DNA of 64,000 nt, taken from Aquimarina sp. MMG016. Lineage in GTDB: Bacteria; Bacteroidota; Bacteroidia; Flavobacteriales; Flavobacteriaceae. Numbering within the stretch: the stretch's first letter is position 1; every line of letters starts with the position of its first letter. A program made the position numbers and the translations under genes. The notes beneath the pieces are model-generated. The model searched no databases and was not told the DNA's origin. It was given only the letters and a program-made list of their open reading frames with translations. Location: the NCBI RefSeq assembly GCF_018100805.1, contig NZ_JAGJEA010000002.1, forward strand, positions 558,001 to 622,000, given 5' to 3'. Positions 1 through 64,000 of this stretch are shown in pieces.

Positions 1-1
1 A

Positions 2-268
2 GACCATCCTTCTGTAGGAGCCGGAAAACACAAAATGATATCTGATGCTCCATATACATTCTCGCGAACATATAGTAAGAATGGATTTGCAGATAGTGTA
101 GTCATTGGACTAGATCTTCCTAAAGGAGAAAAAACTTTAAATGTAAATTCTATATTTCCTGAAGGAAGTACTGTAATTGATCGATATTCTGGTCAAGAAA
201 CTACGGTAAAAGGAAACACTGTAAACTTTACTTCTGATTTTGAGATTGCTCTTTTAGAAGCTAAATAA
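2..268 (+). CDS. GH13 alpha-amylase, C-terminal end only (5' truncated by window)
   Basis: The frame is open from the first bases of the window and ends at a TAA, giving about 88 residues. The start lies outside the window; the ATG at 35 is internal. The segment opens with HPSVGAGKHK followed by a YTFSR stretch, the pattern I associate with the end of the catalytic barrel and the beta-sandwich domain C of Bacteroidota alpha-amylases. The remainder is short beta-strands (VVIGLDLP, VIDRYSGQET), typical of that terminal domain. No catalytic residues are in view, so the GH13 call rests on the tail alone. Alternatives are other GH13 subfamilies. A strong terminator follows, so this gene ends its transcript. 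Confidence 0.6.
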   Translation, partial: DHPSVGAGKHKMISDAPYTFSRTYSKNGFADSVVIGLDLPKGEKTLNVNSIFPEGSTVIDRYSGQETTVKGNTVNFTSDFEIALLEAK

Positions 269-295
269 TAGAACAGAAAACATACTATCTCAAAT

Positions 296-340
296 AAATA
301 AGACGGCTCAAATTATGATTTGAGCCGTCTTATTTTGTTC
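296..340 (+). terminator. Rho-independent terminator after the amylase gene
   Basis: An 18-bp perfect stem (296-313 with 318-335, core AGACGGCTCAAAT) closes a 4-base loop and runs into TTTTGTT. The stem is symmetric with an A-rich left flank, so it may act on both strands. Confidence 0.88.
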
Positions 341-406
341 TGAGGCGTAAGTATAGAAGGTGATTCAGACATTTGAACTGTTAAACAATCTAAAATCATT
401 TCAGTT

Positions 407-928
407 ATGAAAAATGTAATTAAAAGAATCATCACTCCTGTTACTATGACAAATTGGTATACAGATTTGTTATTTGCGATACCTAGAATTTTATGTGGGT
501 ATTTTTTAGCTGTTAATTTCGGCGGAAGTAAATTTGGTGTACCCTGGAGCCCTAGCGGTGTAGAATTGTCTTTTCTAGAAGTTGTTGATTGGTTTCCAAA
601 AGATATAGCAGAATATGGAGGTTTATTCGCTATGTACCCTGTATTTTTTGCTTGGATGGGTGCCGCCAGCGAAGCTATTGGAGGAATCTTTCTTTCCTTG
701 GGATTAAAAACAAGAATTGCTTCCTTTTTTATTATGTGTACGATGCTCGTAGCTATAGTATTCCAAAAATGGGATCAAGGACTATGGGGAATGCTACCTG
801 CCATGGGATTCTTATGGTTATCAATATATAATTTGGTACTGGGATCAGGAAGATTCGGATTAGACTATATAATTTCTAAAAAATGGTCTTCATATAAAAT
901 TGCAAAACCAGACATAAACTTTATTTAA
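407..928 (+). CDS. DoxX-family membrane protein
   Basis: A 173-residue protein with four hydrophobic segments (about residues 20-38, 68-92, 100-120 and 128-150). It carries the DoxX-like features of an early TDLLFAIPRILCGYFLA helix, a central GGIFLSLGLKTRIAS segment and a WDQGLWGMLPAMGF stretch. DoxX proteins are small inner-membrane proteins of poorly defined function, linked in some bacteria to redox stress or thiol metabolism. The gene stands alone between a terminator and the DUF2807-like gene 41 bases downstream, which is on the same strand and could share its transcript. Family assignment is fairly secure; physiological role is unknown. Confidence 0.72.
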   Translation: MKNVIKRIITPVTMTNWYTDLLFAIPRILCGYFLAVNFGGSKFGVPWSPSGVELSFLEVVDWFPKDIAEYGGLFAMYPVFFAWMGAASEAIGGIFLSLGLKTRIASFFIMCTMLVAIVFQKWDQGLWGMLPAMGFLWLSIYNLVLGSGRFGLDYIISKKWSSYKIAKPDINFI

Positions 929-969
929 TCATTAACCTATCTGCCTCTGGTAGATCAAAACCTATTATT

Positions 970-1848
970 ATGAAAAAAGTACTCTTAATATTTATGCTGG
1001 TTAGTTTATCTGGTATAGCACAGATCAAAGGAAATAAAAACATTGAGACCAAAACCTTTAACATCGAAAATATACAAACCATAAAAATCAATTTTTATGC
1101 ACAAGTAATTATAGATCAGTCCAAAGAAGAAAACTTAACTATAACTACAGACAGTAATTTATTCGATCTAATTGATAAAGATATAGAAAATGGTGTTTTG
1201 CATTTAGATCAAAAAGAATGGATACAGCCATCAGAGGATGCTAAAATTGTAATTGGAGCTCCTAACATCAGAAAAGTGGAAAGCGGAACTCATGATACTA
1301 CCAGAGTAATTAATTTAGATAACGATTACATTCAGGTACTTGCTCCTATTGGTAATATTGTCCTGGAGGGTAGAACCAAAGAACTCAGAATAGCATCTGA
1401 ACAAGCTCAGATTAATGCTACTGATCTAATTGCAGAAAATGCACGTATAAATATTTGGGATTCTGGAACAGCAAGAGTTAACGTAATAAATACGTTAGAT
1501 ACTAAAATTAACGAGAATGCCACACTAGAAATTATCTCAAATCCTAAAAAATTAAAAGGTGATACAAAAAGAATAATTAATAAAAAGAAAAAACAAAATG
1601 ACAATTCGATTAGATACATAAAGTTTAAAATAGAGAATAATTCCCCTAACAGAAGGCATTTTGAAGTTGTAGGGCCTAAACCGAATGGATCAAAATTTGG
1701 TTATGGATTCCCCATGATGCCTTTAGCTTTAAGAAAGGAAAACTGGACAATAGGAACCAAGATATACCTTGTTAACAAATTAGGAATGAGAAGATTAATA
1801 AAAACCATTTCTAAAAAAGACGAAGGGCAAGTAGTGAAATTATTTTAA
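970..1848 (+). CDS. Secreted beta-structured protein, DUF2807-like (GIN-type head domain)
   Basis: A 292-residue protein with an N-terminal signal peptide (MKKVLLIFMLVSLSGIAQ). Residues about 30-195 follow the DUF2807 pattern: FNIENIQTIKINFYAQVIIDQ, then TITTDSNLFDLIDKDIENGVLHL, then repeated short strands with conserved spacing. Such domains form a right-handed beta structure on surface or periplasmic proteins in Bacteroidota. The C-terminal ~90 residues (FKIENNSPNRRHFEVVGPKP to the end) are basic and do not match anything I recognise; they resemble an added beta domain. Likely function is structural or adhesive. The lysine-rich joint near residue 200 may be a linker. Confidence 0.55.
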   Translation: MKKVLLIFMLVSLSGIAQIKGNKNIETKTFNIENIQTIKINFYAQVIIDQSKEENLTITTDSNLFDLIDKDIENGVLHLDQKEWIQPSEDAKIVIGAPNIRKVESGTHDTTRVINLDNDYIQVLAPIGNIVLEGRTKELRIASEQAQINATDLIAENARINIWDSGTARVNVINTLDTKINENATLEIISNPKKLKGDTKRIINKKKKQNDNSIRYIKFKIENNSPNRRHFEVVGPKPNGSKFGYGFPMMPLALRKENWTIGTKIYLVNKLGMRRLIKTISKKDEGQVVKLF

Positions 1849-1869
1849 TTACAAACTGATATAAAAAGA

Positions 1870-1897
1870 ACTTACCTCCTAGAGTTAGGAGGTAAGT
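1870..1897 (+). terminator. Hairpin, possible weak terminator
   Basis: A 10-bp perfect stem (1871-1880 CTTACCTCCT with 1887-1896) closes a 6-base loop just downstream of the DUF2807-like gene. No T-tract follows on the plus strand, so termination is only a possibility. Confidence 0.4.
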
Positions 1898-2038
1898 GTT
1901 GGGGAAAACAAAAAAAGTAAGGGAAAAATTGTAATTGGAATACTTTTCAAAGATAAAGAGGATTGTAGTTATGTAGGTTACGGTTTTACCTCAAACTTTG
2001 GCTGGAATAGTAGCATTTATTTAAATAAATCAACTTAA
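1889..2038 (+). pseudogene. Start-less coding remnant in the 1849-2203 gap
   Basis: A frame of 49 codons, open from the TAG at 1886 to a TAA at 2036-2038, contains no ATG, GTG or TTG start. Its translation looks protein-like (ILFKDKEDCSYVGYGF, then FGWNSSIYLNKST), rich in aromatic and glycine residues as in an outer-surface beta protein. It may be the tail of a deleted gene. The rest of this gap is AT-rich with only a promoter box at its end. Chance is not excluded for so short a frame. Confidence 0.25.
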
Positions 2039-2158
2039 CTACTTGATTAACAATATTTTACAATTAAAATGACATAATGTTAAATTAACATTATCTCTTA
2101 AAATAAAATTTGATATAAATAAATAAGTTAAAAGATTTTAAAGAATCTTCTAAACTAG

Positions 2159-2166
2159 TAAATTTG
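2159..2166 (+). promoter_or_regulatory. Bacteroidota -7 promoter box (TAAATTTG)
   Basis: TAAATTTG matches the TAnnTTTG -7 consensus exactly and lies 38 bases before the TTG start at 2204, giving a leader of about 30 bases. No clear -33 TTG is seen at the usual distance. It supports the TTG start of the next gene. Confidence 0.5.
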
Positions 2167-2203
2167 CGAAACACATTTTTTAACCTCAATAATTCTGAAA
2201 TCC

Positions 2204-2563
2204 TTGGAAAATAAAAAGGCAATAAAGCTAATTGAAAAGATTGTTACAAATCTAGAAAAGTCAGGTATCAATACCGATTCATTAATAGACAACCTTAAAG
2301 AACTAAGAACATTTGCATTAGAAGAAGAAATTCCTTTAGTAGTAAAAGTGTTAAGGTTAACTTATGAACACTTAGAGGAAAATGAGACTTTTTTAATACC
2401 AATTCCGGATGATGAACCTATTGAAGAAGGCGATATCACTAATACAGAAGCTGTGGTAGATCCTGTAGAAAGCTTGTCGTATATGCTTTCACTAATAAAA
2501 GATCTAAAAAACAAGATGAACTTATCTGACTTAAAGGATTATAGAAATGCTCTAAATGAGTAA
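2204..2563 (+). CDS. Conserved hypothetical acidic helical protein
   Basis: A 119-residue cytoplasmic protein read from a TTG start; no ATG occurs until well inside the helical region. Residues 1-70 are predicted helices with heptad-like leucine/isoleucine spacing (AIKLIEKIVTNLEKSGI, DSLIDNLKELRTFALEEE). A proline-rich hinge, FLIPIPDDEPIEEGD, follows, then a C-terminal helix pair. There is no signal peptide and no recognised catalytic motif. I recall similar short proteins in other Flavobacteriaceae, but no function. It has its own -7 box upstream and a terminator downstream, so it is monocistronic. The acidic, helical make-up suggests a protein-binding or small regulatory role, which is inference only. 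Confidence 0.6.
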   Translation: MENKKAIKLIEKIVTNLEKSGINTDSLIDNLKELRTFALEEEIPLVVKVLRLTYEHLEENETFLIPIPDDEPIEEGDITNTEAVVDPVESLSYMLSLIKDLKNKMNLSDLKDYRNALNE

Positions 2564-2605
2564 TTTTTTATAAAAAAATAATTATATCCCCGCTATATAA
2601 TAAAG

Positions 2606-2637
2606 AACCTTGAAAATGTATTTTTCGAGGTTTTTTG
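2606..2637 (+). terminator. Rho-independent terminator
   Basis: The arm AACCTTGAAAA (2606-2616) pairs with TTTTCGAGGTT (one G-T wobble) across a short loop and is followed by a run of Ts at 2631-2636. Confidence 0.8.
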
Positions 2638-2780
2638 TTTTTACATATTAAGAAAGTAATCTTTTTACTGTTAAAGTGTAAGGTTTATAAATCATTAGAG
2701 ACAAATTTTATGATTTTTTAATGGAATATCTATTAAAGAAAAACTATTTTTACAGCCTTTTTGGAAGAAAACAAAAGTAA

Positions 2781-3392
2781 ATGAAGTCCCGATCAGTCAG
2801 AAAAACACGATTACAATTATTACATCAATATTATACCTACACAGGTTTCTATAAATTTTTAGGCACAAGTCTAAAAAAGGCCTTACCTCCTATTCTATTA
2901 TTTATAGCAGGGTTATTAGCTATTAATTATTTTGTAATTAATATCAATGATTTATTGATTTATGTTACTGAAAACTACTCAGACTATGTCGTCTTTAGTG
3001 TGTTTTTTGCTTCAGAATCATTACTTGGATTAATCCCACCAGAAATTTTCATAGCTTGGAGTGATAAATCGACAAATCCTATTTTGTATTTATCAATATT
3101 AGCATTTTTATCATATTCGGGAGGAATCATATCTTATTTTATAGGAAAATCAATTACCAAAATACCTTCTATCCATAATTATCTGGAGGTTAAAATGGCT
3201 AAACATATTAGAAACACCCGTAAATGGGGTGGTTTTCTGATCATAGTGGGCGCACTATTGCCAATACCTTTCTCTATTACCAGTATCGCTGCCGGAATGA
3301 TTAAATATTCTTTTACTAGTTATTTACTTTTTGGGTTATTGCGCTTTGTACGTTTTTATCTATACGCGTTAGCTATATTTAGTCTAATATAA
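2781..3392 (+). CDS. VTT/DedA-like (SNARE-associated type) inner-membrane protein
   Basis: A 203-residue multi-pass membrane protein. After a basic N-terminus there are hydrophobic segments at about 37-55, 68-90, 100-120, 148-165 and 178-202. The sequence LIIVGALLPIPFSITSIAAG matches the VTT-domain re-entrant region, in which a glycine/proline-rich loop carries the transport signature of DedA-type proteins. Closest relatives in my recollection are YqaA-like small members rather than full DedA. VTT proteins flip or scramble polyprenyl phosphates and phospholipids. The usual arginine after the second half is likely in LLRFVRFYLY. It precedes the MscS gene by 65 bases on the same strand. Confidence 0.62.
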   Translation: MKSRSVRKTRLQLLHQYYTYTGFYKFLGTSLKKALPPILLFIAGLLAINYFVININDLLIYVTENYSDYVVFSVFFASESLLGLIPPEIFIAWSDKSTNPILYLSILAFLSYSGGIISYFIGKSITKIPSIHNYLEVKMAKHIRNTRKWGGFLIIVGALLPIPFSITSIAAGMIKYSFTSYLLFGLLRFVRFYLYALAIFSLI

Positions 3393-3457
3393 TTGATATT
3401 TGATTTGTTTTTAAAAAGACTTCAACCGAATTTTGCACAAAATAGTACTGAAGTCAT

Positions 3458-4696
3458 ATGGAAAACCTAACCCGTTATTTTTACAACCTATTAGTCTCCA
3501 AAGGAGTTTCTGAGAGTTTAGCCGAGTATCTCAATGTACTAATCGGTATCGTTGTTCTTCTGTTAACCGTTTACCTTGTTGATTTTATAGTTCGAAAAGT
3601 AGTTTTAGCCATTTTTAAAAGATATGCATCAAAGTCCAGAAACACTTTTGATGATTATCTGGTAAAAAATAAAACATTTGACTATCTATCTCATATAGTT
3701 CCTTTATCCATAATTATATGGGTTATCCCAAAACTATTTATTGCTTTTCCAACTGCAGAAAAGTACTTAGAGGTATTATTTGATATTATGGTTATTGTAC
3801 TTACCATTTGGATTGTACGCAGCTTACTAAGAACCTTGAGGGATTTCTTAAAATCTTTAGACTCGTTTAAAGATAAACCCATTGATAGTTATGTACAGGT
3901 ATTTATGATATTTGCTTGGGCAATAGGTGCAATTTTTATCTTTTCTTCTATAACAGGAAAATCAATCTGGACATTTCTAACAGCATTAGGAGCAATGTCA
4001 GCAGTTATTCTATTAATTTTTAAAGATACTATTCTTGGTTTTGTAGCTAGTATTCAGGTTGCGGTAAATGATACCGTAAGAATTGGTGACTGGATCACCA
4101 TGAGTAAGTACGGAGCTGATGGAGATGTAATAGAGATTAACCTTTCTTCTGTAAAGGTTCAGAATTTTGACAAAACGATCACTACGATCCCAACATATCA
4201 CCTTACTTCAGAATCGTTTAGAAACTGGCGAGGAATGATGGACTCAGGAGGGAGACGAATCAAAAGATCTATTTTAATCAAAACTTCTAGTATTTCTTTT
4301 TTATCCAAAGAAGATGTTGAAAAACTAAAAGGTATTGAACTACTGCAAGAATATCTGAATGCTTCTCAGAATGCAATCGACACCTATAATCAAGAACATA
4401 ATATTGATAAAAGTGTTTTGGTTAACGGAAGAAATTTGTCAAATATGGGAGTCTTCAGACAATACGTAGAATCTTATCTCGAAAATCATCCGTATATCAA
4501 TACAGAAATGACAATTATGAGTCGCCAATTGGCTCCAACAGCTCAAGGAACTCCTTTGGAAATCTATGCTTTTAGTAATGATAAAGTATGGAAAAACTAT
4601 GAACATATCATGGCAGATATTTTTGATCACTTGTTATCTGCAATACCATATTTTAATCTAGAAGTGTTTGAGTTAGATTACTCTATAGAAAAGTAA
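3458..4696 (+). CDS. MscS-family mechanosensitive ion channel (YbdG-like)
   Basis: A 412-residue inner-membrane channel with hydrophobic segments around 25-45, 85-100, 108-125, 150-170 and 178-200. The MscS pore and beta domain follows: LGAMSAVILLIFKDTILGFVASIQV, then NDTVRIGDWI and the VKVQNFDKTITTIPTYHL strand. The soluble C-terminus has the GVFRQYVESYLENHP and QLAPTAQGTPLEIYAF motifs that mark the YbdG/YnaI-like subgroup. Such channels open under hypo-osmotic tension to release solutes. The small DUF3817 gene begins 26 bases downstream and probably shares its transcript, ending at the terminator at 5012. Confidence 0.85.
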   Translation: MENLTRYFYNLLVSKGVSESLAEYLNVLIGIVVLLLTVYLVDFIVRKVVLAIFKRYASKSRNTFDDYLVKNKTFDYLSHIVPLSIIIWVIPKLFIAFPTAEKYLEVLFDIMVIVLTIWIVRSLLRTLRDFLKSLDSFKDKPIDSYVQVFMIFAWAIGAIFIFSSITGKSIWTFLTALGAMSAVILLIFKDTILGFVASIQVAVNDTVRIGDWITMSKYGADGDVIEINLSSVKVQNFDKTITTIPTYHLTSESFRNWRGMMDSGGRRIKRSILIKTSSISFLSKEDVEKLKGIELLQEYLNASQNAIDTYNQEHNIDKSVLVNGRNLSNMGVFRQYVESYLENHPYINTEMTIMSRQLAPTAQGTPLEIYAFSNDKVWKNYEHIMADIFDHLLSAIPYFNLEVFELDYSIEK

Positions 4697-4722
4697 TACA
4701 TTTTGAATTAAAACAAAATTTT

Positions 4723-5004
4723 ATGACAATGGGTTTTAGAATTATTAGCTATTTAGAAGGAATCTCGTACTTACTGATCCTTTTTGTAACTATGCCATTA
4801 AAATATCTTTTCGAATCACCAGAGCCAAATAAGTTTGTCGGTTATGCTCATGGATTTCTATTTATGGCTTATATCGTATTTGCGATAGTAATCAAAGCAG
4901 AAAAACAATGGAATAATAAAACTCTAGGAATTGTTTTACTATGTTCCATAATACCTTTTGGAACTTTCTGGATGGATAAAAAGTATTTATCAAAAAACGC
5001 ATAA
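4723..5004 (+). CDS. DUF3817 integral membrane protein
   Basis: A 93-residue protein with three hydrophobic helices (about 6-24, 38-58, 66-84). It shows the family pattern FRIISYLEGISYLLILF, then MPLKYLFESPEPNKFVGYAHGFLFMAY, then LLCSIIPFGTFWMDKKY. The YAHG histidine and the SIIPFGTFW motif are typical of DUF3817. Function is not known; the family often sits beside transporters. It is co-directional with the mechanosensitive channel and is the last gene before a strong terminator. Confidence 0.75.
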   Translation: MTMGFRIISYLEGISYLLILFVTMPLKYLFESPEPNKFVGYAHGFLFMAYIVFAIVIKAEKQWNNKTLGIVLLCSIIPFGTFWMDKKYLSKNA

Positions 5005-5011
5005 ATATAAG

Positions 5012-5046
5012 AAAGAGCTTATCATTTCTGATAAGCTCTTTTTATT
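5012..5046 (+). terminator. Terminator shared by converging genes
   Basis: The 13-bp perfect stem AAAGAGCTTATCA / TGATAAGCTCTTT (5012-5024 with 5029-5041) closes a TTTC loop and is followed by T-rich DNA. It separates the plus-strand DUF3817 gene from the minus-strand peptide gene and is suited to act in both directions. Confidence 0.88.
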
Positions 5047-5059
5047 TAGGTTTAACCGA

Positions 5060-5302
5060 TTATTTAAACCAAAATCCTCCTCTATCATTGCCTGAACAAA
5101 CTGCTTCATAACCATTTATCAAACAATCTCCGTCTCTACCTACACATGCCGGAGAAGTTCCTTCGTCACCTGGGCTTCCTCCTAATGTTCCAGTACCAAC
5201 ACAAGATCTGATTAGTACAGGTATTCCACCTCCATTAACATTTTTTTGTTCTTCTCTGGATAGTTTTCTTGATGTTTCTAATTTTAAAAAATCTTTTGAC
5301 AT
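5060..5302 (-). CDS. Double-glycine leader peptide (bacteriocin/RiPP-like precursor)
   Basis: An 80-residue precursor. Residues 1-25 match the GG-type leader of Bacteroidota secreted peptides: MSKDFLKLETSRKLSREEQ then KNVNGG, with predicted cleavage after G25. The mature part (about 55 residues) is glycine-rich and has four cysteines (C34, C53, C60, C69), enough for two disulfides, ending in the aromatic GGFWFK. Leaders of this kind are processed by C39-peptidase ABC transporters. No such transporter, no modifying enzyme and no immunity gene is nearby: neighbours are DUF3817 (convergent) and the HD phosphohydrolase. The 153 bases upstream show no clear -7 box. Role (toxin, signal or other) is unknown. 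Confidence 0.65.
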   Translation of the reverse strand: MSKDFLKLETSRKLSREEQKNVNGGGIPVLIRSCVGTGTLGGSPGDEGTSPACVGRDGDCLINGYEAVCSGNDRGGFWFK

Positions 5303-5455
5303 AAATAAATATTTAAGGTTTAAGAAAATGTTTATAGTACCATTATCTAAGCTATATTTTAAGCTAAAGAACCTGCTACTTATTGTTTATGTCAACCAAA
5401 CAAGATATGTTACCCTATAATTAATAATTTAACATTTATTATGAAAATTCCGAAG

Positions 5456-7501
5456 CTACTCTGGGTATTCAATACGTAGATGATAGATATTAGTAAGCTT
5501 ACGCTTGAAGACTTTTTTAATCTGTTGTATTTCTTTGAAAGTAATATTAGCATTCAGAAACTGACCATCTTCCATTTGTTTATTGATAATTTTTTCAACA
5601 AATGAATCTATAAGACTACTGGTTGGATTTTTTAAACTCTTTGAAGCTGCTTCTACACTATCACTCATCATTAGGATTGCGGTTTCTTTTGAAAATGGTT
5701 TAGGGCCTGGATACTGAAAATCTTCCATGTTCACATTTTCATTATTATCTTTTTCCTTAGAATAAAAATAGTAGACAGTACTTGTACCATGATGAGTTCT
5801 TATAAAATCAATAACACGATCTGGTAAATTGTATTTTTTAGCAATTTCAATTCCTAGAATTACATGGTTGATTATGATTCTAGCACTTTCTTTTGGAGAT
5901 AGCACATCGTGAGCATTACCAGAGGCTGTCTGGTTTTCGGTAAAATAGATAGGGTTTGCCATTTTACCAATATCATGATATAAAGCACCCACTCTTACTA
6001 ATAATGCATTAGCACCTATTTCGCTTGCTGCAGCTTCTGCAATATTAGCAACATTTAGTGAGTGATGAAAAGTTCCCGGGGCTTTATTTGATAATTCTTT
6101 TAATAAGCTGGAATTGGTATCAGTAAGCTCTAGTAAAGACACATCTGAGATTAATCCAAAAAGCTTTTCATACATATAAATTAACGGGTGTACTACCAAG
6201 GTTGCAAATCCACTAATCACAAATAAAAGTACCGTAGTCCAATCAATATTGCCTACACTTCCTTCATGAATCACATGAAATGCAATATAAGCTATGATAT
6301 AAATTGTAGTTATCTGAGCTACTGAAATGAATAAATTTGCTCTTTTAAAGGATTCTGAAATCGTAAGAATTGTAACTATACCAGCTATAATCTGTAAAAA
6401 TGTGTATTCATAACTGTTGGGCACCACGAATCCCAGAATAAGTACGGTAATCACATGAGTAAATAACCCAAGTCTAGAGTCAAAAAATGCTTTTAAGACT
6501 AATGGAAGAATACATAGAGGTACTACATATATATAATTTGATTTGTATTTCACTACTAAAGTAGTAATCAAAACCATAAGCAATACATTAAATGCAATGA
6601 AGGTAACCTGTGTATTACTTTCATAAATATCTTTTCTATACTTTCTCAAGAAAAGTAATAACATCATTAATGCCAGTGAAACCAGTATACAATACCCTAA
6701 AACTATCCAATAAAAGTTTTTATCACTCCAAACCTGTGATTCATATTCGGCCTTTAACGAATTCAGAATCTGAAGTTCATCACCTTCTACTACTTCTCCT
6801 TTGGCAATAATTCTACTTCCTCTTGATACTCCTCCCCTAGTGGTTAATACTTTTGCTAATTCAGTATCTAATGTGCTCTGGGTAAGTTTATCATTAAGAC
6901 GCACATTTGGTTTGATTAAATCATAAAACAGTGCGACAAAATCACTTTTAAACTTTACATATTCACTTTTATCAATTCGTGTATCGATCAGTGTGGTCAA
7001 CTCTTTTGCAGTAAGCAATTGACTATATGTTATAGCTTCTGCTTTATTTCCTTTGTTTAGAAATATTTGCCTTTTTTCTGCATAAGAATAGTTTTCGATT
7101 AAAACACCGTAACGATAGATATCATTTAATAAGATGCGACCAAAAAGCTTTGCTTGTTCATTGGCACTACTTTGACTAATAACTTCAAGATTACTGGTAA
7201 ATGCAGCATCATATGCTTCTTTTGCAGTGTTAGCGATAATGGTATCGTATTCAAAATAAGGTATGATATTATCTGTAATACGCTGTTTTTCAGACTTTAT
7301 TTCTTCTTCGGTTTTTGCTATCGCAAAATCAAACGGAGCGTATAAATTCTCGTACTGCCATGGTTTTCCTTTAGTAAATTCATATTTGAATATTCCTCCT
7401 TTTGGAAATAAATACACAATCAAGGCTGTTGTACATATAAAGAGAAAAACTCTATAAATTGTAGATTGGTTTTTGTATAAAGTATTCAAAAATTTCTTCA
7501 C
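5456..7501 (-). CDS. PgpH-type 7TM HD-domain phosphohydrolase (likely c-di-AMP phosphodiesterase)
   Basis: About 681 residues from a GTG start at 7501. The frame extends to a TTG at 7540, but that TTG is part of a perfect -7 box (7538-7545), so transcription should begin inside that extension. The protein then begins MKKFLNTLYKNQ, like relatives I recall. Order: one membrane helix (about 15-35), an extracytoplasmic 7TMR-HDED domain to about 260, seven membrane helices (about 265-460), then a cytoplasmic HD domain. The HD residues are H479-H480 (FHHSLN) and H509-D510 (ALYHDIGKMANP), with a later HHGT motif. PgpH enzymes degrade cyclic di-AMP. It is divergent from the thiolase gene. Confidence 0.85.
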   Translation of the reverse strand: MKKFLNTLYKNQSTIYRVFLFICTTALIVYLFPKGGIFKYEFTKGKPWQYENLYAPFDFAIAKTEEEIKSEKQRITDNIIPYFEYDTIIANTAKEAYDAAFTSNLEVISQSSANEQAKLFGRILLNDIYRYGVLIENYSYAEKRQIFLNKGNKAEAITYSQLLTAKELTTLIDTRIDKSEYVKFKSDFVALFYDLIKPNVRLNDKLTQSTLDTELAKVLTTRGGVSRGSRIIAKGEVVEGDELQILNSLKAEYESQVWSDKNFYWIVLGYCILVSLALMMLLLFLRKYRKDIYESNTQVTFIAFNVLLMVLITTLVVKYKSNYIYVVPLCILPLVLKAFFDSRLGLFTHVITVLILGFVVPNSYEYTFLQIIAGIVTILTISESFKRANLFISVAQITTIYIIAYIAFHVIHEGSVGNIDWTTVLLFVISGFATLVVHPLIYMYEKLFGLISDVSLLELTDTNSSLLKELSNKAPGTFHHSLNVANIAEAAASEIGANALLVRVGALYHDIGKMANPIYFTENQTASGNAHDVLSPKESARIIINHVILGIEIAKKYNLPDRVIDFIRTHHGTSTVYYFYSKEKDNNENVNMEDFQYPGPKPFSKETAILMMSDSVEAASKSLKNPTSSLIDSFVEKIINKQMEDGQFLNANITFKEIQQIKKVFKRKLTNIYHLRIEYPE

Positions 7502-7537
7502 CTCAGACTTTGTATTGTTTACCCAAAAGTAATAAAT

Positions 7538-7545
7538 CAAATTTA
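7538..7545 (-). promoter_or_regulatory. -7 promoter box (TAAATTTG) for the HD phosphohydrolase gene
   Basis: On the minus strand the box reads TAAATTTG, a perfect TAnnTTTG match. Transcription would begin near 7531, about 30 bases before the GTG at 7501. A separate 15-base palindrome (ATCCAAAGTTTGGAT, 7578-7592) lies upstream in the divergent region and could bind a regulator. Confidence 0.5.
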
Positions 7546-7680
7546 GAATTATGGATTACATCATAATAGTTGTGGATATCCAAAGTTTGGATCTAAAACT
7601 ATGAAGACATAACTTCTAATATCTTTCAAAAATTGCTAAATTCGCAGCAAACAATACACACATTTTTTAAAATATACATA

Positions 7681-8859
7681 ATGAGCAAAGAAGTAGTCAT
7701 CGTATCTGCAGCGCGTACCCCTATAGGAAGTTTTATGGGAAGTTTATCAACCGTTCCTGCAACAGAACTTGGATCCACTGCAATCAAAGGTGCATTAGAT
7801 AAAATAAATTTAGATCCTGCATTGGTTCAGGAAGTATTTATGGGTAATGTAGTACAAGCTGGTAATGGTCAAGCTCCTGCACGTCAAGCTGCATTAGGAG
7901 CAGGTATTCCTGATACTGTGCCTTGTACAACTGTCAATAAAGTATGTGCCAGTGGTATGAAAGCCGTAATGCACGCTGCTCAGGCAATAGCTCTTGGAGA
8001 TGCAGATATCATTGTTGCTGGAGGAATGGAAAGTATGAGCTTAATTCCTCACTATGTAAGATTAAGAGCAGGTCATAAATTCGGTCCTCAAACACTAGAA
8101 GATGGTATGCAACGTGATGGATTAGTTGATGTATACGATAAACATGCTATGGGAGTTTGTGCAGACGAATGTGCTGAAAAATATGAATTCAGCCGTGAAG
8201 ACCAGGATGCTTTTGCAATTCAGTCCTATGAGCGTTCTGCTAAAGCGTGGGCCGAAGGTAAATTTGCCAATGAAGTAGTACCAGTTGCTGTTCCTCAACG
8301 ACGAGGAGAGCCTATTATGGTTACAGAAGATGAAGAATACAAAAATGTGAAGATGGAAAAAATACCAGCTTTACGTCCTGCTTTTACAAAAGAAGGTACT
8401 GTAACCGCCGCCAACGCATCTACTATAAATGATGGTGCTGGTGCAGTTGTGGTTATGAGTGCCGAAAAAGCTGCTGAACTTGGGCTTACTCCATTAGTAA
8501 AAATTAAAAGTTATGCAGACGCAGCTCACGAACCTAAATGGTTTACTACCGCTCCTGCTAAAGCATTACCAAAGGCAATCGAAAAAGCAGAGATTTCTTT
8601 AGACGATGTAGATTTCTTTGAGTTTAATGAGGCTTTTTCTGTGGTAGGATTGGCTAACCTTAAAATTTTGGGACTTAATGACTCTAATACTAATGTGAAT
8701 GGTGGAGCAGTTTCTTTAGGACACCCTCTGGGATGTTCTGGAGTACGAATTTTGATTACGCTAATGAGCGTATTGGAACAAAATAATGCAAAAACCGGTG
8801 CTGCAGCGATCTGTAATGGCGGTGGAGGTGCTTCTGCTATGGTGATAGAAAGAGTCTAG
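7681..8859 (+). CDS. Acetyl-CoA C-acetyltransferase (thiolase)
   Basis: A 392-residue cytoplasmic enzyme from the ATG at 7681; an upstream in-frame start would add 16 residues that do not fit the family. It condenses two acetyl-CoA to acetoacetyl-CoA or cleaves beta-ketoacyl-CoA. The three catalytic residues are where the family has them: C89 in KVCASGM (acyl-carrying nucleophile), H348 in LGHPLG and C378 in CNGGGGASAMV. The NEAFSVV motif is also present. Length and numbering match biosynthetic-type thiolases closely. The NlpC gene follows after 32 bases on the same strand; the two have no evident metabolic link. Confidence 0.93.
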   Translation: MSKEVVIVSAARTPIGSFMGSLSTVPATELGSTAIKGALDKINLDPALVQEVFMGNVVQAGNGQAPARQAALGAGIPDTVPCTTVNKVCASGMKAVMHAAQAIALGDADIIVAGGMESMSLIPHYVRLRAGHKFGPQTLEDGMQRDGLVDVYDKHAMGVCADECAEKYEFSREDQDAFAIQSYERSAKAWAEGKFANEVVPVAVPQRRGEPIMVTEDEEYKNVKMEKIPALRPAFTKEGTVTAANASTINDGAGAVVVMSAEKAAELGLTPLVKIKSYADAAHEPKWFTTAPAKALPKAIEKAEISLDDVDFFEFNEAFSVVGLANLKILGLNDSNTNVNGGAVSLGHPLGCSGVRILITLMSVLEQNNAKTGAAAICNGGGGASAMVIERV

Positions 8860-8891
8860 TCTAATTAAGAATTCATAATTATTTATACTGA

Positions 8892-9641
8892 ATGCAATAC
8901 GGTATTTGCAATCTAAGTATTGTCCCTTTACGAGCTGAACCCAGCGATCCTAGTGAAATGGTTACCCAGGTTTTGTATGGTGAACATTTCAAAGTCCTGG
9001 AACAACGAAAAAAATGGAGTAAAATTCGTTTGGCTTTCGATTCCTATGAAGGTTGGATCGATAATAAACAATATTTAGAAATTACCGAAGACGATTATAA
9101 GAGTTTTGAGAACCAATCTCCTACTCTGGTTGGTGATATGGTAGAATTCATAAATTGTGAAGAACATCAGCTAATGCCTGTTCCTTTTGGAGCTTCTTTA
9201 GGGGCGTTAGACTTCTTTAAACATCAATACGAAGGTACAAGAGTTACCGAACAACAACCTAAAGAAAAACTTATAGAAACCGCTTATTTATTTCTTAATG
9301 CTCCCTATTTATGGGGAGGTAAAACTAATTTTGGTATCGACTGTAGCGGTTTTACTCAGATGGTGTATAAACTGAATGGGTATAAACTACTTAGAGATGC
9401 TTCACAGCAAGCTACTCAAGGAGATGCTCTTAGTTTTATAGAGGAAAGTGAACCGGGAGATCTAGCTTTCTTTGATAATGAAGAAGGTAACATCATACAT
9501 GTAGGCATTATGATGAAAGATAACTATATTATTCACGCGCATGGCAAAGTGCGCGTGGATCGTATAGACCATACTGGAATTTATAATAACGAAAAACGTA
9601 CACACACCCATAAACTTAGGGTAATTAAAAGAGTTATTTAA
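8892..9641 (+). CDS. NlpC/P60 (C40) peptidase with N-terminal SH3-type domain
   Basis: A 249-residue peptidoglycan hydrolase. Residues 1-60 form a bacterial SH3 domain (CNLSIVPLRAEPSDPSEMVT, with KILR-like strands EGWID). The catalytic NlpC/P60 domain spans about 125-245: YLWGGKTNFGIDCSGF with nucleophile C151, then PGDLAFFDNEEGNIIHVGI with H203, and the IIHAHGKVRVD strand supplying the third polar residue. These enzymes cleave the gamma-D-glutamyl-diamino-acid bond of peptide stems. No obvious signal peptide is seen, as in many Bacteroidota members, where the enzyme may act in peptide recycling. Confidence 0.88.
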   Translation: MQYGICNLSIVPLRAEPSDPSEMVTQVLYGEHFKVLEQRKKWSKIRLAFDSYEGWIDNKQYLEITEDDYKSFENQSPTLVGDMVEFINCEEHQLMPVPFGASLGALDFFKHQYEGTRVTEQQPKEKLIETAYLFLNAPYLWGGKTNFGIDCSGFTQMVYKLNGYKLLRDASQQATQGDALSFIEESEPGDLAFFDNEEGNIIHVGIMMKDNYIIHAHGKVRVDRIDHTGIYNNEKRTHTHKLRVIKRVI

Positions 9642-9828
9642 TACTAGTCTCAAAAATGATTGAGTATTAAATACATTTCAGAAAACGACCTAAAAATAAA
9701 AGCCAGATACTATAATTAGGCGTTTCTAATAAAAAAAGCGTCCAAGTGCTATGAGGTTTTATCAAAATCCGTTTAAGAGCTTCTACGGAAGTTATGAAGA
9801 TATGTTTAAATGAAATAATCTAATAGCT

Positions 9829-10359
9829 ATGCCACAGTCTTTAGAAATACTCATTGTAAAAGTAAAACCTGAAGAAAATAAAAAACTATTAGAAATTGGT
9901 CTTCAAACTTTCTATAATAGTTTTGGTCCACCGGTAAACACTGAAGAAAATATTCGAAGCTACTTACAAGAAAAATTTACTTTAGCACAAATTGACAGAG
10001 AGTTACAAGATGATAATTCGCAATTCTTTTTTGCCAAATCAGATAATAACATTATAGGATATCTGAAGTTAAATTCTGGAAAAGCACAAACTGAAATAAT
10101 TGAAGGAAAATCCCTGGAAATTGAAAGGATTTATGTAGTAAAAGATTATCAGGGTAAAAAGATTGGACAACTTCTACTCGATAAATCCATACAAATTGCT
10201 AAAGAAATGAATATAGATTTTATATGGCTAGGCGTATGGGATAAAAACTCCGGAGCTATAAAATTCTATGAAAGAAATGGTTTCAAAACCTTTGACAAGC
10301 ATCAATTTATATTAGGTACAGAAGTACAAACGGATATTATGATGAAGCTGGAATTATAG
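9829..10359 (+). CDS. GNAT-family N-acetyltransferase
   Basis: A 176-residue protein with the GNAT fold. The acetyl-CoA-binding motif A is at about 100-125 (ERIYVVKDYQGKKIGQLLLDKS), where QGKKIG supplies the pyrophosphate-binding Q/RxxGxG/A-type loop. Motif B follows (FIWLGVWDKNSGAIKFYERNGF). The N-terminal region (TFYNSFGPPVNTEENIRSYL) matches the diamine or amino-acid acetyltransferase-like subgroup common in Flavobacteriaceae. Substrate cannot be told from sequence. The gene stands alone, 187 bases after the NlpC gene and ahead of the TetR unit. Confidence 0.82.
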   Translation: MPQSLEILIVKVKPEENKKLLEIGLQTFYNSFGPPVNTEENIRSYLQEKFTLAQIDRELQDDNSQFFFAKSDNNIIGYLKLNSGKAQTEIIEGKSLEIERIYVVKDYQGKKIGQLLLDKSIQIAKEMNIDFIWLGVWDKNSGAIKFYERNGFKTFDKHQFILGTEVQTDIMMKLEL

Positions 10360-10410
10360 GTTTTTGAGAATTTTATGATTTCAATAACACAATGTAGTTT
10401 GGTTTTTATT

Positions 10411-10432
10411 TAATTTTGAAACGATCATTTCA
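10411..10432 (+). promoter_or_regulatory. tetR promoter with overlapping operator (copy 1)
   Basis: TAATTTTG (10411-10418) is a perfect -7 box. Its final TG is also the beginning of the 16-base near-palindrome TGAAACGATCATTTCA (10417-10432). A repressor bound there would cover the promoter. The same motif recurs at 11041-11056, upstream of the azoreductase gene. The site lies 7 bases before the tetR ATG. Confidence 0.65.
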
Positions 10433-10439
10433 TTAAGAT

Positions 10440-11021
10440 ATGCCTAAAGTAGAAACATTTGATAGAAAACAGGTTTTGCAGAATGCTACTGAAGTATTTC
10501 ATAAAAAAGGATACAACGGTACTTCTATGCAAGATTTGGTGGATGCTACTAATTTAAATAGATCAAGTATCTATAATTCGTTTGGTAGTAAATTGTCTAT
10601 GTTTATGGAAGTTTTATCTTACTACCAATCTAGTGGAAAAGCTGAAATGGGAAAAGAACTCGCACATTCTCATAATGCATTAGATACCATGAAGTTAATT
10701 TTCGAAATGTATCTTAATGATATTCTTGACGATAAGGATCGAAAAGGTTGTTTGATTGTAAATTGTAAGTCTGAGATGGCAAATCAGGAACCTCTTATTA
10801 AATCTTTTATGGAGCAGAACCAGGAACAGTCGATTGCTATGTTAGAAGATGTTGTACATAATGGGCAAATGGAGAAAATCTTTAATGAAGATCAAACAGC
10901 AAACCAATATGCTCTTTATTTATACTCTTCTATTCAAGGATTAAGAATGACTGGAATATTAAACAACAATGAAGAAGAACTAAGAAACCTTATAAATACA
11001 GTACTTAAAGTACTATACTAA
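10440..11021 (+). CDS. TetR/AcrR-family transcriptional repressor
   Basis: A 193-residue regulator. The N-terminal helix-turn-helix occupies about residues 8-52 (QVLQNATEVFHKKGYNGTSM, LVDATNLNRSSIYNSFGSK), a textbook TetR DNA-binding unit. The C-terminal ligand and dimer domain (55-193) contains KGCLIVNCKSEMA, a segment shared with the AcrR-like group that controls oxidoreductases. It sits in front of an azoreductase and a short-chain dehydrogenase on the same strand. Matching palindromes precede both tetR and that pair, so it probably represses itself and them, releasing on binding a quinone or electrophile. The ligand is unknown. Two cysteines (in KGCLIVNCKSE) could act as sensors, which is speculative. 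Confidence 0.85.
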   Translation: MPKVETFDRKQVLQNATEVFHKKGYNGTSMQDLVDATNLNRSSIYNSFGSKLSMFMEVLSYYQSSGKAEMGKELAHSHNALDTMKLIFEMYLNDILDDKDRKGCLIVNCKSEMANQEPLIKSFMEQNQEQSIAMLEDVVHNGQMEKIFNEDQTANQYALYLYSSIQGLRMTGILNNNEEELRNLINTVLKVLY

Positions 11022-11034
11022 TATTTTTTTTAAC

Positions 11035-11056
11035 TTAATTTGAAACGATTGTTTCA
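11035..11056 (+). promoter_or_regulatory. Operator (copy 2) before the azoreductase-dehydrogenase operon
   Basis: TGAAACGATTGTTTCA (11041-11056) is a near-perfect palindrome sharing its first nine bases and its TTTCA end with the copy ahead of tetR. It overlaps a near-match -7 box (TTAATTTG, 11035-11042) in the same way, 18 bases before the azoreductase ATG. Confidence 0.65.
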
Positions 11057-11074
11057 AATAAAATAATAATAATT

Positions 11075-11671
11075 ATGAGAACACTATTAAGAATAGATAG
11101 CAGTCCAAGAAAAAACTCCTCTATAAGTAGACAATTAGGAGATGTCTTGCAGGAAAAATTAGAAAATGAAGCAAATTATATCACCTCAAATAGAGATGTA
11201 TATTATGATGAATTAATCTCTTTAGGTAATGAAGATAGCGTTGCCGCGTATTTTACACCCGAGGACCAACAAACCGAAGCACAAAAAGAAGCTGTTCAAA
11301 CATCAAATATTCTTGCAAAAGAGTTTGCCTCAGCAGATAGTTACCTGTTTACAGTTCCTATGTATAATTTTGGTATTACAGCTGGTTTAAAAACGTATAT
11401 TGACTTAATCGCCAGAGCTGGGATTAGTTTTAAATATACAGAGAAAGGTCCTGAAGGACTGTTAAAAGGTAAAAAAGCCTACGTGATTATCACCACCGGT
11501 GGCACAAAATTAGGAACACCTGTTGATCACGTGACAGGATACCTAACTACCTTCCTGAATTTTATTGGTATCATAGATATTGAGTTTATTAAATCTGATC
11601 AAATCATGAGCGATACTGAAAAAATCCTAAAAGATGCAAAAACAGGAATCAACGAATTAATTTTAAACTAA
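11075..11671 (+). CDS. FMN-dependent NADH-azoreductase / quinone reductase
   Basis: A 198-residue flavodoxin-fold enzyme. The N-terminal LLRIDSSPRKNSSISRQLGD is the FMN phosphate-binding loop of AzoR; PMYNFGITAGLKTYIDLIARAG is the central signature, in which the PMYNF(G) segment contacts the isoalloxazine ring. VIITTGGT follows. AzoR proteins reduce quinones and azo compounds with NADH and protect against electrophile stress. The gene is preceded by the second operator and followed after 29 bases by a dehydrogenase, forming a two-gene operon under likely TetR control. Substrate in vivo is more likely a quinone than a dye. Confidence 0.87.
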   Translation: MRTLLRIDSSPRKNSSISRQLGDVLQEKLENEANYITSNRDVYYDELISLGNEDSVAAYFTPEDQQTEAQKEAVQTSNILAKEFASADSYLFTVPMYNFGITAGLKTYIDLIARAGISFKYTEKGPEGLLKGKKAYVIITTGGTKLGTPVDHVTGYLTTFLNFIGIIDIEFIKSDQIMSDTEKILKDAKTGINELILN

Positions 11672-11700
11672 TTATTATAAACTCTTAACAAAAACTTACA

Positions 11701-12450
11701 ATGAAAAAGTTAGAAAACAAAGTAGCGATTATCACAGGTGCCAATAGTGGAATCGGATTAGCTACAGCTAAATTATATCTTCAAGAAGGTGCTAAAGTAG
11801 TACTTTCTGGTAGACGACAAGAAGCATTAGACGAAGTTGCAAAAGATCTCGAAGGAGATTTTACTATCATAAAAGCGGATGTATCTAAATTAGAAGATAA
11901 CAAAAGACTAATTCAAGAGGCTACGAATAAATACGGAAAAATTGACATCCTATTTCTTAATGCAGGTGTGGCACCTCCTTCTCCAGCTCACGAAATTACA
12001 GAAGATCACTATGATGAAGTATTTAACATTAATGTAAAAGGTCCTATACTAGCTACCAAAGAAGCACTTCCACACGTTAATGATGGTGGAACGATTTTGT
12101 TTACAAATTCTATTGTACATCAAAAAGGATTTGATGGATTAGGTGTGTACTCTGCTTCTAAGGGAGCATTAAGAGCATACCAAAGGGTATTAACTTCTGA
12201 GGTGAAATCCAGAGGGATTAGGGTAAATTCAATTGCTCCCGGGCCAATTGATACTCCAATATATGGTAAAATGGGATTACCGCAAGATGTAGTAGAAGAA
12301 ATGGGGAAAGGCTTTGCAGCACAAGTACCTTTGGGACGCTTCGGAACATCAGAAGAAATTGCCAAGTCAGCACTGTTTTTAGCTTCAGATGATGCATCTT
12401 TTATCAATGGTGTAGAATTAGAAGTTGATGGCGGATTAAGTCAGATTTAA
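11701..12450 (+). CDS. Short-chain dehydrogenase/reductase (SDR)
   Basis: A 249-residue classical SDR. The NAD(P)-binding motif is TGANSGIGLA near residue 14, followed by an NAG motif (LFLNAGVAPP) near 90. The catalytic pair is Y150 and K154 in YSASKGA, with an upstream serine in FTNSIVHQKG. The acidic/arginine pattern after the second strand (SGRRQEAL) favours NADPH. The C-terminal NGVELEVDGGL is standard for the family. It is the second gene of the azoreductase operon, so the substrate may be a reactive carbonyl or quinone-derived compound. A terminator follows. Confidence 0.88.
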   Translation: MKKLENKVAIITGANSGIGLATAKLYLQEGAKVVLSGRRQEALDEVAKDLEGDFTIIKADVSKLEDNKRLIQEATNKYGKIDILFLNAGVAPPSPAHEITEDHYDEVFNINVKGPILATKEALPHVNDGGTILFTNSIVHQKGFDGLGVYSASKGALRAYQRVLTSEVKSRGIRVNSIAPGPIDTPIYGKMGLPQDVVEEMGKGFAAQVPLGRFGTSEEIAKSALFLASDDASFINGVELEVDGGLSQI

Positions 12451-12498
12451 GCTATGCATATTGCTAAATGACATTAGCATTTAAGGATTTTAAAATCT

Positions 12499-12530
12499 AA
12501 AAGGGTTGGTTTTTATCAACCTTTTTCTTT
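12499..12530 (+). terminator. Rho-independent terminator after the SDR gene
   Basis: A 10-bp stem with one G-T wobble (12499-12508 with 12517-12526) encloses an 8-base loop and runs into TTTTTCTTT. It ends against the stop of the converging DUF5916 gene. Confidence 0.75.
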
Positions 12531-12531
12531 T

Positions 12532-14757
12532 CTATAAATTCAACCAATAAGTAACTTTTAGAACTATAGATCGAGTTCGTACATTAAATGCAAACCTATC
12601 CTGAGGGTCTACATCTCCTGTTAAATAATTATCCGTATATACCAATATCAAATCCGAAACAGGTGCAAAACGCCATTGGATACGTGCATTAATATTGGTA
12701 TTATCATCTTGGGAGTTATATTGTACAAATAACGAGGTGAACAAGCTTTTAGAAAAAGTATAATCGATTCTAGGGCTGATCAAAAAAGTTTCTCTACTAC
12801 CATCTAGATGAGGCATATCAAAAAAGTTCACTGCATAATTCAACGAAAAAGACCCTCGTGGTTGATATCTAACAGTAAAGCTTCCACCTGTCCCATAACG
12901 CCAGCCATTAAAATACTCCCCAATATAAGGATTAAGACTCCAACTGAATATTTGTCGACGATCACTTTGGTAATTGGCCGTAAAGCTAGTCCATGAAAAA
13001 TCCTGATCTGCCTCCAGTTCTTCTGAATCAGTTCCTGTCGGATCAAATGGATCAAAAAGATAAACATAGTTATGATTAAGGTTAAACCCAAAATTAGAGC
13101 GTTGAGTTAATTCTCCTCCCCAACCGGCAGAATATAAATGGTCAGTTTTACCAAAACCAGGTCGCCAGAAAATATCAGCTTCTACTCTATAATTATGGTT
13201 GTTCAAAAAGTCATTTTGTGGATAGTACCTTAATTCTGCTACAGGGTTTATCCTAAAATAATCTGTTCTTCTTATAAAACCCACTTCTGCATTATAATCT
13301 TCATCAACATATTCGTGTTTCCATAGGGCTCCATATTTTCGGGTATTATAATTTAGAGTGCTACCTTGAGCTATAGCCATAGCCATATCCGGTGAGAATG
13401 TACCATGTACAAATGTTTTACCGGACCAGGTATTATCTCTGGTAGCATAATTATAGTCTATACCAACCATCCGGTTATATCTATTGATATCGAGCGTATC
13501 CAGATTTTCATCAAAATCTACTGTTTGCTTATTTACAGCAATTAATCCAATGTTAGATCGTGCTCCAATTTTTCGTTGCGCAACCGCCACACCAAAATTA
13601 ATAGCTGGTATTCCTTGAGTTAAACTAGATGCAGTTTGCATATTTAATACACCGATACGTGTATTTGGATCTAATTTTCCGCTTAAGCGTAACCCTCCAT
13701 AGATTCTATTTTGTACCAGCTCTTCTGTAAGCACATCTTCTCCTACTCCAATACGTCTGGAAAAAAAAGGATTTATATTTGAAAAACCAAATTGTCCAAA
13801 TAGATCAGCATTCTCCAGAAAAAACTGCCTTCTTTCCGGAAAAAAAATCTCGAAACGATCCAGATTTGTAATTTGCTCATCTACTTCTACCTGAGAAAAA
13901 TCTGGGTTTACCGTTAGATCTAAATTCAATCCAGGAGTCAAGGCTATTTTTGCATCTCCTCCTAATTCAAAAAAATTATCTGTAGGTGTTGCATCTTCAT
14001 AATCTTTATTAATACCAGAAGAAATAAAAGGAATCAGAGATACAACACTACTCTTAGTTGTCAATTCTTCTTCCCAGATCATTTCTGCCGGATAAGCCAA
14101 AGTAAAAAGGATTTGATTTCTGGGAACTCCGGGGTATGTGCTAATTTCATTAGATTGTGTATCAAAACGGTAACTAGAAAACCCCCATTTTTTTGATGGA
14201 TTGGGATATCGCAATGTACTAAAGGGGATTTCTAATTCGGCAGTATAATATCCATCATATTTTTGGGCTTCTCCTTTCCACTTGTTATCCCATGAAGTAG
14301 AAAAATCCTGAAATGTATTTCCTCCATTGCTGATAGTTCCTTCACGACGTACTCCTTCAGGATTAATACCAAAATATAATGCATTGGTTCCATCATCAAA
14401 GGTATCAAACAAGAAAGTGATATTATCATTACCCCCCGCCCGGTAATCTCTACGCAAAGAACTCACTACCCAATCATTGCCCTCTGCATAGCATTTTACG
14501 CCAATATATAGACTATTTTTATCCGTGCACATATAAATCTCCGTCTGTGCCTTAGCTGGAATAGAATCTGAAGGGAAGTATTGAACAAAATCTTTGGCTG
14601 AAGTTAGTTTACTCCAAATAGCTTCACTTAGTACACCATCAATTTCAATTTTATCGGTGGTTGTACCTACTATAAAAGATTTTTTCTGACTATTATTAGT
14701 TTGAGCCTGGCTCTGCCACACCAAAATGATGGAGAACATTACTATCCAAAACCTCAT
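12532..14757 (-). CDS. DUF5916 outer-membrane protein with CBM9-like N-terminal domain
   Basis: A 741-residue protein with a signal peptide (MRFWIVMFSIILVWQSQAQ). Residues about 30-220 form a family-9 carbohydrate-binding-like sandwich (KIEIDGVLSEAIWSKL, TEIYMCTDKNSLYIGVKCY, FDDGTNALYFGINPEGVRR). The rest is the DUF5916 region: alternating amphipathic strands with aromatic ends, including FPERRQFFLENADLFG and FFSRRIGVG. It closes on a terminal strand SIVLKVTYWLNL, suggesting an outer-membrane beta-barrel. Function is undetermined; related proteins are common in Bacteroidota. The gene ends beside the terminator at 12499 and lies downstream of gapA, 89 bases away on the same strand. Confidence 0.75.
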   Translation of the reverse strand: MRFWIVMFSIILVWQSQAQTNNSQKKSFIVGTTTDKIEIDGVLSEAIWSKLTSAKDFVQYFPSDSIPAKAQTEIYMCTDKNSLYIGVKCYAEGNDWVVSSLRRDYRAGGNDNITFLFDTFDDGTNALYFGINPEGVRREGTISNGGNTFQDFSTSWDNKWKGEAQKYDGYYTAELEIPFSTLRYPNPSKKWGFSSYRFDTQSNEISTYPGVPRNQILFTLAYPAEMIWEEELTTKSSVVSLIPFISSGINKDYEDATPTDNFFELGGDAKIALTPGLNLDLTVNPDFSQVEVDEQITNLDRFEIFFPERRQFFLENADLFGQFGFSNINPFFSRRIGVGEDVLTEELVQNRIYGGLRLSGKLDPNTRIGVLNMQTASSLTQGIPAINFGVAVAQRKIGARSNIGLIAVNKQTVDFDENLDTLDINRYNRMVGIDYNYATRDNTWSGKTFVHGTFSPDMAMAIAQGSTLNYNTRKYGALWKHEYVDEDYNAEVGFIRRTDYFRINPVAELRYYPQNDFLNNHNYRVEADIFWRPGFGKTDHLYSAGWGGELTQRSNFGFNLNHNYVYLFDPFDPTGTDSEELEADQDFSWTSFTANYQSDRRQIFSWSLNPYIGEYFNGWRYGTGGSFTVRYQPRGSFSLNYAVNFFDMPHLDGSRETFLISPRIDYTFSKSLFTSLFVQYNSQDDNTNINARIQWRFAPVSDLILVYTDNYLTGDVDPQDRFAFNVRTRSIVLKVTYWLNL

Positions 14758-14846
14758 GCTGAAATTTCCGTATTAATGTTTTTATACTATTTATTCTGTT
14801 AAATTCTCAAAAATAGAATACGAAAATTTACTTTTTGTTAAAATTA

Positions 14847-15836
14847 TTACAATTCGAGTATTTGTCGAATCATCTGATTAGTAAAACCCCATTCATTATC
14901 ATACCATATCATAATTTTTACTAAATCTCCGTCTACCACACGTGTCAAAGAAGCATCCACAGTAGCTGCATAAGGATTTTGTTGAATATCTGAAGATACA
15001 ATGGGTTCATAAGTTACATCCAATACTTTGGCATACCGATCTGTATTGGCTTCTTTTTCAAGGATCTTATTAATTTCCTCTGGAGTAGTATTTCTTTCAG
15101 CAATAAAGGTAACATCGCTAATAGAACCTACAGGGACCGGTGTACGAATGGCAACTCCATCGAATTTTCCTTCGTATTGTGGAAGTGCTTTAGTAGTAGC
15201 AATGGCAGCACCGGTAGTTGTAGGAGTTAGATTTATTGCTCCTGCCCTTCCCATTCTAGGATTTTTCTTTGATGGTGCATCTACCAAAGTCTGAGAAGCT
15301 GTGTAAGCATGAATCGTATTTAAGATTGCTTTTTTAACGCCAATGGTTCTTCCTAATATTTCTACCACCGGACTTATATTATTTGTAGTACAGCTTGCAC
15401 AGGAGAATATGGCAGTTTTACCATCTTCTGTATTCACTCCATGTACCACGGTTGGTGTATCCTTACTTTTTGTGGGTCCTGAAATTACTACATTTGTCGC
15501 TCCAGCTTTAATATGCTTCTCTGCATCCTCTCTATTGGTAAAAAAACCGGTACTCTCAATGACTACATCAATGTCATGTTCCTTCCAAGGTAATTGTTCA
15601 GGATCTCTTTGATTAAAATATGTAATCTCTTGTCCATCCACAATTAAATGGTCTCCCCTAATATTTATTTCTTTATCATAAATTCCATACACACTATCGT
15701 ATTTAAGGAGATATTGAGCATTTTCAATTGACATTAGGTCGTTTACCGCCACCACCTGTAAACCAGGTTCTTCCATAATTACTTTAAGGGCAGCTCTTCC
15801 GATTCTTCCGAACCCATTAATCGCTATTCTTTTCAT
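14847..15836 (-). CDS. gap: Type I glyceraldehyde-3-phosphate dehydrogenase
   Basis: A 329-residue glycolytic enzyme, normal in length. The Rossmann motif is INGFGRIGR at residues 5-13. The catalytic cysteine is C149 in SCASCTTN, the partner histidine lies in LNTIHAYTASQ, and anion sites are in TPTTTGAA and the RTPVPVGSISD loop. The sequence after the second strand reads VAVNDLMSIEN, retaining the aspartate that favours NAD over NADP. Flavobacteria often carry more than one GAPDH; which role this copy plays cannot be told. It is flanked by DUF2461 upstream and DUF5916 downstream on the same strand, with gaps of 114 and 89 bases. Confidence 0.92.
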   Translation of the reverse strand: MKRIAINGFGRIGRAALKVIMEEPGLQVVAVNDLMSIENAQYLLKYDSVYGIYDKEINIRGDHLIVDGQEITYFNQRDPEQLPWKEHDIDVVIESTGFFTNREDAEKHIKAGATNVVISGPTKSKDTPTVVHGVNTEDGKTAIFSCASCTTNNISPVVEILGRTIGVKKAILNTIHAYTASQTLVDAPSKKNPRMGRAGAINLTPTTTGAAIATTKALPQYEGKFDGVAIRTPVPVGSISDVTFIAERNTTPEEINKILEKEANTDRYAKVLDVTYEPIVSSDIQQNPYAATVDASLTRVVDGDLVKIMIWYDNEWGFTNQMIRQILEL

Positions 15837-15950
15837 GTACTACATTATTTTTGTTGGTAAAAAAATGATGAAATTATAGTGTTATAATTTCCATCTGTAA
15901 TGTCGTAAAAAAGAGAGTATAATTACTTTTTTTATGCTAAACTTAACGAT

Positions 15951-16631
15951 TTAATCTTCTAATAATGAAACTCCATTAAGGTCAGTTGTCAATACATCAC
16001 TCATATAATCAAAATATGGTCTGAGCAATTCGAAATGATGGACAACTTTATCCAGAAAATCGGGTGCAAAAACCTCTGCATCGGTAAATGCATGTTCCAC
16101 AAAAAATGATTTATTTTTAATCAAATCTATATTAGGATGATCCTTGCTAAATCCTTTAGGAGCCGTTTTAACCTGATATTGGTTGTTGAAACCTCCAAAA
16201 GCTTTTTTGAATTCAGGATTAGCTAATATTTCTCTAATTTCTTGATCATCCATCTCAAACTCCTTTCGGATACGAAGTAAATCAGCTGGTTCCGGACTGA
16301 AGAAACCTCCTGCCATTAATGAATTACCTGGCTCCAGCCTTAAATAATAACCTCCTCTTCTATGTGCCCCTGCTCTACTAAAACTTACACTTCTATGCAC
16401 ATTATAAGGCGTTTTATCCTTACTAAAACGCACATCTCGATTGATTCTAAATACTTTTGTCTTTTCAATCTCATCCTTTTCATTTAATCGTTCTACTACA
16501 GCAGCGTAAAAGGTCTTTAACTCCTTTTCTCCTGCTTGATAACGCTTCTTGTGCTCAGTCATCCAATCACGATGGTTATTTTTTTTGAGATCTTTTAAAA
16601 ATTCAAAGGTCGATTTTGGTATGGTACTCAT
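15951..16631 (-). CDS. DUF2461 (TIGR02453-type) protein
   Basis: A 226-residue cytoplasmic protein that matches DUF2461 along its length. It has FEFLKDLKKNNHRDWMTEHKKRY at the N-terminus, then KVFRINRDVRFSKDKTPYNVHRSVSFSRAGAHR, then GYYLRLEPGNSLMAGGFF and the acidic helical C-terminus. The conserved W, R and tyrosine residues are all present. The family is widespread and its biochemical function is unknown. It is the first of three minus-strand genes (with gap and DUF5916), but spacing above 85 bases leaves co-transcription open. Confidence 0.85.
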   Translation of the reverse strand: MSTIPKSTFEFLKDLKKNNHRDWMTEHKKRYQAGEKELKTFYAAVVERLNEKDEIEKTKVFRINRDVRFSKDKTPYNVHRSVSFSRAGAHRRGGYYLRLEPGNSLMAGGFFSPEPADLLRIRKEFEMDDQEIREILANPEFKKAFGGFNNQYQVKTAPKGFSKDHPNIDLIKNKSFFVEHAFTDAEVFAPDFLDKVVHHFELLRPYFDYMSDVLTTDLNGVSLLED

Positions 16632-16828
16632 ATAAAATTACTTTGATCTAAAAGTACTAAAATCTGTTTTCTGAATTGAAGTTTAACTAAAATTTATGCA
16701 ATATAACGACCTATACTTTTCCTTCATCTTGCATTATATTAACCTAATAAAAGAACAGTACTGTCTATCAGAAAGGTCACTAATCTTAAATTATAATCAT
16801 TTAAGTACGACTTTTATCAATCAAATAC

Positions 16829-17248
16829 TTAGAATTGCTCCAACAAATAATTGATTAAATCCGTGGTTGTTACTATTCCTACCAACTTATTATCATCCAC
16901 AACAGGTAATGCATGAAATTCTTTTTTAGCCAATATTTCTGCAACTTCCTTTATAGTAGTAGTTGAATTTACACTCACAAGATTTTTTGCCATTACTTGT
17001 TCTATAGTAAACATTTCATAAACAATCGTATCTACATCGTGTTCGTGTTCATTAATATTATCAGCAAAACTTATACGCAGTAAATCTGTATAGCTTAACA
17101 TTCCAACAATTGTATCGCCCTTTACTACTGGTATATGACGGATATTGTTTTTCTTAAATAACATTTCTGCTGTTTCTAAGCTATTTGTAGAATTTAGCGT
17201 TATTACATCAGAAGTCATAATTTTGGAAACTGGAGTTCGTTTTTTCAT
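16829..17248 (-). CDS. Two-CBS-domain protein
   Basis: About 139 residues from the ATG at 17248, beginning MKKRTPVSKIMTSDV. The frame can be extended 20 codons to 17308, but a perfect -7 box (17272-17279) lies inside that extension, so the shorter start is preferred. CBS domain 1 spans about 6-65 (VITLNSTNSLETAEMLF, NIRHIPVVKGDTIVGMLSYTDL) and CBS domain 2 about 80-138 (AKNLVSVNSTTTIKEVAEIL, FHALPVVDDNKLVGIVTTTDL). CBS pairs bind adenine nucleotides and act as energy sensors. There is no attached catalytic domain, so the partner is unknown. Confidence 0.85.
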   Translation of the reverse strand: MKKRTPVSKIMTSDVITLNSTNSLETAEMLFKKNNIRHIPVVKGDTIVGMLSYTDLLRISFADNINEHEHDVDTIVYEMFTIEQVMAKNLVSVNSTTTIKEVAEILAKKEFHALPVVDDNKLVGIVTTTDLINYLLEQF

Positions 17249-17271
17249 TTGAGTCAATTTAAATTGTTTAT

Positions 17272-17279
17272 CAAATATA
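17272..17279 (-). promoter_or_regulatory. -7 promoter box (TATATTTG) for the CBS gene
   Basis: The minus strand reads TATATTTG, a perfect TAnnTTTG match, 24 bases before the ATG at 17248. A TTTG lies further upstream at 17306-17309 but the 26-base spacing is longer than usual. Confidence 0.5.
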
Positions 17280-17582
17280 AGATCGCCTACTCTCATTAAT
17301 AATGACAAATATCAGCTGGTAACCCAAAAAAGTATTCTTAAATCAGTAAAGCAAAAAATCTCTTAAACCATAGTTTTGGTTTTCTAAAATATGGTTTATC
17401 CATTTTGGTCAGAACTTAATTTTCTTGATATTCTGTTTAGCGTTTTAACCTAATTTTATAGATAAATCTGAATTTAAACCTCAGTTTGTTATTATTATTT
17501 TAAAAATGTAAGGATTTAGCACTTATTAAGACTTATGTATTCTTTATTCTATATATTTACTAGAGTTTTCAAAACACTTGCT

Positions 17583-18374
17583 ATGTCTAAAGAAAGAGAT
17601 CTGATTATTGCTAAAATTGAAAAGCAAAAAAAGAACCCAAATCTGAAATATAAACTTAAGGAGAGAACCGAATATTTTACCAACTTATTATTCTACACCT
17701 TATTTGATAGTGATACTGAAGTTGCAAAAAATATTGATATTCTTGAAAAGACCTTTGAAGAATTGGTAGACCTTGCATGCTGGGAGACCGAGAAACCTTG
17801 TAGTAAATTATGGCAATCGTATCTAGAAACATTACCTGATATACTTCAGAAACTAAATCTCGATGCGCAAGCATTTATGAAAAGTGATCCTGCAGCTAAC
17901 TCTATTGAAGAAATTTACATGGCCTATCCAGGGTTTTATGCTATTGCAATATATAGATTAAGCCACGAGTTATTGAAATTTGGTTTACCGCTAGTACCAA
18001 GGTTAATGACAGAATATTCGCATAGATTAACAGGCACAGATATCAATCCAGGAGCGGAAATAGGAGATTCATTTTTTATAGATCATGCTACAGGAATCGT
18101 TATTGGCGAGACCGTGATCATCAAAAACAACGTAAAAATCTATCAAGGTGTTACTCTTGGAGGGTTATATGTCGACCGAAAACTTAGAAATGTAAAACGT
18201 CATCCTACCGTAGAAGATAATGTAACCATATATGCTAATGCTACAATTCTAGGTGGAAACACGATTATTGGAGCAAATAGTACTATTGGAGGTAACGCTT
18301 GGATCACATCTTCAGTACCTGAAAATTCAATTATCTCCAATACTTCAGAGATAAAGATTAAAAAAGTAGTGTAA
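17583..18374 (+). CDS. cysE: Serine O-acetyltransferase
   Basis: About 263 residues from the ATG at 17583 (MSKERDLIIAKIEKQK); an upstream ATG at 17535 adds a hydrophobic stretch not expected for this enzyme. It transfers acetyl from acetyl-CoA to L-serine, the first step of cysteine synthesis. The helical N-terminal half ends in PGFYAIAIYRLSHEL. The C-terminal left-handed beta-helix has hexapeptide repeats: INPGAEIGDSFFIDHATGIV with the catalytic D-H pair, then IGETVIIKNNVKIYQGVTLG. The stop codon is followed directly by the cysM start, so the two enzymes are translationally linked. Confidence 0.92.
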   Translation: MSKERDLIIAKIEKQKKNPNLKYKLKERTEYFTNLLFYTLFDSDTEVAKNIDILEKTFEELVDLACWETEKPCSKLWQSYLETLPDILQKLNLDAQAFMKSDPAANSIEEIYMAYPGFYAIAIYRLSHELLKFGLPLVPRLMTEYSHRLTGTDINPGAEIGDSFFIDHATGIVIGETVIIKNNVKIYQGVTLGGLYVDRKLRNVKRHPTVEDNVTIYANATILGGNTIIGANSTIGGNAWITSSVPENSIISNTSEIKIKKVV

Positions 18375-19259
18375 ATGTCACATAGTATTCTTGACCTTGT
18401 AGGAAATACGCCTTTAGTAAAGGCTTCTTCCTTAATTGACAACCCTAATATTACTTTATATCTAAAACTTGAAGGCCACAATCCAGGAGGAAGCGTTAAA
18501 GACCGTGCGGCATATAATATGATCAAATCTGCATTAGATCGTGGAGATATAGATCAAAACAGCAAGCTTATTGAAGCTACGAGTGGTAACACAGGTATTG
18601 CTTTGGCTATGATTGCAGGGATTTTTAAACTAAATATCGAACTGGTGATGCCTGAAAATTCTACCAAAGAACGGGTACAAACCATGCGAGCTTATGGAGC
18701 TAAAGTCACTTTAACTTCATCGGATGTTGGTATTGAAGGAGCTCGTGATTATGCAGAAGCCAAAGTAAACAATGAAGGGTATACAATGCTTAACCAATTT
18801 GCCAATGATGATAATTGGAAAGCGCATTATAAAACCACAGGACCTGAAATATGGAAAGATACCGAAGGTGAAATCACACATTTTGTATCATCAATGGGCA
18901 CTACAGGAACCATTATGGGGACATCAACATATCTAAAAGAACAATCAAAGGATATACAAATTGTTGGTGTACAACCAACCGATGAATCCAGAATTCCGGG
19001 TATTCGCAAATGGCCTAAGGAATATCTGCCTAAAATTTTTAATCCGGATAAAGTAGATCAAGTCATTGAAGTTAGTCAGGAAGAAGCAACCTCAATGGCA
19101 AAAAGATTAGCAAAAGAAGAAGGTGTGTTCTCCGGGATGAGTAGCGGTGGATCCGTAACTGCTGCTTTGAAATTGGCTAAAACTCTAGACAAAGGTGTTT
19201 TAGTGGCAATTATTTGTGATCGTGGAGATCGATACTTGAGTTCAGATTTATTTGAATGA
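18375..19259 (+). CDS. cysM: Cysteine synthase B (O-acetylserine sulfhydrylase)
   Basis: A 294-residue PLP enzyme, standard for the family. The lysine that forms the Schiff base is K42 in GGSVKDRAA. The acetylserine-binding loop is ATSGNTGIALAM, and the phosphate-binding glycine loop is SSMGTTGTIMGTS. GVFSGMSSGGS provides the serine that contacts the PLP ring nitrogen. The CysM assignment over CysK rests on the short C-terminus and on VKDRAAYNMI. It takes O-acetylserine from CysE and adds sulfide or thiosulfate. Its ATG abuts the cysE stop with no gap, as in translational coupling. Confidence 0.9.
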   Translation: MSHSILDLVGNTPLVKASSLIDNPNITLYLKLEGHNPGGSVKDRAAYNMIKSALDRGDIDQNSKLIEATSGNTGIALAMIAGIFKLNIELVMPENSTKERVQTMRAYGAKVTLTSSDVGIEGARDYAEAKVNNEGYTMLNQFANDDNWKAHYKTTGPEIWKDTEGEITHFVSSMGTTGTIMGTSTYLKEQSKDIQIVGVQPTDESRIPGIRKWPKEYLPKIFNPDKVDQVIEVSQEEATSMAKRLAKEEGVFSGMSSGGSVTAALKLAKTLDKGVLVAIICDRGDRYLSSDLFE

Positions 19260-19315
19260 CTTTTTTATAAATATATTATTCCTAACCAACCAATACCAAC
19301 CAAATAAATATACAT

Positions 19316-21301
19316 ATGAAACGTATTCTTATGATTCTTTTTATATCAACTTTATTAAGTTCCTGTTCAGAAAAGAAAATCGTTTATAATACTTATGATG
19401 AATATCCAACTGCTATTGAAAAAGATCTTTGGCTAGATTATAGTAAAGAGGCTACAATTTTTAAAATGTGGTCACCTACGGCAGAAAATGTACAGCTACA
19501 TCTATATAAACAAGGCAATGGTGGAACACCTATAGAAACACTTAAAATGAGTCCATCAGAAAATGGGGTTTGGGTCATAAAAGTTGAAGGAGATAAGCAA
19601 GGTATATATTATACATATCAAACCATGATCGATGGCAAATGGTTAGAAGAAACTCCTGGTATTTATGCCAAAGCTGTTGGAGTTAATGGCAAAAGAGCTA
19701 TGGTTTTGGATTTTGAAACTACTAACCCTAAAGCTTGGGAACAGGATAAAGGTCCAAAATTAACGTACCCAAATGAAGCGATAATTTATGAATTGCATAT
19801 TAGAGATATGACCATTCATCCAGAATCCGGTTCAAGTATGCCTGGGAAATATTTAGGATTGGTAGAACAAGGAACAAAAGTACTAGATAGTATATCGACT
19901 GGTATAGATCATATAAAAGAGTTAGGAATTACCCATGTTCACCTACTTCCAACCTATGATCACTACTCTATCGATGAAACCAAATTAGATGAACCTCAAT
20001 TCAACTGGGGCTATGATCCACAAAACTATAATGTTCCTGAAGGTTCATTTTCTTCAGATCCATATAAAGCAGAAGTAAGGATAAAAGAATTTAAACAAAT
20101 GGTCAAAACCTTTCACGATCATGGAATTGGAGTTATCCTAGATGTAGTTTATAACCATACAGGAAGAACTGAAAACTCTAACTTCAATCTGGAAGCTCCG
20201 GGATATTACTATAGACAATGGGAAGATGGCAAACCCTCAGATGCTTCTGCTTGTGGAAATGAGACTGCTTCTGATAGAGCTATGATGAGAAAGTATATTG
20301 TAGAATCCGTTGCTTATTGGGCAAAAGAATATCATTTAGACGGCTTTAGATTTGATCTAATGGGCATTCACGATATCACAACTATGAATGAAGTTACTAA
20401 GAAAGTAAAAGAAGTCAATCCTAATATTTTTGTATATGGTGAAGGTTGGACCGCCGGAGATTCTCCACTTCCAATAGAAAGAAGAGCCTTAAAAAAGAAT
20501 ACCCTAAAAATGCCCCAAACCTCAGCATTTAGTGATGATATTCGTGATGGGATAAAAGGATCTGTTTTTGATGAAAAAAGTACTGGTTTTGTTAGTGGTG
20601 CTGAAAATACTTCAGCTTCAGTAAAAATGGGAGTCGTAGGATCAATAGAACATCCACAAGTTGATTATAAGGCCGTTAATTATTCTGATACGTATTGGGC
20701 CAATGAGCCTTGGCAATCTGTTTCTTATGTTTCTTGTCATGATAATCATACCTTATATGACAAGTTAAAGATATCCCGAAAAGATGCTACAGAAGAACAA
20801 ATTATTGCCATGGATAAATTAGCGAATGCTATTGTAATGACTTCACAAGGAATTGCTTTTATGCATGCAGGAGCAGAAATGTTACGTACTAAAGATGGCG
20901 AACATAACTCCTATAATTTACCTGACAGTATCAATCAAATTTATTGGAAAAGAAAAACAACTCATGCCAGCGTGGTAGCGTATTATAAAAATCTTATTTC
21001 TTTACGAAAAGCGCATCCGGCTTTCAGGATGACTAATGCAAATGATGTAAGAGCTAATTTAAAATTCCAGGAAACCGAAAAGGGTTTAATCAGTTATCAA
21101 ATTAGTAATAACGCTAATGGTGATATCTGGAAAGAAATACAAGTAGTGTATAACAACAACCCGGAAGCTACAGTATACAAACCTGATGGTATATGGCAAT
21201 TAGCAGTTTTAGGAGATAATTTTGATCAAGAAGGTACCAAGACCATTACTGATGCTGTTACCATACCACCCATATCCATGATGGTTTTGTTTCAGAAATA
21301 A
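19316..21301 (+). CDS. pulA: Type I pullulanase, outer-surface lipoprotein (GH13_14)
   Basis: A 661-residue debranching enzyme. The lipoprotein signal MKRILMILFISTLLSSC places the lipidated cysteine at C17. An N-terminal CBM48-like sandwich (FKMWSPTAENVQLHLYKQG) precedes the GH13 barrel. The pullulanase hallmark is FNWGYDPQNYNVPEGSFSSDP-like text near residue 225. The catalytic nucleophile is D347 in GFRFDLMG and the acid/base is E376 in YGEGW, with VSCHDNHTLYD supplying the transition-state aspartate. It hydrolyses alpha-1,6 branches in pullulan, glycogen or amylopectin. A GH13 amylase tail opens the window, so both starch-type activities are present but are not in one operon. Confidence 0.93.
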   Translation: MKRILMILFISTLLSSCSEKKIVYNTYDEYPTAIEKDLWLDYSKEATIFKMWSPTAENVQLHLYKQGNGGTPIETLKMSPSENGVWVIKVEGDKQGIYYTYQTMIDGKWLEETPGIYAKAVGVNGKRAMVLDFETTNPKAWEQDKGPKLTYPNEAIIYELHIRDMTIHPESGSSMPGKYLGLVEQGTKVLDSISTGIDHIKELGITHVHLLPTYDHYSIDETKLDEPQFNWGYDPQNYNVPEGSFSSDPYKAEVRIKEFKQMVKTFHDHGIGVILDVVYNHTGRTENSNFNLEAPGYYYRQWEDGKPSDASACGNETASDRAMMRKYIVESVAYWAKEYHLDGFRFDLMGIHDITTMNEVTKKVKEVNPNIFVYGEGWTAGDSPLPIERRALKKNTLKMPQTSAFSDDIRDGIKGSVFDEKSTGFVSGAENTSASVKMGVVGSIEHPQVDYKAVNYSDTYWANEPWQSVSYVSCHDNHTLYDKLKISRKDATEEQIIAMDKLANAIVMTSQGIAFMHAGAEMLRTKDGEHNSYNLPDSINQIYWKRKTTHASVVAYYKNLISLRKAHPAFRMTNANDVRANLKFQETEKGLISYQISNNANGDIWKEIQVVYNNNPEATVYKPDGIWQLAVLGDNFDQEGTKTITDAVTIPPISMMVLFQK

Positions 21302-21380
21302 AAAACATTAATGCTTTGATAGGGTAAACATAAACAAGCTTGTTATAATATAAAAAAGAACAAATAACTGGCTAAAAGCA

Positions 21381-21716
21381 ATGAATTATAACGGTAAAAA
21401 GTTCAAACCTCTTTTAATTTCAGATAATGGTGAAGTATCTGATGATATGATATTTCATTATAAGCAGTCAGCAAATATATTAACTTGTGAATATCAAGGA
21501 ACAAACATTCTAAAAGGTCATCTTATAGGATTGGTTGATAAATACGGAAATATTAAAATGACCTATCATCAAATTAATCAAAAAGGAGAATTAATGACGG
21601 GAATATGCAATTCTAAACCAGAAGTAATGGATAACGGAAAAATTCGATTACTAGAAGAATGGCAATGGACTAGTGGAGATAAATCAAAGGGTCATTCTAT
21701 TTTAGAAGAGATATAA
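21381..21716 (+). CDS. Conserved small protein, often mislabelled N-acetylglutamate synthase-like
   Basis: A 111-residue cytoplasmic protein made of regular beta-hairpins: GKKFKPLLISDNGEVSDD, then ANILTCEYQGTNILKGHLIG, then KYGNIKMTYHQINQKGELMTGI. It ends in IRLLEEWQWTSGDKSKGHSIL. I recall close relatives across Bacteroidota and Firmicutes that carry the automatic label of N-acetylglutamate synthase, but no acetyltransferase motif is visible. The repeated strand pattern resembles a small beta-sheet lipid- or ligand-binding fold. Function unknown. Confidence 0.6.
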   Translation: MNYNGKKFKPLLISDNGEVSDDMIFHYKQSANILTCEYQGTNILKGHLIGLVDKYGNIKMTYHQINQKGELMTGICNSKPEVMDNGKIRLLEEWQWTSGDKSKGHSILEEI

Positions 21717-21823
21717 AATGAATAAATGGCGTAATTAAATGAGTTCATAACAAATTAAATAGTTCAAATAAGGATAATGACAATGAAATTAATACCGTAA
21801 TGATTACCAAAAAAATGAAGTAA

Positions 21824-22348
21824 ATGAAATTTAACCTAAATAAATCTATTGAAATTCTCCAGCGTACACCAAATGTTCTTATTACAATGTTACAAAACAT
21901 GGATAAAGAATGGGTCTTCAACAATGAAGGCGAAAAAACCTGGAGTGTTTATGATATTATTGGTCACTTCATTCACGGAGAAAAAACAGATTGGATTCCA
22001 AGAATGGAAATCATTCTTTCTGACAATCCAGACAAAACATTTATACCGTTTGATAGGTTTGCTCAATTCGAAAATAGTAAGGGTAAAACTCTAAAACAAT
22101 TATTAGATGAGTTTCAGAAATTACGAAAAAGTAATATTGAAAAATTGATCTCTACAAATTTAACTGATGAAGATTTGCAAAAAACCGGAATACATCCTGA
22201 TTTTGGATCAGTAACTTTATCACAACTCTTAGCTACCTGGGTAGTCCATGATCTCAATCATATTGCTCAAATATCTAGAGTTATAGCCAAACAATATACT
22301 ACTGAAGTCGGTCCTTGGTCAACATATTTAAGAATTTTAAAACCTTAA
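21824..22348 (+). CDS. DinB-family (DUF664-like) four-helix protein
   Basis: A 174-residue protein with the DinB_2 pattern. Helix 1 holds NKSIEILQRTPNVLITML and helix 2 contains the first metal-ligand histidine (WSVYDIIGHFIHGEKTDW). The fourth helix carries the paired histidines in WVVHDLNHIAQISRV. The three histidines suggest a divalent metal site. DinB-like proteins include thiol transferases and stress-induced proteins; the substrate here is unknown. The gene converges on the long G8 gene with a hairpin between them. Confidence 0.82.
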   Translation: MKFNLNKSIEILQRTPNVLITMLQNMDKEWVFNNEGEKTWSVYDIIGHFIHGEKTDWIPRMEIILSDNPDKTFIPFDRFAQFENSKGKTLKQLLDEFQKLRKSNIEKLISTNLTDEDLQKTGIHPDFGSVTLSQLLATWVVHDLNHIAQISRVIAKQYTTEVGPWSTYLRILKP

Positions 22349-22385
22349 ACGCTACGATTACTGTATTCAGGTTTTTGGTATAAAA

Positions 22386-22416
22386 TTCCCAGCCTTTAGC
22401 AATAAAAGACTGGGAT
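22386..22416 (-). terminator. Hairpin terminator between DinB gene and the G8 gene
   Basis: TCCCAG (22387-22392) pairs with CTGGGA (22410-22415), with an inner CTTT/AAAG extension after one mismatch. On the minus strand it is followed by AATTTTAT, so it mainly serves the converging G8 gene. Confidence 0.55.
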
Positions 22417-22440
22417 ATCTTATATTATCAAATAATCATT

Positions 22441-25400
22441 TTATTCTTTTAATAATCGCGTGACAATTGTAGCATCTTTTTTTGCATACACCTTTACAAA
22501 ATAGATTCCTGTAGGTAGTGCATTTATATTTACTTCTGTAGTATATGCTTTTTGATCAATTCTTTGGGAAATAACTTCTCCTCCATTAAAGCTATATATA
22601 CTCACTTTATAAGTCGAAGAAGGCAGATCACGTAAAAAGACGACATCTCTTGCCGGGTTTGGATGCATAGAAATTTTAGTTTTCTCAGCCTCATTACTTG
22701 ATAGTATATCTGCTTGTCTACTAGCATTTGTTGTCACTACAAGTTTTGGCTTTTTATTCCCTTCCTTTGACCAAAAACTCACATCATTTCCTGAAGTATG
22801 CTCCACAATTAAACTTACTTTGCCACCACCAGTAACGTTATTAAGATTCCAGATATAAGTACCATTTGTATTATAAGAGGTATTTTTGGAAGCTAGTAGA
22901 GTACCTCTACTAGATTTATTACTATTAGAAAGATTATTTTCTGTCCATTCAATACCATTACCATGATATATATTGATTTGACCCTGACCCGGATCAGAAC
23001 CAACGGTGAGCTTAAGTTCTGCACTGCTTATTGTTCCACCAATTGAACTTAAATCAAACATAAGATAACTGAACCTTTTTCCTGATTCTACCCTAAGATC
23101 TGCATTGTTAAATCTTGTATTACCTTGTAGATATGCATCGTGTATAGGAGTTAATATTGTTGTTACCGGTTGTTTGCTTTGAACTGTTAACACAAAAGAG
23201 GCCTCTGAGGTATTGCCTTCATTATCTGTTGCTACAGCCTTTAAAGTTTGCGTTCCTGCAGTAACGTTTAATAATTCAGTATCATTTTGGCCAGGGTTTG
23301 CAGTACCCCATTCGTATGGCGCAAATCCTTCTTGTCTTATCAATACATCATTTATATATAGTTTAACGTTAGCTATAGTTCCATCGCTATCTTTTGCATC
23401 AACAACAACACCCAAATCATCTCCTTCGATAAATTCGTTATTAGTTGGACTTTGGAAACTAACAGAAGGTGATACTGGTCCACTTCCAACTACAGTAATT
23501 GTTTTTGTTATTGTAGTAGATGCTCCTTGATCATTTGTTGCAATTGCTTTTAGCACATAGCTTCCTGAAGCAAGGTTTACTAAAGCAGTATCATCTTGAC
23601 CGGGGTTTGCGGTACCCCATTCGTAAGGTGCGCCTCCTTCTTGTCGAACAAACGCATCATTTAGATATAATCTGATATTCGAAACGCTTCCTTCGGTAAC
23701 AGCAACAACAACACCCAAATCATCGCCTTGCTGCAACTGGGTATTGGTAGGACTAGTGAATACAATTTCAGGTGTATTGTTACATGGTTCATCTGATGCA
23801 TTCGGACCGTGAATGTAATCAATCCAAGTATGTCTATTAGCCGAAGGATCAGGTGGAAAATCCAGTCGAATTTGAGTAATTGTTCTTCCCATCCATGTAT
23901 TTAAATTACTCATATCAAACACGAGCTCTTCGAATACGTTTGTAGTCTGAGGCGAGACTGTAACCGATCGACTTGCGGAGAAACCAGGTTGATCTGTGGT
24001 TGTCCAGAATAACTGGAAAGCACCAGCAGTTTCAGATTTAGTTCTTATCCTTAATTGTGGTACTTGATTCCCTTGGAATTTTAAACCGTTTCTTACAACA
24101 TATGGATCATTAGAATTATCTGCTCTGATTAACCAATGTTCTTCACTACTTGTATTTGCCGCAGCAGTATTAAATCGTTGAAAACTTTCTGAAGTTCTAT
24201 TAAACCCAAAATTAAGATCTGAGGCATTATTTGGATTACCACAGTTATCGGTTTCTACAATATTTGGTCTCCCATCTCCATCATCATCATCGGCAGTGGC
24301 ACCATCAAGGTCATTGGTCGTACAAGGTAGAGCAGCAGGCTGAAAGCTTCCATTATTATCCCAATCAAAGAAAATGTTTACCCGGTTATCACCTTCAGCA
24401 GCTCTAAATTTTACGTATACATCGCCATTTCCTGCAATATAGTATGCATTATTTGTAGCATTCTCTACCGCCGAAACAGAATTCAAACGTGGAATACCAT
24501 TTACTCTAAAATTACCCAGTTTTCCTAAACCTTTAAAACGTGCATATCCTAAATCTCCTGCGTCTCCTCTATTCCAAATAACATGTATACTTCTATTTGC
24601 CGGAGCCTTATCAAAATAATATGTATATAAAAATCCTTCATTCACAATCATTGGGAACTTATATGTTCCGGATGACTGACTTCCAGATTCATAAAAACAC
24701 ACGTCTTCTGTTCCTGGTTTAGAACGTACTATTGACATGCGCACTCCGCTTGCATTAATTCTAGCAAACCACAATCCGGCGAAATAATAATCGGATCGAG
24801 CCGCATTCCTCCAGGAAGGATGTCTGTACTCATGTCCATCAGTTAAAAATGGAATATCCCTTATCAGCGTAGTATGTGCTTTACCAGTCAACCCACCATC
24901 ATAATCTTTAAAAAATTGACCAACTTTCCTTGCACGTGTAGCATCTGTGTTAGGTAACGGGAAAAATCTGAATGGAAAAGGTTCTGAAAATCCTTTGGTA
25001 GTTCCTCTAAAAGTAGGATTGAAATTTTCTGTTGCTCCTCCTCCTGTAATTTGCTTGATCATTTCTGAATTTGAGCGATCCCATCCTTCAAAATGACAGT
25101 CGTGGTGTCTACCAGGACCATCATAAAACCTGAAGAATTCTCTAGTACCGTTAAAAACCCCTAAATCAGAATCTGCATTGAAGAGACTATTTTCTATGGT
25201 AAGATCACCGGCCAACATAGAGCCTGTTTTATTATCACTGAAAGCACAATTATAAAAAACGGTGTTTCTATTAGTACCTCCTACACCTAATCCACAATAC
25301 AGTGCCTGGTCGTTTCCATAGAACAATCCATCTTTTATCAATTGTCTGCTATTTACATCCCAACCCCAGTTTGCTTTAAGAGAATGATCAGGGTTTAGCC

Positions 25401-26931
25401 TGTCAAAAACATCCCATCCTGTCATACACGTATGCGCTACAAAACCTTTAAAACTTCCTAGAGGTTCCTTTGATGGGTTCAAGCCTTGGTAATACGGTAA
25501 ATTCCCTGAATCAAACATCGGCTTTTCTGGAAAAGCAAACCAAAATCCTGTTCCTTCGGTTCCTGCAGCCACATTATTTTCAAAATAATTATTAGGGTTC
25601 GTGATCCAATAAGAAGCTGGTGTCCTATTTTGAGGCTGATTGTGTGAATTGTCAGAAGGCGTTAGCTCTTCTCCCGGTCTAGGTCTTCTTGTTACAAATA
25701 CAACATTATTCTTAATGGTATTAAAGCGTTCAGCTCCATCTTCTAAAAAAATACCATGGCCTATTTGATCATAGGCAAAAACACCATCAACCGTCACATA
25801 ATCTGTACCGTGAATCGTTACCGCTCTATTAAATGATTTATGCACACTACTATTTCTTAAATAACTGCCTTGTGCTTTATCTTCATTTAAATGCCAGTGA
25901 AATGGGTATCTTCCTAAAACTGCTTTCTGTCCCATTTTATACAGCTCTATATTTTCTGCATGAGCCGTAGAATTCTTCATCAACATAATATGACCTCCAA
26001 ATCCTGTTTCTTCATTATTCCCATCCATTTTACCCTGGATTTTGATATAATGGGATAATAAGCCTACTTCACCCTGGATATTCACATCCCAGGTTTTTCC
26101 ATCTCTTGCTCTGGTGTATGATTTTGATCCTCCTATATGCTTATATTGTAACGGATCTTTTAATGTAAGTGTTCTTCTATTGCCACTAATGGCAATAATT
26201 TCAGCTTCATCAACATCGTTCCAGGCTTTTCCGCTATTAGTAGCCAAACCGGTAGCAGTCAGTGCAATTTGATCCCCTACTTCCCAATCAACAGCTTCTT
26301 TTAAGGTGATTTGGGTAGCTCCTGCATTTGCAGTAGTAGAAAGGTTGGTCCAGCTCATTCTTTTCTTTCCGTGTAGCTCTAATCGACCCCCGCCCATAAC
26401 CATAATGGCTTTATAGGATGCTGGTGCATTATTCTGTTTACCGCCTGTTAAAGTTATTACACATTTTTCCGTGGCGGCATACGGTTGGGCTGCTGTACCG
26501 ATTTCCATTTTTCCGGAAACCATAATACTTTGAGTTTCTAAATTAATCCATGCTCCTTCATTCTGCCAGTTAACAGCATTTAATATACCATTAACCCTAA
26601 TAGTTTTTGCACGGCATGTTCCTACTAGTGTTACTTTTCTACCGACTGGTATTGTTACATCATCATTTTCGGTTGGCAATTTATTTCCTGGCCATATACT
26701 CGGTTCAGACCACAACCCATCAGCTACGGGTTGTATAGCTGCTAAATTAGCAGGTGGTGCGCAATCAATGGAAGATGTGACCTTTGGCGGAGTGTTTGTG
26801 GAAAATGAATCAGTTCTAAAAATAGTATTAGCATAAAATATAGCACAACTTAATAGCGTTAAAACTAGTAGTTGTCTTCGAAAAGAAAATTCTTTTTTAG
26901 GGGTTAATCGATTTGTGGTGATAGCATTCAT
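22441..26931 (-). CDS. G8-domain beta-helix protein with CBM96 and T9SS sorting domain
   Basis: A 1496-residue secreted protein. After a signal anchor (about 18-35) comes a G8 domain (about 70-170; GLWSEPSIWPGNKLPTENDD, then TIPVGRKVTL). A right-handed beta-helix follows (about 290-600; RYPFHWHLNEDKAQGSYLRN, then HGIFLEDGAERFN). This architecture resembles the CEMIP/KIAA1199 hyaluronan-depolymerising family. Next come a beta-sandwich at about 905-1045, two bacterial Ig domains (about 1054 and 1152), a DNRLRE-type module now classed as CBM96 (about 1254-1400, alginate-binding in characterised members) and a T9SS type A tail (ISMHPNPARDVVFLRDL). It is the last gene of the modular cluster. A uronic-acid polymer substrate is inferred from neighbours. 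Confidence 0.82.
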   Translation of the reverse strand: MNAITTNRLTPKKEFSFRRQLLVLTLLSCAIFYANTIFRTDSFSTNTPPKVTSSIDCAPPANLAAIQPVADGLWSEPSIWPGNKLPTENDDVTIPVGRKVTLVGTCRAKTIRVNGILNAVNWQNEGAWINLETQSIMVSGKMEIGTAAQPYAATEKCVITLTGGKQNNAPASYKAIMVMGGGRLELHGKKRMSWTNLSTTANAGATQITLKEAVDWEVGDQIALTATGLATNSGKAWNDVDEAEIIAISGNRRTLTLKDPLQYKHIGGSKSYTRARDGKTWDVNIQGEVGLLSHYIKIQGKMDGNNEETGFGGHIMLMKNSTAHAENIELYKMGQKAVLGRYPFHWHLNEDKAQGSYLRNSSVHKSFNRAVTIHGTDYVTVDGVFAYDQIGHGIFLEDGAERFNTIKNNVVFVTRRPRPGEELTPSDNSHNQPQNRTPASYWITNPNNYFENNVAAGTEGTGFWFAFPEKPMFDSGNLPYYQGLNPSKEPLGSFKGFVAHTCMTGWDVFDRLNPDHSLKANWGWDVNSRQLIKDGLFYGNDQALYCGLGVGGTNRNTVFYNCAFSDNKTGSMLAGDLTIENSLFNADSDLGVFNGTREFFRFYDGPGRHHDCHFEGWDRSNSEMIKQITGGGATENFNPTFRGTTKGFSEPFPFRFFPLPNTDATRARKVGQFFKDYDGGLTGKAHTTLIRDIPFLTDGHEYRHPSWRNAARSDYYFAGLWFARINASGVRMSIVRSKPGTEDVCFYESGSQSSGTYKFPMIVNEGFLYTYYFDKAPANRSIHVIWNRGDAGDLGYARFKGLGKLGNFRVNGIPRLNSVSAVENATNNAYYIAGNGDVYVKFRAAEGDNRVNIFFDWDNNGSFQPAALPCTTNDLDGATADDDDGDGRPNIVETDNCGNPNNASDLNFGFNRTSESFQRFNTAAANTSSEEHWLIRADNSNDPYVVRNGLKFQGNQVPQLRIRTKSETAGAFQLFWTTTDQPGFSASRSVTVSPQTTNVFEELVFDMSNLNTWMGRTITQIRLDFPPDPSANRHTWIDYIHGPNASDEPCNNTPEIVFTSPTNTQLQQGDDLGVVVAVTEGSVSNIRLYLNDAFVRQEGGAPYEWGTANPGQDDTALVNLASGSYVLKAIATNDQGASTTITKTITVVGSGPVSPSVSFQSPTNNEFIEGDDLGVVVDAKDSDGTIANVKLYINDVLIRQEGFAPYEWGTANPGQNDTELLNVTAGTQTLKAVATDNEGNTSEASFVLTVQSKQPVTTILTPIHDAYLQGNTRFNNADLRVESGKRFSYLMFDLSSIGGTISSAELKLTVGSDPGQGQINIYHGNGIEWTENNLSNSNKSSRGTLLASKNTSYNTNGTYIWNLNNVTGGGKVSLIVEHTSGNDVSFWSKEGNKKPKLVVTTNASRQADILSSNEAEKTKISMHPNPARDVVFLRDLPSSTYKVSIYSFNGGEVISQRIDQKAYTTEVNINALPTGIYFVKVYAKKDATIVTRLLKE
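22621..23185 (-). repeat. Long near-identical DNA repeat (copy in the G8 gene)
   Basis: This stretch, encoding the CBM96 module and the beginning of the sorting domain, is collinear with 27508-28070 in the next gene upstream. Long blocks are identical base for base, with only scattered substitutions. It reflects recent duplication or gene conversion. Confidence 0.85.
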
Positions 26932-27134
26932 GATGTGTTAGTTAATGTATTATACGTTGTGTGTTAGTAAATATGTTAAGTTTATTTTATCTCGATTTTA
27001 CTTTTAAAATCAATTCGATTTTTTGAGAGTCCTTTCATGATTTTTATATGTTTTTTTTTGATCTTTGAATGCAGGTTTTTTTTAGTATAATTCATTGATT
27101 TTATAAATTATTTATGCTTTTAAAGGTTTGGATA

Positions 27135-27170
27135 AATCCATCAGGAAATCTTAAGATTTCCTGATGGATT
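27135..27170. repeat. Perfect 36-base palindrome
   Basis: The 18 bases AATCCATCAGGAAATCTT (27135-27152) are followed at once by their reverse complement (27153-27170). It lies just beyond the stop of the decayed sorting-domain fragment at 27182-27307, where a lost gene would have ended. There is no T-tract on either side, so it may be a relic terminator. The remaining DNA between 26932 and 27134 is AT-rich and shows no other feature. Confidence 0.8.
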
Positions 27171-27181
27171 ATGAACTAAAA

Positions 27182-27307
27182 TCATAGTTGCTGTTTTATA
27201 AAATGCAATGATTTATTAATACTATTCTCCATAATATTTAAGATACAACTACCCGCTTCTGATATTTCTATAAGTAATTGGTAAACGTTTACTACTTCTA
27301 TTTTTTT
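27182..27307 (-). pseudogene. Decayed T9SS C-terminal sorting-domain fragment (copy 1)
   Basis: On the minus strand this reads KKIEVVNVYQLLIEI, then SEAGSCILNIMENSINKSLH, then FIKQQL and a stop. It aligns along its length with the tail of the 1738-residue protein ([36 protein letters not shown]). There is no upstream catalytic region and no start codon in a sensible place. It is read in a different frame from the gene that ends at 27324. It is the scar of a deleted modular gene. Confidence 0.7.
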
Positions 27308-27323
27308 GAATAATACTCCAAGT

Positions 27324-29087
27324 TTATAGTTTGAGAAATCTTGTTTTTAAAGCTTTTTTATTACTAGAGAACACTTTTACGAAATACAAACCTGACTCAA
27401 GGTCTTGCACATCTAACCTAATCTGAGACTGATCTTTATTTATTTTTTTGGTTGAAATTTCTTTTCCTTGAAAATCATAAACATTTACTTGATAGGTTGA
27501 AGATGGAAAGTCACGTAAAAAGACGACATCTTTCGATGGGTTGGGATGCATAGAAATTTTAATTTTATCAGTTTCTTTGCTCGATAATACCTCCACTCGT
27601 CTACTACCATTTGTTGTAACTACAAGTTGCGGTTTTTTATTTCCTTCCTTTGACCAGAAACTTACATCATTTCCTGAAGTATGCTCCACAATTAAACTTA
27701 CTTTGTCACCGGCAGTAAAGTCATTAAAATCCCAGACATAAGTGCCATTTGTGTTAAAAGAGGTGTTTTTGGAAGCTAGTAGAGCACCTCTACCAGATTT
27801 ATTACTATTAGAAAGATTATTTTCTGTCCAATCGATACCATTACCAAGATATATATTGATTTGACCATTACCTGGATCAGAACCAACGGTGAGCCTAAGT
27901 TCTGCACTGCTTACTGTACCAGCAATTGAGTTTAAATCGAACATCAGATAACTGATCCTTTTTCCTGATTCTACCCTAAGATCTGCATTGTTAAATCGTG
28001 TATTTCCCTGTAGATATGCATCATGTATAGGAGTTAAGACTGTTGTCACTGGTTGATTGTTTTGAACAATTAATCTATAACTATCTTCTCCTGTGTTGCC
28101 TTCATTATCTGTGGCCACTGCCTTTATCGTATAGGTGCCAGGAGAAAGTCCATTAACTTCTTCGGGATTAGGAGAAGTAGCATGCCCCCAAGTATATGGA
28201 AAGACATTTTCTTGTCTCACTAAGTTATTATTAATATACAATCTGACATTATTTATGGTTCCATCCTGATCGGTGGCATTGACTTCGACCTCCATATCAT
28301 ATCCTTCCTGAACATTTAAATCCCCTGAAGGTTTCACAAAAGAAACAACAGGATTCATTGTGGAAACCTCACCTTCTACCTTTAAGGTAATGGTAGCTTC
28401 AGCTGTGGCACCATCATTGTCAGTTGCTACTGCTCTAATCGAATGATTGCCTATTGACAAACCTAATAACTCATTTGCATTACTTCCATTACCCCAGGTA
28501 TATGGAGCTATATTTTCCTGGCGAATGAGATTTCCATTTACAAATAATTTTACATTACTGATGGATCCATCAACATCTGAAGCATTCACCTCAATATCAA
28601 AACTAGTGTATCCTTCCTGGACTGTTGCATTGCCAGAAGGTGTCTTAAAAGAAACTGAAGGTCTACTATTTCCGCCTCCAAACCGGGGTCTACTTCTTAA
28701 CCAATTCATATCCCATTTAGGACCTATTGTTTGACACCCAGATGGTCCCTGATCAACACGACCGGGACAGGCGTCAGGATCTTCATCTCCTGCATCATTG
28801 GCAGGACCATTACCACATTGAATATCATTATAAGGAATATCACTACTTCTAAATTTTCGATATCTTGGATGTTTCTCTAGTTCATTGCAAATATCTCTTA
28901 CACTATATTTATTACCATTTATAGTTACTTTTTTATTACTGATTCCATGATCGAAATTACTATCACAAAAGCAATAACCATTAGCTTTGTAACTATCTTT
29001 CCAACTAGGTCTTGGGTTCCATTGTGCTAGTACTGTTCCTATAGAAAAGACCAACATTATGAGTAAAAGAATCTTTTTCTGTTTCAT
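27324..29087 (-). CDS. Secreted Ig/CBM96 binding protein without a catalytic domain, T9SS-sorted
   Basis: A 587-residue protein from the ATG at 29087 (MKQKKILLLIMLVFSIGTVL signal); an upstream in-frame start adds 14 unlikely residues. Residues about 25-130 form a cysteine-rich domain I do not recognise (NGYCFCDSNFDHGI, YNDIQCGNGPANDAGDEDPD, PGRVDQGPSGCQTIGPKW). Two bacterial Ig modules follow (about 142 and 249), then a CBM96 module (about 346-494) and a T9SS tail (ISMHPNPSKDVVFLRDF). No lyase or hydrolase region is visible, so it probably binds or displays a polysaccharide. Its 3' third is nearly identical in DNA to the neighbouring G8 gene. Confidence 0.75.
   Translation of the reverse strand: MKQKKILLLIMLVFSIGTVLAQWNPRPSWKDSYKANGYCFCDSNFDHGISNKKVTINGNKYSVRDICNELEKHPRYRKFRSSDIPYNDIQCGNGPANDAGDEDPDACPGRVDQGPSGCQTIGPKWDMNWLRSRPRFGGGNSRPSVSFKTPSGNATVQEGYTSFDIEVNASDVDGSISNVKLFVNGNLIRQENIAPYTWGNGSNANELLGLSIGNHSIRAVATDNDGATAEATITLKVEGEVSTMNPVVSFVKPSGDLNVQEGYDMEVEVNATDQDGTINNVRLYINNNLVRQENVFPYTWGHATSPNPEEVNGLSPGTYTIKAVATDNEGNTGEDSYRLIVQNNQPVTTVLTPIHDAYLQGNTRFNNADLRVESGKRISYLMFDLNSIAGTVSSAELRLTVGSDPGNGQINIYLGNGIDWTENNLSNSNKSGRGALLASKNTSFNTNGTYVWDFNDFTAGDKVSLIVEHTSGNDVSFWSKEGNKKPQLVVTTNGSRRVEVLSSKETDKIKISMHPNPSKDVVFLRDFPSSTYQVNVYDFQGKEISTKKINKDQSQIRLDVQDLESGLYFVKVFSSNKKALKTRFLKL
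27508..28070 (-). repeat. Long near-identical DNA repeat (copy in the Ig/CBM96 gene)
   Basis: Collinear partner of 22621-23185. The shared stretch ends near the junction between the second Ig module and CBM96, which marks the module boundary at which the exchange took place. Confidence 0.85.
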
Positions 29088-29263
29088 GATTTTTGGGTTT
29101 TTATTCGTTTCGGTTTTGAGGATTAGCATTCATTTTCAGAAAATATTTCACCATATAAATCAATGATGTTTTCTTAACAACTCAATGAAATTAACAGGTG
29201 TAATTGTAGCTCATCTGTTTTGAATTAAATTAACCGCTAGATTTTGTAAACTTTCTAAGAAAT

Positions 29264-29290
29264 CTTAGCCTTTAGTGTTTAAAGGCCAAG
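29264..29290 (-). terminator. Relic hairpin downstream of a sorting-domain fragment
   Basis: CTTAGCCTTT (29264-29273) pairs with AAAGGCCAAG (29281-29290), ten pairs with one wobble, just past the stop of the fragment at 29303-29416. It has the same layout as the hairpin after the G8 gene. The rest of the 29088-29599 gap is AT-rich. Confidence 0.5.
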
Positions 29291-29302
29291 ATACCTTATA
29301 GC

Positions 29303-29416
29303 TCATTCTTTTAGAAAGTACAATGATTTATTAATACCATTCCCTTTTATATTTAAGATATAACCACCTGTTTCTAATGTTTCTATAGACAACTGATATA
29401 CTTTTATTCCCTTTGC
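29303..29416 (-). pseudogene. Decayed T9SS C-terminal sorting-domain fragment (copy 2)
   Basis: The minus strand encodes AKGIKVYQLSIETLETGGYI, then [17 protein letters not shown] and a stop. It is almost the same as the end of the 1738-residue protein ([18 protein letters not shown]). A stop codon lies directly before it in frame, and no start is present. It is a second scar of a lost modular gene, between the Ig/CBM96 gene and the PL14/DUF5060 gene. Confidence 0.75.
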
Positions 29417-29540
29417 CTACGTATGTAAAACTCTTCGTCCAGGCAAACAATATCATTGTTAGTTATATCCTTTTTAAATTCTAATTTTATTTAGCTAATA
29501 GACACTAAATATTATTATATAGAACATTTATGAAGTTAAA

Positions 29541-29573
29541 CCCAGCCCCTTCTTCATAGAAATTGGGGCCAGG
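29541..29573 (-). terminator. Terminator-like hairpin after the PL14/DUF5060 gene
   Basis: CCCAGCCCC (29541-29549) pairs with GGGGCCAGG (29565-29573), nine pairs including two wobbles. It lies 27 bases beyond the stop at 29600. The minus-strand continuation is TTTAACTT, a weak T-tract. Confidence 0.5.
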
Positions 29574-29599
29574 CATACTTTTTTGAATAATTTCTCTTA

Positions 29600-32500
29600 C
29601 TATTCTTTTATGAAATGCAATGATTTATTAATACCATTACCCTTTATATTTAGAATATAGCTACCGGCTTCAAGAGGAGCCACAAATAATTGATAATCAT
29701 CGGTATTAACTACCTTTTTATCTATTAGTCTACGGCCAACAATATTAAATACTTGTATTAAGACTTCTTGTTGTTCTAACCCTTCAATAGATAGCATATC
29801 GCTTTTAACAGGATTAGGGTGTAGCTTTATACTTTTAGAACTTTTTTGAGATATTGAAATTTTACTTAGTCTAACAGCACAAGATGGAGCTTGAGTAGAA
29901 TTACTAAAATAAAGTGTGAATTCACTATTTTTAGATACCATCACAAAGTTGTCACCATCTTTTACCACCCAATAAGCACCATCTAATCCTGCAAAACCAG
30001 TGTTAGACAGAGTTACTTCAGGGCTAGTACTATTTAGCTGATAAGTCATGGTATCAGAGAAATTCACATACCAGTTTGGAACTCCGTTATTAGTATTAAT
30101 AGCAAACTTATAAAGTCCATTATAAGTAGGGTTCCAATTGATTGAGAACTCTCTAAAATTACTAAGGTCAGGACCTCCTTGTCCCAGAACATGAACATAT
30201 GAATATGAAATATTATCCATTGCCGGAATACCACTAGAAATTGGTGTTCCGAAGGAACAACTTCCATTATTCCCACCTCCATCATTACTTTGTATAGTTA
30301 AAGTGAAAGTGTCCTGAGCTGTATTACCATCATTATCTGTTGCTATCGCTTTAAAAGTATATGTCCCAACGGAAAGACCATTAACTTCTTCAGGATTAGG
30401 CGAACCATCGTGACCCCATTCGTACGGAGCAAAGTTTTCTTGTCGCACAAGAGCATTGTTAATGTATAGTTTTACATTAGATATAGTTCCATCCGTGTCA
30501 TTGGCATTTACTAGTACTGTTAAATCATACCCTTCATCCACAGTAAGATTACCTGAAGGTGTAGCAAAAGAAACGCTTGGTAATTGATTACCAGTTTCTT
30601 CCTTAATGATGACTGTTCTGGATACTTCTGTAGAAAGTCCTTCCTGGCCAGCTTCAAAAGCTCTTGCTCCAACCGTATAAGTTCCTGCAGCTGTTGGTGT
30701 CCAGGACACGCTATAAGGAGCAGTTTGATCTTGTTTGAAATATGAACCACTAATTTTGAAGTTTACTTTTTCAATACTTCCTTCAGCATCTGATGCATTG
30801 GCACTTAATGAAATAGTTTCTCCAAGTATATATTCCTGATTCTCCTGAGATGGGTTTGTCAAAGAAACCTGTGGAGCTTGATTACCAGAAGCCCCGTCTA
30901 CTGTCAATGTAAAGCTTTTACTCGTTGTTGCTCCATCATCATCTGTCGCCTCAGCTCTGATTGTGTGCTCACCCACTGGTAGACCTAAAAGTTCTGATAC
31001 GTTATCACCCATTCCCCAGTCGTATGGTGCAAAAAGTTCCTCACGAATTAGATTTCCATCTACAAATAATTTTACATTACTTACTGAACCATCACTATCT
31101 GTAGCATTTACAGTAACTTCAAAACTAGTATATCCGACTTGTACAGAAGTATTTCCTGTTGGTGTAGCAAAAGAAACAGATGGAGGTTCATTCTCCGTCG
31201 GGTTCGAATCATTTTTAGTGATTACAATTACCCAATCGCTACCTGTGCTATTTGGAGCATTACCAAGCGATCTGTTTCCTCCTCCATTGACAGTGGTCAC
31301 AGAACCATTTACTAAGTTTCCACCATTTCGAGGGTTATACCACTTTACATTAAATTGCCCACTTTGACCGTTTAAGTTCAGATTTGTTGATCCCCCATTT
31401 TTTAGATATACCACATAAGCTTCTCCTTGTTTTGCATAGCAATAGTCATTATTATTAGAAGACAACCCATTGTTATTTCTCATTTGTGTCAGAGGAAGGT
31501 CTGTAATTTCAAAAAATCGTATGGCGTGACGACCATAGTCCCACCATTTATCTCTACTTCTAAAATCTTGCAATGAAAGATCTGAATGTGCATTCTGATA
31601 CCCGAAATACCATTCATTTCCCCATCCACCAGCGAGAAGGGTTGCCCACATTGCATTTTTTCTACCATCTGTATGAGAATTCGCTGCATTATTATCTGGT
31701 CGTATTGCATGCTGTGCATCACCTGGTTCATCACAAGCGATTGCCCATTTTTTTCCTTCATTTCTGGATTTATCGATTCCTTCTTTTACTCTACTAAAAA
31801 CATTTGTAAAATCAGACTTGTTTGTTTGTAACGAAAATCCAGTAAGTCTCGATTGATTTCCGAGCAAATATTCCGGAAAATCATTTGGATGTTTATGAAT
31901 AACCACATGGTGACGATACGGATCATTCTTATAAAAATAATCTGCCATTGCTCTTTCCTGCGCAGGTGATTGATCTACTGCTTGCGGTCCACCACCATTT
32001 TCTTCTCCTAAGTTCCAATTTAATGCCAAATTGTGGCCAAATCTCGCAATTAATTCACGATAATATAGTTTACGTTGTGTTCCTGTGTTACCATTATCCA
32101 AAAGTGTTTCATTCTCAGTTTCCTGAGTTTTAAAATGAGCAAAAATTCCATTTTGCTGCATATGTTCTATCACAATTGCCCATTGTGCCATTTTAGAAAC
32201 ATCCATTCGGGTACGTTGATTACCACCGATATACGGATACACATTCTCATCGTCTCCGTTAATATTCATCGTAAGGAAAGACATAGAATTTAATCCTTCA
32301 CTAGCGATATAGTTTACAGCACCAATCAATCCTTTTCCTTTACCACTTTTCCAAGTAGGATCTCCACTGTTCCAATCTCCTTTATGAGGGTTGAAGTTTT
32401 TTCTTCTATTGCCTGCATTAGGTGTATTATCAAAATCATCATATGCGAATAAATTCTCTGGAGAGTCTGGTCCTTGTTTGATCATATATTCGCCTGTTTC

Positions 32501-34816
32501 GGCAAAACGCAGATAATGTTCTCCTACATACTGTAAACGTCCTTTTCCTCTAAAATCTCTACCCGATTTATTAGATGCGCTTACATTGAATGACCCAGTT
32601 TCTCCATTCATAAATCCTGCAGCAGTTCCGGCATTAACACCATCATTTACTGCTACATTGCTTCCTTTTCTAAAAGACACTGAGTAATTCCAAGTTCCTG
32701 TTTTATCAGGAGCAAAATGAGCTCTCCATTTATTACCGCTGGATGCAGATGTCTGTGCAGCATTTCCATCGGCAGCATAATACCCTGGTACAACATAAGA
32801 CGGAGAACCGCTTTGGTGTGTAAAAGTTACATTTAATCTATAATTCAAAAACGGATTATCGCCTGCTGTTTCAGAAGTATTTGGCCCATTGAAGGTTAGT
32901 GTTACTTTGTGCCATTTTTTTCGCTCACCTGTAATAGTAGCGCTGCTATTATTACCTCCGCCACCATCACCATCACAAGTAGTTTCTTCTAAAGATAAGT
33001 TTGTGGCATTGGTACTTGTTCGGTTTAAAGTTACTCTATCCACTATATGGTGTTTAGAACGACCAGATATTAGCATTGTGTATACACCTGGCGAATCAAA
33101 CTCTACAAAAACATCGTGCGGATCGTTATCGTTTGTTTTTGTCGCCCAGGTCCAATTTGTGGTTCCTGTAGAATACACTTTAAGATATCCTTCTCCGCTT
33201 GCACCTTCTGGGTGTGGTGTTTTTCCTGATCCTTTAGGATACACTCTTTCGCTACCTTTTTGCCCATAAAAATCATCTGCGTCGGGAAATTTTAACCAAG
33301 TATCATTTGCTTCTGTTGGACTATTTCCTTCTCCAACTTTTGATCTCCACAAAACTTTATATTTACCTGCAGAGTTAATCTTAATCTTAGTATTTATAAC
33401 TCCATTACCTGGGTCATTGAAATGATCAGGACCTGTCCATTCTATATAACCTCCACCAGTAAAACCAGAAATGGCACTCTTTTTTTGCCAATTCCCTGAA
33501 GCCGATAGATTTTCTGCTTCTATAATCACCAAACCATTTTTTTCTTCGTATGCAGCATCACAATTACCGCCACCGCCATTACCTCCACCATCAGAATTAC
33601 TCACGGTAAAACTTTTTGTAGCTTCACCTTTAGCTCCATTATTATCTGTTACCACAACCTTGACTGTGTAATTTCCTGGTTGAAGATTAACTATTGGATG
33701 TGGTGTATAACTTGCTCCATCTGTATCCACTAACGTTCCATTTACAAATACTTCATGTTTTGAGATACTACCGTCAGGGTCATTGGCATTAATCTCTACC
33801 GAAACATCACTGCCTGCATTATAGTTTGCCTGATTAGGACTTGTAATCGAAACTGTTGGCGGTTTATTATCTCCTCCAGGGGGATTGCCACATCCTGTCC
33901 AAACTTTGAAATCGTCGAAAAAAGTATATTCTGTCCTAGGTGAATGCCAAACAGGATCTGTTCTGCTTCCCCCTCGATAAGTATTCATAATTAAGGCATT
34001 GATTTTTAAATTGCTTTTCCCCGAATTACGAATTTTGGCATTATTATCACGATAGGTTTCTTGTCCATCAATCCACATGATCACAGTACCGTTCCTTTGT
34101 CCAGGCGTGTTCATTTTGATATATTGACGGATTGTATACCACTTGTTGTCTTTCAGATTTGAAAAAATTCTTTTTCCATCCCCGCAATCTCCATCCTTTC
34201 TAGGTTCTCCATTTTGTTTGTCGGCGAAATAGCTATAAAGAATAAGGTAAGGTGCATTAGTCTGCGCTCTATTTCTTCTCCACATTAAGCGCGCGGACCA
34301 TCCATCTGTATTGTATTTACATCCCGATGGAATGGCTCCTCTACCAGTGGTTTCGCTATTTACTCCTCTAGTAGAACCTCCCAAACCAGGTAATTTACCT
34401 CCTGTAGCCCAAAAGAAATTATCATCAAATTTTACTTTATATTCTAAATACGCTTCATCTACAGCATCAAAATAAGGGTCAAAAAGAAACCCCCCTGACC
34501 TACCTGAAGCGTCATTCTTTAAATACTGTGCTCTTAAAGTTCCATTAACAATTCTAGTCTCCTGTGGTGTGTTTTCTATCAAATTATTTGCAGCACCTGG
34601 ACCTTCTACTCCTCTGTAGGTAGATGCAGTCCACGGCTTTACATTATTAAAGTCACTTTTTAAATCTGCAATAGAGTATCGTCTGTTATTCCAATTATTA
34701 AAATCGACATCAATCATAGTATTACAGTTCTGCGCCTTAGCTCCTGAAATTATGAATAGCAGCAATCCTATCATAATTTTTAATCTATTGATATAAATAT
34801 GTGTTATTTTCATCAT
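29600..34816 (-). CDS. Multimodular PL14-like lyase + DUF5060 glycosidase, T9SS-sorted
   Basis: A 1738-residue secreted protein. Order: signal (to about 28); PL14/PL20-like lyase domain (about 30-310, with KLPGLGG near 140 and [12 protein letters not shown]); Ig module (317-405); a CBM6-like sandwich (417-600, [10 protein letters not shown]); a DUF5060 sandwich (about 624-725); a TIM-barrel glycosidase (about 730-1090) with [12 protein letters not shown], likely catalytic acid, and [11 protein letters not shown] collagen-binding-like closing domain (about 1100-1180) and three Ig modules (about 1209, 1315, 1409) follow. Then come an unassigned module (1518-1645) shared with two neighbours and a T9SS tail ([11 protein letters not shown]). 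A lyase and a hydrolase in one chain suggests stepwise breakdown of one acidic polymer. Confidence 0.8.
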
Positions 34817-34871
34817 GAGTTTATGTTAGTTTGTGTTTTTGATATTTACTCTTCCTGAATGAATCTTATTT

Positions 34872-35006
34872 CTAAGTTTCTCCCAGTTGGAATGAAGAGT
34901 CATTATCTGATAGAATATGCAATGGCTGAGTCACTAAAGACTGACCCCATGCATTTACCTCATACAAAATTGATATGAGTAGCATACGAGATTTGAGTTT
35001 TTTCAT
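34872..35006 (-). pseudogene. Short signal-peptide ORF, probable N-terminal gene fragment
   Basis: A 44-residue frame from an ATG at 35006. It begins with a basic start and hydrophobic core (MKKLKSRMLLISIL), an A-W-G-Q cleavage-like site, then a short polar tail (SLVTQPLHILSDNDSSFQLG). Reading on in a shifted frame gives NLEIRFIQEE and a stop, so one frameshift may separate it from a tail. It lies between the PL14/DUF5060 gene and the next lyase gene. It could be a real small secreted peptide or the remnant of a modular gene. Confidence 0.4.
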
Positions 35007-35094
35007 TTCTAAATTGTTAAGTTATATAATAGTTTGTGTGGCCTAGGCAGTTTTATCGATTATGTAACTGCTTTTTTATAAAAATTTTTAGGGT

Positions 35095-37251
35095 TTAGTT
35101 CTTTGCAAATTTTGTTTTAATAACATCTTGCTGACTTGATAGAATTTTTACAAAATAAAAACCAGAGAGAAGTTCATTAAGATCTAGTTTTAGTTTGGAT
35201 TGATTTGATGAAATTGGTTTAGAAAAAACCTTTTTACCATTAAAATCATATATCTCTATCTGATATGCCGACCTAGGCAAATCATCAATAGATAAAATGT
35301 CTATAACTGGATTGGGGTATACTAATGAATTTTTGGTATTATCAATTGAAATTACTTTTTGGCTTTTCCCGCTCATACACACTGGTGGTTGAGCAGAATT
35401 GCTAAAACAAATTAGTGTTTGGCTATTTTTAGACTTTAATACTAATTCTCCATTGTCCATGGTTACCCAATAATCATCATCAAGCCCCTCAAAACCTGTA
35501 TTTTTTAATGTTATCTCTGGATTCGCATCCCTCAGTTGAAAATCGGCTGTCTTACTATAATCTATATACCAATCTGGTGATCCGTTGTTGGTCTGAAAAG
35601 CAAGCTTGTATAGTCCGTTATATTTAGGGTTCCATTTAATCGAAATGCTAACAAAATTGCTTAAAAACGTAGAACTTTTTCCTCCCATAATATGAGCATA
35701 GTTATAGTGTACGTTATCCAAAGCCTTAAGCCCTTTTGAATCTGGTAGTAAAAAGGAACAGGCAGTACTATTTTCGACTGTAAGTGTTAAAGTAGCTTGA
35801 TTTGTTTTTCCTTCATTATCAGTAGCAACAGCTTTGATCGTATATACTCCTGCTTCTAGACCATTTAATTCTTCGGGGTCAGGAGAGCCGGAATGCCCCC
35901 AGGTATAAGGAGCTTTTCTTTCTTTTCTTATAAAATTATTATTAATATATAATTTCACATCAGCTATTGATCCATCTCTATCTTTTGCATCGACATCCAC
36001 TTCCAGATCATATCCTTGAGTTACTGTAAGATTTCCAGTTGGAGTAATAAAAGATATATCTGGAACTGATGAAGAAACTTCCCTTTCTACCTTTAGAATA
36101 AAAGTAGTTTCAGATGTCGCTCCTTTATCATCTGTCGCTACTGCCTTGAAAGTATGGTTACCAACCGTTAGACCAAGTAATTCATTTGCATTTCTGTCAT
36201 TACCCCAAGTATATGGTGCTATATTTTCCTGGCGGATTAATTCGTCATCAATATATAATTTCACATTACTTATACTCCCATCGTTATCAAAAGCATTGAC
36301 TTCTACCGGAAAACTTGAATATCCTTCCTGTATGGTAGAATTAGTCGATGGTGTTTTAAAAGACACCGATGGCAATTGATTACTTCCTCCTGGATTATTT
36401 ACACCTCCATCATATCCAATTCTTGTTTTTGATACTATGAAATTATCAAAATAGGCATAGAGATCTTTGGTAGGTTTATAATCGTCACTACTTCCTCCAA
36501 AAAAAGTGGATAAATAGATGTTATTCATTCCTATATCACCTTCTCCGTTTTGACGATAATCACTATTATCTATAATATCAATGGCTAATTCTCCATTAAG
36601 CCAACCACGCATAATACCATCATTTTGACCCGGAGTGTTCAACTTATGATATACTTCGATATGGTTCCAGGCACCTTTCTTGAGTTTAACCTGATCTGGT
36701 TGTGGTCCTCCGGGTTCTTCATATGGTTCTATCAAACTCCAATTTACAGAAGCTCTCCATCCATCCCAAGAAGGTCTTGTGTTAAAGTGATTATAAAATT
36801 CTAAAAGTCCATCGTATCGCCACATTAGGCGTAATGACATATTTTTTTCACTAGTTTGATACGCCAAACCTGGTAATTTGGCTCCCGCTCTAAACTCAAA
36901 ATCTTCAGGTATATACACTTGGTAACTGAAATATAATTCGTCTAAAGATGTGTAACTATCCCAATAGACTTTGGTATGCATACCACTATCATTTGTTTTT
37001 ACTTTTCCTTTAGGATATTTAACTTTTAAAACATTTCCTTTATTCTGAAATTCGGAAATAAATACTCTACCTTCATCTGCACCTTTACAGAAGTGAGCCC
37101 CTAGTGCTTCTTTTATTTCTTCTTCATTATATTGCCCTGTAGGCAAATGATCAAAGTTATTTTGATATACCCTATCCTGTTGAGCAGAAAAAGTAATTGT
37201 TACGAATAGTGAAACCATCAAAATTAGGTTTCTTTGTGTGAAAAGAGTCAT
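35095..37251 (-). CDS. PL14-like polysaccharide lyase with Ig and shared C-terminal modules, T9SS-sorted
   Basis: A 718-residue secreted protein. Signal peptide (to about 22, ending TFSAQQ), then a PL14/PL20-like lyase domain (about 24-285). In this domain ELYFSYQVYIPEDFEFRAGA is followed by KLPGLAY, then SLRLMWRYDG and VYHKLNTPGQNDGIMRGWLN. These families cleave glucuronan or alginate-like chains. Two Ig modules follow (about 295 and 395), with the RQENIAPYTWG signature. The unassigned module is at about 496-625 and the T9SS tail (VYPNPVIDILSIDDL) ends the protein. It shares its lyase fold with the first domain of the 1738-residue neighbour. Confidence 0.8.
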   Translation of the reverse strand: MTLFTQRNLILMVSLFVTITFSAQQDRVYQNNFDHLPTGQYNEEEIKEALGAHFCKGADEGRVFISEFQNKGNVLKVKYPKGKVKTNDSGMHTKVYWDSYTSLDELYFSYQVYIPEDFEFRAGAKLPGLAYQTSEKNMSLRLMWRYDGLLEFYNHFNTRPSWDGWRASVNWSLIEPYEEPGGPQPDQVKLKKGAWNHIEVYHKLNTPGQNDGIMRGWLNGELAIDIIDNSDYRQNGEGDIGMNNIYLSTFFGGSSDDYKPTKDLYAYFDNFIVSKTRIGYDGGVNNPGGSNQLPSVSFKTPSTNSTIQEGYSSFPVEVNAFDNDGSISNVKLYIDDELIRQENIAPYTWGNDRNANELLGLTVGNHTFKAVATDDKGATSETTFILKVEREVSSSVPDISFITPTGNLTVTQGYDLEVDVDAKDRDGSIADVKLYINNNFIRKERKAPYTWGHSGSPDPEELNGLEAGVYTIKAVATDNEGKTNQATLTLTVENSTACSFLLPDSKGLKALDNVHYNYAHIMGGKSSTFLSNFVSISIKWNPKYNGLYKLAFQTNNGSPDWYIDYSKTADFQLRDANPEITLKNTGFEGLDDDYWVTMDNGELVLKSKNSQTLICFSNSAQPPVCMSGKSQKVISIDNTKNSLVYPNPVIDILSIDDLPRSAYQIEIYDFNGKKVFSKPISSNQSKLKLDLNELLSGFYFVKILSSQQDVIKTKFAKN

Positions 37252-37274
37252 ATTTTGGGTGTTTGGTTATAGGT

Positions 37275-37304
37275 ACCGGGTAAAATAAATTTACCCGGTT
37301 TTTT
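37275..37304 (+). terminator. Plus-strand terminator in the gap between two minus-strand genes
   Basis: ACCGGGTAAA (37275-37284) pairs with TTTACCCGGT (37290-37299) across a 5-base loop and is followed by a T-run to 37304. The T-tract is on the plus strand, opposite to both flanking genes. Confidence 0.65.
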
Positions 37305-37322
37305 AAAAATTATTAACTGATA

Positions 37323-40300
37323 TTATTCCTTTAGGAGACGTGTCATCTTTTTGTATTTACGACCTTTAATGACAATTAAATACAATCCTGCTTCTAGAGA
37401 AGAAACATCGACAGAAATTTCTTTCTCAGGAACGAACTCATTAATTATAGTTCGTCCTTGGATATCTAAAATCTCAAGAGTAGTTTTTGACTGTTCTAAA
37501 TTAGAAATCGTAATGATGTCCCCTTCAACTGGGTTAGGAAACGCTTTAATAGCTCCTGATTTACCTCCTGGTGCTAAAACCGCAATTCTATTGGAACAAT
37601 TTGGTGCGGTTCCTGAATTATTAAAATACAAAGTAAAGTCACCTGTTTTAGAAACCATTACGAAGTTATTACCATCTTTAGCCACCCAATAATCTCCATC
37701 TAAACCGGTAAATCCGGAATTAGAAATGGAGACATCGGGATTGTTAGTGTTGAAACTATAGCTCATAACATTTCTTAAGTCCACATAATAATCCGGAACT
37801 CCATTATTGGTATTCATTGCAAATTGATACAATCCATTTTGAGAAGGATTCCAATTGATTCTAAATCTTCTAAAATTACTTAGGTCCGGTCCATTTGTTC
37901 CTAAAACATGAACATTATTATAAGAACCTTTATCAAAAGCAGGTAAACTGCTGGATAATGGTGTTCCAAAATCACAAGCATTGCCTCCACCGGTATCTTC
38001 ACTTTTTACAGTTAGTGTAAAGGTTGTTTCGGAAGTCGTTCCTTCGTTGTCCGTTGCTTCTGCTTTAAAAATGTGAGTTCCAACTGGTAAATTGTTTACT
38101 TCATTTGGATTTGGGGATGCAGCATGTCCCCACTCGTAAGGATCAAAATTTTCTTGTCTTACAAAATTATTATCTATATAAAGTTTTACATTAGCAATAG
38201 TTCCGTCACTATCAGATGCATTTACCTTAACATAAAGGCTATATCCTTCATCTACTGCTATATTCCCTGAAGGTGAATCAAACGAAACTACTGGTGCTTG
38301 ATTTCCTCCTGTATCACCAGAGACTGTAACATTTATGATACTAGAAGTCGTTACTGCTCCATCATTGTCGGTAGCTCTTGCTGTTAGTGCATAATTTCCT
38401 TCCGAAGCACTATTAATTGTATAAGAATATGGTGCAGTTGTATCTTCTCCAAGTCTTGTACTTCCTTTAAAAAACTCTACTTTAGTTACTGATCCGTCAG
38501 GATCATTGGCATTGGCATTGATCTGGATATTTGCACCTGTATCAAAATCTGCTCCGTTAGAAGGAGAGGTAATATTTACGTTAGGGCTTTGATTTCCGCC
38601 TCCTGAACAAGGAACTATGTTCCAGCTAGGACAAGATTCTGTTACAAAATTTGTCGTTCCATCACTGATAGGAAAATCAGGTGAGTTAGGATTACGTGTA
38701 TTATTCCACACGTGAATTTCAGATGGATCACCTTGTTTTTTTCTGGCTGTTGGGATTTCGTTTGCTCTACTACCTAAATTAAACGTATTATCAAAAATAG
38801 CATTTCGATACCCTGTATTAAATCCAGTTCCTCTGTCTAAGAAATCAACCCCAGCATTAAGAATGTTAGATCCATCTCGATTAAAAGTATTATTATATAC
38901 AAACGCGTAAGATCCTTTTAGATCAATAAAAGCATCGGCACTGTTTTCTCCAGATATTCCTTGAGCAGAGAAAGTACAATTACGAATAATTGTATTTTTG
39001 GTTCCTTCTTTTACGTCAACACCTTCAGCAGTTACATTAGGCCCAACAATACAACCATCAATGGTATTATTATTACATTCTCTTTCATAATCATCGTGCT
39101 GTCCTTTATCAGACCCTACATACAATCCTTCACCAATTCCTGGTTTTTTAATACCAACATTATATACCCTACAATCTTTAACCAGATTAAAACTAGATCC
39201 ATCTCTTAGGTGAATTCCTTCTTCTCCCAGTTCTCTGACAGTTACATTTTCTAAAAGTCCACGATTGGCATTATCGAATACAATTCCTTTAGAACCTTCT
39301 TCAAAAATTATATTTTTTATTTGCCAATGATCCCCTAACATATGCAATACATAGCCATCATATTTCCCATCTTCACCTTTTAATATTGGTGGATTTGAAG
39401 GGTTTAGAGCTCTCATAATAATAGGATTGGCAGATGTACCATTTTTGTTTGAGGCAAATCTGGCAGCTCTTCCTCCGATATTTATTTTATCAGGAGCTTC
39501 ATAGGTTCCTGGAGCTATTATGATTTCATCTCCCGGCTGTGCGTTTTGCATAGCATTTCTAATACAATTTACTGTATTACAATTGATAGTTCCACTTGGA
39601 TCAGGATCTCCTCCATCCTCTGACCAGTTCTCGATAATATCTTTAATAAAAGTACCGGTCGATGTCAATTGATTATTTTTTAATCCATTGATCCCTTGAC
39701 CAGGTTGTACAATAGATGATCCTTCTGATTTATCACTTACAGCCCAATTTACGTGGCTAATGCCGTTGTCTTTAAAAAACTGCATCCATTTTTCTGTTTC
39801 TGCTACATCCGCGCTACCATCTCCATTAGCGTTAACTGCTCCCCACTCGGTTGCAAAAATGGCTACTCCATTATTAAGTGCGGTCTGTGCTTTATTTCTC
39901 AAAAACTGAGTATGTGTACCAGAATAAAAATGCAATGTATAAGCAGTATTAGAATCATTTATTGGGTTATTTGACGCAACGTCTACATCCTGAGACCAAG
40001 TTGGAGATCCTACGATAATTAAATTATCCGGATCCTCGGATCTAATAGCTGCAATAACTGTTTCGGCATAACTTTTTACCTGAGACCAAGACTGATTGAT
40101 AGGCTCATTGTAAACCTCATAAATTACATTTGGCTGATTGCCATAGAGGGATGCCATTTCTTTAAAGAAATCGGCAGCTTCAGAAGTGTAGTTTTCGGCC
40201 TCATGGGTATGCCAATCAATAATAACATAAATTCCTTCGGCTATAGCTGCATCAATTACCTTTCGAATTTTATTTTTTTGAAAACTTGGACTGTCTATAT

Positions 40301-40622
40301 AACCTGTACCGCCATCCCAGCTTTCTTTTACTCCCATGGCAACACGAATAATCGAACTATTCCAATCGCTTGCAAGATGTTTTACAGTTTCGGCATCATA
40401 AAAATCAGAAGTATCCCCGGCATTACTCCAAAAGAGACTGTTTCCGGCAAGACTTGTAGGGACATTGTTTTTATCAACAATTTTGTTGCCATTGACCCTT
40501 AATCTACCATGATTTTCTACTGGTGACTGAGCAAAAATAGTAGAATATGATAATAAAAAAACGAAGACTAAATGTTTAGCAATAGGTTTTAAGGCATAAA
40601 GGTATTTTCCTTTAATTTTCAT
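37323..40622 (-). CDS. GH5 glycosidase fused to a parallel beta-helix, T9SS-sorted
   Basis: A 1099-residue secreted protein and the first gene of the cluster. Signal to about 31; GH5 barrel at about 35-335 with acid/base E173 in EVYNEP and nucleophile E259 in FATEWG. Then a D/P/S linker and a right-handed beta-helix (about 345-685; [20 protein letters not shown], then repeats such as [20 protein letters not shown]) of the kind found in lyases and epimerases. Ig modules follow at about 674 and 774. The unassigned module (about 879-1005) and a T9SS tail end the protein. GH5 resembles endo-beta-1,4-glucanases, but the substrate is open. The promoter should lie in the 590-base gap shared with the regulator. 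Confidence 0.82.
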
Positions 40623-41212
40623 GATGTAGTGAGTTTGTGATTAGTTATAAAATATGGTTTATAATCCATAACAAATAATATCATCTAATTGATGGAATAT
40701 CTTTTGTATAGACCAAAATATCCTTTTAAATATTAGCAATGCAAAAGTGCAAAACCAATATGCAATACATAAAAAATAAAGCAATCACCTTAGATCATGA
40801 AAGAGGAAACTGGATCTTCTAGGTGTGCAGCAAATAAAATTGCGCTATAAATAAATTTTTACAGACTTTGGGGTTTTCATAGTTTTCATAAATTTTGTGT
40901 TTTCACGTTATTATTTATTTCTCCCAACTGTTCTGTTCAGTACTATAAATTAAATCTTAACTACTAGGGTAGAAGCAATTAATTTCATCACAATTTTAAG
41001 AATTAAAGGGGTAACAAAAGTCCGATTCAGGGAGTGTTTTTGTTCAACTATCTGATTATCAATTATTTTACAACTTGTTTTTAACAGATTTGTTTATTTA
41101 ACAAGAGGAGTTTTTAAACAAAAAAGAATACAATTGAGCTGTTTTAAGTCATAATAATCTGACAAATTAGCGTTATATTTATAACTAAACCAATCATACT
41201 TAAACCCAAAAT
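40623..41212. other. Divergent intergenic region between the cluster and its regulator
   Basis: A 590-base AT-rich gap. It must hold the promoters of the GH5 gene (minus) and the hybrid regulator gene (plus). I see no perfect TAnnTTTG box on either strand; TATATTTA (41174-41181) is a near match on the plus strand. No ORF and no clear long palindrome was found. Confidence 0.6.
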
Positions 41213-44200
41213 ATGAAAAGAGCAATTACACGATTTGTATTTTTAATACATCTTTTTGCTTTTTCCCAAGAATCTAATTTTAACAACTTCATTCACTTCT
41301 CAGTATCCGAAGGGTTATCACAAAGTACCGTAGTAGCTATAGAACAAGATCAGTTCGATAGGATGTGGATTGGCACCCGTGATGGTATTAATAAACATGA
41401 TGGTGAAGAAATCACAATATATAGAAGTAATCCTGCCGATTCCACGTCTATAAGTAATAACGATATTTTGTCTATAAAAGAAGATAAAGATGGTTTTGTA
41501 TGGGTTGGGACTTATAACGGGCTCAACAAGTTTAATCCCAGAACAGAAACATTTACTCGTTTTTTATATTCCTCAAAAAAAAATACTAATTCACATCGCT
41601 CCATAAGAACCATTAGAGAAATGGCTGACGGTACGCTTTGGTTTGCTACTTCTGACGGACTATTTATTTATGATAAGAAAGAAGAGGATTTGATTCGTTA
41701 TGGTAAAGATGAAAACGATATTACAAGTTTATCTAGTGATTTTATTATAGAAATTTTTCAAGACAAAGAAAAAAAGGTATGGATCGGGACCTCTTCAGGT
41801 CTTCATCAAGTTACTAATGATGATATCTATAACTTAAAATTTAAAAGGTACGGATTAGATCATGAGACATTGCCTAAACTATTTATACAATCCCTAAATG
41901 AAGATTCTGATGGAAATATATGGATTGGAACAAGGGGAAACGGATTATTTCTATTCAACAAAAAAAATGAGACCTTTATTAAATATAATGAAGTTGGTAA
42001 AAATAAAATATCAAGCTCTGATATAAGGAGGTTAGTATATGATTATAACTCTAATCTGTGGATAGGCACCTATGATGGACTTTTTATAAAAAAGGTGAAT
42101 AATGAGATTATTAAAATTGTTAATCAACCAGGTAACCCTAAAAGTATAAGTAAAAATAGTATCAAAGAAATCTTTACCGATCGTAATGGTTCTGTTTGGA
42201 TTGGTACTTATTATGGAGGAGCAAATCTATGGGACATTCATAATAATAATTTTCATACCCTATACAGAACTAAACGAGATCAAGCATATCATCTTGGAGT
42301 TGTAAGTTCTATTGCAGAAGACTCTAAAGGTATTATATATTTAGGGACAGAAGGCAGTGGTGTTACCGTAATTCACAATAATGGAAAAACCTGTAATGAA
42401 CTTACAGAAGCACTAAACAAAAAATTATCAAATGCCAATGTAAAATCTTTATTAATAGATGATCAAAAATTATGGATTGGAACATTAAAAGATGGCGTTA
42501 AATGCTTTGATATCACCACCAAAAGTTTTCTGGAAATCAATAATCCAGAGCTTAAAAATTTATTATCAGATAAAAGAGTATATACTATTAAAAAAATAAA
42601 AAACCAGCTTGTTTTTGGGACATTTGGAGCAGGTGCAATAGTATATAACCTTACTACTAAAGAAATAAGTTCTATTCAGCATCACATATCAGACTTTAAT
42701 TCTCTAACCAATGATAGAATACGATGTATGATCTCTGATCTACAAAGTAATTTATGGATTGGAACCGATAAAGGCATAAATAAAATTTCTTTTGATCAAT
42801 TAAGTTCTGAAGATAAAGTCATAGAAAGGTTTCTTTTCGAGAATGAAAAGTCTTATGGACATAATATTATATGCATATACGAAAATCATGTAGGTGAAAT
42901 TTTTGTAGGCACAAAAGAACGAGGTGTCTTTAAATTAGTGAATGGTTCCTTTGAACAACTTGACTTAGAATTATTGAACACCAGAGTAACTGCAGCCTAC
43001 AGTATTGTAGAAGATAATCAAGATAATCTTTGGATCAGTAGTAATCTGGGATTAGTGAAGTATCAACCAAAGACCAAAAATACTACGATTTATACTCAAA
43101 CCGAAGGTTTTTTAGGTAACGAATTCATTAATAACTCTTATTTAAAGGGAAGTAATGGTAATTTATATTTTGGTGGAGTAAAAGGAGCCTATTTTTTTAA
43201 TCCCAAAGAATTAAAAAGAAGTGATTATATTTCTAAAGTTGTTTTAACCAGTCTACAACTTAATGGCAAAGAGCTTGATAAAAGTATTTCATTCATGGAT
43301 CAATTAGTCCTAGAACATGATGAAGCTTCTTTTACACTCAATTTTGCTATTCCAAATTATATCAATGCTGCGAATAATCGATATGCATACCGATTAGTAG
43401 GACTTAACGCTGACTGGAAATTTACGAATAGTCATGAAGCCAGTTATACTATCCAAAAACCAGGAAATTATATTTTTCAGGTAAAAGATGCAAATAATCC
43501 GGATGCCTGGAATGAAGAGCCTACTTCTTTAAAAATTAAGGTAAAAGCAGCACTTTGGAAAACACCATTAGCTTTTGTGATTTACATCTTGATCATCGTT
43601 TTTGTACTTTATCAGATCTATAGAAATATGAGAGCAAAGATAATACTTGGTCAAAAACTTAAATCTGAACGATTAGAAAATATAAGACAAGAGGAAATTA
43701 ACAAGTCTAAGTTAGAATTCTTTACTAATATTTCACACGATTTTAGAACACCCTTAACGCTTATTATAGCACCACTTCAGCAGCTTATAGAAAACTATAG
43801 TGGAAATAAGGCTACATATATGAAATTACTAACCATAAAGCGTAATTCTGATCAACTTCTAAAACTTACTAATCAGGTGCTAGATTTTAGAGCATTCGAA
43901 AATAAACATTCTAAACTTCAAGCCAGAGAAGAGAATTTAGTTTCATTTTTAGAGGAAATCTATAAATCATTTGAGGAATATGCTTCTATTGGTAATTATC
44001 AATATTCTATTACATATGATTCAAAAGAAATTCCAATATTTTATGATCAAAGCAAACTAGAAAAGGTATTTTATAATATTTTGTCTAACGCTTTTAAATA
44101 TACACCCAGAGGAGGAACAGTAAAAGTTAAGCTTTATCGCAAAAATGATCATGCGATTATAGAAATCTCTGATAATGGTCGTGGAATTAAAAAGGAATTC

Positions 44201-45283
44201 ATTGATAAAATTTTTGATAGGTATTATGAAATAGCTAGTGATGTCGAATACCAAAAACAATTTAATCAAGGAAGTGGTATTGGCTTACATATTGCAAAAA
44301 AAGTAATTGATCTACATAAAGGCGCTATCGAGGTAAAAAGTGATGAAGGAAATGGAACTACCTTTACAATAACCTTAAAAACTGGACGTAATCATCTAAA
44401 AGACCATGAAATACTGTTTACCGATACTACTAAAGCAGAAAACTTTGACGATAATAAACAAGAGTATCTTAATGAAGCCCTTAGAATTATCGAACTAGAC
44501 AAAATAATTCCAAATATAGATAGTAACAAACCAAAAATTTTAGTAGTTGAAGATAATGATGAATTTAGAAAGTTTATTGTAGACATTCTAAAAAAGCATT
44601 ATACAGTAGAACAAGCCGAAAATGGAGAAGAAGGATTCAAAAAAACATTAAGAGTTTTTCCTGACTTGATTATAAGTGATGTTATTATGCCAAAGATGGA
44701 GGGGACAGAATTTTGTTCAAAAATAAAAAATGATCATCGCACGAGTCATATTCCTATTATATTACTCACATCACGTTCATCTATGCCTCACAAATTTGAT
44801 GGTTTAGAATCCGGAGCTGATGCATACATAGATAAACCTTTTAATATTAAAGAACTGCTTCTGATTATTAAGAATCTTCTCAGTACTACGGAAAAAGTAA
44901 AAAACAAGTTTGCTGAGACCAACTCTGAAAATGTAAACAATACCATAGACTCAATTGATGAAAATTTACAAAGAAAAGCAGTAAAGATTATTGAAAATAA
45001 TATAGACAACCCTTCTTTTGACATACCGTATTTTAGTTCAGAATTAGGGTTAAGCAGAACTATGCTATTTGTTAAGGTAAAAGCGTGGACCAATCTTACT
45101 CCAAAAGAGTTTATCAATTCTATAAGAATGAAAAAAGCCACTGAACTACTAGAGCTTGGAGAACTAAGTGTTGCTGAAGTAGGCTATAAAGTTGGTTTTA
45201 AAGACCCTAAATATTTTTCAAAATGTTTTAAAAAATATTACCAAAAATCACCTTCAGAATATGCACAGACATTTTATTCATAA
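41213..45283 (+). CDS. Hybrid two-component system regulator (propeller sensor, kinase, receiver, AraC output)
   Basis: A 1356-residue inner-membrane protein combining sensor and transcription factor. A signal peptide precedes a periplasmic two-bladed Reg_prop propeller (about 25-660, repeats of the form DxxGxxWIGT, e.g. DRMWIGTRDGINKHDG) and a Y_Y_Y domain (about 690-760). After a membrane helix (about 785-805) come HisKA with phosphorylated H842 (NISHDFRTPL), an ATPase domain (NAFKYTPRGG, GSGIGLHIA), a receiver with D1156 (LIISDVIMPK) and an AraC-type HTH. Such proteins sense released oligosaccharides and activate adjacent polysaccharide-use genes. It is divergent from the GH5 gene, so the five modular genes are its likely targets. 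Confidence 0.92.
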   Translation: MKRAITRFVFLIHLFAFSQESNFNNFIHFSVSEGLSQSTVVAIEQDQFDRMWIGTRDGINKHDGEEITIYRSNPADSTSISNNDILSIKEDKDGFVWVGTYNGLNKFNPRTETFTRFLYSSKKNTNSHRSIRTIREMADGTLWFATSDGLFIYDKKEEDLIRYGKDENDITSLSSDFIIEIFQDKEKKVWIGTSSGLHQVTNDDIYNLKFKRYGLDHETLPKLFIQSLNEDSDGNIWIGTRGNGLFLFNKKNETFIKYNEVGKNKISSSDIRRLVYDYNSNLWIGTYDGLFIKKVNNEIIKIVNQPGNPKSISKNSIKEIFTDRNGSVWIGTYYGGANLWDIHNNNFHTLYRTKRDQAYHLGVVSSIAEDSKGIIYLGTEGSGVTVIHNNGKTCNELTEALNKKLSNANVKSLLIDDQKLWIGTLKDGVKCFDITTKSFLEINNPELKNLLSDKRVYTIKKIKNQLVFGTFGAGAIVYNLTTKEISSIQHHISDFNSLTNDRIRCMISDLQSNLWIGTDKGINKISFDQLSSEDKVIERFLFENEKSYGHNIICIYENHVGEIFVGTKERGVFKLVNGSFEQLDLELLNTRVTAAYSIVEDNQDNLWISSNLGLVKYQPKTKNTTIYTQTEGFLGNEFINNSYLKGSNGNLYFGGVKGAYFFNPKELKRSDYISKVVLTSLQLNGKELDKSISFMDQLVLEHDEASFTLNFAIPNYINAANNRYAYRLVGLNADWKFTNSHEASYTIQKPGNYIFQVKDANNPDAWNEEPTSLKIKVKAALWKTPLAFVIYILIIVFVLYQIYRNMRAKIILGQKLKSERLENIRQEEINKSKLEFFTNISHDFRTPLTLIIAPLQQLIENYSGNKATYMKLLTIKRNSDQLLKLTNQVLDFRAFENKHSKLQAREENLVSFLEEIYKSFEEYASIGNYQYSITYDSKEIPIFYDQSKLEKVFYNILSNAFKYTPRGGTVKVKLYRKNDHAIIEISDNGRGIKKEFIDKIFDRYYEIASDVEYQKQFNQGSGIGLHIAKKVIDLHKGAIEVKSDEGNGTTFTITLKTGRNHLKDHEILFTDTTKAENFDDNKQEYLNEALRIIELDKIIPNIDSNKPKILVVEDNDEFRKFIVDILKKHYTVEQAENGEEGFKKTLRVFPDLIISDVIMPKMEGTEFCSKIKNDHRTSHIPIILLTSRSSMPHKFDGLESGADAYIDKPFNIKELLLIIKNLLSTTEKVKNKFAETNSENVNNTIDSIDENLQRKAVKIIENNIDNPSFDIPYFSSELGLSRTMLFVKVKAWTNLTPKEFINSIRMKKATELLELGELSVAEVGYKVGFKDPKYFSKCFKKYYQKSPSEYAQTFYS

Positions 45284-45321
45284 ACCGTAATTTTAATAGG
45301 TATTTTCTTTTCTTTGTAGTT

Positions 45322-47430
45322 ATGCCTGACCAACAACAAATATTACATACCCTTAAAGAATATTTTGGGTATGATTCCTTTAGACCATTACAGCAAGAAA
45401 TCATTGATTCGATCTTTGATAGCAAAGATAATTTAGTAATTATGCCGACTGGCGGTGGTAAATCTATCTGTTACCAATTACCTGCTTTACTCCTACCTGG
45501 CATTACTTTAGTCATCTCACCATTAATAGCTTTGATGAAAGATCAAGTTGATGGATTAAAAGCTAATGGTATTTCTGCTGCTTTTGTAAACAGTAGTCAA
45601 ACAGAGAATGAACAACAAGATATTTATCAAAAACTATTGGACAAAGAGATTAAACTTCTTTATCTAGCTCCAGAGAGCCTAAGTTTTCTGGATACCATTT
45701 TATCTCAAATAAAAATTAGTTTGATTGCTATTGATGAAGCTCACTGTATTTCAGCTTGGGGGCATGATTTCAGGCCTGCATATACACAACTAGGTTATCT
45801 TAAGGATAAATTTTCAGACACTCCGGTTATAGCATTAACCGCCACTGCAGACAAAGCTACCCGACAAGATATTTGTAATCAATTAAATATTCCGAATGCA
45901 ACTCAGCATTTAGCATCTTTTGATCGAAAAAACCTTAGTCTTGAGGTAAGACCCGGAATTAAACGTGTGGAACAAATTCTTGCCTTTTTATCGGATAAAC
46001 CTAATGATAGTGGTATTGTTTATTGCTTAAGCAGAAAAACCACAGAAATGCTTGCAGAAAAGTTACAAAATCAAGGTTTCCTGGCAGAAGCATACCATGC
46101 AGGTATAGATCACCAAAAAAGATCTGAAGTACAAGAAGGTTTCATCAATGATACTGTACAAATTGTTTGTGCTACCATTGCTTTTGGGATGGGAATTGAC
46201 AAATCCAATGTTCGATGGGTAATCCATTATAATTTACCTAAAAATATCGAAGGATATTATCAAGAAATTGGACGTGCAGGAAGAGATGGATTACCTTCTT
46301 CTACGTTACTATTTCATAGCTACGCCGATGTTGTGCAATTACAGAAATTTGCAGATATGTCGGGTAATAAAGAAGTACAACTCGCTAAACTGGATCGTAT
46401 GAAGCAATATGCTGATTCATTGAGTTGTAGACGTAAAATATTACTTAGCTATTTTGGAGAATTGATCACTGAGGATTGTGGTAATTGTGACGTATGCAAA
46501 AACCCTCCAAGTTTTATTGATGGTACTATCATTGCTCAAAAAGCATTGTCTTGCGTAGCCAGAGTTAAAGAAGAAGAACCGATTGGGACAATAATCGATG
46601 TATTACGAGGTGCACAAAACGCAACTGTTTATGATAAAGGATACCAAAGCATAAAAACATATGGAATTGCCAACGATATTTCCTGGCAAGACTGGCAACA
46701 ATATATTATTCAGCTAATTAATCAAGGATATCTGGAAATTGCTTTTCACCTAAACAATAGATTAAAACTTACTGAACTTTCTAAAAAAGTATTGTTTGAC
46801 AAAGAAACTGTAAGTCTAGCTAATCTTGCAGCGTTTGAAAAAGCAAAAGAAATTGCACAAGAACAAATAAAAAAGGCCAAACCAAATACTTTATTCGAAA
46901 AGTTAAGAGAACTTCGTTTACATTTAGCTCAGGAAGCTGGTATTCCTGCATATCAAATTTTTAGTGATGCTTCTCTTAAAGAGATGGAAAAGCAACGTCC
47001 GATGAGTGATGAAGAGTTTATACAAATCAGCGGAGTCGGAAGACAAAAGATGCAGAATTATGGATACCAATTTATTAAAACTATTATTGATTTTTCTGCA
47101 GAAAAACCAAAAAGAAAAAAAAGTGCCAATAAAGGAAACACTCTAAAAGAAACACTTGCACTTTATAAAACAGGATTATCTATTGAAGAGATTTCGGTAG
47201 AAAGAAAGTTAGCCGTATCTACAATCTTTTCTCATATTATGAAATTACATGCCGAGGGTGAAGATATAGACCTGATACAATTTGTAAACAAAGAAGATCT
47301 AGAATCAATAAAAAAGGCGAAAGACACTTTAGAAAAACCAGAGGGATTAAAACCATATTTTGAATATTTTGAAGAAGCTATAGATTACAACACTATTAAA
47401 ATGTGCTTGACCATTTTGGAAAATGAATAA
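45322..47430 (+). CDS. recQ: ATP-dependent DNA helicase RecQ
   Basis: A 702-residue helicase. Walker A lies in MPTGGGKSICYQLP, the DEAH box in IAIDEAHCIS, and motif VI in QEIGRAGRDG. The RecQ zinc-binding site has cysteines in CRRKILLSYFGE and CGNCDVC. A winged-helix region follows, then an HRDC domain (LFEKLRELRLHLAQEAGIPA). The C-terminus adds a helix-turn-helix-like tail (YKTGLSIEEISVERKLAVST) common in Bacteroidota RecQ. It unwinds DNA 3'-5' during recombination repair. It begins 38 bases after the regulator stop. A partial -7-like box (TTTCTTTG) sits just before its start. Confidence 0.93.
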   Translation: MPDQQQILHTLKEYFGYDSFRPLQQEIIDSIFDSKDNLVIMPTGGGKSICYQLPALLLPGITLVISPLIALMKDQVDGLKANGISAAFVNSSQTENEQQDIYQKLLDKEIKLLYLAPESLSFLDTILSQIKISLIAIDEAHCISAWGHDFRPAYTQLGYLKDKFSDTPVIALTATADKATRQDICNQLNIPNATQHLASFDRKNLSLEVRPGIKRVEQILAFLSDKPNDSGIVYCLSRKTTEMLAEKLQNQGFLAEAYHAGIDHQKRSEVQEGFINDTVQIVCATIAFGMGIDKSNVRWVIHYNLPKNIEGYYQEIGRAGRDGLPSSTLLFHSYADVVQLQKFADMSGNKEVQLAKLDRMKQYADSLSCRRKILLSYFGELITEDCGNCDVCKNPPSFIDGTIIAQKALSCVARVKEEEPIGTIIDVLRGAQNATVYDKGYQSIKTYGIANDISWQDWQQYIIQLINQGYLEIAFHLNNRLKLTELSKKVLFDKETVSLANLAAFEKAKEIAQEQIKKAKPNTLFEKLRELRLHLAQEAGIPAYQIFSDASLKEMEKQRPMSDEEFIQISGVGRQKMQNYGYQFIKTIIDFSAEKPKRKKSANKGNTLKETLALYKTGLSIEEISVERKLAVSTIFSHIMKLHAEGEDIDLIQFVNKEDLESIKKAKDTLEKPEGLKPYFEYFEEAIDYNTIKMCLTILENE

Positions 47431-47650
47431 GCTAGAATACTAAGACCTCGATCTTAATAACTTTTATGCACTTCATCTATTAAGAACTTAAAAATTTACT
47501 TGTAAAAGTTAAGATTTGCATAAACATTGTTAAAATTTTATGATTTAAAGTATAAAATCATTTAGATTAGTAGCTGGCTATTTTGAACTTAAAGAAGAAA
47601 TCCTAGTCTTACATTCTTCTGTGCATACAAAACTGATCAATATTTTTATT

Positions 47651-48253
47651 ATGTATAGAAACATTTTGAAACTTTTCATCATCTTCGTGATGATGTGCTC
47701 TTGTAGTTCTCATAAAAACATGACTAACCTGATTGCGCCTCCTTTGGTGGATGGAAATTGTAATGAATATATAAAACTAGGTGCTAACTCCATATCAATT
47801 TCTGAGGATGTGAATTTGTATATTTTTCAGGATGATTATTATGTATGGATAAGTTATTGTTATCCTGAGGGAAGTTATGGTACGGTAGATCTAGAAATTG
47901 AAACTAATACTATATCCGATCCCTTGAATTTACACGTTTCTGCTCAAATGGGGGAATGGCCATTGAATAATAAGGACTTAAAACCCAAAAATCCTGAAAG
48001 CGACCTATGGTGGAAAACCAACGGTTGGACGGCAAATCCTGTTTGGATAAATGGAATGGATAAAACTGCTGACAGGCTTCGCTATAAGTTTAAAAATGGA
48101 GAAGCCAGAGAAATACAACTTAGTAAAAATCGATTCGGAAAAGGAGAATGGAAAATACGTATGAATGTACGAAGTATCCTCAATAAAGCCGGCGAATTTT
48201 ACGATATAGAATTTCCTGAGAATGATGAAGCTTATTTGATTGAAGTAGATTAA
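47651..48253 (+). CDS. Hypothetical lipoprotein
   Basis: A 200-residue protein from the ATG at 47651 (MYRNILKLFIIFVMMCSC); an upstream in-frame start would break the signal. The lipobox is MCSC, giving a lipidated cysteine near residue 18. The mature domain is a beta-sandwich: PPLVDGNCNEYIKLG, then NLYIFQDDYYVWISYCY, then EWKIRMNVRSILNKAGE. The VDGxxxEY beginning resembles family-9 carbohydrate-binding-like modules (compare the DUF5916 N-terminus). Function is unknown. It stands alone, 220 bases after recQ. Confidence 0.62.
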   Translation: MYRNILKLFIIFVMMCSCSSHKNMTNLIAPPLVDGNCNEYIKLGANSISISEDVNLYIFQDDYYVWISYCYPEGSYGTVDLEIETNTISDPLNLHVSAQMGEWPLNNKDLKPKNPESDLWWKTNGWTANPVWINGMDKTADRLRYKFKNGEAREIQLSKNRFGKGEWKIRMNVRSILNKAGEFYDIEFPENDEAYLIEVD

Positions 48254-48288
48254 GCAATCAATTTACCGTTGAGTTTAGTTTTACTAGC

Positions 48289-48702
48289 TTATGTGTTGTT
48301 ATTCGCTTTAACTTCTTTAATATGAATAAGTGTGGACACAACCAAAAGTATAAATGCTAAACCAAAACCGATAATACCAATATTAATTCCTAATAAAGTT
48401 TTTTCGCTTCCATCTAAATATTTCATTGATCCACCATAAAAATCTTGTAATGTAAATGCAATTAAAAAACTACCTGTAATTATCATACTGAGTACTGAAC
48501 TTATCGTTATTTTCCCTTTCTTCCAAACCAAAAAAAGACATAAGATCCCAATACATGAATTTGTGATAAGCTGCCATACTTCGTGAATTCGAACATGTGG
48601 TGTCCAGTCCGGGTTAAAAACATGAGTATTATTTATTTCTAAGTATGGTACTACAATAGCATAAAGAAATACACTAAATGTAATTATTAATTTATGTTTC
48701 AT
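48289..48702 (-). CDS. Hypothetical four-helix membrane protein
   Basis: A 137-residue protein with hydrophobic helices at about 5-20, 48-62, 70-88 and 103-127. The first loop holds HVFNPDWTPHVRIHEVW, with histidines and a tryptophan conserved in small DUF6640-like membrane proteins as I recall them. Its ATG overlaps the stop of the flavin oxidoreductase gene by four bases (ATGA), so it is the third gene of the MOSC-oxidoreductase operon. Function unknown. Confidence 0.55.
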   Translation of the reverse strand: MKHKLIITFSVFLYAIVVPYLEINNTHVFNPDWTPHVRIHEVWQLITNSCIGILCLFLVWKKGKITISSVLSMIITGSFLIAFTLQDFYGGSMKYLDGSEKTLLGINIGIIGFGLAFILLVVSTLIHIKEVKANNNT

Positions 48703-49853
48703 TTTACAGTTTTTTTCATTGTATGCAGCTTAGAAATATGATCCACAATAGTTTTTGAGTCATTATATATTGTTCCTAAAATCCCGCCTAGTTTATAATT
48801 ATCAAACCCTATAAAATACAAACCTTCATACTCTCCTTCTCCAATTGGAGTATTGGGAATACTGTATTGGTCTAATAGCCCATCTGTATATTCTAAAAAC
48901 TCTTCTACTTTTGCTTTATATCCCGTGGCCAGTATCACTGCATCAGTTTCTAATAGAGTTCTATCTTTTAACACAACCCCGTTTTCGAAGAAACAATCGA
49001 TATCACTAACCACTTTAATCTTTCTTGATTTGATTTGCCTTACCGTACCCAAATCAATTACAGGAGTTTTTCCGGTCTGTTTTAAATGATCAATAGGATC
49101 ATCTTTAGAAATGGTGATTCCATATTTAGATAAATCGCCTATTACCACTTTTCTAACTTGCTTACCAATCCATCTGCCTAACCCAAAAGGTAATTTTTCT
49201 AGTTTTTTAGCCGTCGTTTGTACCGGTCGACCGTTGATATCTCTAGGGACAATCAATAATGGGCTTCTCACAGAAACGGTAACATCAATATCCTGCTCAC
49301 TGAGATCCAAAGCCAATTCTGCTCCTGTATTACCCATTCCTATAATTAACACTCTCTTTCCCATAAAGGGTAAAGTGTTTTTATACTTTCTACTATGAAT
49401 AATATCGCCCTTATACCTATCTTGATTTTCCCAAGTTGGTATATATGGAACTCTATTGACCCCTGTAGCAACAATTACATTTTCTGCAATAAAAGATTTA
49501 GCATTGGTTAAAACTTCCCAATAATTATCTTTCTTTTTTATTTGCTTTACTGACGTTCCAAAATGAGGTTTTATATTAAAATGCTTTGCATAATTTTTAT
49601 AGTATTCTGCCAATTTAGCTTTGGGAACATATCGAGGATAATCCTTAGGAAACTCCAAATGTGGTAAATGGGATAACTCTTTTACTGTATGCAATAATAA
49701 ACGATCATAATGATTATGCCAACTCCAAGCTATTTTATCTGTTTGTTCAAGTATTTCAAAAGAAATATTCTTTTTTCGTAACCTGCCTGCTATTGATAAT
49801 CCTGCCGGACCAGCTCCAATGATAAGATTCTGTATTAAATTCTCCATACTCAT
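48699..49853 (-). CDS. Flavin-containing monooxygenase-like oxidoreductase (CzcO type)
   Basis: A 384-residue FAD/NADPH enzyme. The FAD-binding motif is IIGAGPAGLSIAGRL at about 11-25; the NADPH motif is LIIGMGNTGAELALDL near 170; the ATGYK motif closes the FAD domain near 315. The layout matches the CzcO/flavin monooxygenase group, which oxidises soft nucleophiles or small ketones. It overlaps both neighbours by four bases (MOSC upstream, membrane protein downstream), so the three are one operon. The substrate is unknown. Confidence 0.86.
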   Translation of the reverse strand: MSMENLIQNLIIGAGPAGLSIAGRLRKKNISFEILEQTDKIAWSWHNHYDRLLLHTVKELSHLPHLEFPKDYPRYVPKAKLAEYYKNYAKHFNIKPHFGTSVKQIKKKDNYWEVLTNAKSFIAENVIVATGVNRVPYIPTWENQDRYKGDIIHSRKYKNTLPFMGKRVLIIGMGNTGAELALDLSEQDIDVTVSVRSPLLIVPRDINGRPVQTTAKKLEKLPFGLGRWIGKQVRKVVIGDLSKYGITISKDDPIDHLKQTGKTPVIDLGTVRQIKSRKIKVVSDIDCFFENGVVLKDRTLLETDAVILATGYKAKVEEFLEYTDGLLDQYSIPNTPIGEGEYEGLYFIGFDNYKLGGILGTIYNDSKTIVDHISKLHTMKKTVK

Positions 49854-50497
49854 TCTGCGTGAGAGCTTCCAAAACGTCTTAATATATTAGCTTTGTTATT
49901 AACAGTAACTAAAGGGTCATTAATAGCTTTCCTAATTAATTCTTCAGAATCGACATCGTGATATGTCAATTGATACATTTCTTTTATAGATATTCCATCG
50001 TATGCCTCGTGTAATTCTAAAGTATCTCCTACCTTTACTACTCCAGGTTTTAATACTCTAAGATATACTCCGGGAAACATAGCACTTATAAATTCTTTTA
50101 AAATCGTTTGCGTTTCAAAACGTACTCCAAGTTTAAAACATGGTTGTCTTGGCTGAGAAACTTGAACCAAAGCCTTTCCTAAAAAATAGGTAGCCCCTAT
50201 TTTAATTACACTTTCATCAAGACCTTCAATCGTTATATTTTCTCCAAACATTCCATAATTCCAGTCTAAGTCAGGATATCTTTCTTTCCAATAAGGATAA
50301 TGATCTGCCGAATATAGATAGCAGGCTTTGTCAACTCCGCCATGAACTCTTCTGTCTACAACGTGATCCCCTTTTACATCTTCTTTTTCAAGATATATTG
50401 GTTCTTCTACCGGATATTTATAGATACCAGTCTTTACATCCTTACCTCGCCAGGATATGATTTTAGTCTCGCCAATATTTGTAGATATAACTTTCAT
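49850..50497 (-). CDS. MOSC-domain protein (YiiM-like)
   Basis: A 215-residue protein. The MOSC fold is recognised from DHVVDRRVHGGVDKACYLYS and YPDLDWNYGMFGENITIEGL. The conserved cysteine is in VSQPRQPCFKLGVRF. MOSC proteins carry sulfur or reduce N-hydroxylated bases with a molybdenum cofactor (YiiM/YcbX). It heads an operon with the flavin oxidoreductase, which might supply electrons; that link is an inference from overlap only. TruA ends 5 bases upstream, so it may be co-transcribed as well. Confidence 0.86.
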   Translation of the reverse strand: MKVISTNIGETKIISWRGKDVKTGIYKYPVEEPIYLEKEDVKGDHVVDRRVHGGVDKACYLYSADHYPYWKERYPDLDWNYGMFGENITIEGLDESVIKIGATYFLGKALVQVSQPRQPCFKLGVRFETQTILKEFISAMFPGVYLRVLKPGVVKVGDTLELHEAYDGISIKEMYQLTYHDVDSEELIRKAINDPLVTVNNKANILRRFGSSHAE

Positions 50498-50502
50498 ACA
50501 TA

Positions 50503-51288
50503 TTATTTAAATTCAACAGAATTTAAGATCAGCCCTGAACCTGGAACTATATGTTCTAAAGTAATTTCCTCTGCTTCAGGATCCAATGTTTGTTTTATAA
50601 AGTTTAGATCAATTTTACCTTTACCTAAGTCGATTAAAGCTCCCATCATCAGTCTAATTTGATTTCTTTTAAATCCCTCTCCTTTTACCCGTAAAAGATA
50701 ACTCTCTTCTGGAAAAAAATTGGCTGTGTAGGTATCATTTTTTTTGATTTCGCAATAAGTAATTTCACCTTCAAGGATTGTGTTTGCTGACGGACGATGA
50801 CAGTAGGATCTAAAATTATGTTTTCCTTCAAAAAGTTTTGCCGCTTTCTGCATTGCAGCAATATCAAGTTTATCTAATATATTATACATAAAAGGCGCAC
50901 AAAACGGATGAAACTTTTCTCCAAAAGAAAATAAATACAAATACTCTTTTATTTTGGGTGATTGGATGATATTAAAATGCTCATCTGTCTCCTCAATACT
51001 CAAAGCTCTAATATCTTGTGGAAGATTTTTATTAAATAAAGGATAAAACTCTTGCAGGTTCAATGACTGATGATCAACAAATAATTCTACATATGCTTCG
51101 TTAGCAGAAACTTTGGCATCTGTTCTACCAGCAGCTAATATTTTAAAATCATTATGATCCAAAACATAATTAATGGTTCTTTCTACCATGCGCTGGAGTG
51201 TATTCACCTTTGGCTGTTTTTGCCAGCCGTGATACCTAAAACCTAAATATTGCAATTGAATAAGATAATAGAAACGTTTTCTAAACAT
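50503..51288 (-). CDS. TruA-like tRNA pseudouridine synthase, divergent
   Basis: A 261-residue enzyme of the TruA family. YLGFRYHGWQKQP is the N-terminal signature, with the nucleophile aspartate D57 in AAGRTDAKVSA. The standard motif is GRTDAGVHA; here the glycine and histidine are replaced by K59 and S61, while the catalytic aspartate is kept. FRSYCHRPSANTI and GEGFKRNQIRLMMGAL complete the fold. TruA modifies U38-40 of the anticodon loop. The altered motif suggests a second, specialised copy, though a canonical TruA elsewhere cannot be seen here. It ends 5 bases before the MOSC gene. Confidence 0.82.
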   Translation of the reverse strand: MFRKRFYYLIQLQYLGFRYHGWQKQPKVNTLQRMVERTINYVLDHNDFKILAAGRTDAKVSANEAYVELFVDHQSLNLQEFYPLFNKNLPQDIRALSIEETDEHFNIIQSPKIKEYLYLFSFGEKFHPFCAPFMYNILDKLDIAAMQKAAKLFEGKHNFRSYCHRPSANTILEGEITYCEIKKNDTYTANFFPEESYLLRVKGEGFKRNQIRLMMGALIDLGKGKIDLNFIKQTLDPEAEEITLEHIVPGSGLILNSVEFK

Positions 51289-51393
51289 ATAATATACTAG
51301 TATTAATTGTCGAATATAGATAAATTATGCATTTGGACGATAATTGACATTTTTTTAATCCAAAAAATATATAAAAACAGGGTTATAAATTCT

Positions 51394-51401
51394 TATATTT
51401 G
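51394..51401 (+). promoter_or_regulatory. -7 promoter box (TATATTTG) for the BON-LysM gene
   Basis: TATATTTG is a perfect TAnnTTTG match, 37 bases before the ATG at 51438. No -33 TTG is found at the usual spacing. Confidence 0.5.
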
Positions 51402-51437
51402 AGTAAAGCTAATTAATAATTTAAAATCAACTTAGTT

Positions 51438-51815
51438 ATGGTAAAAGCTAAATATCAAGACGTTCTTGATTTAGGACAAAAATTAAACATCCAAAACGGA
51501 GATGTATCTGAAGATAACGGTACTTTAAAAATAAAAGGAACGGCTCAGACTCAATACGAAAAAAATCAACTTTGGGATAAAATCAAAGAAATTGGTGGTG
51601 AGTCTCCTTCTGATATAGTTGCTGATATTGATGTAGCTGATACTTCTATATATCATAAGCATACTGTAAAAAGTGGTGAATCTCTAAGCAAGATAGCAAA
51701 GCATTATTATGGCGATCCCATGAAATACAAAGCGATATTTGAAGCTAATACAAATATTCTTAAAAACCCGGATATCATTCACCCAGATCAGGAACTTATT
51801 ATTCCTAATATTTAG
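51438..51815 (+). CDS. BON-LysM protein (Kbp/YgaU-like)
   Basis: A 125-residue cytoplasmic protein. Residues 1-60 form a BON-type domain (VLDLGQKLNIQNGDVSEDNG, then LKIKGTAQTQYEKNQLWDKI). Residues about 74-123 are a LysM domain (YHKHTVKSGESLSKIAKHYY and HPDQELIIPNI). This two-domain layout is that of the potassium-binding protein Kbp of E. coli. No signal peptide is present, so it is cytoplasmic despite the LysM. It has its own -7 box and a terminator, so it is monocistronic. The role in potassium or osmotic adaptation is by family analogy. Confidence 0.82.
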   Translation: MVKAKYQDVLDLGQKLNIQNGDVSEDNGTLKIKGTAQTQYEKNQLWDKIKEIGGESPSDIVADIDVADTSIYHKHTVKSGESLSKIAKHYYGDPMKYKAIFEANTNILKNPDIIHPDQELIIPNI

Positions 51816-51843
51816 AAAGAAATATTTAATCTAATATAGTACT

Positions 51844-51872
51844 AAAAGCTGCAACTCTGTGGCTTTTTTTTA
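51844..51872 (+). terminator. Rho-independent terminator
   Basis: AAAAGCTGCA (51844-51853) pairs with TGTGGCTTTT (51858-51867), two wobbles, around an ACTC loop, followed by Ts to 51871. The remaining ~200 bases to the metalloprotease gene hold only its promoter box. Confidence 0.7.
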
Positions 51873-52073
51873 TTCCATAATGTACCGGTAAAATAGTGCC
51901 AATTCCAATTTTTAACACAGAAAAAATTAACAACTTTTTAATAACACAAGCTAAATCCTTAACTAAATTAAATTATTAATAACACACCCTCCTTTTGATT
52001 AGCAAAAACGTATAATTATTAACACAATATAATTTTATTGTTAAATAATTCACAATTATATTAATAATCTTTT

Positions 52074-52081
52074 TACATTTG
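52074..52081 (+). promoter_or_regulatory. -7 promoter box (TACATTTG) for the metalloprotease gene
   Basis: TACATTTG is a perfect TAnnTTTG match, 29 bases before the ATG at 52110, followed by GC as in many flavobacterial promoters. Confidence 0.55.
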
Positions 52082-52109
52082 CCATCGCTAACTCAAATTA
52101 TATGTTATT

Positions 52110-55100
52110 ATGAAAACACGATTATCCTTATTCGTGGGCTTATTTGTAATAAGCTTTGGGTTCTCTCAAAAAACCTTTTGGACGGGAACCACTCAATTAA
52201 AAAGTCAAACAGTTCTAGAAACTAAAAAAGACTTACCAACCCAACATTTATTCACCCTCGATTTCGATGGTTTTACACAAGCTCTACAAGCTTCACCTAA
52301 AAGAGGGAAATCAATTAACTCTAGTGTAATTATGGCATTTCCTGGTGAAAATGGAGCATTAGAGAACTTCAGAATATTTGAAGCTCCGGTTCTACATCCT
52401 GATTTAGCTGCAAGGTATCCTGGAATTAAATCTTATGCAGGTCAAGGAATTGATAATCCTACTGCTATTATTAGATTCAGTATTTCACCTCTTGGATTGC
52501 AAAGTATGCGTTTAGGTGAAAATGGCGCAGTATTTATTGAACCACTTACAGATAATCAAAGTGGTACTTATACTGTGTATTCTAAAGCTGAAAAACTTCC
52601 ATCCACTGGGAAATTTGAATGTTTAGTTGATGATTCTGCTTTTTCCAACAAGTCTGGATCAGTTGATATGAAAAATGCTGATGATAGCACTTTACGTACC
52701 TATCGAATTGCAGTTTCCACTACTGGAGAGTATACACAATTTCATGGGGGAACTAAAGCAGGAGCTTTGGCAGCAATTAATACCACTATGACCCGTGTTA
52801 ATGGAATTTTTGAAAATGATTTTGCTGTAACTATGATAGTTATTGCTAATAATGATGATGTAATTTACACTAACTCTAGTACTGACCCATATTCTAATGG
52901 AGGCTTTAATAGTCAAGTTCAGAATACATTAACTAATGTTATTGGAGAGGCTAACTACGATATCGGTCATTTATTTGCTAGAGCAAGTGATAATGGAAAT
53001 GCTGGATGTATTGGTTGTGTATGTGTAAATGGAAGTAAAGGAAGTGCATTTACTTCTAGAAGTACTCCTGTAGGTGATCCTTTTGATGTAGATTATGTAG
53101 CTCACGAAATTGGACATCAGTTTGGAGCTAACCATACATTCTCTTTCAGAAATGAAAGTACTAATGCTCATTTTGAGCCTGGAAGTGGAACTACAATTAT
53201 GGGATATGCTGGTATTACCGGTGCTACTGATGTACAACAGAACAGTGATCCCTATTTTCACTTCTTTTCTATTCAGCAAGTTACTAATTATGTAAAGTCT
53301 ACTAGCTGTCAAACAAATACAAATACTGGTAACGCAATCCCTACTGTTAGCGCAGGAGCTGATTATACTGTGCCAAAAGGAACTCCTTTTGTTCTTGAAG
53401 GACAGGCATCAGATGCTAACTCAGGTGATGCACTTACATATTGCTGGGAACAAAGAGATGAAAATAACGCTGCAACGACTTACCCAAGTGTGACTGCTAC
53501 TTCTGGTGTGGCTTTTAGATCTTTTAACCCTTCAACATCTAATAAAAGATATTTCCCAAGATTATCAACTATTAAAACTGGTGCTACTTCTTGGCAATGG
53601 GAAGCTGTTCCTGATGTAACAAGAACACTAAACTTTAGATTGACTGTTAGGGATAATAAAGCTGGAGGTGCCGGAAACAATAGTGATGATATGAGAGTAA
53701 ATGTAACTGCTAATGCTGGGCCATTTGTAGTAAACTCTCCAAACACTAATGTAAGCTGGTCTGCAAACTCTGTACAAACCGTAACATGGGATGTTGCAGG
53801 AACTACAGGAAATGGAATTAACGCCGCTAACGTAGATATTTACTTATCAACGGATGGTGGAGATACATATTCAATTGCTTTGGCTACAGGAGTACCAAAT
53901 GATGGTTCTCATGATATAACTGTACCAAATGCACAGGGTAATCAGAACAGAATTATGGTAAAAGGATCAGGAAATGTATTCTTTGATATTTCTAATGCTA
54001 ATTTCGAAATTTCTGGTGTTGTAACTCCAGATACTGAAGCCCCTTCTACTCCATCAAGCTTAGCTGCCTCTAACACGACTTCTAACGCTACTGATCTTTC
54101 TTGGAATGCTTCTACTGATAATGTAGGAGTAACTGGATACGATGTGTATAGAGGAAGTACAGTAGTTGCTACGGTAGCAGGAACATCTTATACTGCTACA
54201 GGATTGTCTCCTGAGACAGCATACTCTTTTAGAGTAAAAGCTAAAGATGGTGCAGGAAACGAATCAGGTTTTAGTAACACGGTAAACGTTACTACGATAG
54301 CTACGCCTCCAAACACGGGATGTACAGCAGGAATTTCTTCTTTTCCATATAGTGAAGGTTTTGAAAGTGGTTTAGGTAACTGGTCACAAGCTAACGGAGA
54401 TGATATCAACTGGACAAGAGATTCTAATGGAACTCCTTCTCGTAATACAGGACCATCGAGTGCTACAGAAGGGTCTTTCTATATGTATATTGAAGCATCT
54501 GGTAATGGTACAGGGTATCCAAACAAAAGAGCAATTTTAAACTCTCCTTGTTTTGATTTATCTGCTGCATCTCAAGCAACATTTACTTTCCAATATCATA
54601 TGTATGGTAGTAGTATGGGAACATTAACTTTAGAAGCTAGTAATGATAATGGAAACACATGGTCTTCAGTTTGGACTGAATCTGGTAATCAGGGTAATTC
54701 TTGGCTATCTGCAAGTGTTGATCTAACATCACTAACTGGTGCAGGAGTTCAACTTAGATTTAATGGTGTTACAAGTACTTCTTGGGCTGGTGATATGACT
54801 ATTGATGATATCAAACTGACTACAGGAACTGTAGATCCTAACCCTACTTGTACTGATGTTAACTTATCTATAACTTTAGATAATTATCCAGAGGAAACAA
54901 GCTGGCAAATTACTAACAGTAGTAATCAAGTGGTTGCTTCAGGAGGAACTTATGGTTCACAACCTGATGGATCTACAATTACTGTCACTGAGTGTTTAGA
55001 TGCTGGAACATACACATTTACTATTAGTGATTCTTACGGCGATGGTATATGTTGTACATATGGAAACGGATCTTATTCTTTAACAGCAGGAAGCACTACT

Positions 55101-55424
55101 CTAGCTTCAGGAGGATCATTTGGAGGTTCTGAATCTACTACATTTACAGTTGGCGGAACTTCTAGAGGTCCAGAAGTAGTTGATTTCAAAACAACTGAAA
55201 CTTTGAAGATTTCCGTATATCCAACTCTTGTAGAAAATGTTCTTAATATATCTTCTTCAAAAACTGTTTCAAATTATATGGTTAGAGATATAACTGGTAG
55301 AACAGTTTCTTATGGAAAAGTGAATAATAATACTATTGATTTTTCTACGCTAGGAACTGGTTTATATATGGTAACAATAGATTTGAAAGGAAAATCTTTC
55401 ACTACTAAAGTTGCAAAGAAATAA
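52110..55424 (+). CDS. Secreted M12-type (reprolysin-like) metalloprotease with FN3 and MAM modules, T9SS-sorted
   Basis: A 1104-residue extracellular protease. A signal (MKTRLSLFVGLFVISFGF) precedes a propeptide-like region (to about 190). The zinc site is HEIGHQFGANH with first histidine H332 and catalytic E333; the Met-turn follows in TTIMGYAGI. A beta-sandwich region (about 400-620) leads to a fibronectin type III domain (about 645-735; LSWNASTDNVGVTGYDVYRG). Then come a MAM-like domain (about 750-910) and a CUB-like segment with DSYGDGICC. The T9SS tail (ISVYPTLVENVLNISS) is type A. It is probably a nutritional or matrix protease. Monocistronic: own promoter, then two terminators. Confidence 0.88.
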   Translation: MKTRLSLFVGLFVISFGFSQKTFWTGTTQLKSQTVLETKKDLPTQHLFTLDFDGFTQALQASPKRGKSINSSVIMAFPGENGALENFRIFEAPVLHPDLAARYPGIKSYAGQGIDNPTAIIRFSISPLGLQSMRLGENGAVFIEPLTDNQSGTYTVYSKAEKLPSTGKFECLVDDSAFSNKSGSVDMKNADDSTLRTYRIAVSTTGEYTQFHGGTKAGALAAINTTMTRVNGIFENDFAVTMIVIANNDDVIYTNSSTDPYSNGGFNSQVQNTLTNVIGEANYDIGHLFARASDNGNAGCIGCVCVNGSKGSAFTSRSTPVGDPFDVDYVAHEIGHQFGANHTFSFRNESTNAHFEPGSGTTIMGYAGITGATDVQQNSDPYFHFFSIQQVTNYVKSTSCQTNTNTGNAIPTVSAGADYTVPKGTPFVLEGQASDANSGDALTYCWEQRDENNAATTYPSVTATSGVAFRSFNPSTSNKRYFPRLSTIKTGATSWQWEAVPDVTRTLNFRLTVRDNKAGGAGNNSDDMRVNVTANAGPFVVNSPNTNVSWSANSVQTVTWDVAGTTGNGINAANVDIYLSTDGGDTYSIALATGVPNDGSHDITVPNAQGNQNRIMVKGSGNVFFDISNANFEISGVVTPDTEAPSTPSSLAASNTTSNATDLSWNASTDNVGVTGYDVYRGSTVVATVAGTSYTATGLSPETAYSFRVKAKDGAGNESGFSNTVNVTTIATPPNTGCTAGISSFPYSEGFESGLGNWSQANGDDINWTRDSNGTPSRNTGPSSATEGSFYMYIEASGNGTGYPNKRAILNSPCFDLSAASQATFTFQYHMYGSSMGTLTLEASNDNGNTWSSVWTESGNQGNSWLSASVDLTSLTGAGVQLRFNGVTSTSWAGDMTIDDIKLTTGTVDPNPTCTDVNLSITLDNYPEETSWQITNSSNQVVASGGTYGSQPDGSTITVTECLDAGTYTFTISDSYGDGICCTYGNGSYSLTAGSTTLASGGSFGGSESTTFTVGGTSRGPEVVDFKTTETLKISVYPTLVENVLNISSSKTVSNYMVRDITGRTVSYGKVNNNTIDFSTLGTGLYMVTIDLKGKSFTTKVAKK

Positions 55425-55437
55425 CATTATTTAAATA

Positions 55438-55463
55438 AAAAAGGATGATTAGTCATCCTTTTT
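55438..55463 (+). terminator. First terminator after the metalloprotease gene
   Basis: AAAAAGGATGA (55438-55448) pairs perfectly with TCATCCTTTTT (55453-55463) around a TTAG loop. Confidence 0.88.
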
Positions 55464-55471
55464 AGTATTAT

Positions 55472-55507
55472 AAAAGCTGCACACTAATTTGTGCAGCTTT
55501 TCTTTTT
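55472..55507 (+). terminator. Second, tandem terminator
   Basis: AAAAGCTGCACA (55472-55483) pairs perfectly with TGTGCAGCTTTT (55490-55501) around a 6-base loop and runs into TCTTTTTT, eight bases after the first terminator. Confidence 0.88.
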
Positions 55508-55632
55508 TCCGTTTTATTTTTATAAATTTAATTTACATTTCATCTTTTTAAAGTGTAAAAAAATAAAAAAATCATTATTAATTTACGGTTTTACCGTATT
55601 TTTGTACGCCTTAAATTTAGAAACTCAACAGA

Positions 55633-55995
55633 ATGCAAAAAGTCCTATTCCTACTACTTTTTTTAGTTACCTACTCTCAGTATGGTCAAACTCTATCCAA
55701 AACAAAACCGATCTATGAATACAAAGATCAGATTGTAATGAATAATGGCAAGAAATATATAACCGTAAACGAAGTTCCTTTTTACGAAGTTACTGATCAA
55801 TCTATTGAACAGTACAAGCAAATTGATGATCATATCTTTAGGCTAAACAGAGTTTTAATACTCAGAGGCAAAAATGATTATAGAGAATTGATTGAATGGG
55901 TTAAGGATAAAATGAAATTCTATTTAATACGAGATTTGAATAAAGGAAATTTTAGTGAAGATCATATTACGACATTAGAAGGAGGAAACGACTAA
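55633..55995 (+). CDS. Small hypothetical secreted protein
   Basis: A 120-residue protein with a signal peptide (MQKVLFLLLFLVTYSQYGQ). The mature part has one beta-rich segment (IVMNNGKKYITVNEVPFYEV) and a helical segment (SIEQYKQIDDHIFRLNRVLI), then a basic stretch around YRELIEWVKDKMKFYLIRD. I do not recognise a family. It converges on cmk, overlapping its stop by four bases (55992-55995). Confidence 0.55.
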   Translation: MQKVLFLLLFLVTYSQYGQTLSKTKPIYEYKDQIVMNNGKKYITVNEVPFYEVTDQSIEQYKQIDDHIFRLNRVLILRGKNDYRELIEWVKDKMKFYLIRDLNKGNFSEDHITTLEGGND

Positions 55996-56690
55996 TTTTT
56001 TTCTATAGTCTTGTTAGCCAATTGCAATATTTGCTTAAACTGTTCATCTAATGTTAAGTTAGAATTATCTATTTGTATTGCATCTTCGGCTTTACGAAGT
56101 GGTGAATCTTTTCTAGTACTGTCTATATGATCACGATTCACAACGTTTTTTAGTACATCTTCATAAGAAACTTCTTCTCCCCTTTCCAATAATTCTTTAT
56201 ACCTGCGCTCTGCTCTATCTTTTGCAGTGGCGGTCATAAATAATTTTAGTTCTGCATCTGGAAATACAACAGTACCAATATCTCGTCCATCCATAACAAT
56301 ACCTTTATCTTTACCCATCTGTTGTTGTTGCTCCACTAACTTTTTTCGAACTTTGGATACTGCTGCTACTTTGCTAACATGCTTGGAAACTGATAGTGTT
56401 CTGATTTCTCTTTCTACATTTTCTCCATTAAGAAGAGTTTCTGCCAAACCAGTTTCAGGATTAACCTCGAATCTAATATTAATATCAATTAGTATATTTT
56501 CTAACCCCTCTTTATCAAAGTGATCTAGATCAATTAAGGATTTTCTCATTGCAAATAAAGCTACAGAGCGATACATCGCACCGGTATCCACATAAATATA
56601 CCCTAAGCTTTTTGCAAGTTGCTTGGCAACGGTACTTTTTCCTGTAGAAGAATGACCGTCTATTGCTATAATTATTTTTTTATTGTTCAC
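55992..56690 (-). CDS. cmk: Cytidylate kinase
   Basis: A 232-residue nucleotide kinase converting CMP/dCMP to the diphosphate with ATP. Walker A is DGHSSTGKST at residues 11-20. The CMP-binding insert carries VDTGAMYRSVALFA and DGRDIGTVVFPDAELK, and the lid region has RAERRYKELLERG and RDHIDSTRKDSPL. Length suits the bacterial family. It overlaps the porQ stop by one base (56690), so the two genes are one operon and cmk translation follows porQ. Confidence 0.93.
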   Translation of the reverse strand: MNNKKIIIAIDGHSSTGKSTVAKQLAKSLGYIYVDTGAMYRSVALFAMRKSLIDLDHFDKEGLENILIDINIRFEVNPETGLAETLLNGENVEREIRTLSVSKHVSKVAAVSKVRKKLVEQQQQMGKDKGIVMDGRDIGTVVFPDAELKLFMTATAKDRAERRYKELLERGEEVSYEDVLKNVVNRDHIDSTRKDSPLRKAEDAIQIDNSNLTLDEQFKQILQLANKTIEKN

Positions 56691-57709
56691 TATTGAAGAT
56701 TGACATTAATACCAAAAGTACTTGAGGATGCGGCAGAATTATATCTCGCATAAGAATATGCAAATCTAAATTTTCCTAATTTTAATGATAAACCACCGCT
56801 TAATCCTGCAAATGAACGTTGATCTACAACCCTAAGCTCTTCTGATCTTCTAAAATTATATCCTAAACGAATATTAAAACCACTATCCGGAAAAAGCTCT
56901 ACTCCCAAAACTATATGTCGTAGAGCATTATTAAAAAAACTAGGATCATCCGCCTCTACATTTCCCTCCAGATCTGTAATATCTCTGGCAGGATTACTAA
57001 ATGCAATGTCCCAAGTCTGTAAATTTTCTAAAGTAAAATTCCATCGTATAGGAACTCCTTTCAATGTTTGTGCAAATCCTGCATCAATTGACAAAGGAAG
57101 GTCTTCTCTAGTACCGGCATATGTTGAAAACTGAGTTCCTAAATTACGAATAGCAAAACCAAAATCAAAAGTAGTCTCTGGATTATGATATATAATTCCC
57201 AAATCTAATGCTCCTCCTGTAGAAGTGTATTCTTCTAACTTAGAGGAAATAATCTTAGCATTGGCTCCGACATGAAATTTAGAATTAGGGATATTTTGAG
57301 CATACCCTATAGATACAGCTACTTCTCCAGCGCCAAAATCTCCGGTAGCATTTCCAAATTCATCAAAACCATCGAATTTACCATAATTAATATAGGTCAC
57401 CCCTGCATGAAACATTCTTTGATTTTTGCCAAAAGCTTTAGCATATGCAACAGATCCATAATTAACATCAGCTATATAATTCACATAATTGACAGCTAAT
57501 TGATTATTCATTTCGGTATTGATAGAAGCAGGATTTAGCATAGCAGAGGTAGGATCCATATTATAACCAGTAACATATTTACCACCTAACGCAGCTTGTC
57601 TTGGTGAAGAAACCAGATTCAAGAATTGGTAAGTATACCTTCCTCCTATTTGTGAATAGGTTAAAGAAGAAAAAGAAATCAATATCAAGAATATGAAAAT
57701 ACGAATCAT
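56690..57709 (-). CDS. porQ: Type IX secretion system protein PorQ
   Basis: A 339-residue outer-membrane protein from the ATG at 57709; a TTG three codons upstream is also in frame. Signal MIRIFIFLILISFSSLTYSQ, then GGRYTYQFLNLVSSPRQAAL with GGKYVTGYNMDPTSAMLNP, the N-terminal pattern of PorQ and of PorV-like FadL-type barrels. Strands continue to FGINVNLQ at the end. PorQ belongs to the attachment complex of the T9SS (with PorU, PorV, PorZ), which cleaves sorting domains and anchors cargo. That is the machinery the cluster at 22-40 kb and the metalloprotease would use. Confidence 0.88.
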   Translation of the reverse strand: MIRIFIFLILISFSSLTYSQIGGRYTYQFLNLVSSPRQAALGGKYVTGYNMDPTSAMLNPASINTEMNNQLAVNYVNYIADVNYGSVAYAKAFGKNQRMFHAGVTYINYGKFDGFDEFGNATGDFGAGEVAVSIGYAQNIPNSKFHVGANAKIISSKLEEYTSTGGALDLGIIYHNPETTFDFGFAIRNLGTQFSTYAGTREDLPLSIDAGFAQTLKGVPIRWNFTLENLQTWDIAFSNPARDITDLEGNVEADDPSFFNNALRHIVLGVELFPDSGFNIRLGYNFRRSEELRVVDQRSFAGLSGGLSLKLGKFRFAYSYARYNSAASSSTFGINVNLQ

Positions 57710-57718
57710 TGGCAACAA

Positions 57719-58030
57719 AAATAAAAGAAACTATCTGGAAAACGATAGTTAAGTATAAAAATTTTATGCCCTTCAAAATGAATACAAAAATCTATTACCC
57801 ATGATTGGAAACAATGGTTCAATTACACATTTATGCTCTATATCTCAATTTTTTAATCAAAATCACACAAAAACATAAATGACTGTAAAACAACAGTTTA
57901 AAATTATGATACAATAATAATACACTATTAGAGTTATTATCAACTGTACCCTACATTAATAATTGATACTAGTATTTTTTATTAATGAAAAACCAAATCT
58001 AACAATAAACACTAACTAACACACATCTCT
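57719..58030. other. Divergent gap between porQ and the MreB-like gene
   Basis: 312 AT-rich bases that must hold both promoters. CAAAAATA at 57716-57723 reads as TATTTTTG on the minus strand but is too close to the porQ start to be convincing. No other feature was found. Confidence 0.5.
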
Positions 58031-59056
58031 ATGGGCCTTTTCGATTTTTTAACCGAAAAAATTGCAATTGATCTCGGCACCTCTAATACTCTTATTACCC
58101 AAAACGGAAAAATAGCTGTTAACAACCCTTCAATAGTTGCTATTAATCATATTACTGGAAAAATAATAGCTGTGGGAAAAGAAGCGAGTATGATGCGAGG
58201 AAAAATTCATCATAATATTAAAACGCTCTACCCTTTTAGGGATGGAGTGATTGCAAATTTTGATGCCGCAGAAAAAATGCTTAAAACCTTTGTCAAAAAG
58301 ACATCAACCTTTTCGACTTCTTACAATATGATCATTTCTATTCCTTGTGGAAGTACAGAAGTAGAAATGCGAGCAGTAAAAGAGTCTGCCAAACGTCTTA
58401 ATGCAAAAAAAGTATTTTTAATCCACGAACCTGTTGCAGCCGCCATAGGTGGTGGTATTGATGTTATGGCACCTATAGGTAATATGGTTGTTGATATTGG
58501 TGGTGGAACAACCGAAATTGCTGTGATCTCTCTAGGAAGAATTATTAGTGGGCAATCTGTAAAAATTGCTGGAAATGTTTTTAATGATAATATCATTGCT
58601 TATATACGTGATGAATATAATCTTCATATAGGGGAATCTATGGCAGAAAAAATCAAAATACAGGTAGGATCTGCTACAAATACATTAGAATCAGCTCCTA
58701 GGGCTATGCAAGTCCAGGGAAGAGATTTACTAACAGGGAAACCTAAAGAAATCAATATTACACATAAGCAGATTGCTAAAAGCCTTGATAAGTCTTTATC
58801 ACAGATCGAAAATAGTATTATTGAAACGTTATCTGAGATTCCGCCAGAAATATCAGCGGATATTTATAATTCAGGAATATACTTAACTGGTGGTGGGTCA
58901 ATGTTAAGAGGATTAGATGATCGTTTATCCAAAGCAACAGAACTACCAGTTAGAACAGGTGATTATCCGTTGGAAACAGTGGTAAAAGGTAGTGAAATAG
59001 TTCTTAAAAACTTAAATCGCTATACCAATGTTCTAGTGCAGAAAACTCTAAATTAA
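58031..59056 (+). CDS. MreB-like actin-family protein (orphan copy)
   Basis: A 341-residue actin-fold protein. The phosphate-1 loop is IAIDLGTSNTLI, phosphate-2 is VVDIGGGTTEIAVISLG, and the adenosine motif is LTGGGSMLRGLDDRL. PVAAAIGGG and the connecting segments match MreB in order and spacing. The normal gene is followed by mreC, mreD and pbp/rodA; here the next gene is lon on the opposite strand, separated by a terminator. The gene is therefore an orphan, or the mre operon lies elsewhere. Its role in cell shape is by family only. Confidence 0.84.
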   Translation: MGLFDFLTEKIAIDLGTSNTLITQNGKIAVNNPSIVAINHITGKIIAVGKEASMMRGKIHHNIKTLYPFRDGVIANFDAAEKMLKTFVKKTSTFSTSYNMIISIPCGSTEVEMRAVKESAKRLNAKKVFLIHEPVAAAIGGGIDVMAPIGNMVVDIGGGTTEIAVISLGRIISGQSVKIAGNVFNDNIIAYIRDEYNLHIGESMAEKIKIQVGSATNTLESAPRAMQVQGRDLLTGKPKEINITHKQIAKSLDKSLSQIENSIIETLSEIPPEISADIYNSGIYLTGGGSMLRGLDDRLSKATELPVRTGDYPLETVVKGSEIVLKNLNRYTNVLVQKTLN

Positions 59057-59078
59057 ATCTAGGTTATACATAAAAAAG

Positions 59079-59107
59079 AAAAGCCGATCTTGACGATCGG
59101 CTTTTTT
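59079..59107 (+). terminator. Bidirectional-type terminator between mreB-like and lon
   Basis: AAAAGCCGATC (59079-59089) pairs perfectly with GATCGGCTTTT (59095-59105) and is followed by further Ts. The A-rich left side would serve lon on the other strand. Confidence 0.88.
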
Positions 59108-59128
59108 ATATTCTGAAAAAAGTTGCTT

Positions 59129-61579
59129 TTATAGCTTCTTTGCATTTTTAACTTTAGTCTTTGTAATTGCCAATTTCAGTACATCTTCCATATCTTTCAC
59201 ATAATGAAAAGTAAGACCTTTTAGATATTCTTCTTTGATCTCTTTGATATCTCTTCTGTTATCCTCACAAAGCAATATCTCTTTAATATGAGCTCTTTTG
59301 GCAGCAAGAATCTTTTCTTTAATACCTCCTACTGGTAACACTTTTCCTCTTAAAGTAATCTCTCCTGTCATTGCCAGGCTTTTCTTCACTTTTCGCTGAG
59401 TAAATAATGATACTAAAGAAGTTAACATTGTTATCCCGGCGCTAGGTCCGTCTTTTGGTGTTGCTCCTTCCGGTACATGGATATGTACATTATATTTATC
59501 GAAAATATCAGGGTTAATACCTAATTCATTAGCATTAGCTTTAATATACTCCATTGCTATAGTAGCAGATTCTTTCATCACCTTTCCTAAGTTTCCGGTA
59601 ATTGTAAGTGTACCTTTTCCTTTAGAAAGAATAGATTCTATAAATAAGATATCTCCTCCTACACTAGTCCAAGCAAGACCGGTAACTACTCCTGCTACAT
59701 CATTATTTTCATATTTATCACGTTCTAATTTTGGCGCCCCTAATACTTCTATAATATCTTCATTATTAACTTTGATATTATAATCTTCTTCCATTGCGAT
59801 ATTTTTAGCAGCATAACGAACCATTTTTGCTATTTGCTTTTCTAATCCACGAACCCCAGATTCTCTGGTATACCCCTCGATTATTTTTTCTAATTGTGCC
59901 TTGCCAATCTTTAAATGAGATTTGTCTAAACCGTGTTCTTCTAATTGTTTTGGTAATAAATGTTGTTTGGCAATCTCAATTTTTTCCTCAATAGTATATC
60001 CGGTAACATTAATAATCTCCATACGATCACGAAGTGCTGGTTGAATGGTACCCAAACTATTAGAGGTAGCTATAAACATTACCTTAGATAAATCAAACCC
60101 CATCTCAAGGAAGTTATCATGAAATTCTGAATTTTGCTCCGGATCTAACACTTCTAACAAAGCAGAAGAAGGATCTCCTTGATTACCCACTGATAACTTA
60201 TCGATCTCATCCAAAACAAATACAGGATTACTAGTACCTGCCTTTTTTAAGCTTTGAATAATTCGACCTGGCATTGCGCCAATGTATGTCTTTCTATGAC
60301 CTCTAATTTCAGCCTCATCTCGTAATCCACCTAAAGAAATTCTAACATATTCTCTTCCTAATGCTTCTGCTACAGACTTTCCTAAAGAAGTTTTACCTAC
60401 TCCAGGAGGTCCATACAAACATAAGATTGGAGATTTCATATCATTACGAAGTTTCAGAACTGCCAAATACTCAATAATTCGACGTTTTACTTCATCAAGT
60501 CCATAATGATCTCTATCTAAAATTTTCTTCGCACGTTTTAAGTCAAATTTATCTGTACTATATTCATTCCAAGGTAAGTCTAAAAACAAATCCAGATAAT
60601 TACGCTGAATAGAATATTCCGCTACCTGAGGATTCATCCGTTGCATCTTAGCAAGCTCTTTATCGAAATGCTTTTGAACTTTTTCATCCCACTTTTTGTC
60701 CTTACTTCTCACTCGCATTTCTTCAAGCTCGTCTTCATGAGAAACCCCTCCAAGTTCCTCTTGGATTGTTTTCATCTGCTGATGCAAAAAGTATTCTCTC
60801 TGCTGCTGACTCATATCATGCTGAACCTTACTCTGGATATCATTCTTAAGCTCTAACTTCTGAAATTCTACATTCATAAATTTCAAAGTAGCTAATGCCC
60901 TATCTTTTAACACATTAATCTCCAGCAATCTTTGTTTTTCTTCAACCGGAAGATTAAGGTTAGAAGATACGAAGTTGATTAAAAAAGAGTTGCTCTCAAT
61001 ATTTTTGATAGCAAATGAAGCTTCTGTAGGAATGTTAGGACTTTCTTTAATAATTTCCAGAGCTAAATCTTTAATAGAATCGATAATCGCACTGAATTCT
61101 TTATTTTCTTTTGCCGGTCTTGCTTCAGGAACATCAATTACTTTAGCCTTGATATAAGGATCTTCTTCTACAATACTATCAATTTTGAATCGCTTCTTAC
61201 CTTGTAAAATAACGGTAGTATTACCATCAGGCATTTTTAATACTCTAAGGATACGTGCTACTACACCTACCTTATTGATATCTTTTAAAGAAGGGTTTTC
61301 TACATCTTCTTCTTTTTGTGATACAACTCCAATTGTTTTATTTCCATTATTTGCTTCATTAAGAAGCTTGATAGATTTATCCCTCCCCGCTGTAATAGGT
61401 ATTACCACTCCTGGAAATAATACTGTATTTCTTAGTGGTAATATGGATAGTACATCAGGTAATTCCTCTTTATCTATTTCTTCTTCATCTTCAGGTGTCA
61501 GCAATGGTATTAATTCTGCATCTTCATCTATTCCCTGAAATGACAAGTTGTCAAGTGTTGTAAATTTGGTTTTCGCCAT
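59129..61579 (-). CDS. lon: Lon ATP-dependent protease
   Basis: An 816-residue serine protease-AAA+ enzyme. N-terminal substrate-binding LAN domain (about 40-245; [20 protein letters not shown]), then Walker [14 protein letters not shown], Walker B in [11 protein letters not shown]. The catalytic dyad is S713 in KDGPSAG and K756 in GGIKEKI, spaced 43 residues as in E. coli Lon. It degrades misfolded and regulatory proteins in the cytoplasm. It is divergent from an ECF sigma-factor operon across a 212-base gap. No clear perfect -7 box lies upstream. Confidence 0.95.
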
Positions 61580-61771
61580 AAGTGTATATAAAAGTCATTT
61601 TGTCATAAGAACAAAACAACACGCTTTTAAAATTAGTCTAAACAAATTAAAAAACCTTATAAAACCCATTAAATCAAGGGATTTATAACGTATTCATTAT
61701 ATATATTTCAATTGTTATGCCATAAACTTTAAAAAAAATATTAAAAAACTGTAACAAAACATATCTATATA

Positions 61772-61779
61772 TATCTTTA
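61772..61779 (+). promoter_or_regulatory. Near-match -7 box (TATCTTTA) for the sigma operon
   Basis: TATCTTTA differs from TAnnTTTG at the last base. It is 13-22 bases before the two possible TTG starts of the sigma gene. Weak evidence. Confidence 0.25.
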
Positions 61780-61791
61780 GGTAAAAGTAAA

Positions 61792-62349
61792 TTGATTTTT
61801 TTGTCACTAACCCAACTAAATACAGAGCAGTTAATAGCGAGATGTCGTCATCAAGATCAAAATGCTCAACTGGAGATTTATAATCGTTATTATAAGGCAA
61901 TGTATAATGCAGCATTAAGAATTTTAAAAAATTCTGCAGAAGCTGAAGACATCATGCAAGAATCATTTTTGACAGCTTTCACAAAGCTTTCAATGCTGGA
62001 AGATGATAGAATGTTTGGTGCTTGGTTAAAAAAGATTGTGGTCAATTCTAGCTTGACTGCTTCTCGCAAAAAAGATATTCATCGTGAAGTAGCATTGGAG
62101 TCTATAGAATACACTCTTAGTGATAACGAAGGAATTTCTAATGATGACATGGCTTCTATAAAAGTTAGTACAATATTAAGTACACTAAAACAATTAAAAG
62201 ACAGCTATAGCACTGCATTATCATTATACCTTATAGAAGGTTATGATTATGAAGAAATATGTCAAATCATGAATATTTCATATTCCAATTGTCGTACGCT
62301 TATGTCGCGCGCTAAAGAAAGCTTACGAAAAAAATTACAACCGGTATGA
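61792..62349 (+). CDS. ECF-type RNA polymerase sigma factor
   Basis: 182-185 residues; TTG codons at 61792 and 61801 both fit, and no ATG precedes the conserved part. Region 2 spans about 15-80 (LIARCRHQDQNAQLEIYNRY, then AEDIMQESFLTAFTKL, the -10 recognition helix). Region 4 spans about 130-182 (YDYEEICQIMNISYSNCRTL, a helix-turn-helix for -35 recognition). It is a group 4 sigma-70 protein. Its stop overlaps the next start by four bases (ATGA), so the following gene, with one membrane helix, is the likely anti-sigma factor. Confidence 0.88.
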   Translation: MIFLSLTQLNTEQLIARCRHQDQNAQLEIYNRYYKAMYNAALRILKNSAEAEDIMQESFLTAFTKLSMLEDDRMFGAWLKKIVVNSSLTASRKKDIHREVALESIEYTLSDNEGISNDDMASIKVSTILSTLKQLKDSYSTALSLYLIEGYDYEEICQIMNISYSNCRTLMSRAKESLRKKLQPV

Positions 62350-62906
62350 AAAAGGATAAAATAGATGAGTTATTTGAACGTATGAGTGGTCAACTGGATA
62401 TATATGAACCATCTGCTAATCATCAAACTCGATTTTTAGAAAAACTGCAACAGCAAAATAAAGTTGTACAGCTACACCCTAAGAAACGAAATTGGTATAA
62501 AGCATTGGCGATTGCAGCTTCTATCTCAATATTAATTGGATTAGCTACTAGTACTTTTATATTCAAACCTGAAGAAGAGGCTGATCTAGCCAGCGTATCA
62601 CCTCAGATGCAGGAAACTCAAAGTTTTTTTACCGCAGCTATACAAGTACAACTCGAGGAGATTAATAAGATTTCTTCGACTGAAACCAAAAAACTAGTTT
62701 CAGACGCTATGATTCAATTAGAAAAACTAGAATCTGATTATGATACATTAAAAAAAGATCTTGTACATAGTGAAAGTGATAAAGCTGTAATTAGTGCTAT
62801 GATCAAAAATTTTCAAAAACGTGCAAACTTATTAGAAGATGTACTCCAAAAAATGAACAATATAAACGATTTTAAATTATCAAAAAATGAAAACTCTTTA
62901 CTATAA
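62346..62906 (+). CDS. Putative anti-sigma factor (single-pass membrane protein)
   Basis: A 186-residue protein. Residues 1-50 are cytoplasmic and polar (DELFERMSGQLDIYEPSANH). A single helix follows at about 55-72 (ALAIAASISILIGLATSTFI). The rest is a long periplasmic coiled-coil-like segment (VQLEEINKISSTETKKLVSD). The position, ATGA overlap with the sigma gene and topology fit an anti-sigma factor, though no zinc-binding ZAS motif is visible. It overlaps the next gene by 20 bases. Confidence 0.62.
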   Translation: MKKDKIDELFERMSGQLDIYEPSANHQTRFLEKLQQQNKVVQLHPKKRNWYKALAIAASISILIGLATSTFIFKPEEEADLASVSPQMQETQSFFTAAIQVQLEEINKISSTETKKLVSDAMIQLEKLESDYDTLKKDLVHSESDKAVISAMIKNFQKRANLLEDVLQKMNNINDFKLSKNENSLL

Positions 62907-63981
62907 AATAATTATATTATTGCTGGTTCCTGCTATGGTTCTAGCAAATAATGGAGACCTCAAAGGAGGTAAGTATACCAAAGAAAAATCTCTAAAAAAG
63001 GAATTCTCGGTAAATAGCGATGCTTTACTAAAGATAAGTAATGATTATGGAAACTTGGATATTACCTCCTGGAATGAAAACAGAGTAGTAATGGAAATCC
63101 ATATAAAAGTAAGCGGCAATGATGAAGAAAAGGTAATTAAAAAGCTAGAAAGTATCGATGTAGAATTCGATTCTTCAAAAAGTATGGTAAGCGCTAAAAC
63201 GGTTTTTGATAAAGACAGTAAGTCGTGGTGGGACAAATTTACTAGTGGCTGGAACAATAATATGAGTTTAAAGATCAATTATACCGTAAAGGTTCCAATA
63301 ACTAATAGCATAGATCTAAACAACGATTACGGAAGTATTACACTAGATAAGATTGAAGGAAATGCTAAAATAAATTGTGATTATGGCCAGATTATTCTTG
63401 GTGAACTTATGGCCAGTAACAATTATATTAATATTGATTATACCAATAATAGTACAATTAAGTACATGAAAAGTGGAAAAATCAATGCTGACTATTGCGA
63501 TTTTGAACTTACAGAATCAGAAAATATAGATCTTAATGCGGATTATACGCAATCCAAAATAGGTTCTGTAAAAGATCTAAATTACAATTGTGATTATGGA
63601 GATATACGAGTAGAAAATGTAGGAAGTATGGTTGGTATTGGTGATTATGTTGGTATCAAGGTAGGTTCGGTATCTAACAAACTAGATGTCTCATCAGATT
63701 ATGGATCTCTTAATGTAAAAAACCTAAAATCTTCCACCAGAAGTGTTAATATCAAAACAGATTATACTGGAGTAGACCTTATGTATGAAGGTGGTTTTAA
63801 CTTTGATTTTAAAATAAAAACCTCTTATGGCGGTATCAAACTGGACCAAAACATTACAATCCAAAAAAAATATAAAAACAACTCTAATAAAGACTACGAA
63901 GGGTATAACGGGCAACCTAATAGTGGAAACACTATAAATATTAGTTCTAGCTATGGAGGTATAAAATTAATTCAAAACTAA
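62887..63981 (+). CDS. Secreted DUF4097-like repeat protein with DYG-type beta-helix
   Basis: A 364-residue protein with a signal (MKTLYYKIIILLLVPAMVLA). The mature part carries about twelve short repeats ending in DYG/DYT/SYG-type corners, roughly every 20-25 residues: NDYGNLDI, NDYGSITL, CDYGQIIL, CDYGDIRV, SDYGSLNV, TDYTGVDL, TSYGGIKL and SSYGGIKL. This is the signature of a parallel beta-helix related to DUF4097. It is the third gene of the sigma operon, starting inside the anti-sigma gene. As cargo of an ECF operon it may be an envelope-stress or surface protein. Confidence 0.7.
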   Translation: MKTLYYKIIILLLVPAMVLANNGDLKGGKYTKEKSLKKEFSVNSDALLKISNDYGNLDITSWNENRVVMEIHIKVSGNDEEKVIKKLESIDVEFDSSKSMVSAKTVFDKDSKSWWDKFTSGWNNNMSLKINYTVKVPITNSIDLNNDYGSITLDKIEGNAKINCDYGQIILGELMASNNYINIDYTNNSTIKYMKSGKINADYCDFELTESENIDLNADYTQSKIGSVKDLNYNCDYGDIRVENVGSMVGIGDYVGIKVGSVSNKLDVSSDYGSLNVKNLKSSTRSVNIKTDYTGVDLMYEGGFNFDFKIKTSYGGIKLDQNITIQKKYKNNSNKDYEGYNGQPNSGNTINISSSYGGIKLIQN

Positions 63982-63995
63982 TACACATATCAATC

Positions 63996-64000
63996 ATGAA
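63996..64000 (+). CDS. Possible start of the next gene, cut by the window edge
   Basis: An ATG at 63996, 14 bases after the previous stop, is followed by GAA-type lead-in cut after two bases. Position suggests a fourth gene of the same operon; nothing else can be said. Confidence 0.3.

Follow-up and report, generated by a model that had tools for sequence, protein, structure and literature searches.

A UKD/CBM113 module on three secreted enzymes of a marine Aquimarina, and probable limits to dual cellulose and alginate binding in its family

The module that stands before the sorting domain of three secreted enzymes of Aquimarina sp. MMG016 is an ordinary, well-placed member of the UKD family, which was proposed as CBM113 in May 2026 (ISME J; PMC13235733). 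Since the family was described in 2026, the module cannot be called unassigned. Taken as a whole, the evidence makes it very probable that this beta-barrel carbohydrate-binding module (CBM) holds three chains exported by the type IX secretion system (T9SS) on the brown-algal wall, and that it sits in a slot where modules can be swapped; the binding face of one of the three copies probably differs. The three enzymes are encoded in the window, by which we mean the whole stretch of 64,000 nucleotides that was analyzed. A preliminary description of this DNA had guessed at a carbohydrate-binding function; the guess was right, as binding has been shown experimentally for the close homologue 9KVN, yet it was already published (PMC13235733).

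Five neighboring minus-strand genes at 22441-40622 encode large proteins that each end in a T9SS sorting domain, and three of them, the open reading frames of 1738, 718 and 1099 residues (hosts 1, 2 and 3), carry the module (Table 1). Its place before the sorting domain, which had been noticed at the outset, was confirmed in all three hosts, where a Por_Secre_tail match follows about 20 residues after the end of each copy. The coordinates first given for the copies lie within 10 bases of the limits from cysteine to cysteine, and the motifs quoted for them are present (for example INWNP in copies 1 and 3 and IKWNP in copy 2). The three copies are 50-62% identical, copy 2 being 50% and copy 3 62% identical to copy 1. 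This recurrence is far beyond chance, as a profile built from the three copies finds eight copies in the 5.35-Mb genome of the strain, all with E-values of at most 4.7e-42. Five of them are outside the window, and a ninth match with an E-value of 0.22 was not counted as a copy. The divergent gene at 41213-45283 appears, by eye, to encode a hybrid two-component regulator.

Table 1. Module copies, their host proteins and the two cluster neighbors that lack the module (positions in the window)
Feature	Position	Strand	Description
UKD/CBM113 copy 1	29879..30259	-	cysteine to cysteine; in the 1738-residue PL14 and DUF5060 protein
UKD/CBM113 copy 2	35377..35760	-	cysteine to cysteine, start counted by hand; in the 718-residue PL14 protein
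UKD/CBM113 copy 3	37596..37976	-	cysteine to cysteine; in the 1099-residue CelAly homologue (by its domain matches)
Host 1, 1738 residues	29600..34816	-	PL14, Big7, stretch without assignment, DUF5060/Collagen_bind_2 chain, Big7 repeats, UKD, T9SS sorting domain
Host 2, 718 residues	35095..37251	-	PL14, Big7, Big7, UKD, T9SS sorting domain
Host 3, 1099 residues	37323..40622	-	GH5, PL31-like alginate lyase, Big7, Big7, UKD, T9SS sorting domain
Cluster neighbor without UKD	22441..26931	-	G8 and CEMIP beta-helix chain; CBM96 takes the UKD slot ahead of the sorting domain
Cluster neighbor without UKD, 601 residues	27324..29129	-	N-terminal module without Pfam match, two Big7, CBM96, sorting domain

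The family assignment comes from the sequences in the PDB, where the profile of the three copies matches 9KVN with an E-value of 1.2e-61 and the next chain with 0.17. Searched singly, the hosts match 9KVN at 7.9e-58 (host 3), 6.4e-52 (host 1) and 2.9e-32 (host 2). This entry is the 'unknown domain UKD' of CelAly from Aquimarina sp. 2-A2 (PMC13235733), and the match places the module in UKD/CBM113, contrary to the preliminary description, which had recognized no familiar CBM family in it. That description had also taken a strong match to a named CBM as grounds against its proposal; the family is indeed already named, but the match confirms the function instead of refuting it. The copies resemble 9KVN in length (a 126-residue chain), in the leading cysteine, in the aromatic patch and in the slot before the sorting domain. 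A full-text literature search for CBM113 returned PMC13235733 as its sole match. Over the module part of each of the three proteins Pfam and NCBIfam gave no match, PADLOC gave none for copy 1, and 63 copies scanned against Pfam showed only scattered weak matches, the best with an E-value of 0.0055 and none in more than four members.

Copy 1 was modeled by AlphaFold from 63 aligned sequences (pLDDT 93.5) and copy 2 from 39 (pLDDT 90.0), and both models consist almost entirely of beta structure. When these were compared with the PDB by Foldseek, 9KVN alone matched with an E-value of 0.001 or less, both among the 530 matches of copy 1 (target-normalised TM 0.97, rmsd 1.0) and among the 623 of copy 2 (0.90 and 1.7). 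Going by the models, the two copies share the beta-barrel fold of 9KVN with its flat aromatic plane, rather than the beta-sandwich with a cleft that had been expected. No CBM besides 9KVN is named in the best 50 of 530 and the best 50 of 623 Foldseek matches. The next match of the copy 1 model has an E-value of 0.30, and that of the copy 2 model is 7l5l (DiB-RM; E-value 0.04, probability 0.95, TM 0.48), which we take to be a lipocalin derivative; it is followed by fatty-acid-binding-protein barrels and carboxylase pieces. The model of copy 2 thus leaves room for a distant likeness to barrels of the lipocalin or fatty-acid-binding-protein type.

Among the three hosts, host 3 is the closest to the published system. 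It matches Cellulase (E-value 1.3e-61), the alginate lyase 6kfn (2.3e-56), which is presumably a PL31 structure, 9KVN and Por_Secre_tail, and its first Big7 domain matches the alginate-binding Ig domain 9KVU. Its order of GH5, PL31-like lyase, two Big7 domains, UKD and sorting domain is that of the CelAly-type GH5-PL31 enzymes, with no architectural difference seen (PMC13235733). Judging by these matches and their order, the 1099-residue protein is a CelAly homologue with the CelAly-type domain make-up. Hosts 1 and 2 differ from CelAly in being PL14 chains, and their PL14 domains match the solved alginate lyase 5gmt.

Binding, structure and mutants have been demonstrated for the 9KVN homologue, which is reported as a nine-stranded beta-barrel with a flat aromatic binding plane (PMC13235733). 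It binds insoluble cellulose via Tyr50, Tyr63 and Tyr64, and alginate gel by what 'may be' Arg36, Lys100 and Lys110, so the common substrate that had been supposed for the hosts gives way to two targets, cellulose and alginate (PMC13235733). The kinetic effects given there are those of all accessory domains together: the Km for cellulose is 50.9 compared with 54.7 mg/ml for the cellulase domain alone, which is a small gain, and the Km for alginate is about twofold better (0.31 versus 0.71) (PMC13235733). In 9KVN numbering copy 1 has R36, Y50, W63, Y64, K100 and K110, so that its one departure is a Trp in place of Tyr63, and copy 3 keeps all six published binding residues. Copy 2 has the same Y/W/Y aromatic plane as copy 1 and keeps K110, but has V36 and M100 at the other two alginate sites, with basic residues at K41, K51, R76 and K108.

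Going by sequence and model, the aromatic patch of the window copies would lie flat on cellulose, and the basic residues at 36, 100 and 110 would grip gelled alginate. Copies 1 and 3, in which both sets are kept, should then bind both polymers, whereas copy 2 would probably hold an acidic polysaccharide on a different face. In each case the module would anchor its catalytic chain on the brown-algal cell wall. The idea that the three copies bind alike was dropped because copy 2 is without Arg36 and Lys100. Since the family as a whole does not share basic residues at 36 and 100, copy 2 stays a UKD member by sequence and fold.

Dual binding of cellulose and alginate is in fact probably not a family-wide property, as the binding residues sorted by host suggest. 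We gathered 200 distinct copies and kept 197 after dropping three shorter than 115 residues. Host classes were assigned by single-sequence searches with representative domains that Pfam had identified on 26 representative hosts, and the cellulose-degrading class consists of GH5, GH8, GH9, GH48, AA10 and expansin-like hosts. The copies come from named loci and from stretches chosen among the matches listed, and the counts are those of a sample in which related copies are counted apart. Arg or Lys occupies position 36 in 84 of 96 copies on alginate-cluster hosts (GH5-PL31 23/23, lyases 39/51, others 22/22) compared with 11 of 88 on cellulose-degrading hosts, 0/8 on cytochrome-type hosts and 2/5 on unclassified ones. 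Position 100 is basic in 20/23, 28/51 and 18/22 copies of the three alginate-cluster groups and in 14/88, 2/8 and 2/5 of the others, in the same order. The corresponding counts at position 110 are 23/23, 49/51 and 22/22, then 71/88, 5/8 and 5/5; because a basic residue is usual here regardless of the host, K110 may not be specific to alginate. In non-redundant rows the three aromatic sites are all Tyr, Trp or Phe in 74 of 79 cellulose rows and in 56 of 62 alginate-cluster rows, the latter counted with 9KVN and outside the sub-clade of copy 2, whereas all three alginate positions are basic in 42 of the same 62 rows versus 2 of the 79. The aromatic platform therefore looks general, and basic residues at 36 and 100 mark the alginate-cluster branch. 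The platform is not identical throughout, as 39 of the 88 copies on cellulose hosts have Trp64 and none of the 96 on alginate-cluster hosts do.

These counts led us to a tentative reading, possible without being the safer bet, in which cellulose binding is the shared function of CBM113, alginate binding through Arg36 and Lys100 belongs to the alginate-cluster branch, and the basic binding face has been rebuilt at 41, 51, 76 and 108 in the PL14 sub-clade to which copy 2 belongs, so that this barrel would have evolved a charged site a second time, independently of the first. The alginate binding may have been gained in the alginate-cluster clade or lost on the cellulose side, between which the tree cannot tell. 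The competing explanation is that dual binding is general to the whole family and that the residue differences are neutral divergence. We consider it unlikely, given how sharply the three basic sites divide the hosts while the aromatic sites are kept, and given that position 36 ranks third among 126 columns in separating alginate-cluster hosts from cellulose and cytochrome hosts. The same ranking also speaks for it, as columns 15 and 44, neither with a reported binding role, outrank position 36, and the cellulose residue Tyr64 (rank 23) separates hosts about as well as Lys100 (rank 22); position 110, ranked 78th, holds a basic residue in the majority of copies in each large host class.

General dual binding draws further support from phylogeny. 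The tree was built on 161 rows after removal of the six functional columns, and falls into an alginate-cluster group of 72 rows and a cellulose group of 89 rows, a division with support 88 and unstarred. Because of this two-group division the association of residues with hosts comes mostly from one old split, and the difference at position 36, which follows it, may reflect no more than common descent. Five changes of host type are required on the tree, and the independent pairs number three on supported branches and five on all branches. On the supported pairs a basic residue at 36 goes with host type in a mean of 0.8, goes against it in 0.0 and shows no difference in 2.2, and with three such pairs a phylogeny-corrected test of residue 36 cannot reach significance. 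Rows found on the other side of the split point both ways. Four cellulose-class rows inside the alginate-cluster group (two GH9 rows of L030, GH9 of L062 and GH5 of L038) keep Arg36, as expected from descent. The cellulose group contains four rows of lyases or bifunctional enzymes (L045, L103, L107 and L109) with Lys or Arg at 36, as expected from selection; their placement is unsure because their branches are long (1.28 for L109, 0.99 for L107 and 0.71 for the stem of L045 and L103).

Under the tentative reading of a branch-limited alginate site, copy 2 is a case of its own. On the tree it belongs to a starred sub-clade of ten rows of PL14 enzymes, with a mean pairwise identity of 63% (50-86%) and 43 of 126 columns invariant. 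Arg36 occurs in none of the ten, and basic residues are found in one at position 37, in none at 68 and in one at 100. Positions 41, 51, 76 and 108 are basic in all ten, compared with frequencies of 0.02, 0.16, 0.26 and 0.00 in the other alginate-cluster rows, 62 with 9KVN included. Five invariant residues are specific to this sub-clade, two of them being Lys41 and Lys108, and Lys41 is what gives copy 2 the IKWNP variant of the motif. From this pattern the lineage perhaps has a relocated basic site at 41/51/76/108. The mean overall charge of the sub-clade shows no rise (-3.6 versus -3.2). The aromatic patch is intact in five of the ten rows; position 50, which is Tyr in the window copy, is Ser in five and Phe in one.

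Within its own genome the strain has both kinds of module. Of the five copies outside the window, two share a GH9-GH48 protein, and one each is found on a GH5 protein, on a GH9-GH5 protein and on a cytochrome protein with CBM3. Within the genus 39 of 66 genomes gave matches, compared with 10 of 397 in a family draw and 4 of 395 in a phylum draw; the draws overlap and each counts the genome of the window. Genomes of named species yielded 33 loci when scanned, most of them in Aquimarina and the others in Flavobacterium, Olleya, Marinigracilibium and Flammeovirga, and the module closest to the window's among them (81%) is that of Aquimarina mytili. In viral contigs none of the 13 pattern matches encodes a relative. 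A plasmid search with the 718-residue protein gave 21 records, none with 80% query coverage; among the best 10 of these 21 the identity is at most 39%, eight match along the Ig region but do not take in the whole module, and in Persicobacter plasmids H2 and H4 the match also spans the module.

The cytochrome protein of the same genome (L051:8556-15620, minus strand; G000 C1 720555-727619) has 2355 residues, and besides UKD and a T9SS sorting domain it carries a beta-propeller-like region that matches the surface-layer protein 1l0q, CBM3, PKD domains and a region like di-haem cytochrome c peroxidase with CXXCH at 988 and 1120. Eight UKD hosts in the sample were classed as cytochrome-type. By its domains the 2355-residue protein may be a cellulose-bound redox protein, and any connection with AA10 oxidases is conjecture. 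Two alginate-cluster proteins, L023:6753-8891 (plus strand, 713 residues) and L018:6834-9668 (plus strand, 945 residues), end in Big7-UKD and a sorting domain. Their first roughly 280 (L023) and 505 (L018) residues gave no Pfam match at an E-value of 1e-5 and no PDB match at 0.01, which makes these regions candidate new catalytic families.

The slot between the Big7 linkers and the sorting domain appears to accept more than one module. The two cluster proteins without UKD have CBM96 (PF24517) there, with E-values of 3.7e-12 and 4.3e-13, and the preliminary description had remarked that the two modules look interchangeable. This is borne out by one natural swap in the chain at residues 633-1205 of the 1738-residue protein. 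It has 14 distinct relatives, 83-91% identical, that end in UKD (rows cut by contig or locus ends left out), and in Aquimarina sp. U1-2 (L040, with the end read in L121, G799) an 83%-identical chain ends in Big7-Big7-CBM96 and a sorting domain with no UKD. Distant DUF5060 chains in cellulose clusters, 48-51% identical, have CBM96 where the sequence suffices, and G8 chains have CBM96 in five of five complete sampled cases and UKD in none of the five. The swap and the distribution over hosts point to a slot that is exchangeable for wall-binding modules, in which CBM96 can replace UKD.

The same part of the cluster holds other features of note. The CBM96 modules at 22717-23166 and 27600-28049 (minus strand) are 86% identical over 150 residues, which suggests a recent duplication or gene conversion event within the cluster. 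The protein at 22441-26931 (minus strand) combines G8 and a CEMIP-type beta-helix with CBM96 within an alginate-lyase cluster; vertebrate CEMIP is linked to hyaluronan. Seven sampled relatives keep about 850 residues of it at 77-85% identity, and three short cut pieces show 61-72%. The N-terminus of the 601-residue protein (28671-29024, minus strand) is a cysteine-containing module of about 115 residues without a Pfam match. Counting the strain itself, 26 of 57 Aquimarina genomes have this module, and in both relatives that were scanned it is linked to Big7 and a fascin/FRG1-like domain.

Position alone could suggest that the module is a structural spacer, or an accessory of the T9SS sorting domain in folding or secretion, as 150 of the 167 complete hosts sampled have their last copy ending no more than 125 residues from the C-terminus, where the sorting domain sits. 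We regard this as very improbable, since the genome has 100 sorting-domain matches against eight UKD copies, the last copy is away from the C-terminus in 17 of 66 complete cellulose-class hosts, and the homologue 9KVN has been shown to bind polysaccharides (PMC13235733). That UKD is itself a divergent CBM96 is hardly credible and was rejected: a close neighbor-joining relation with CBM96 and CBM80 is reported (PMC13235733) and UKD and CBM96 share a slot, but profile-profile comparison gives a probability of 0.3% (a weak test, the CBM96 side being five similar sequences), CBM96 is absent from the Pfam matches of 63 copies at an E-value of 0.1, leaving no sequence relation detectable by either route, and CBM96 is described as a beta-sandwich whose groove takes up internal alginate chains (PMC9971899), in contrast to the UKD beta-barrel (PMC13235733).

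A domain in a marine polysaccharide cluster is now assigned, and the three enzymes that carry it are tied to attachment on the brown-algal wall. What stays of interest is how far the dual-binding claim holds, together with the changed lineage of copy 2. The published claim of two polymers would be limited in its reach, as two of the three alginate residues are largely absent from the modules on cellulases and AA10 oxidases. Because the genome of this strain has both kinds, three copies on alginate-lyase hosts and five on cellulase or cellulose-binding hosts, the claim can be tested within a single strain.
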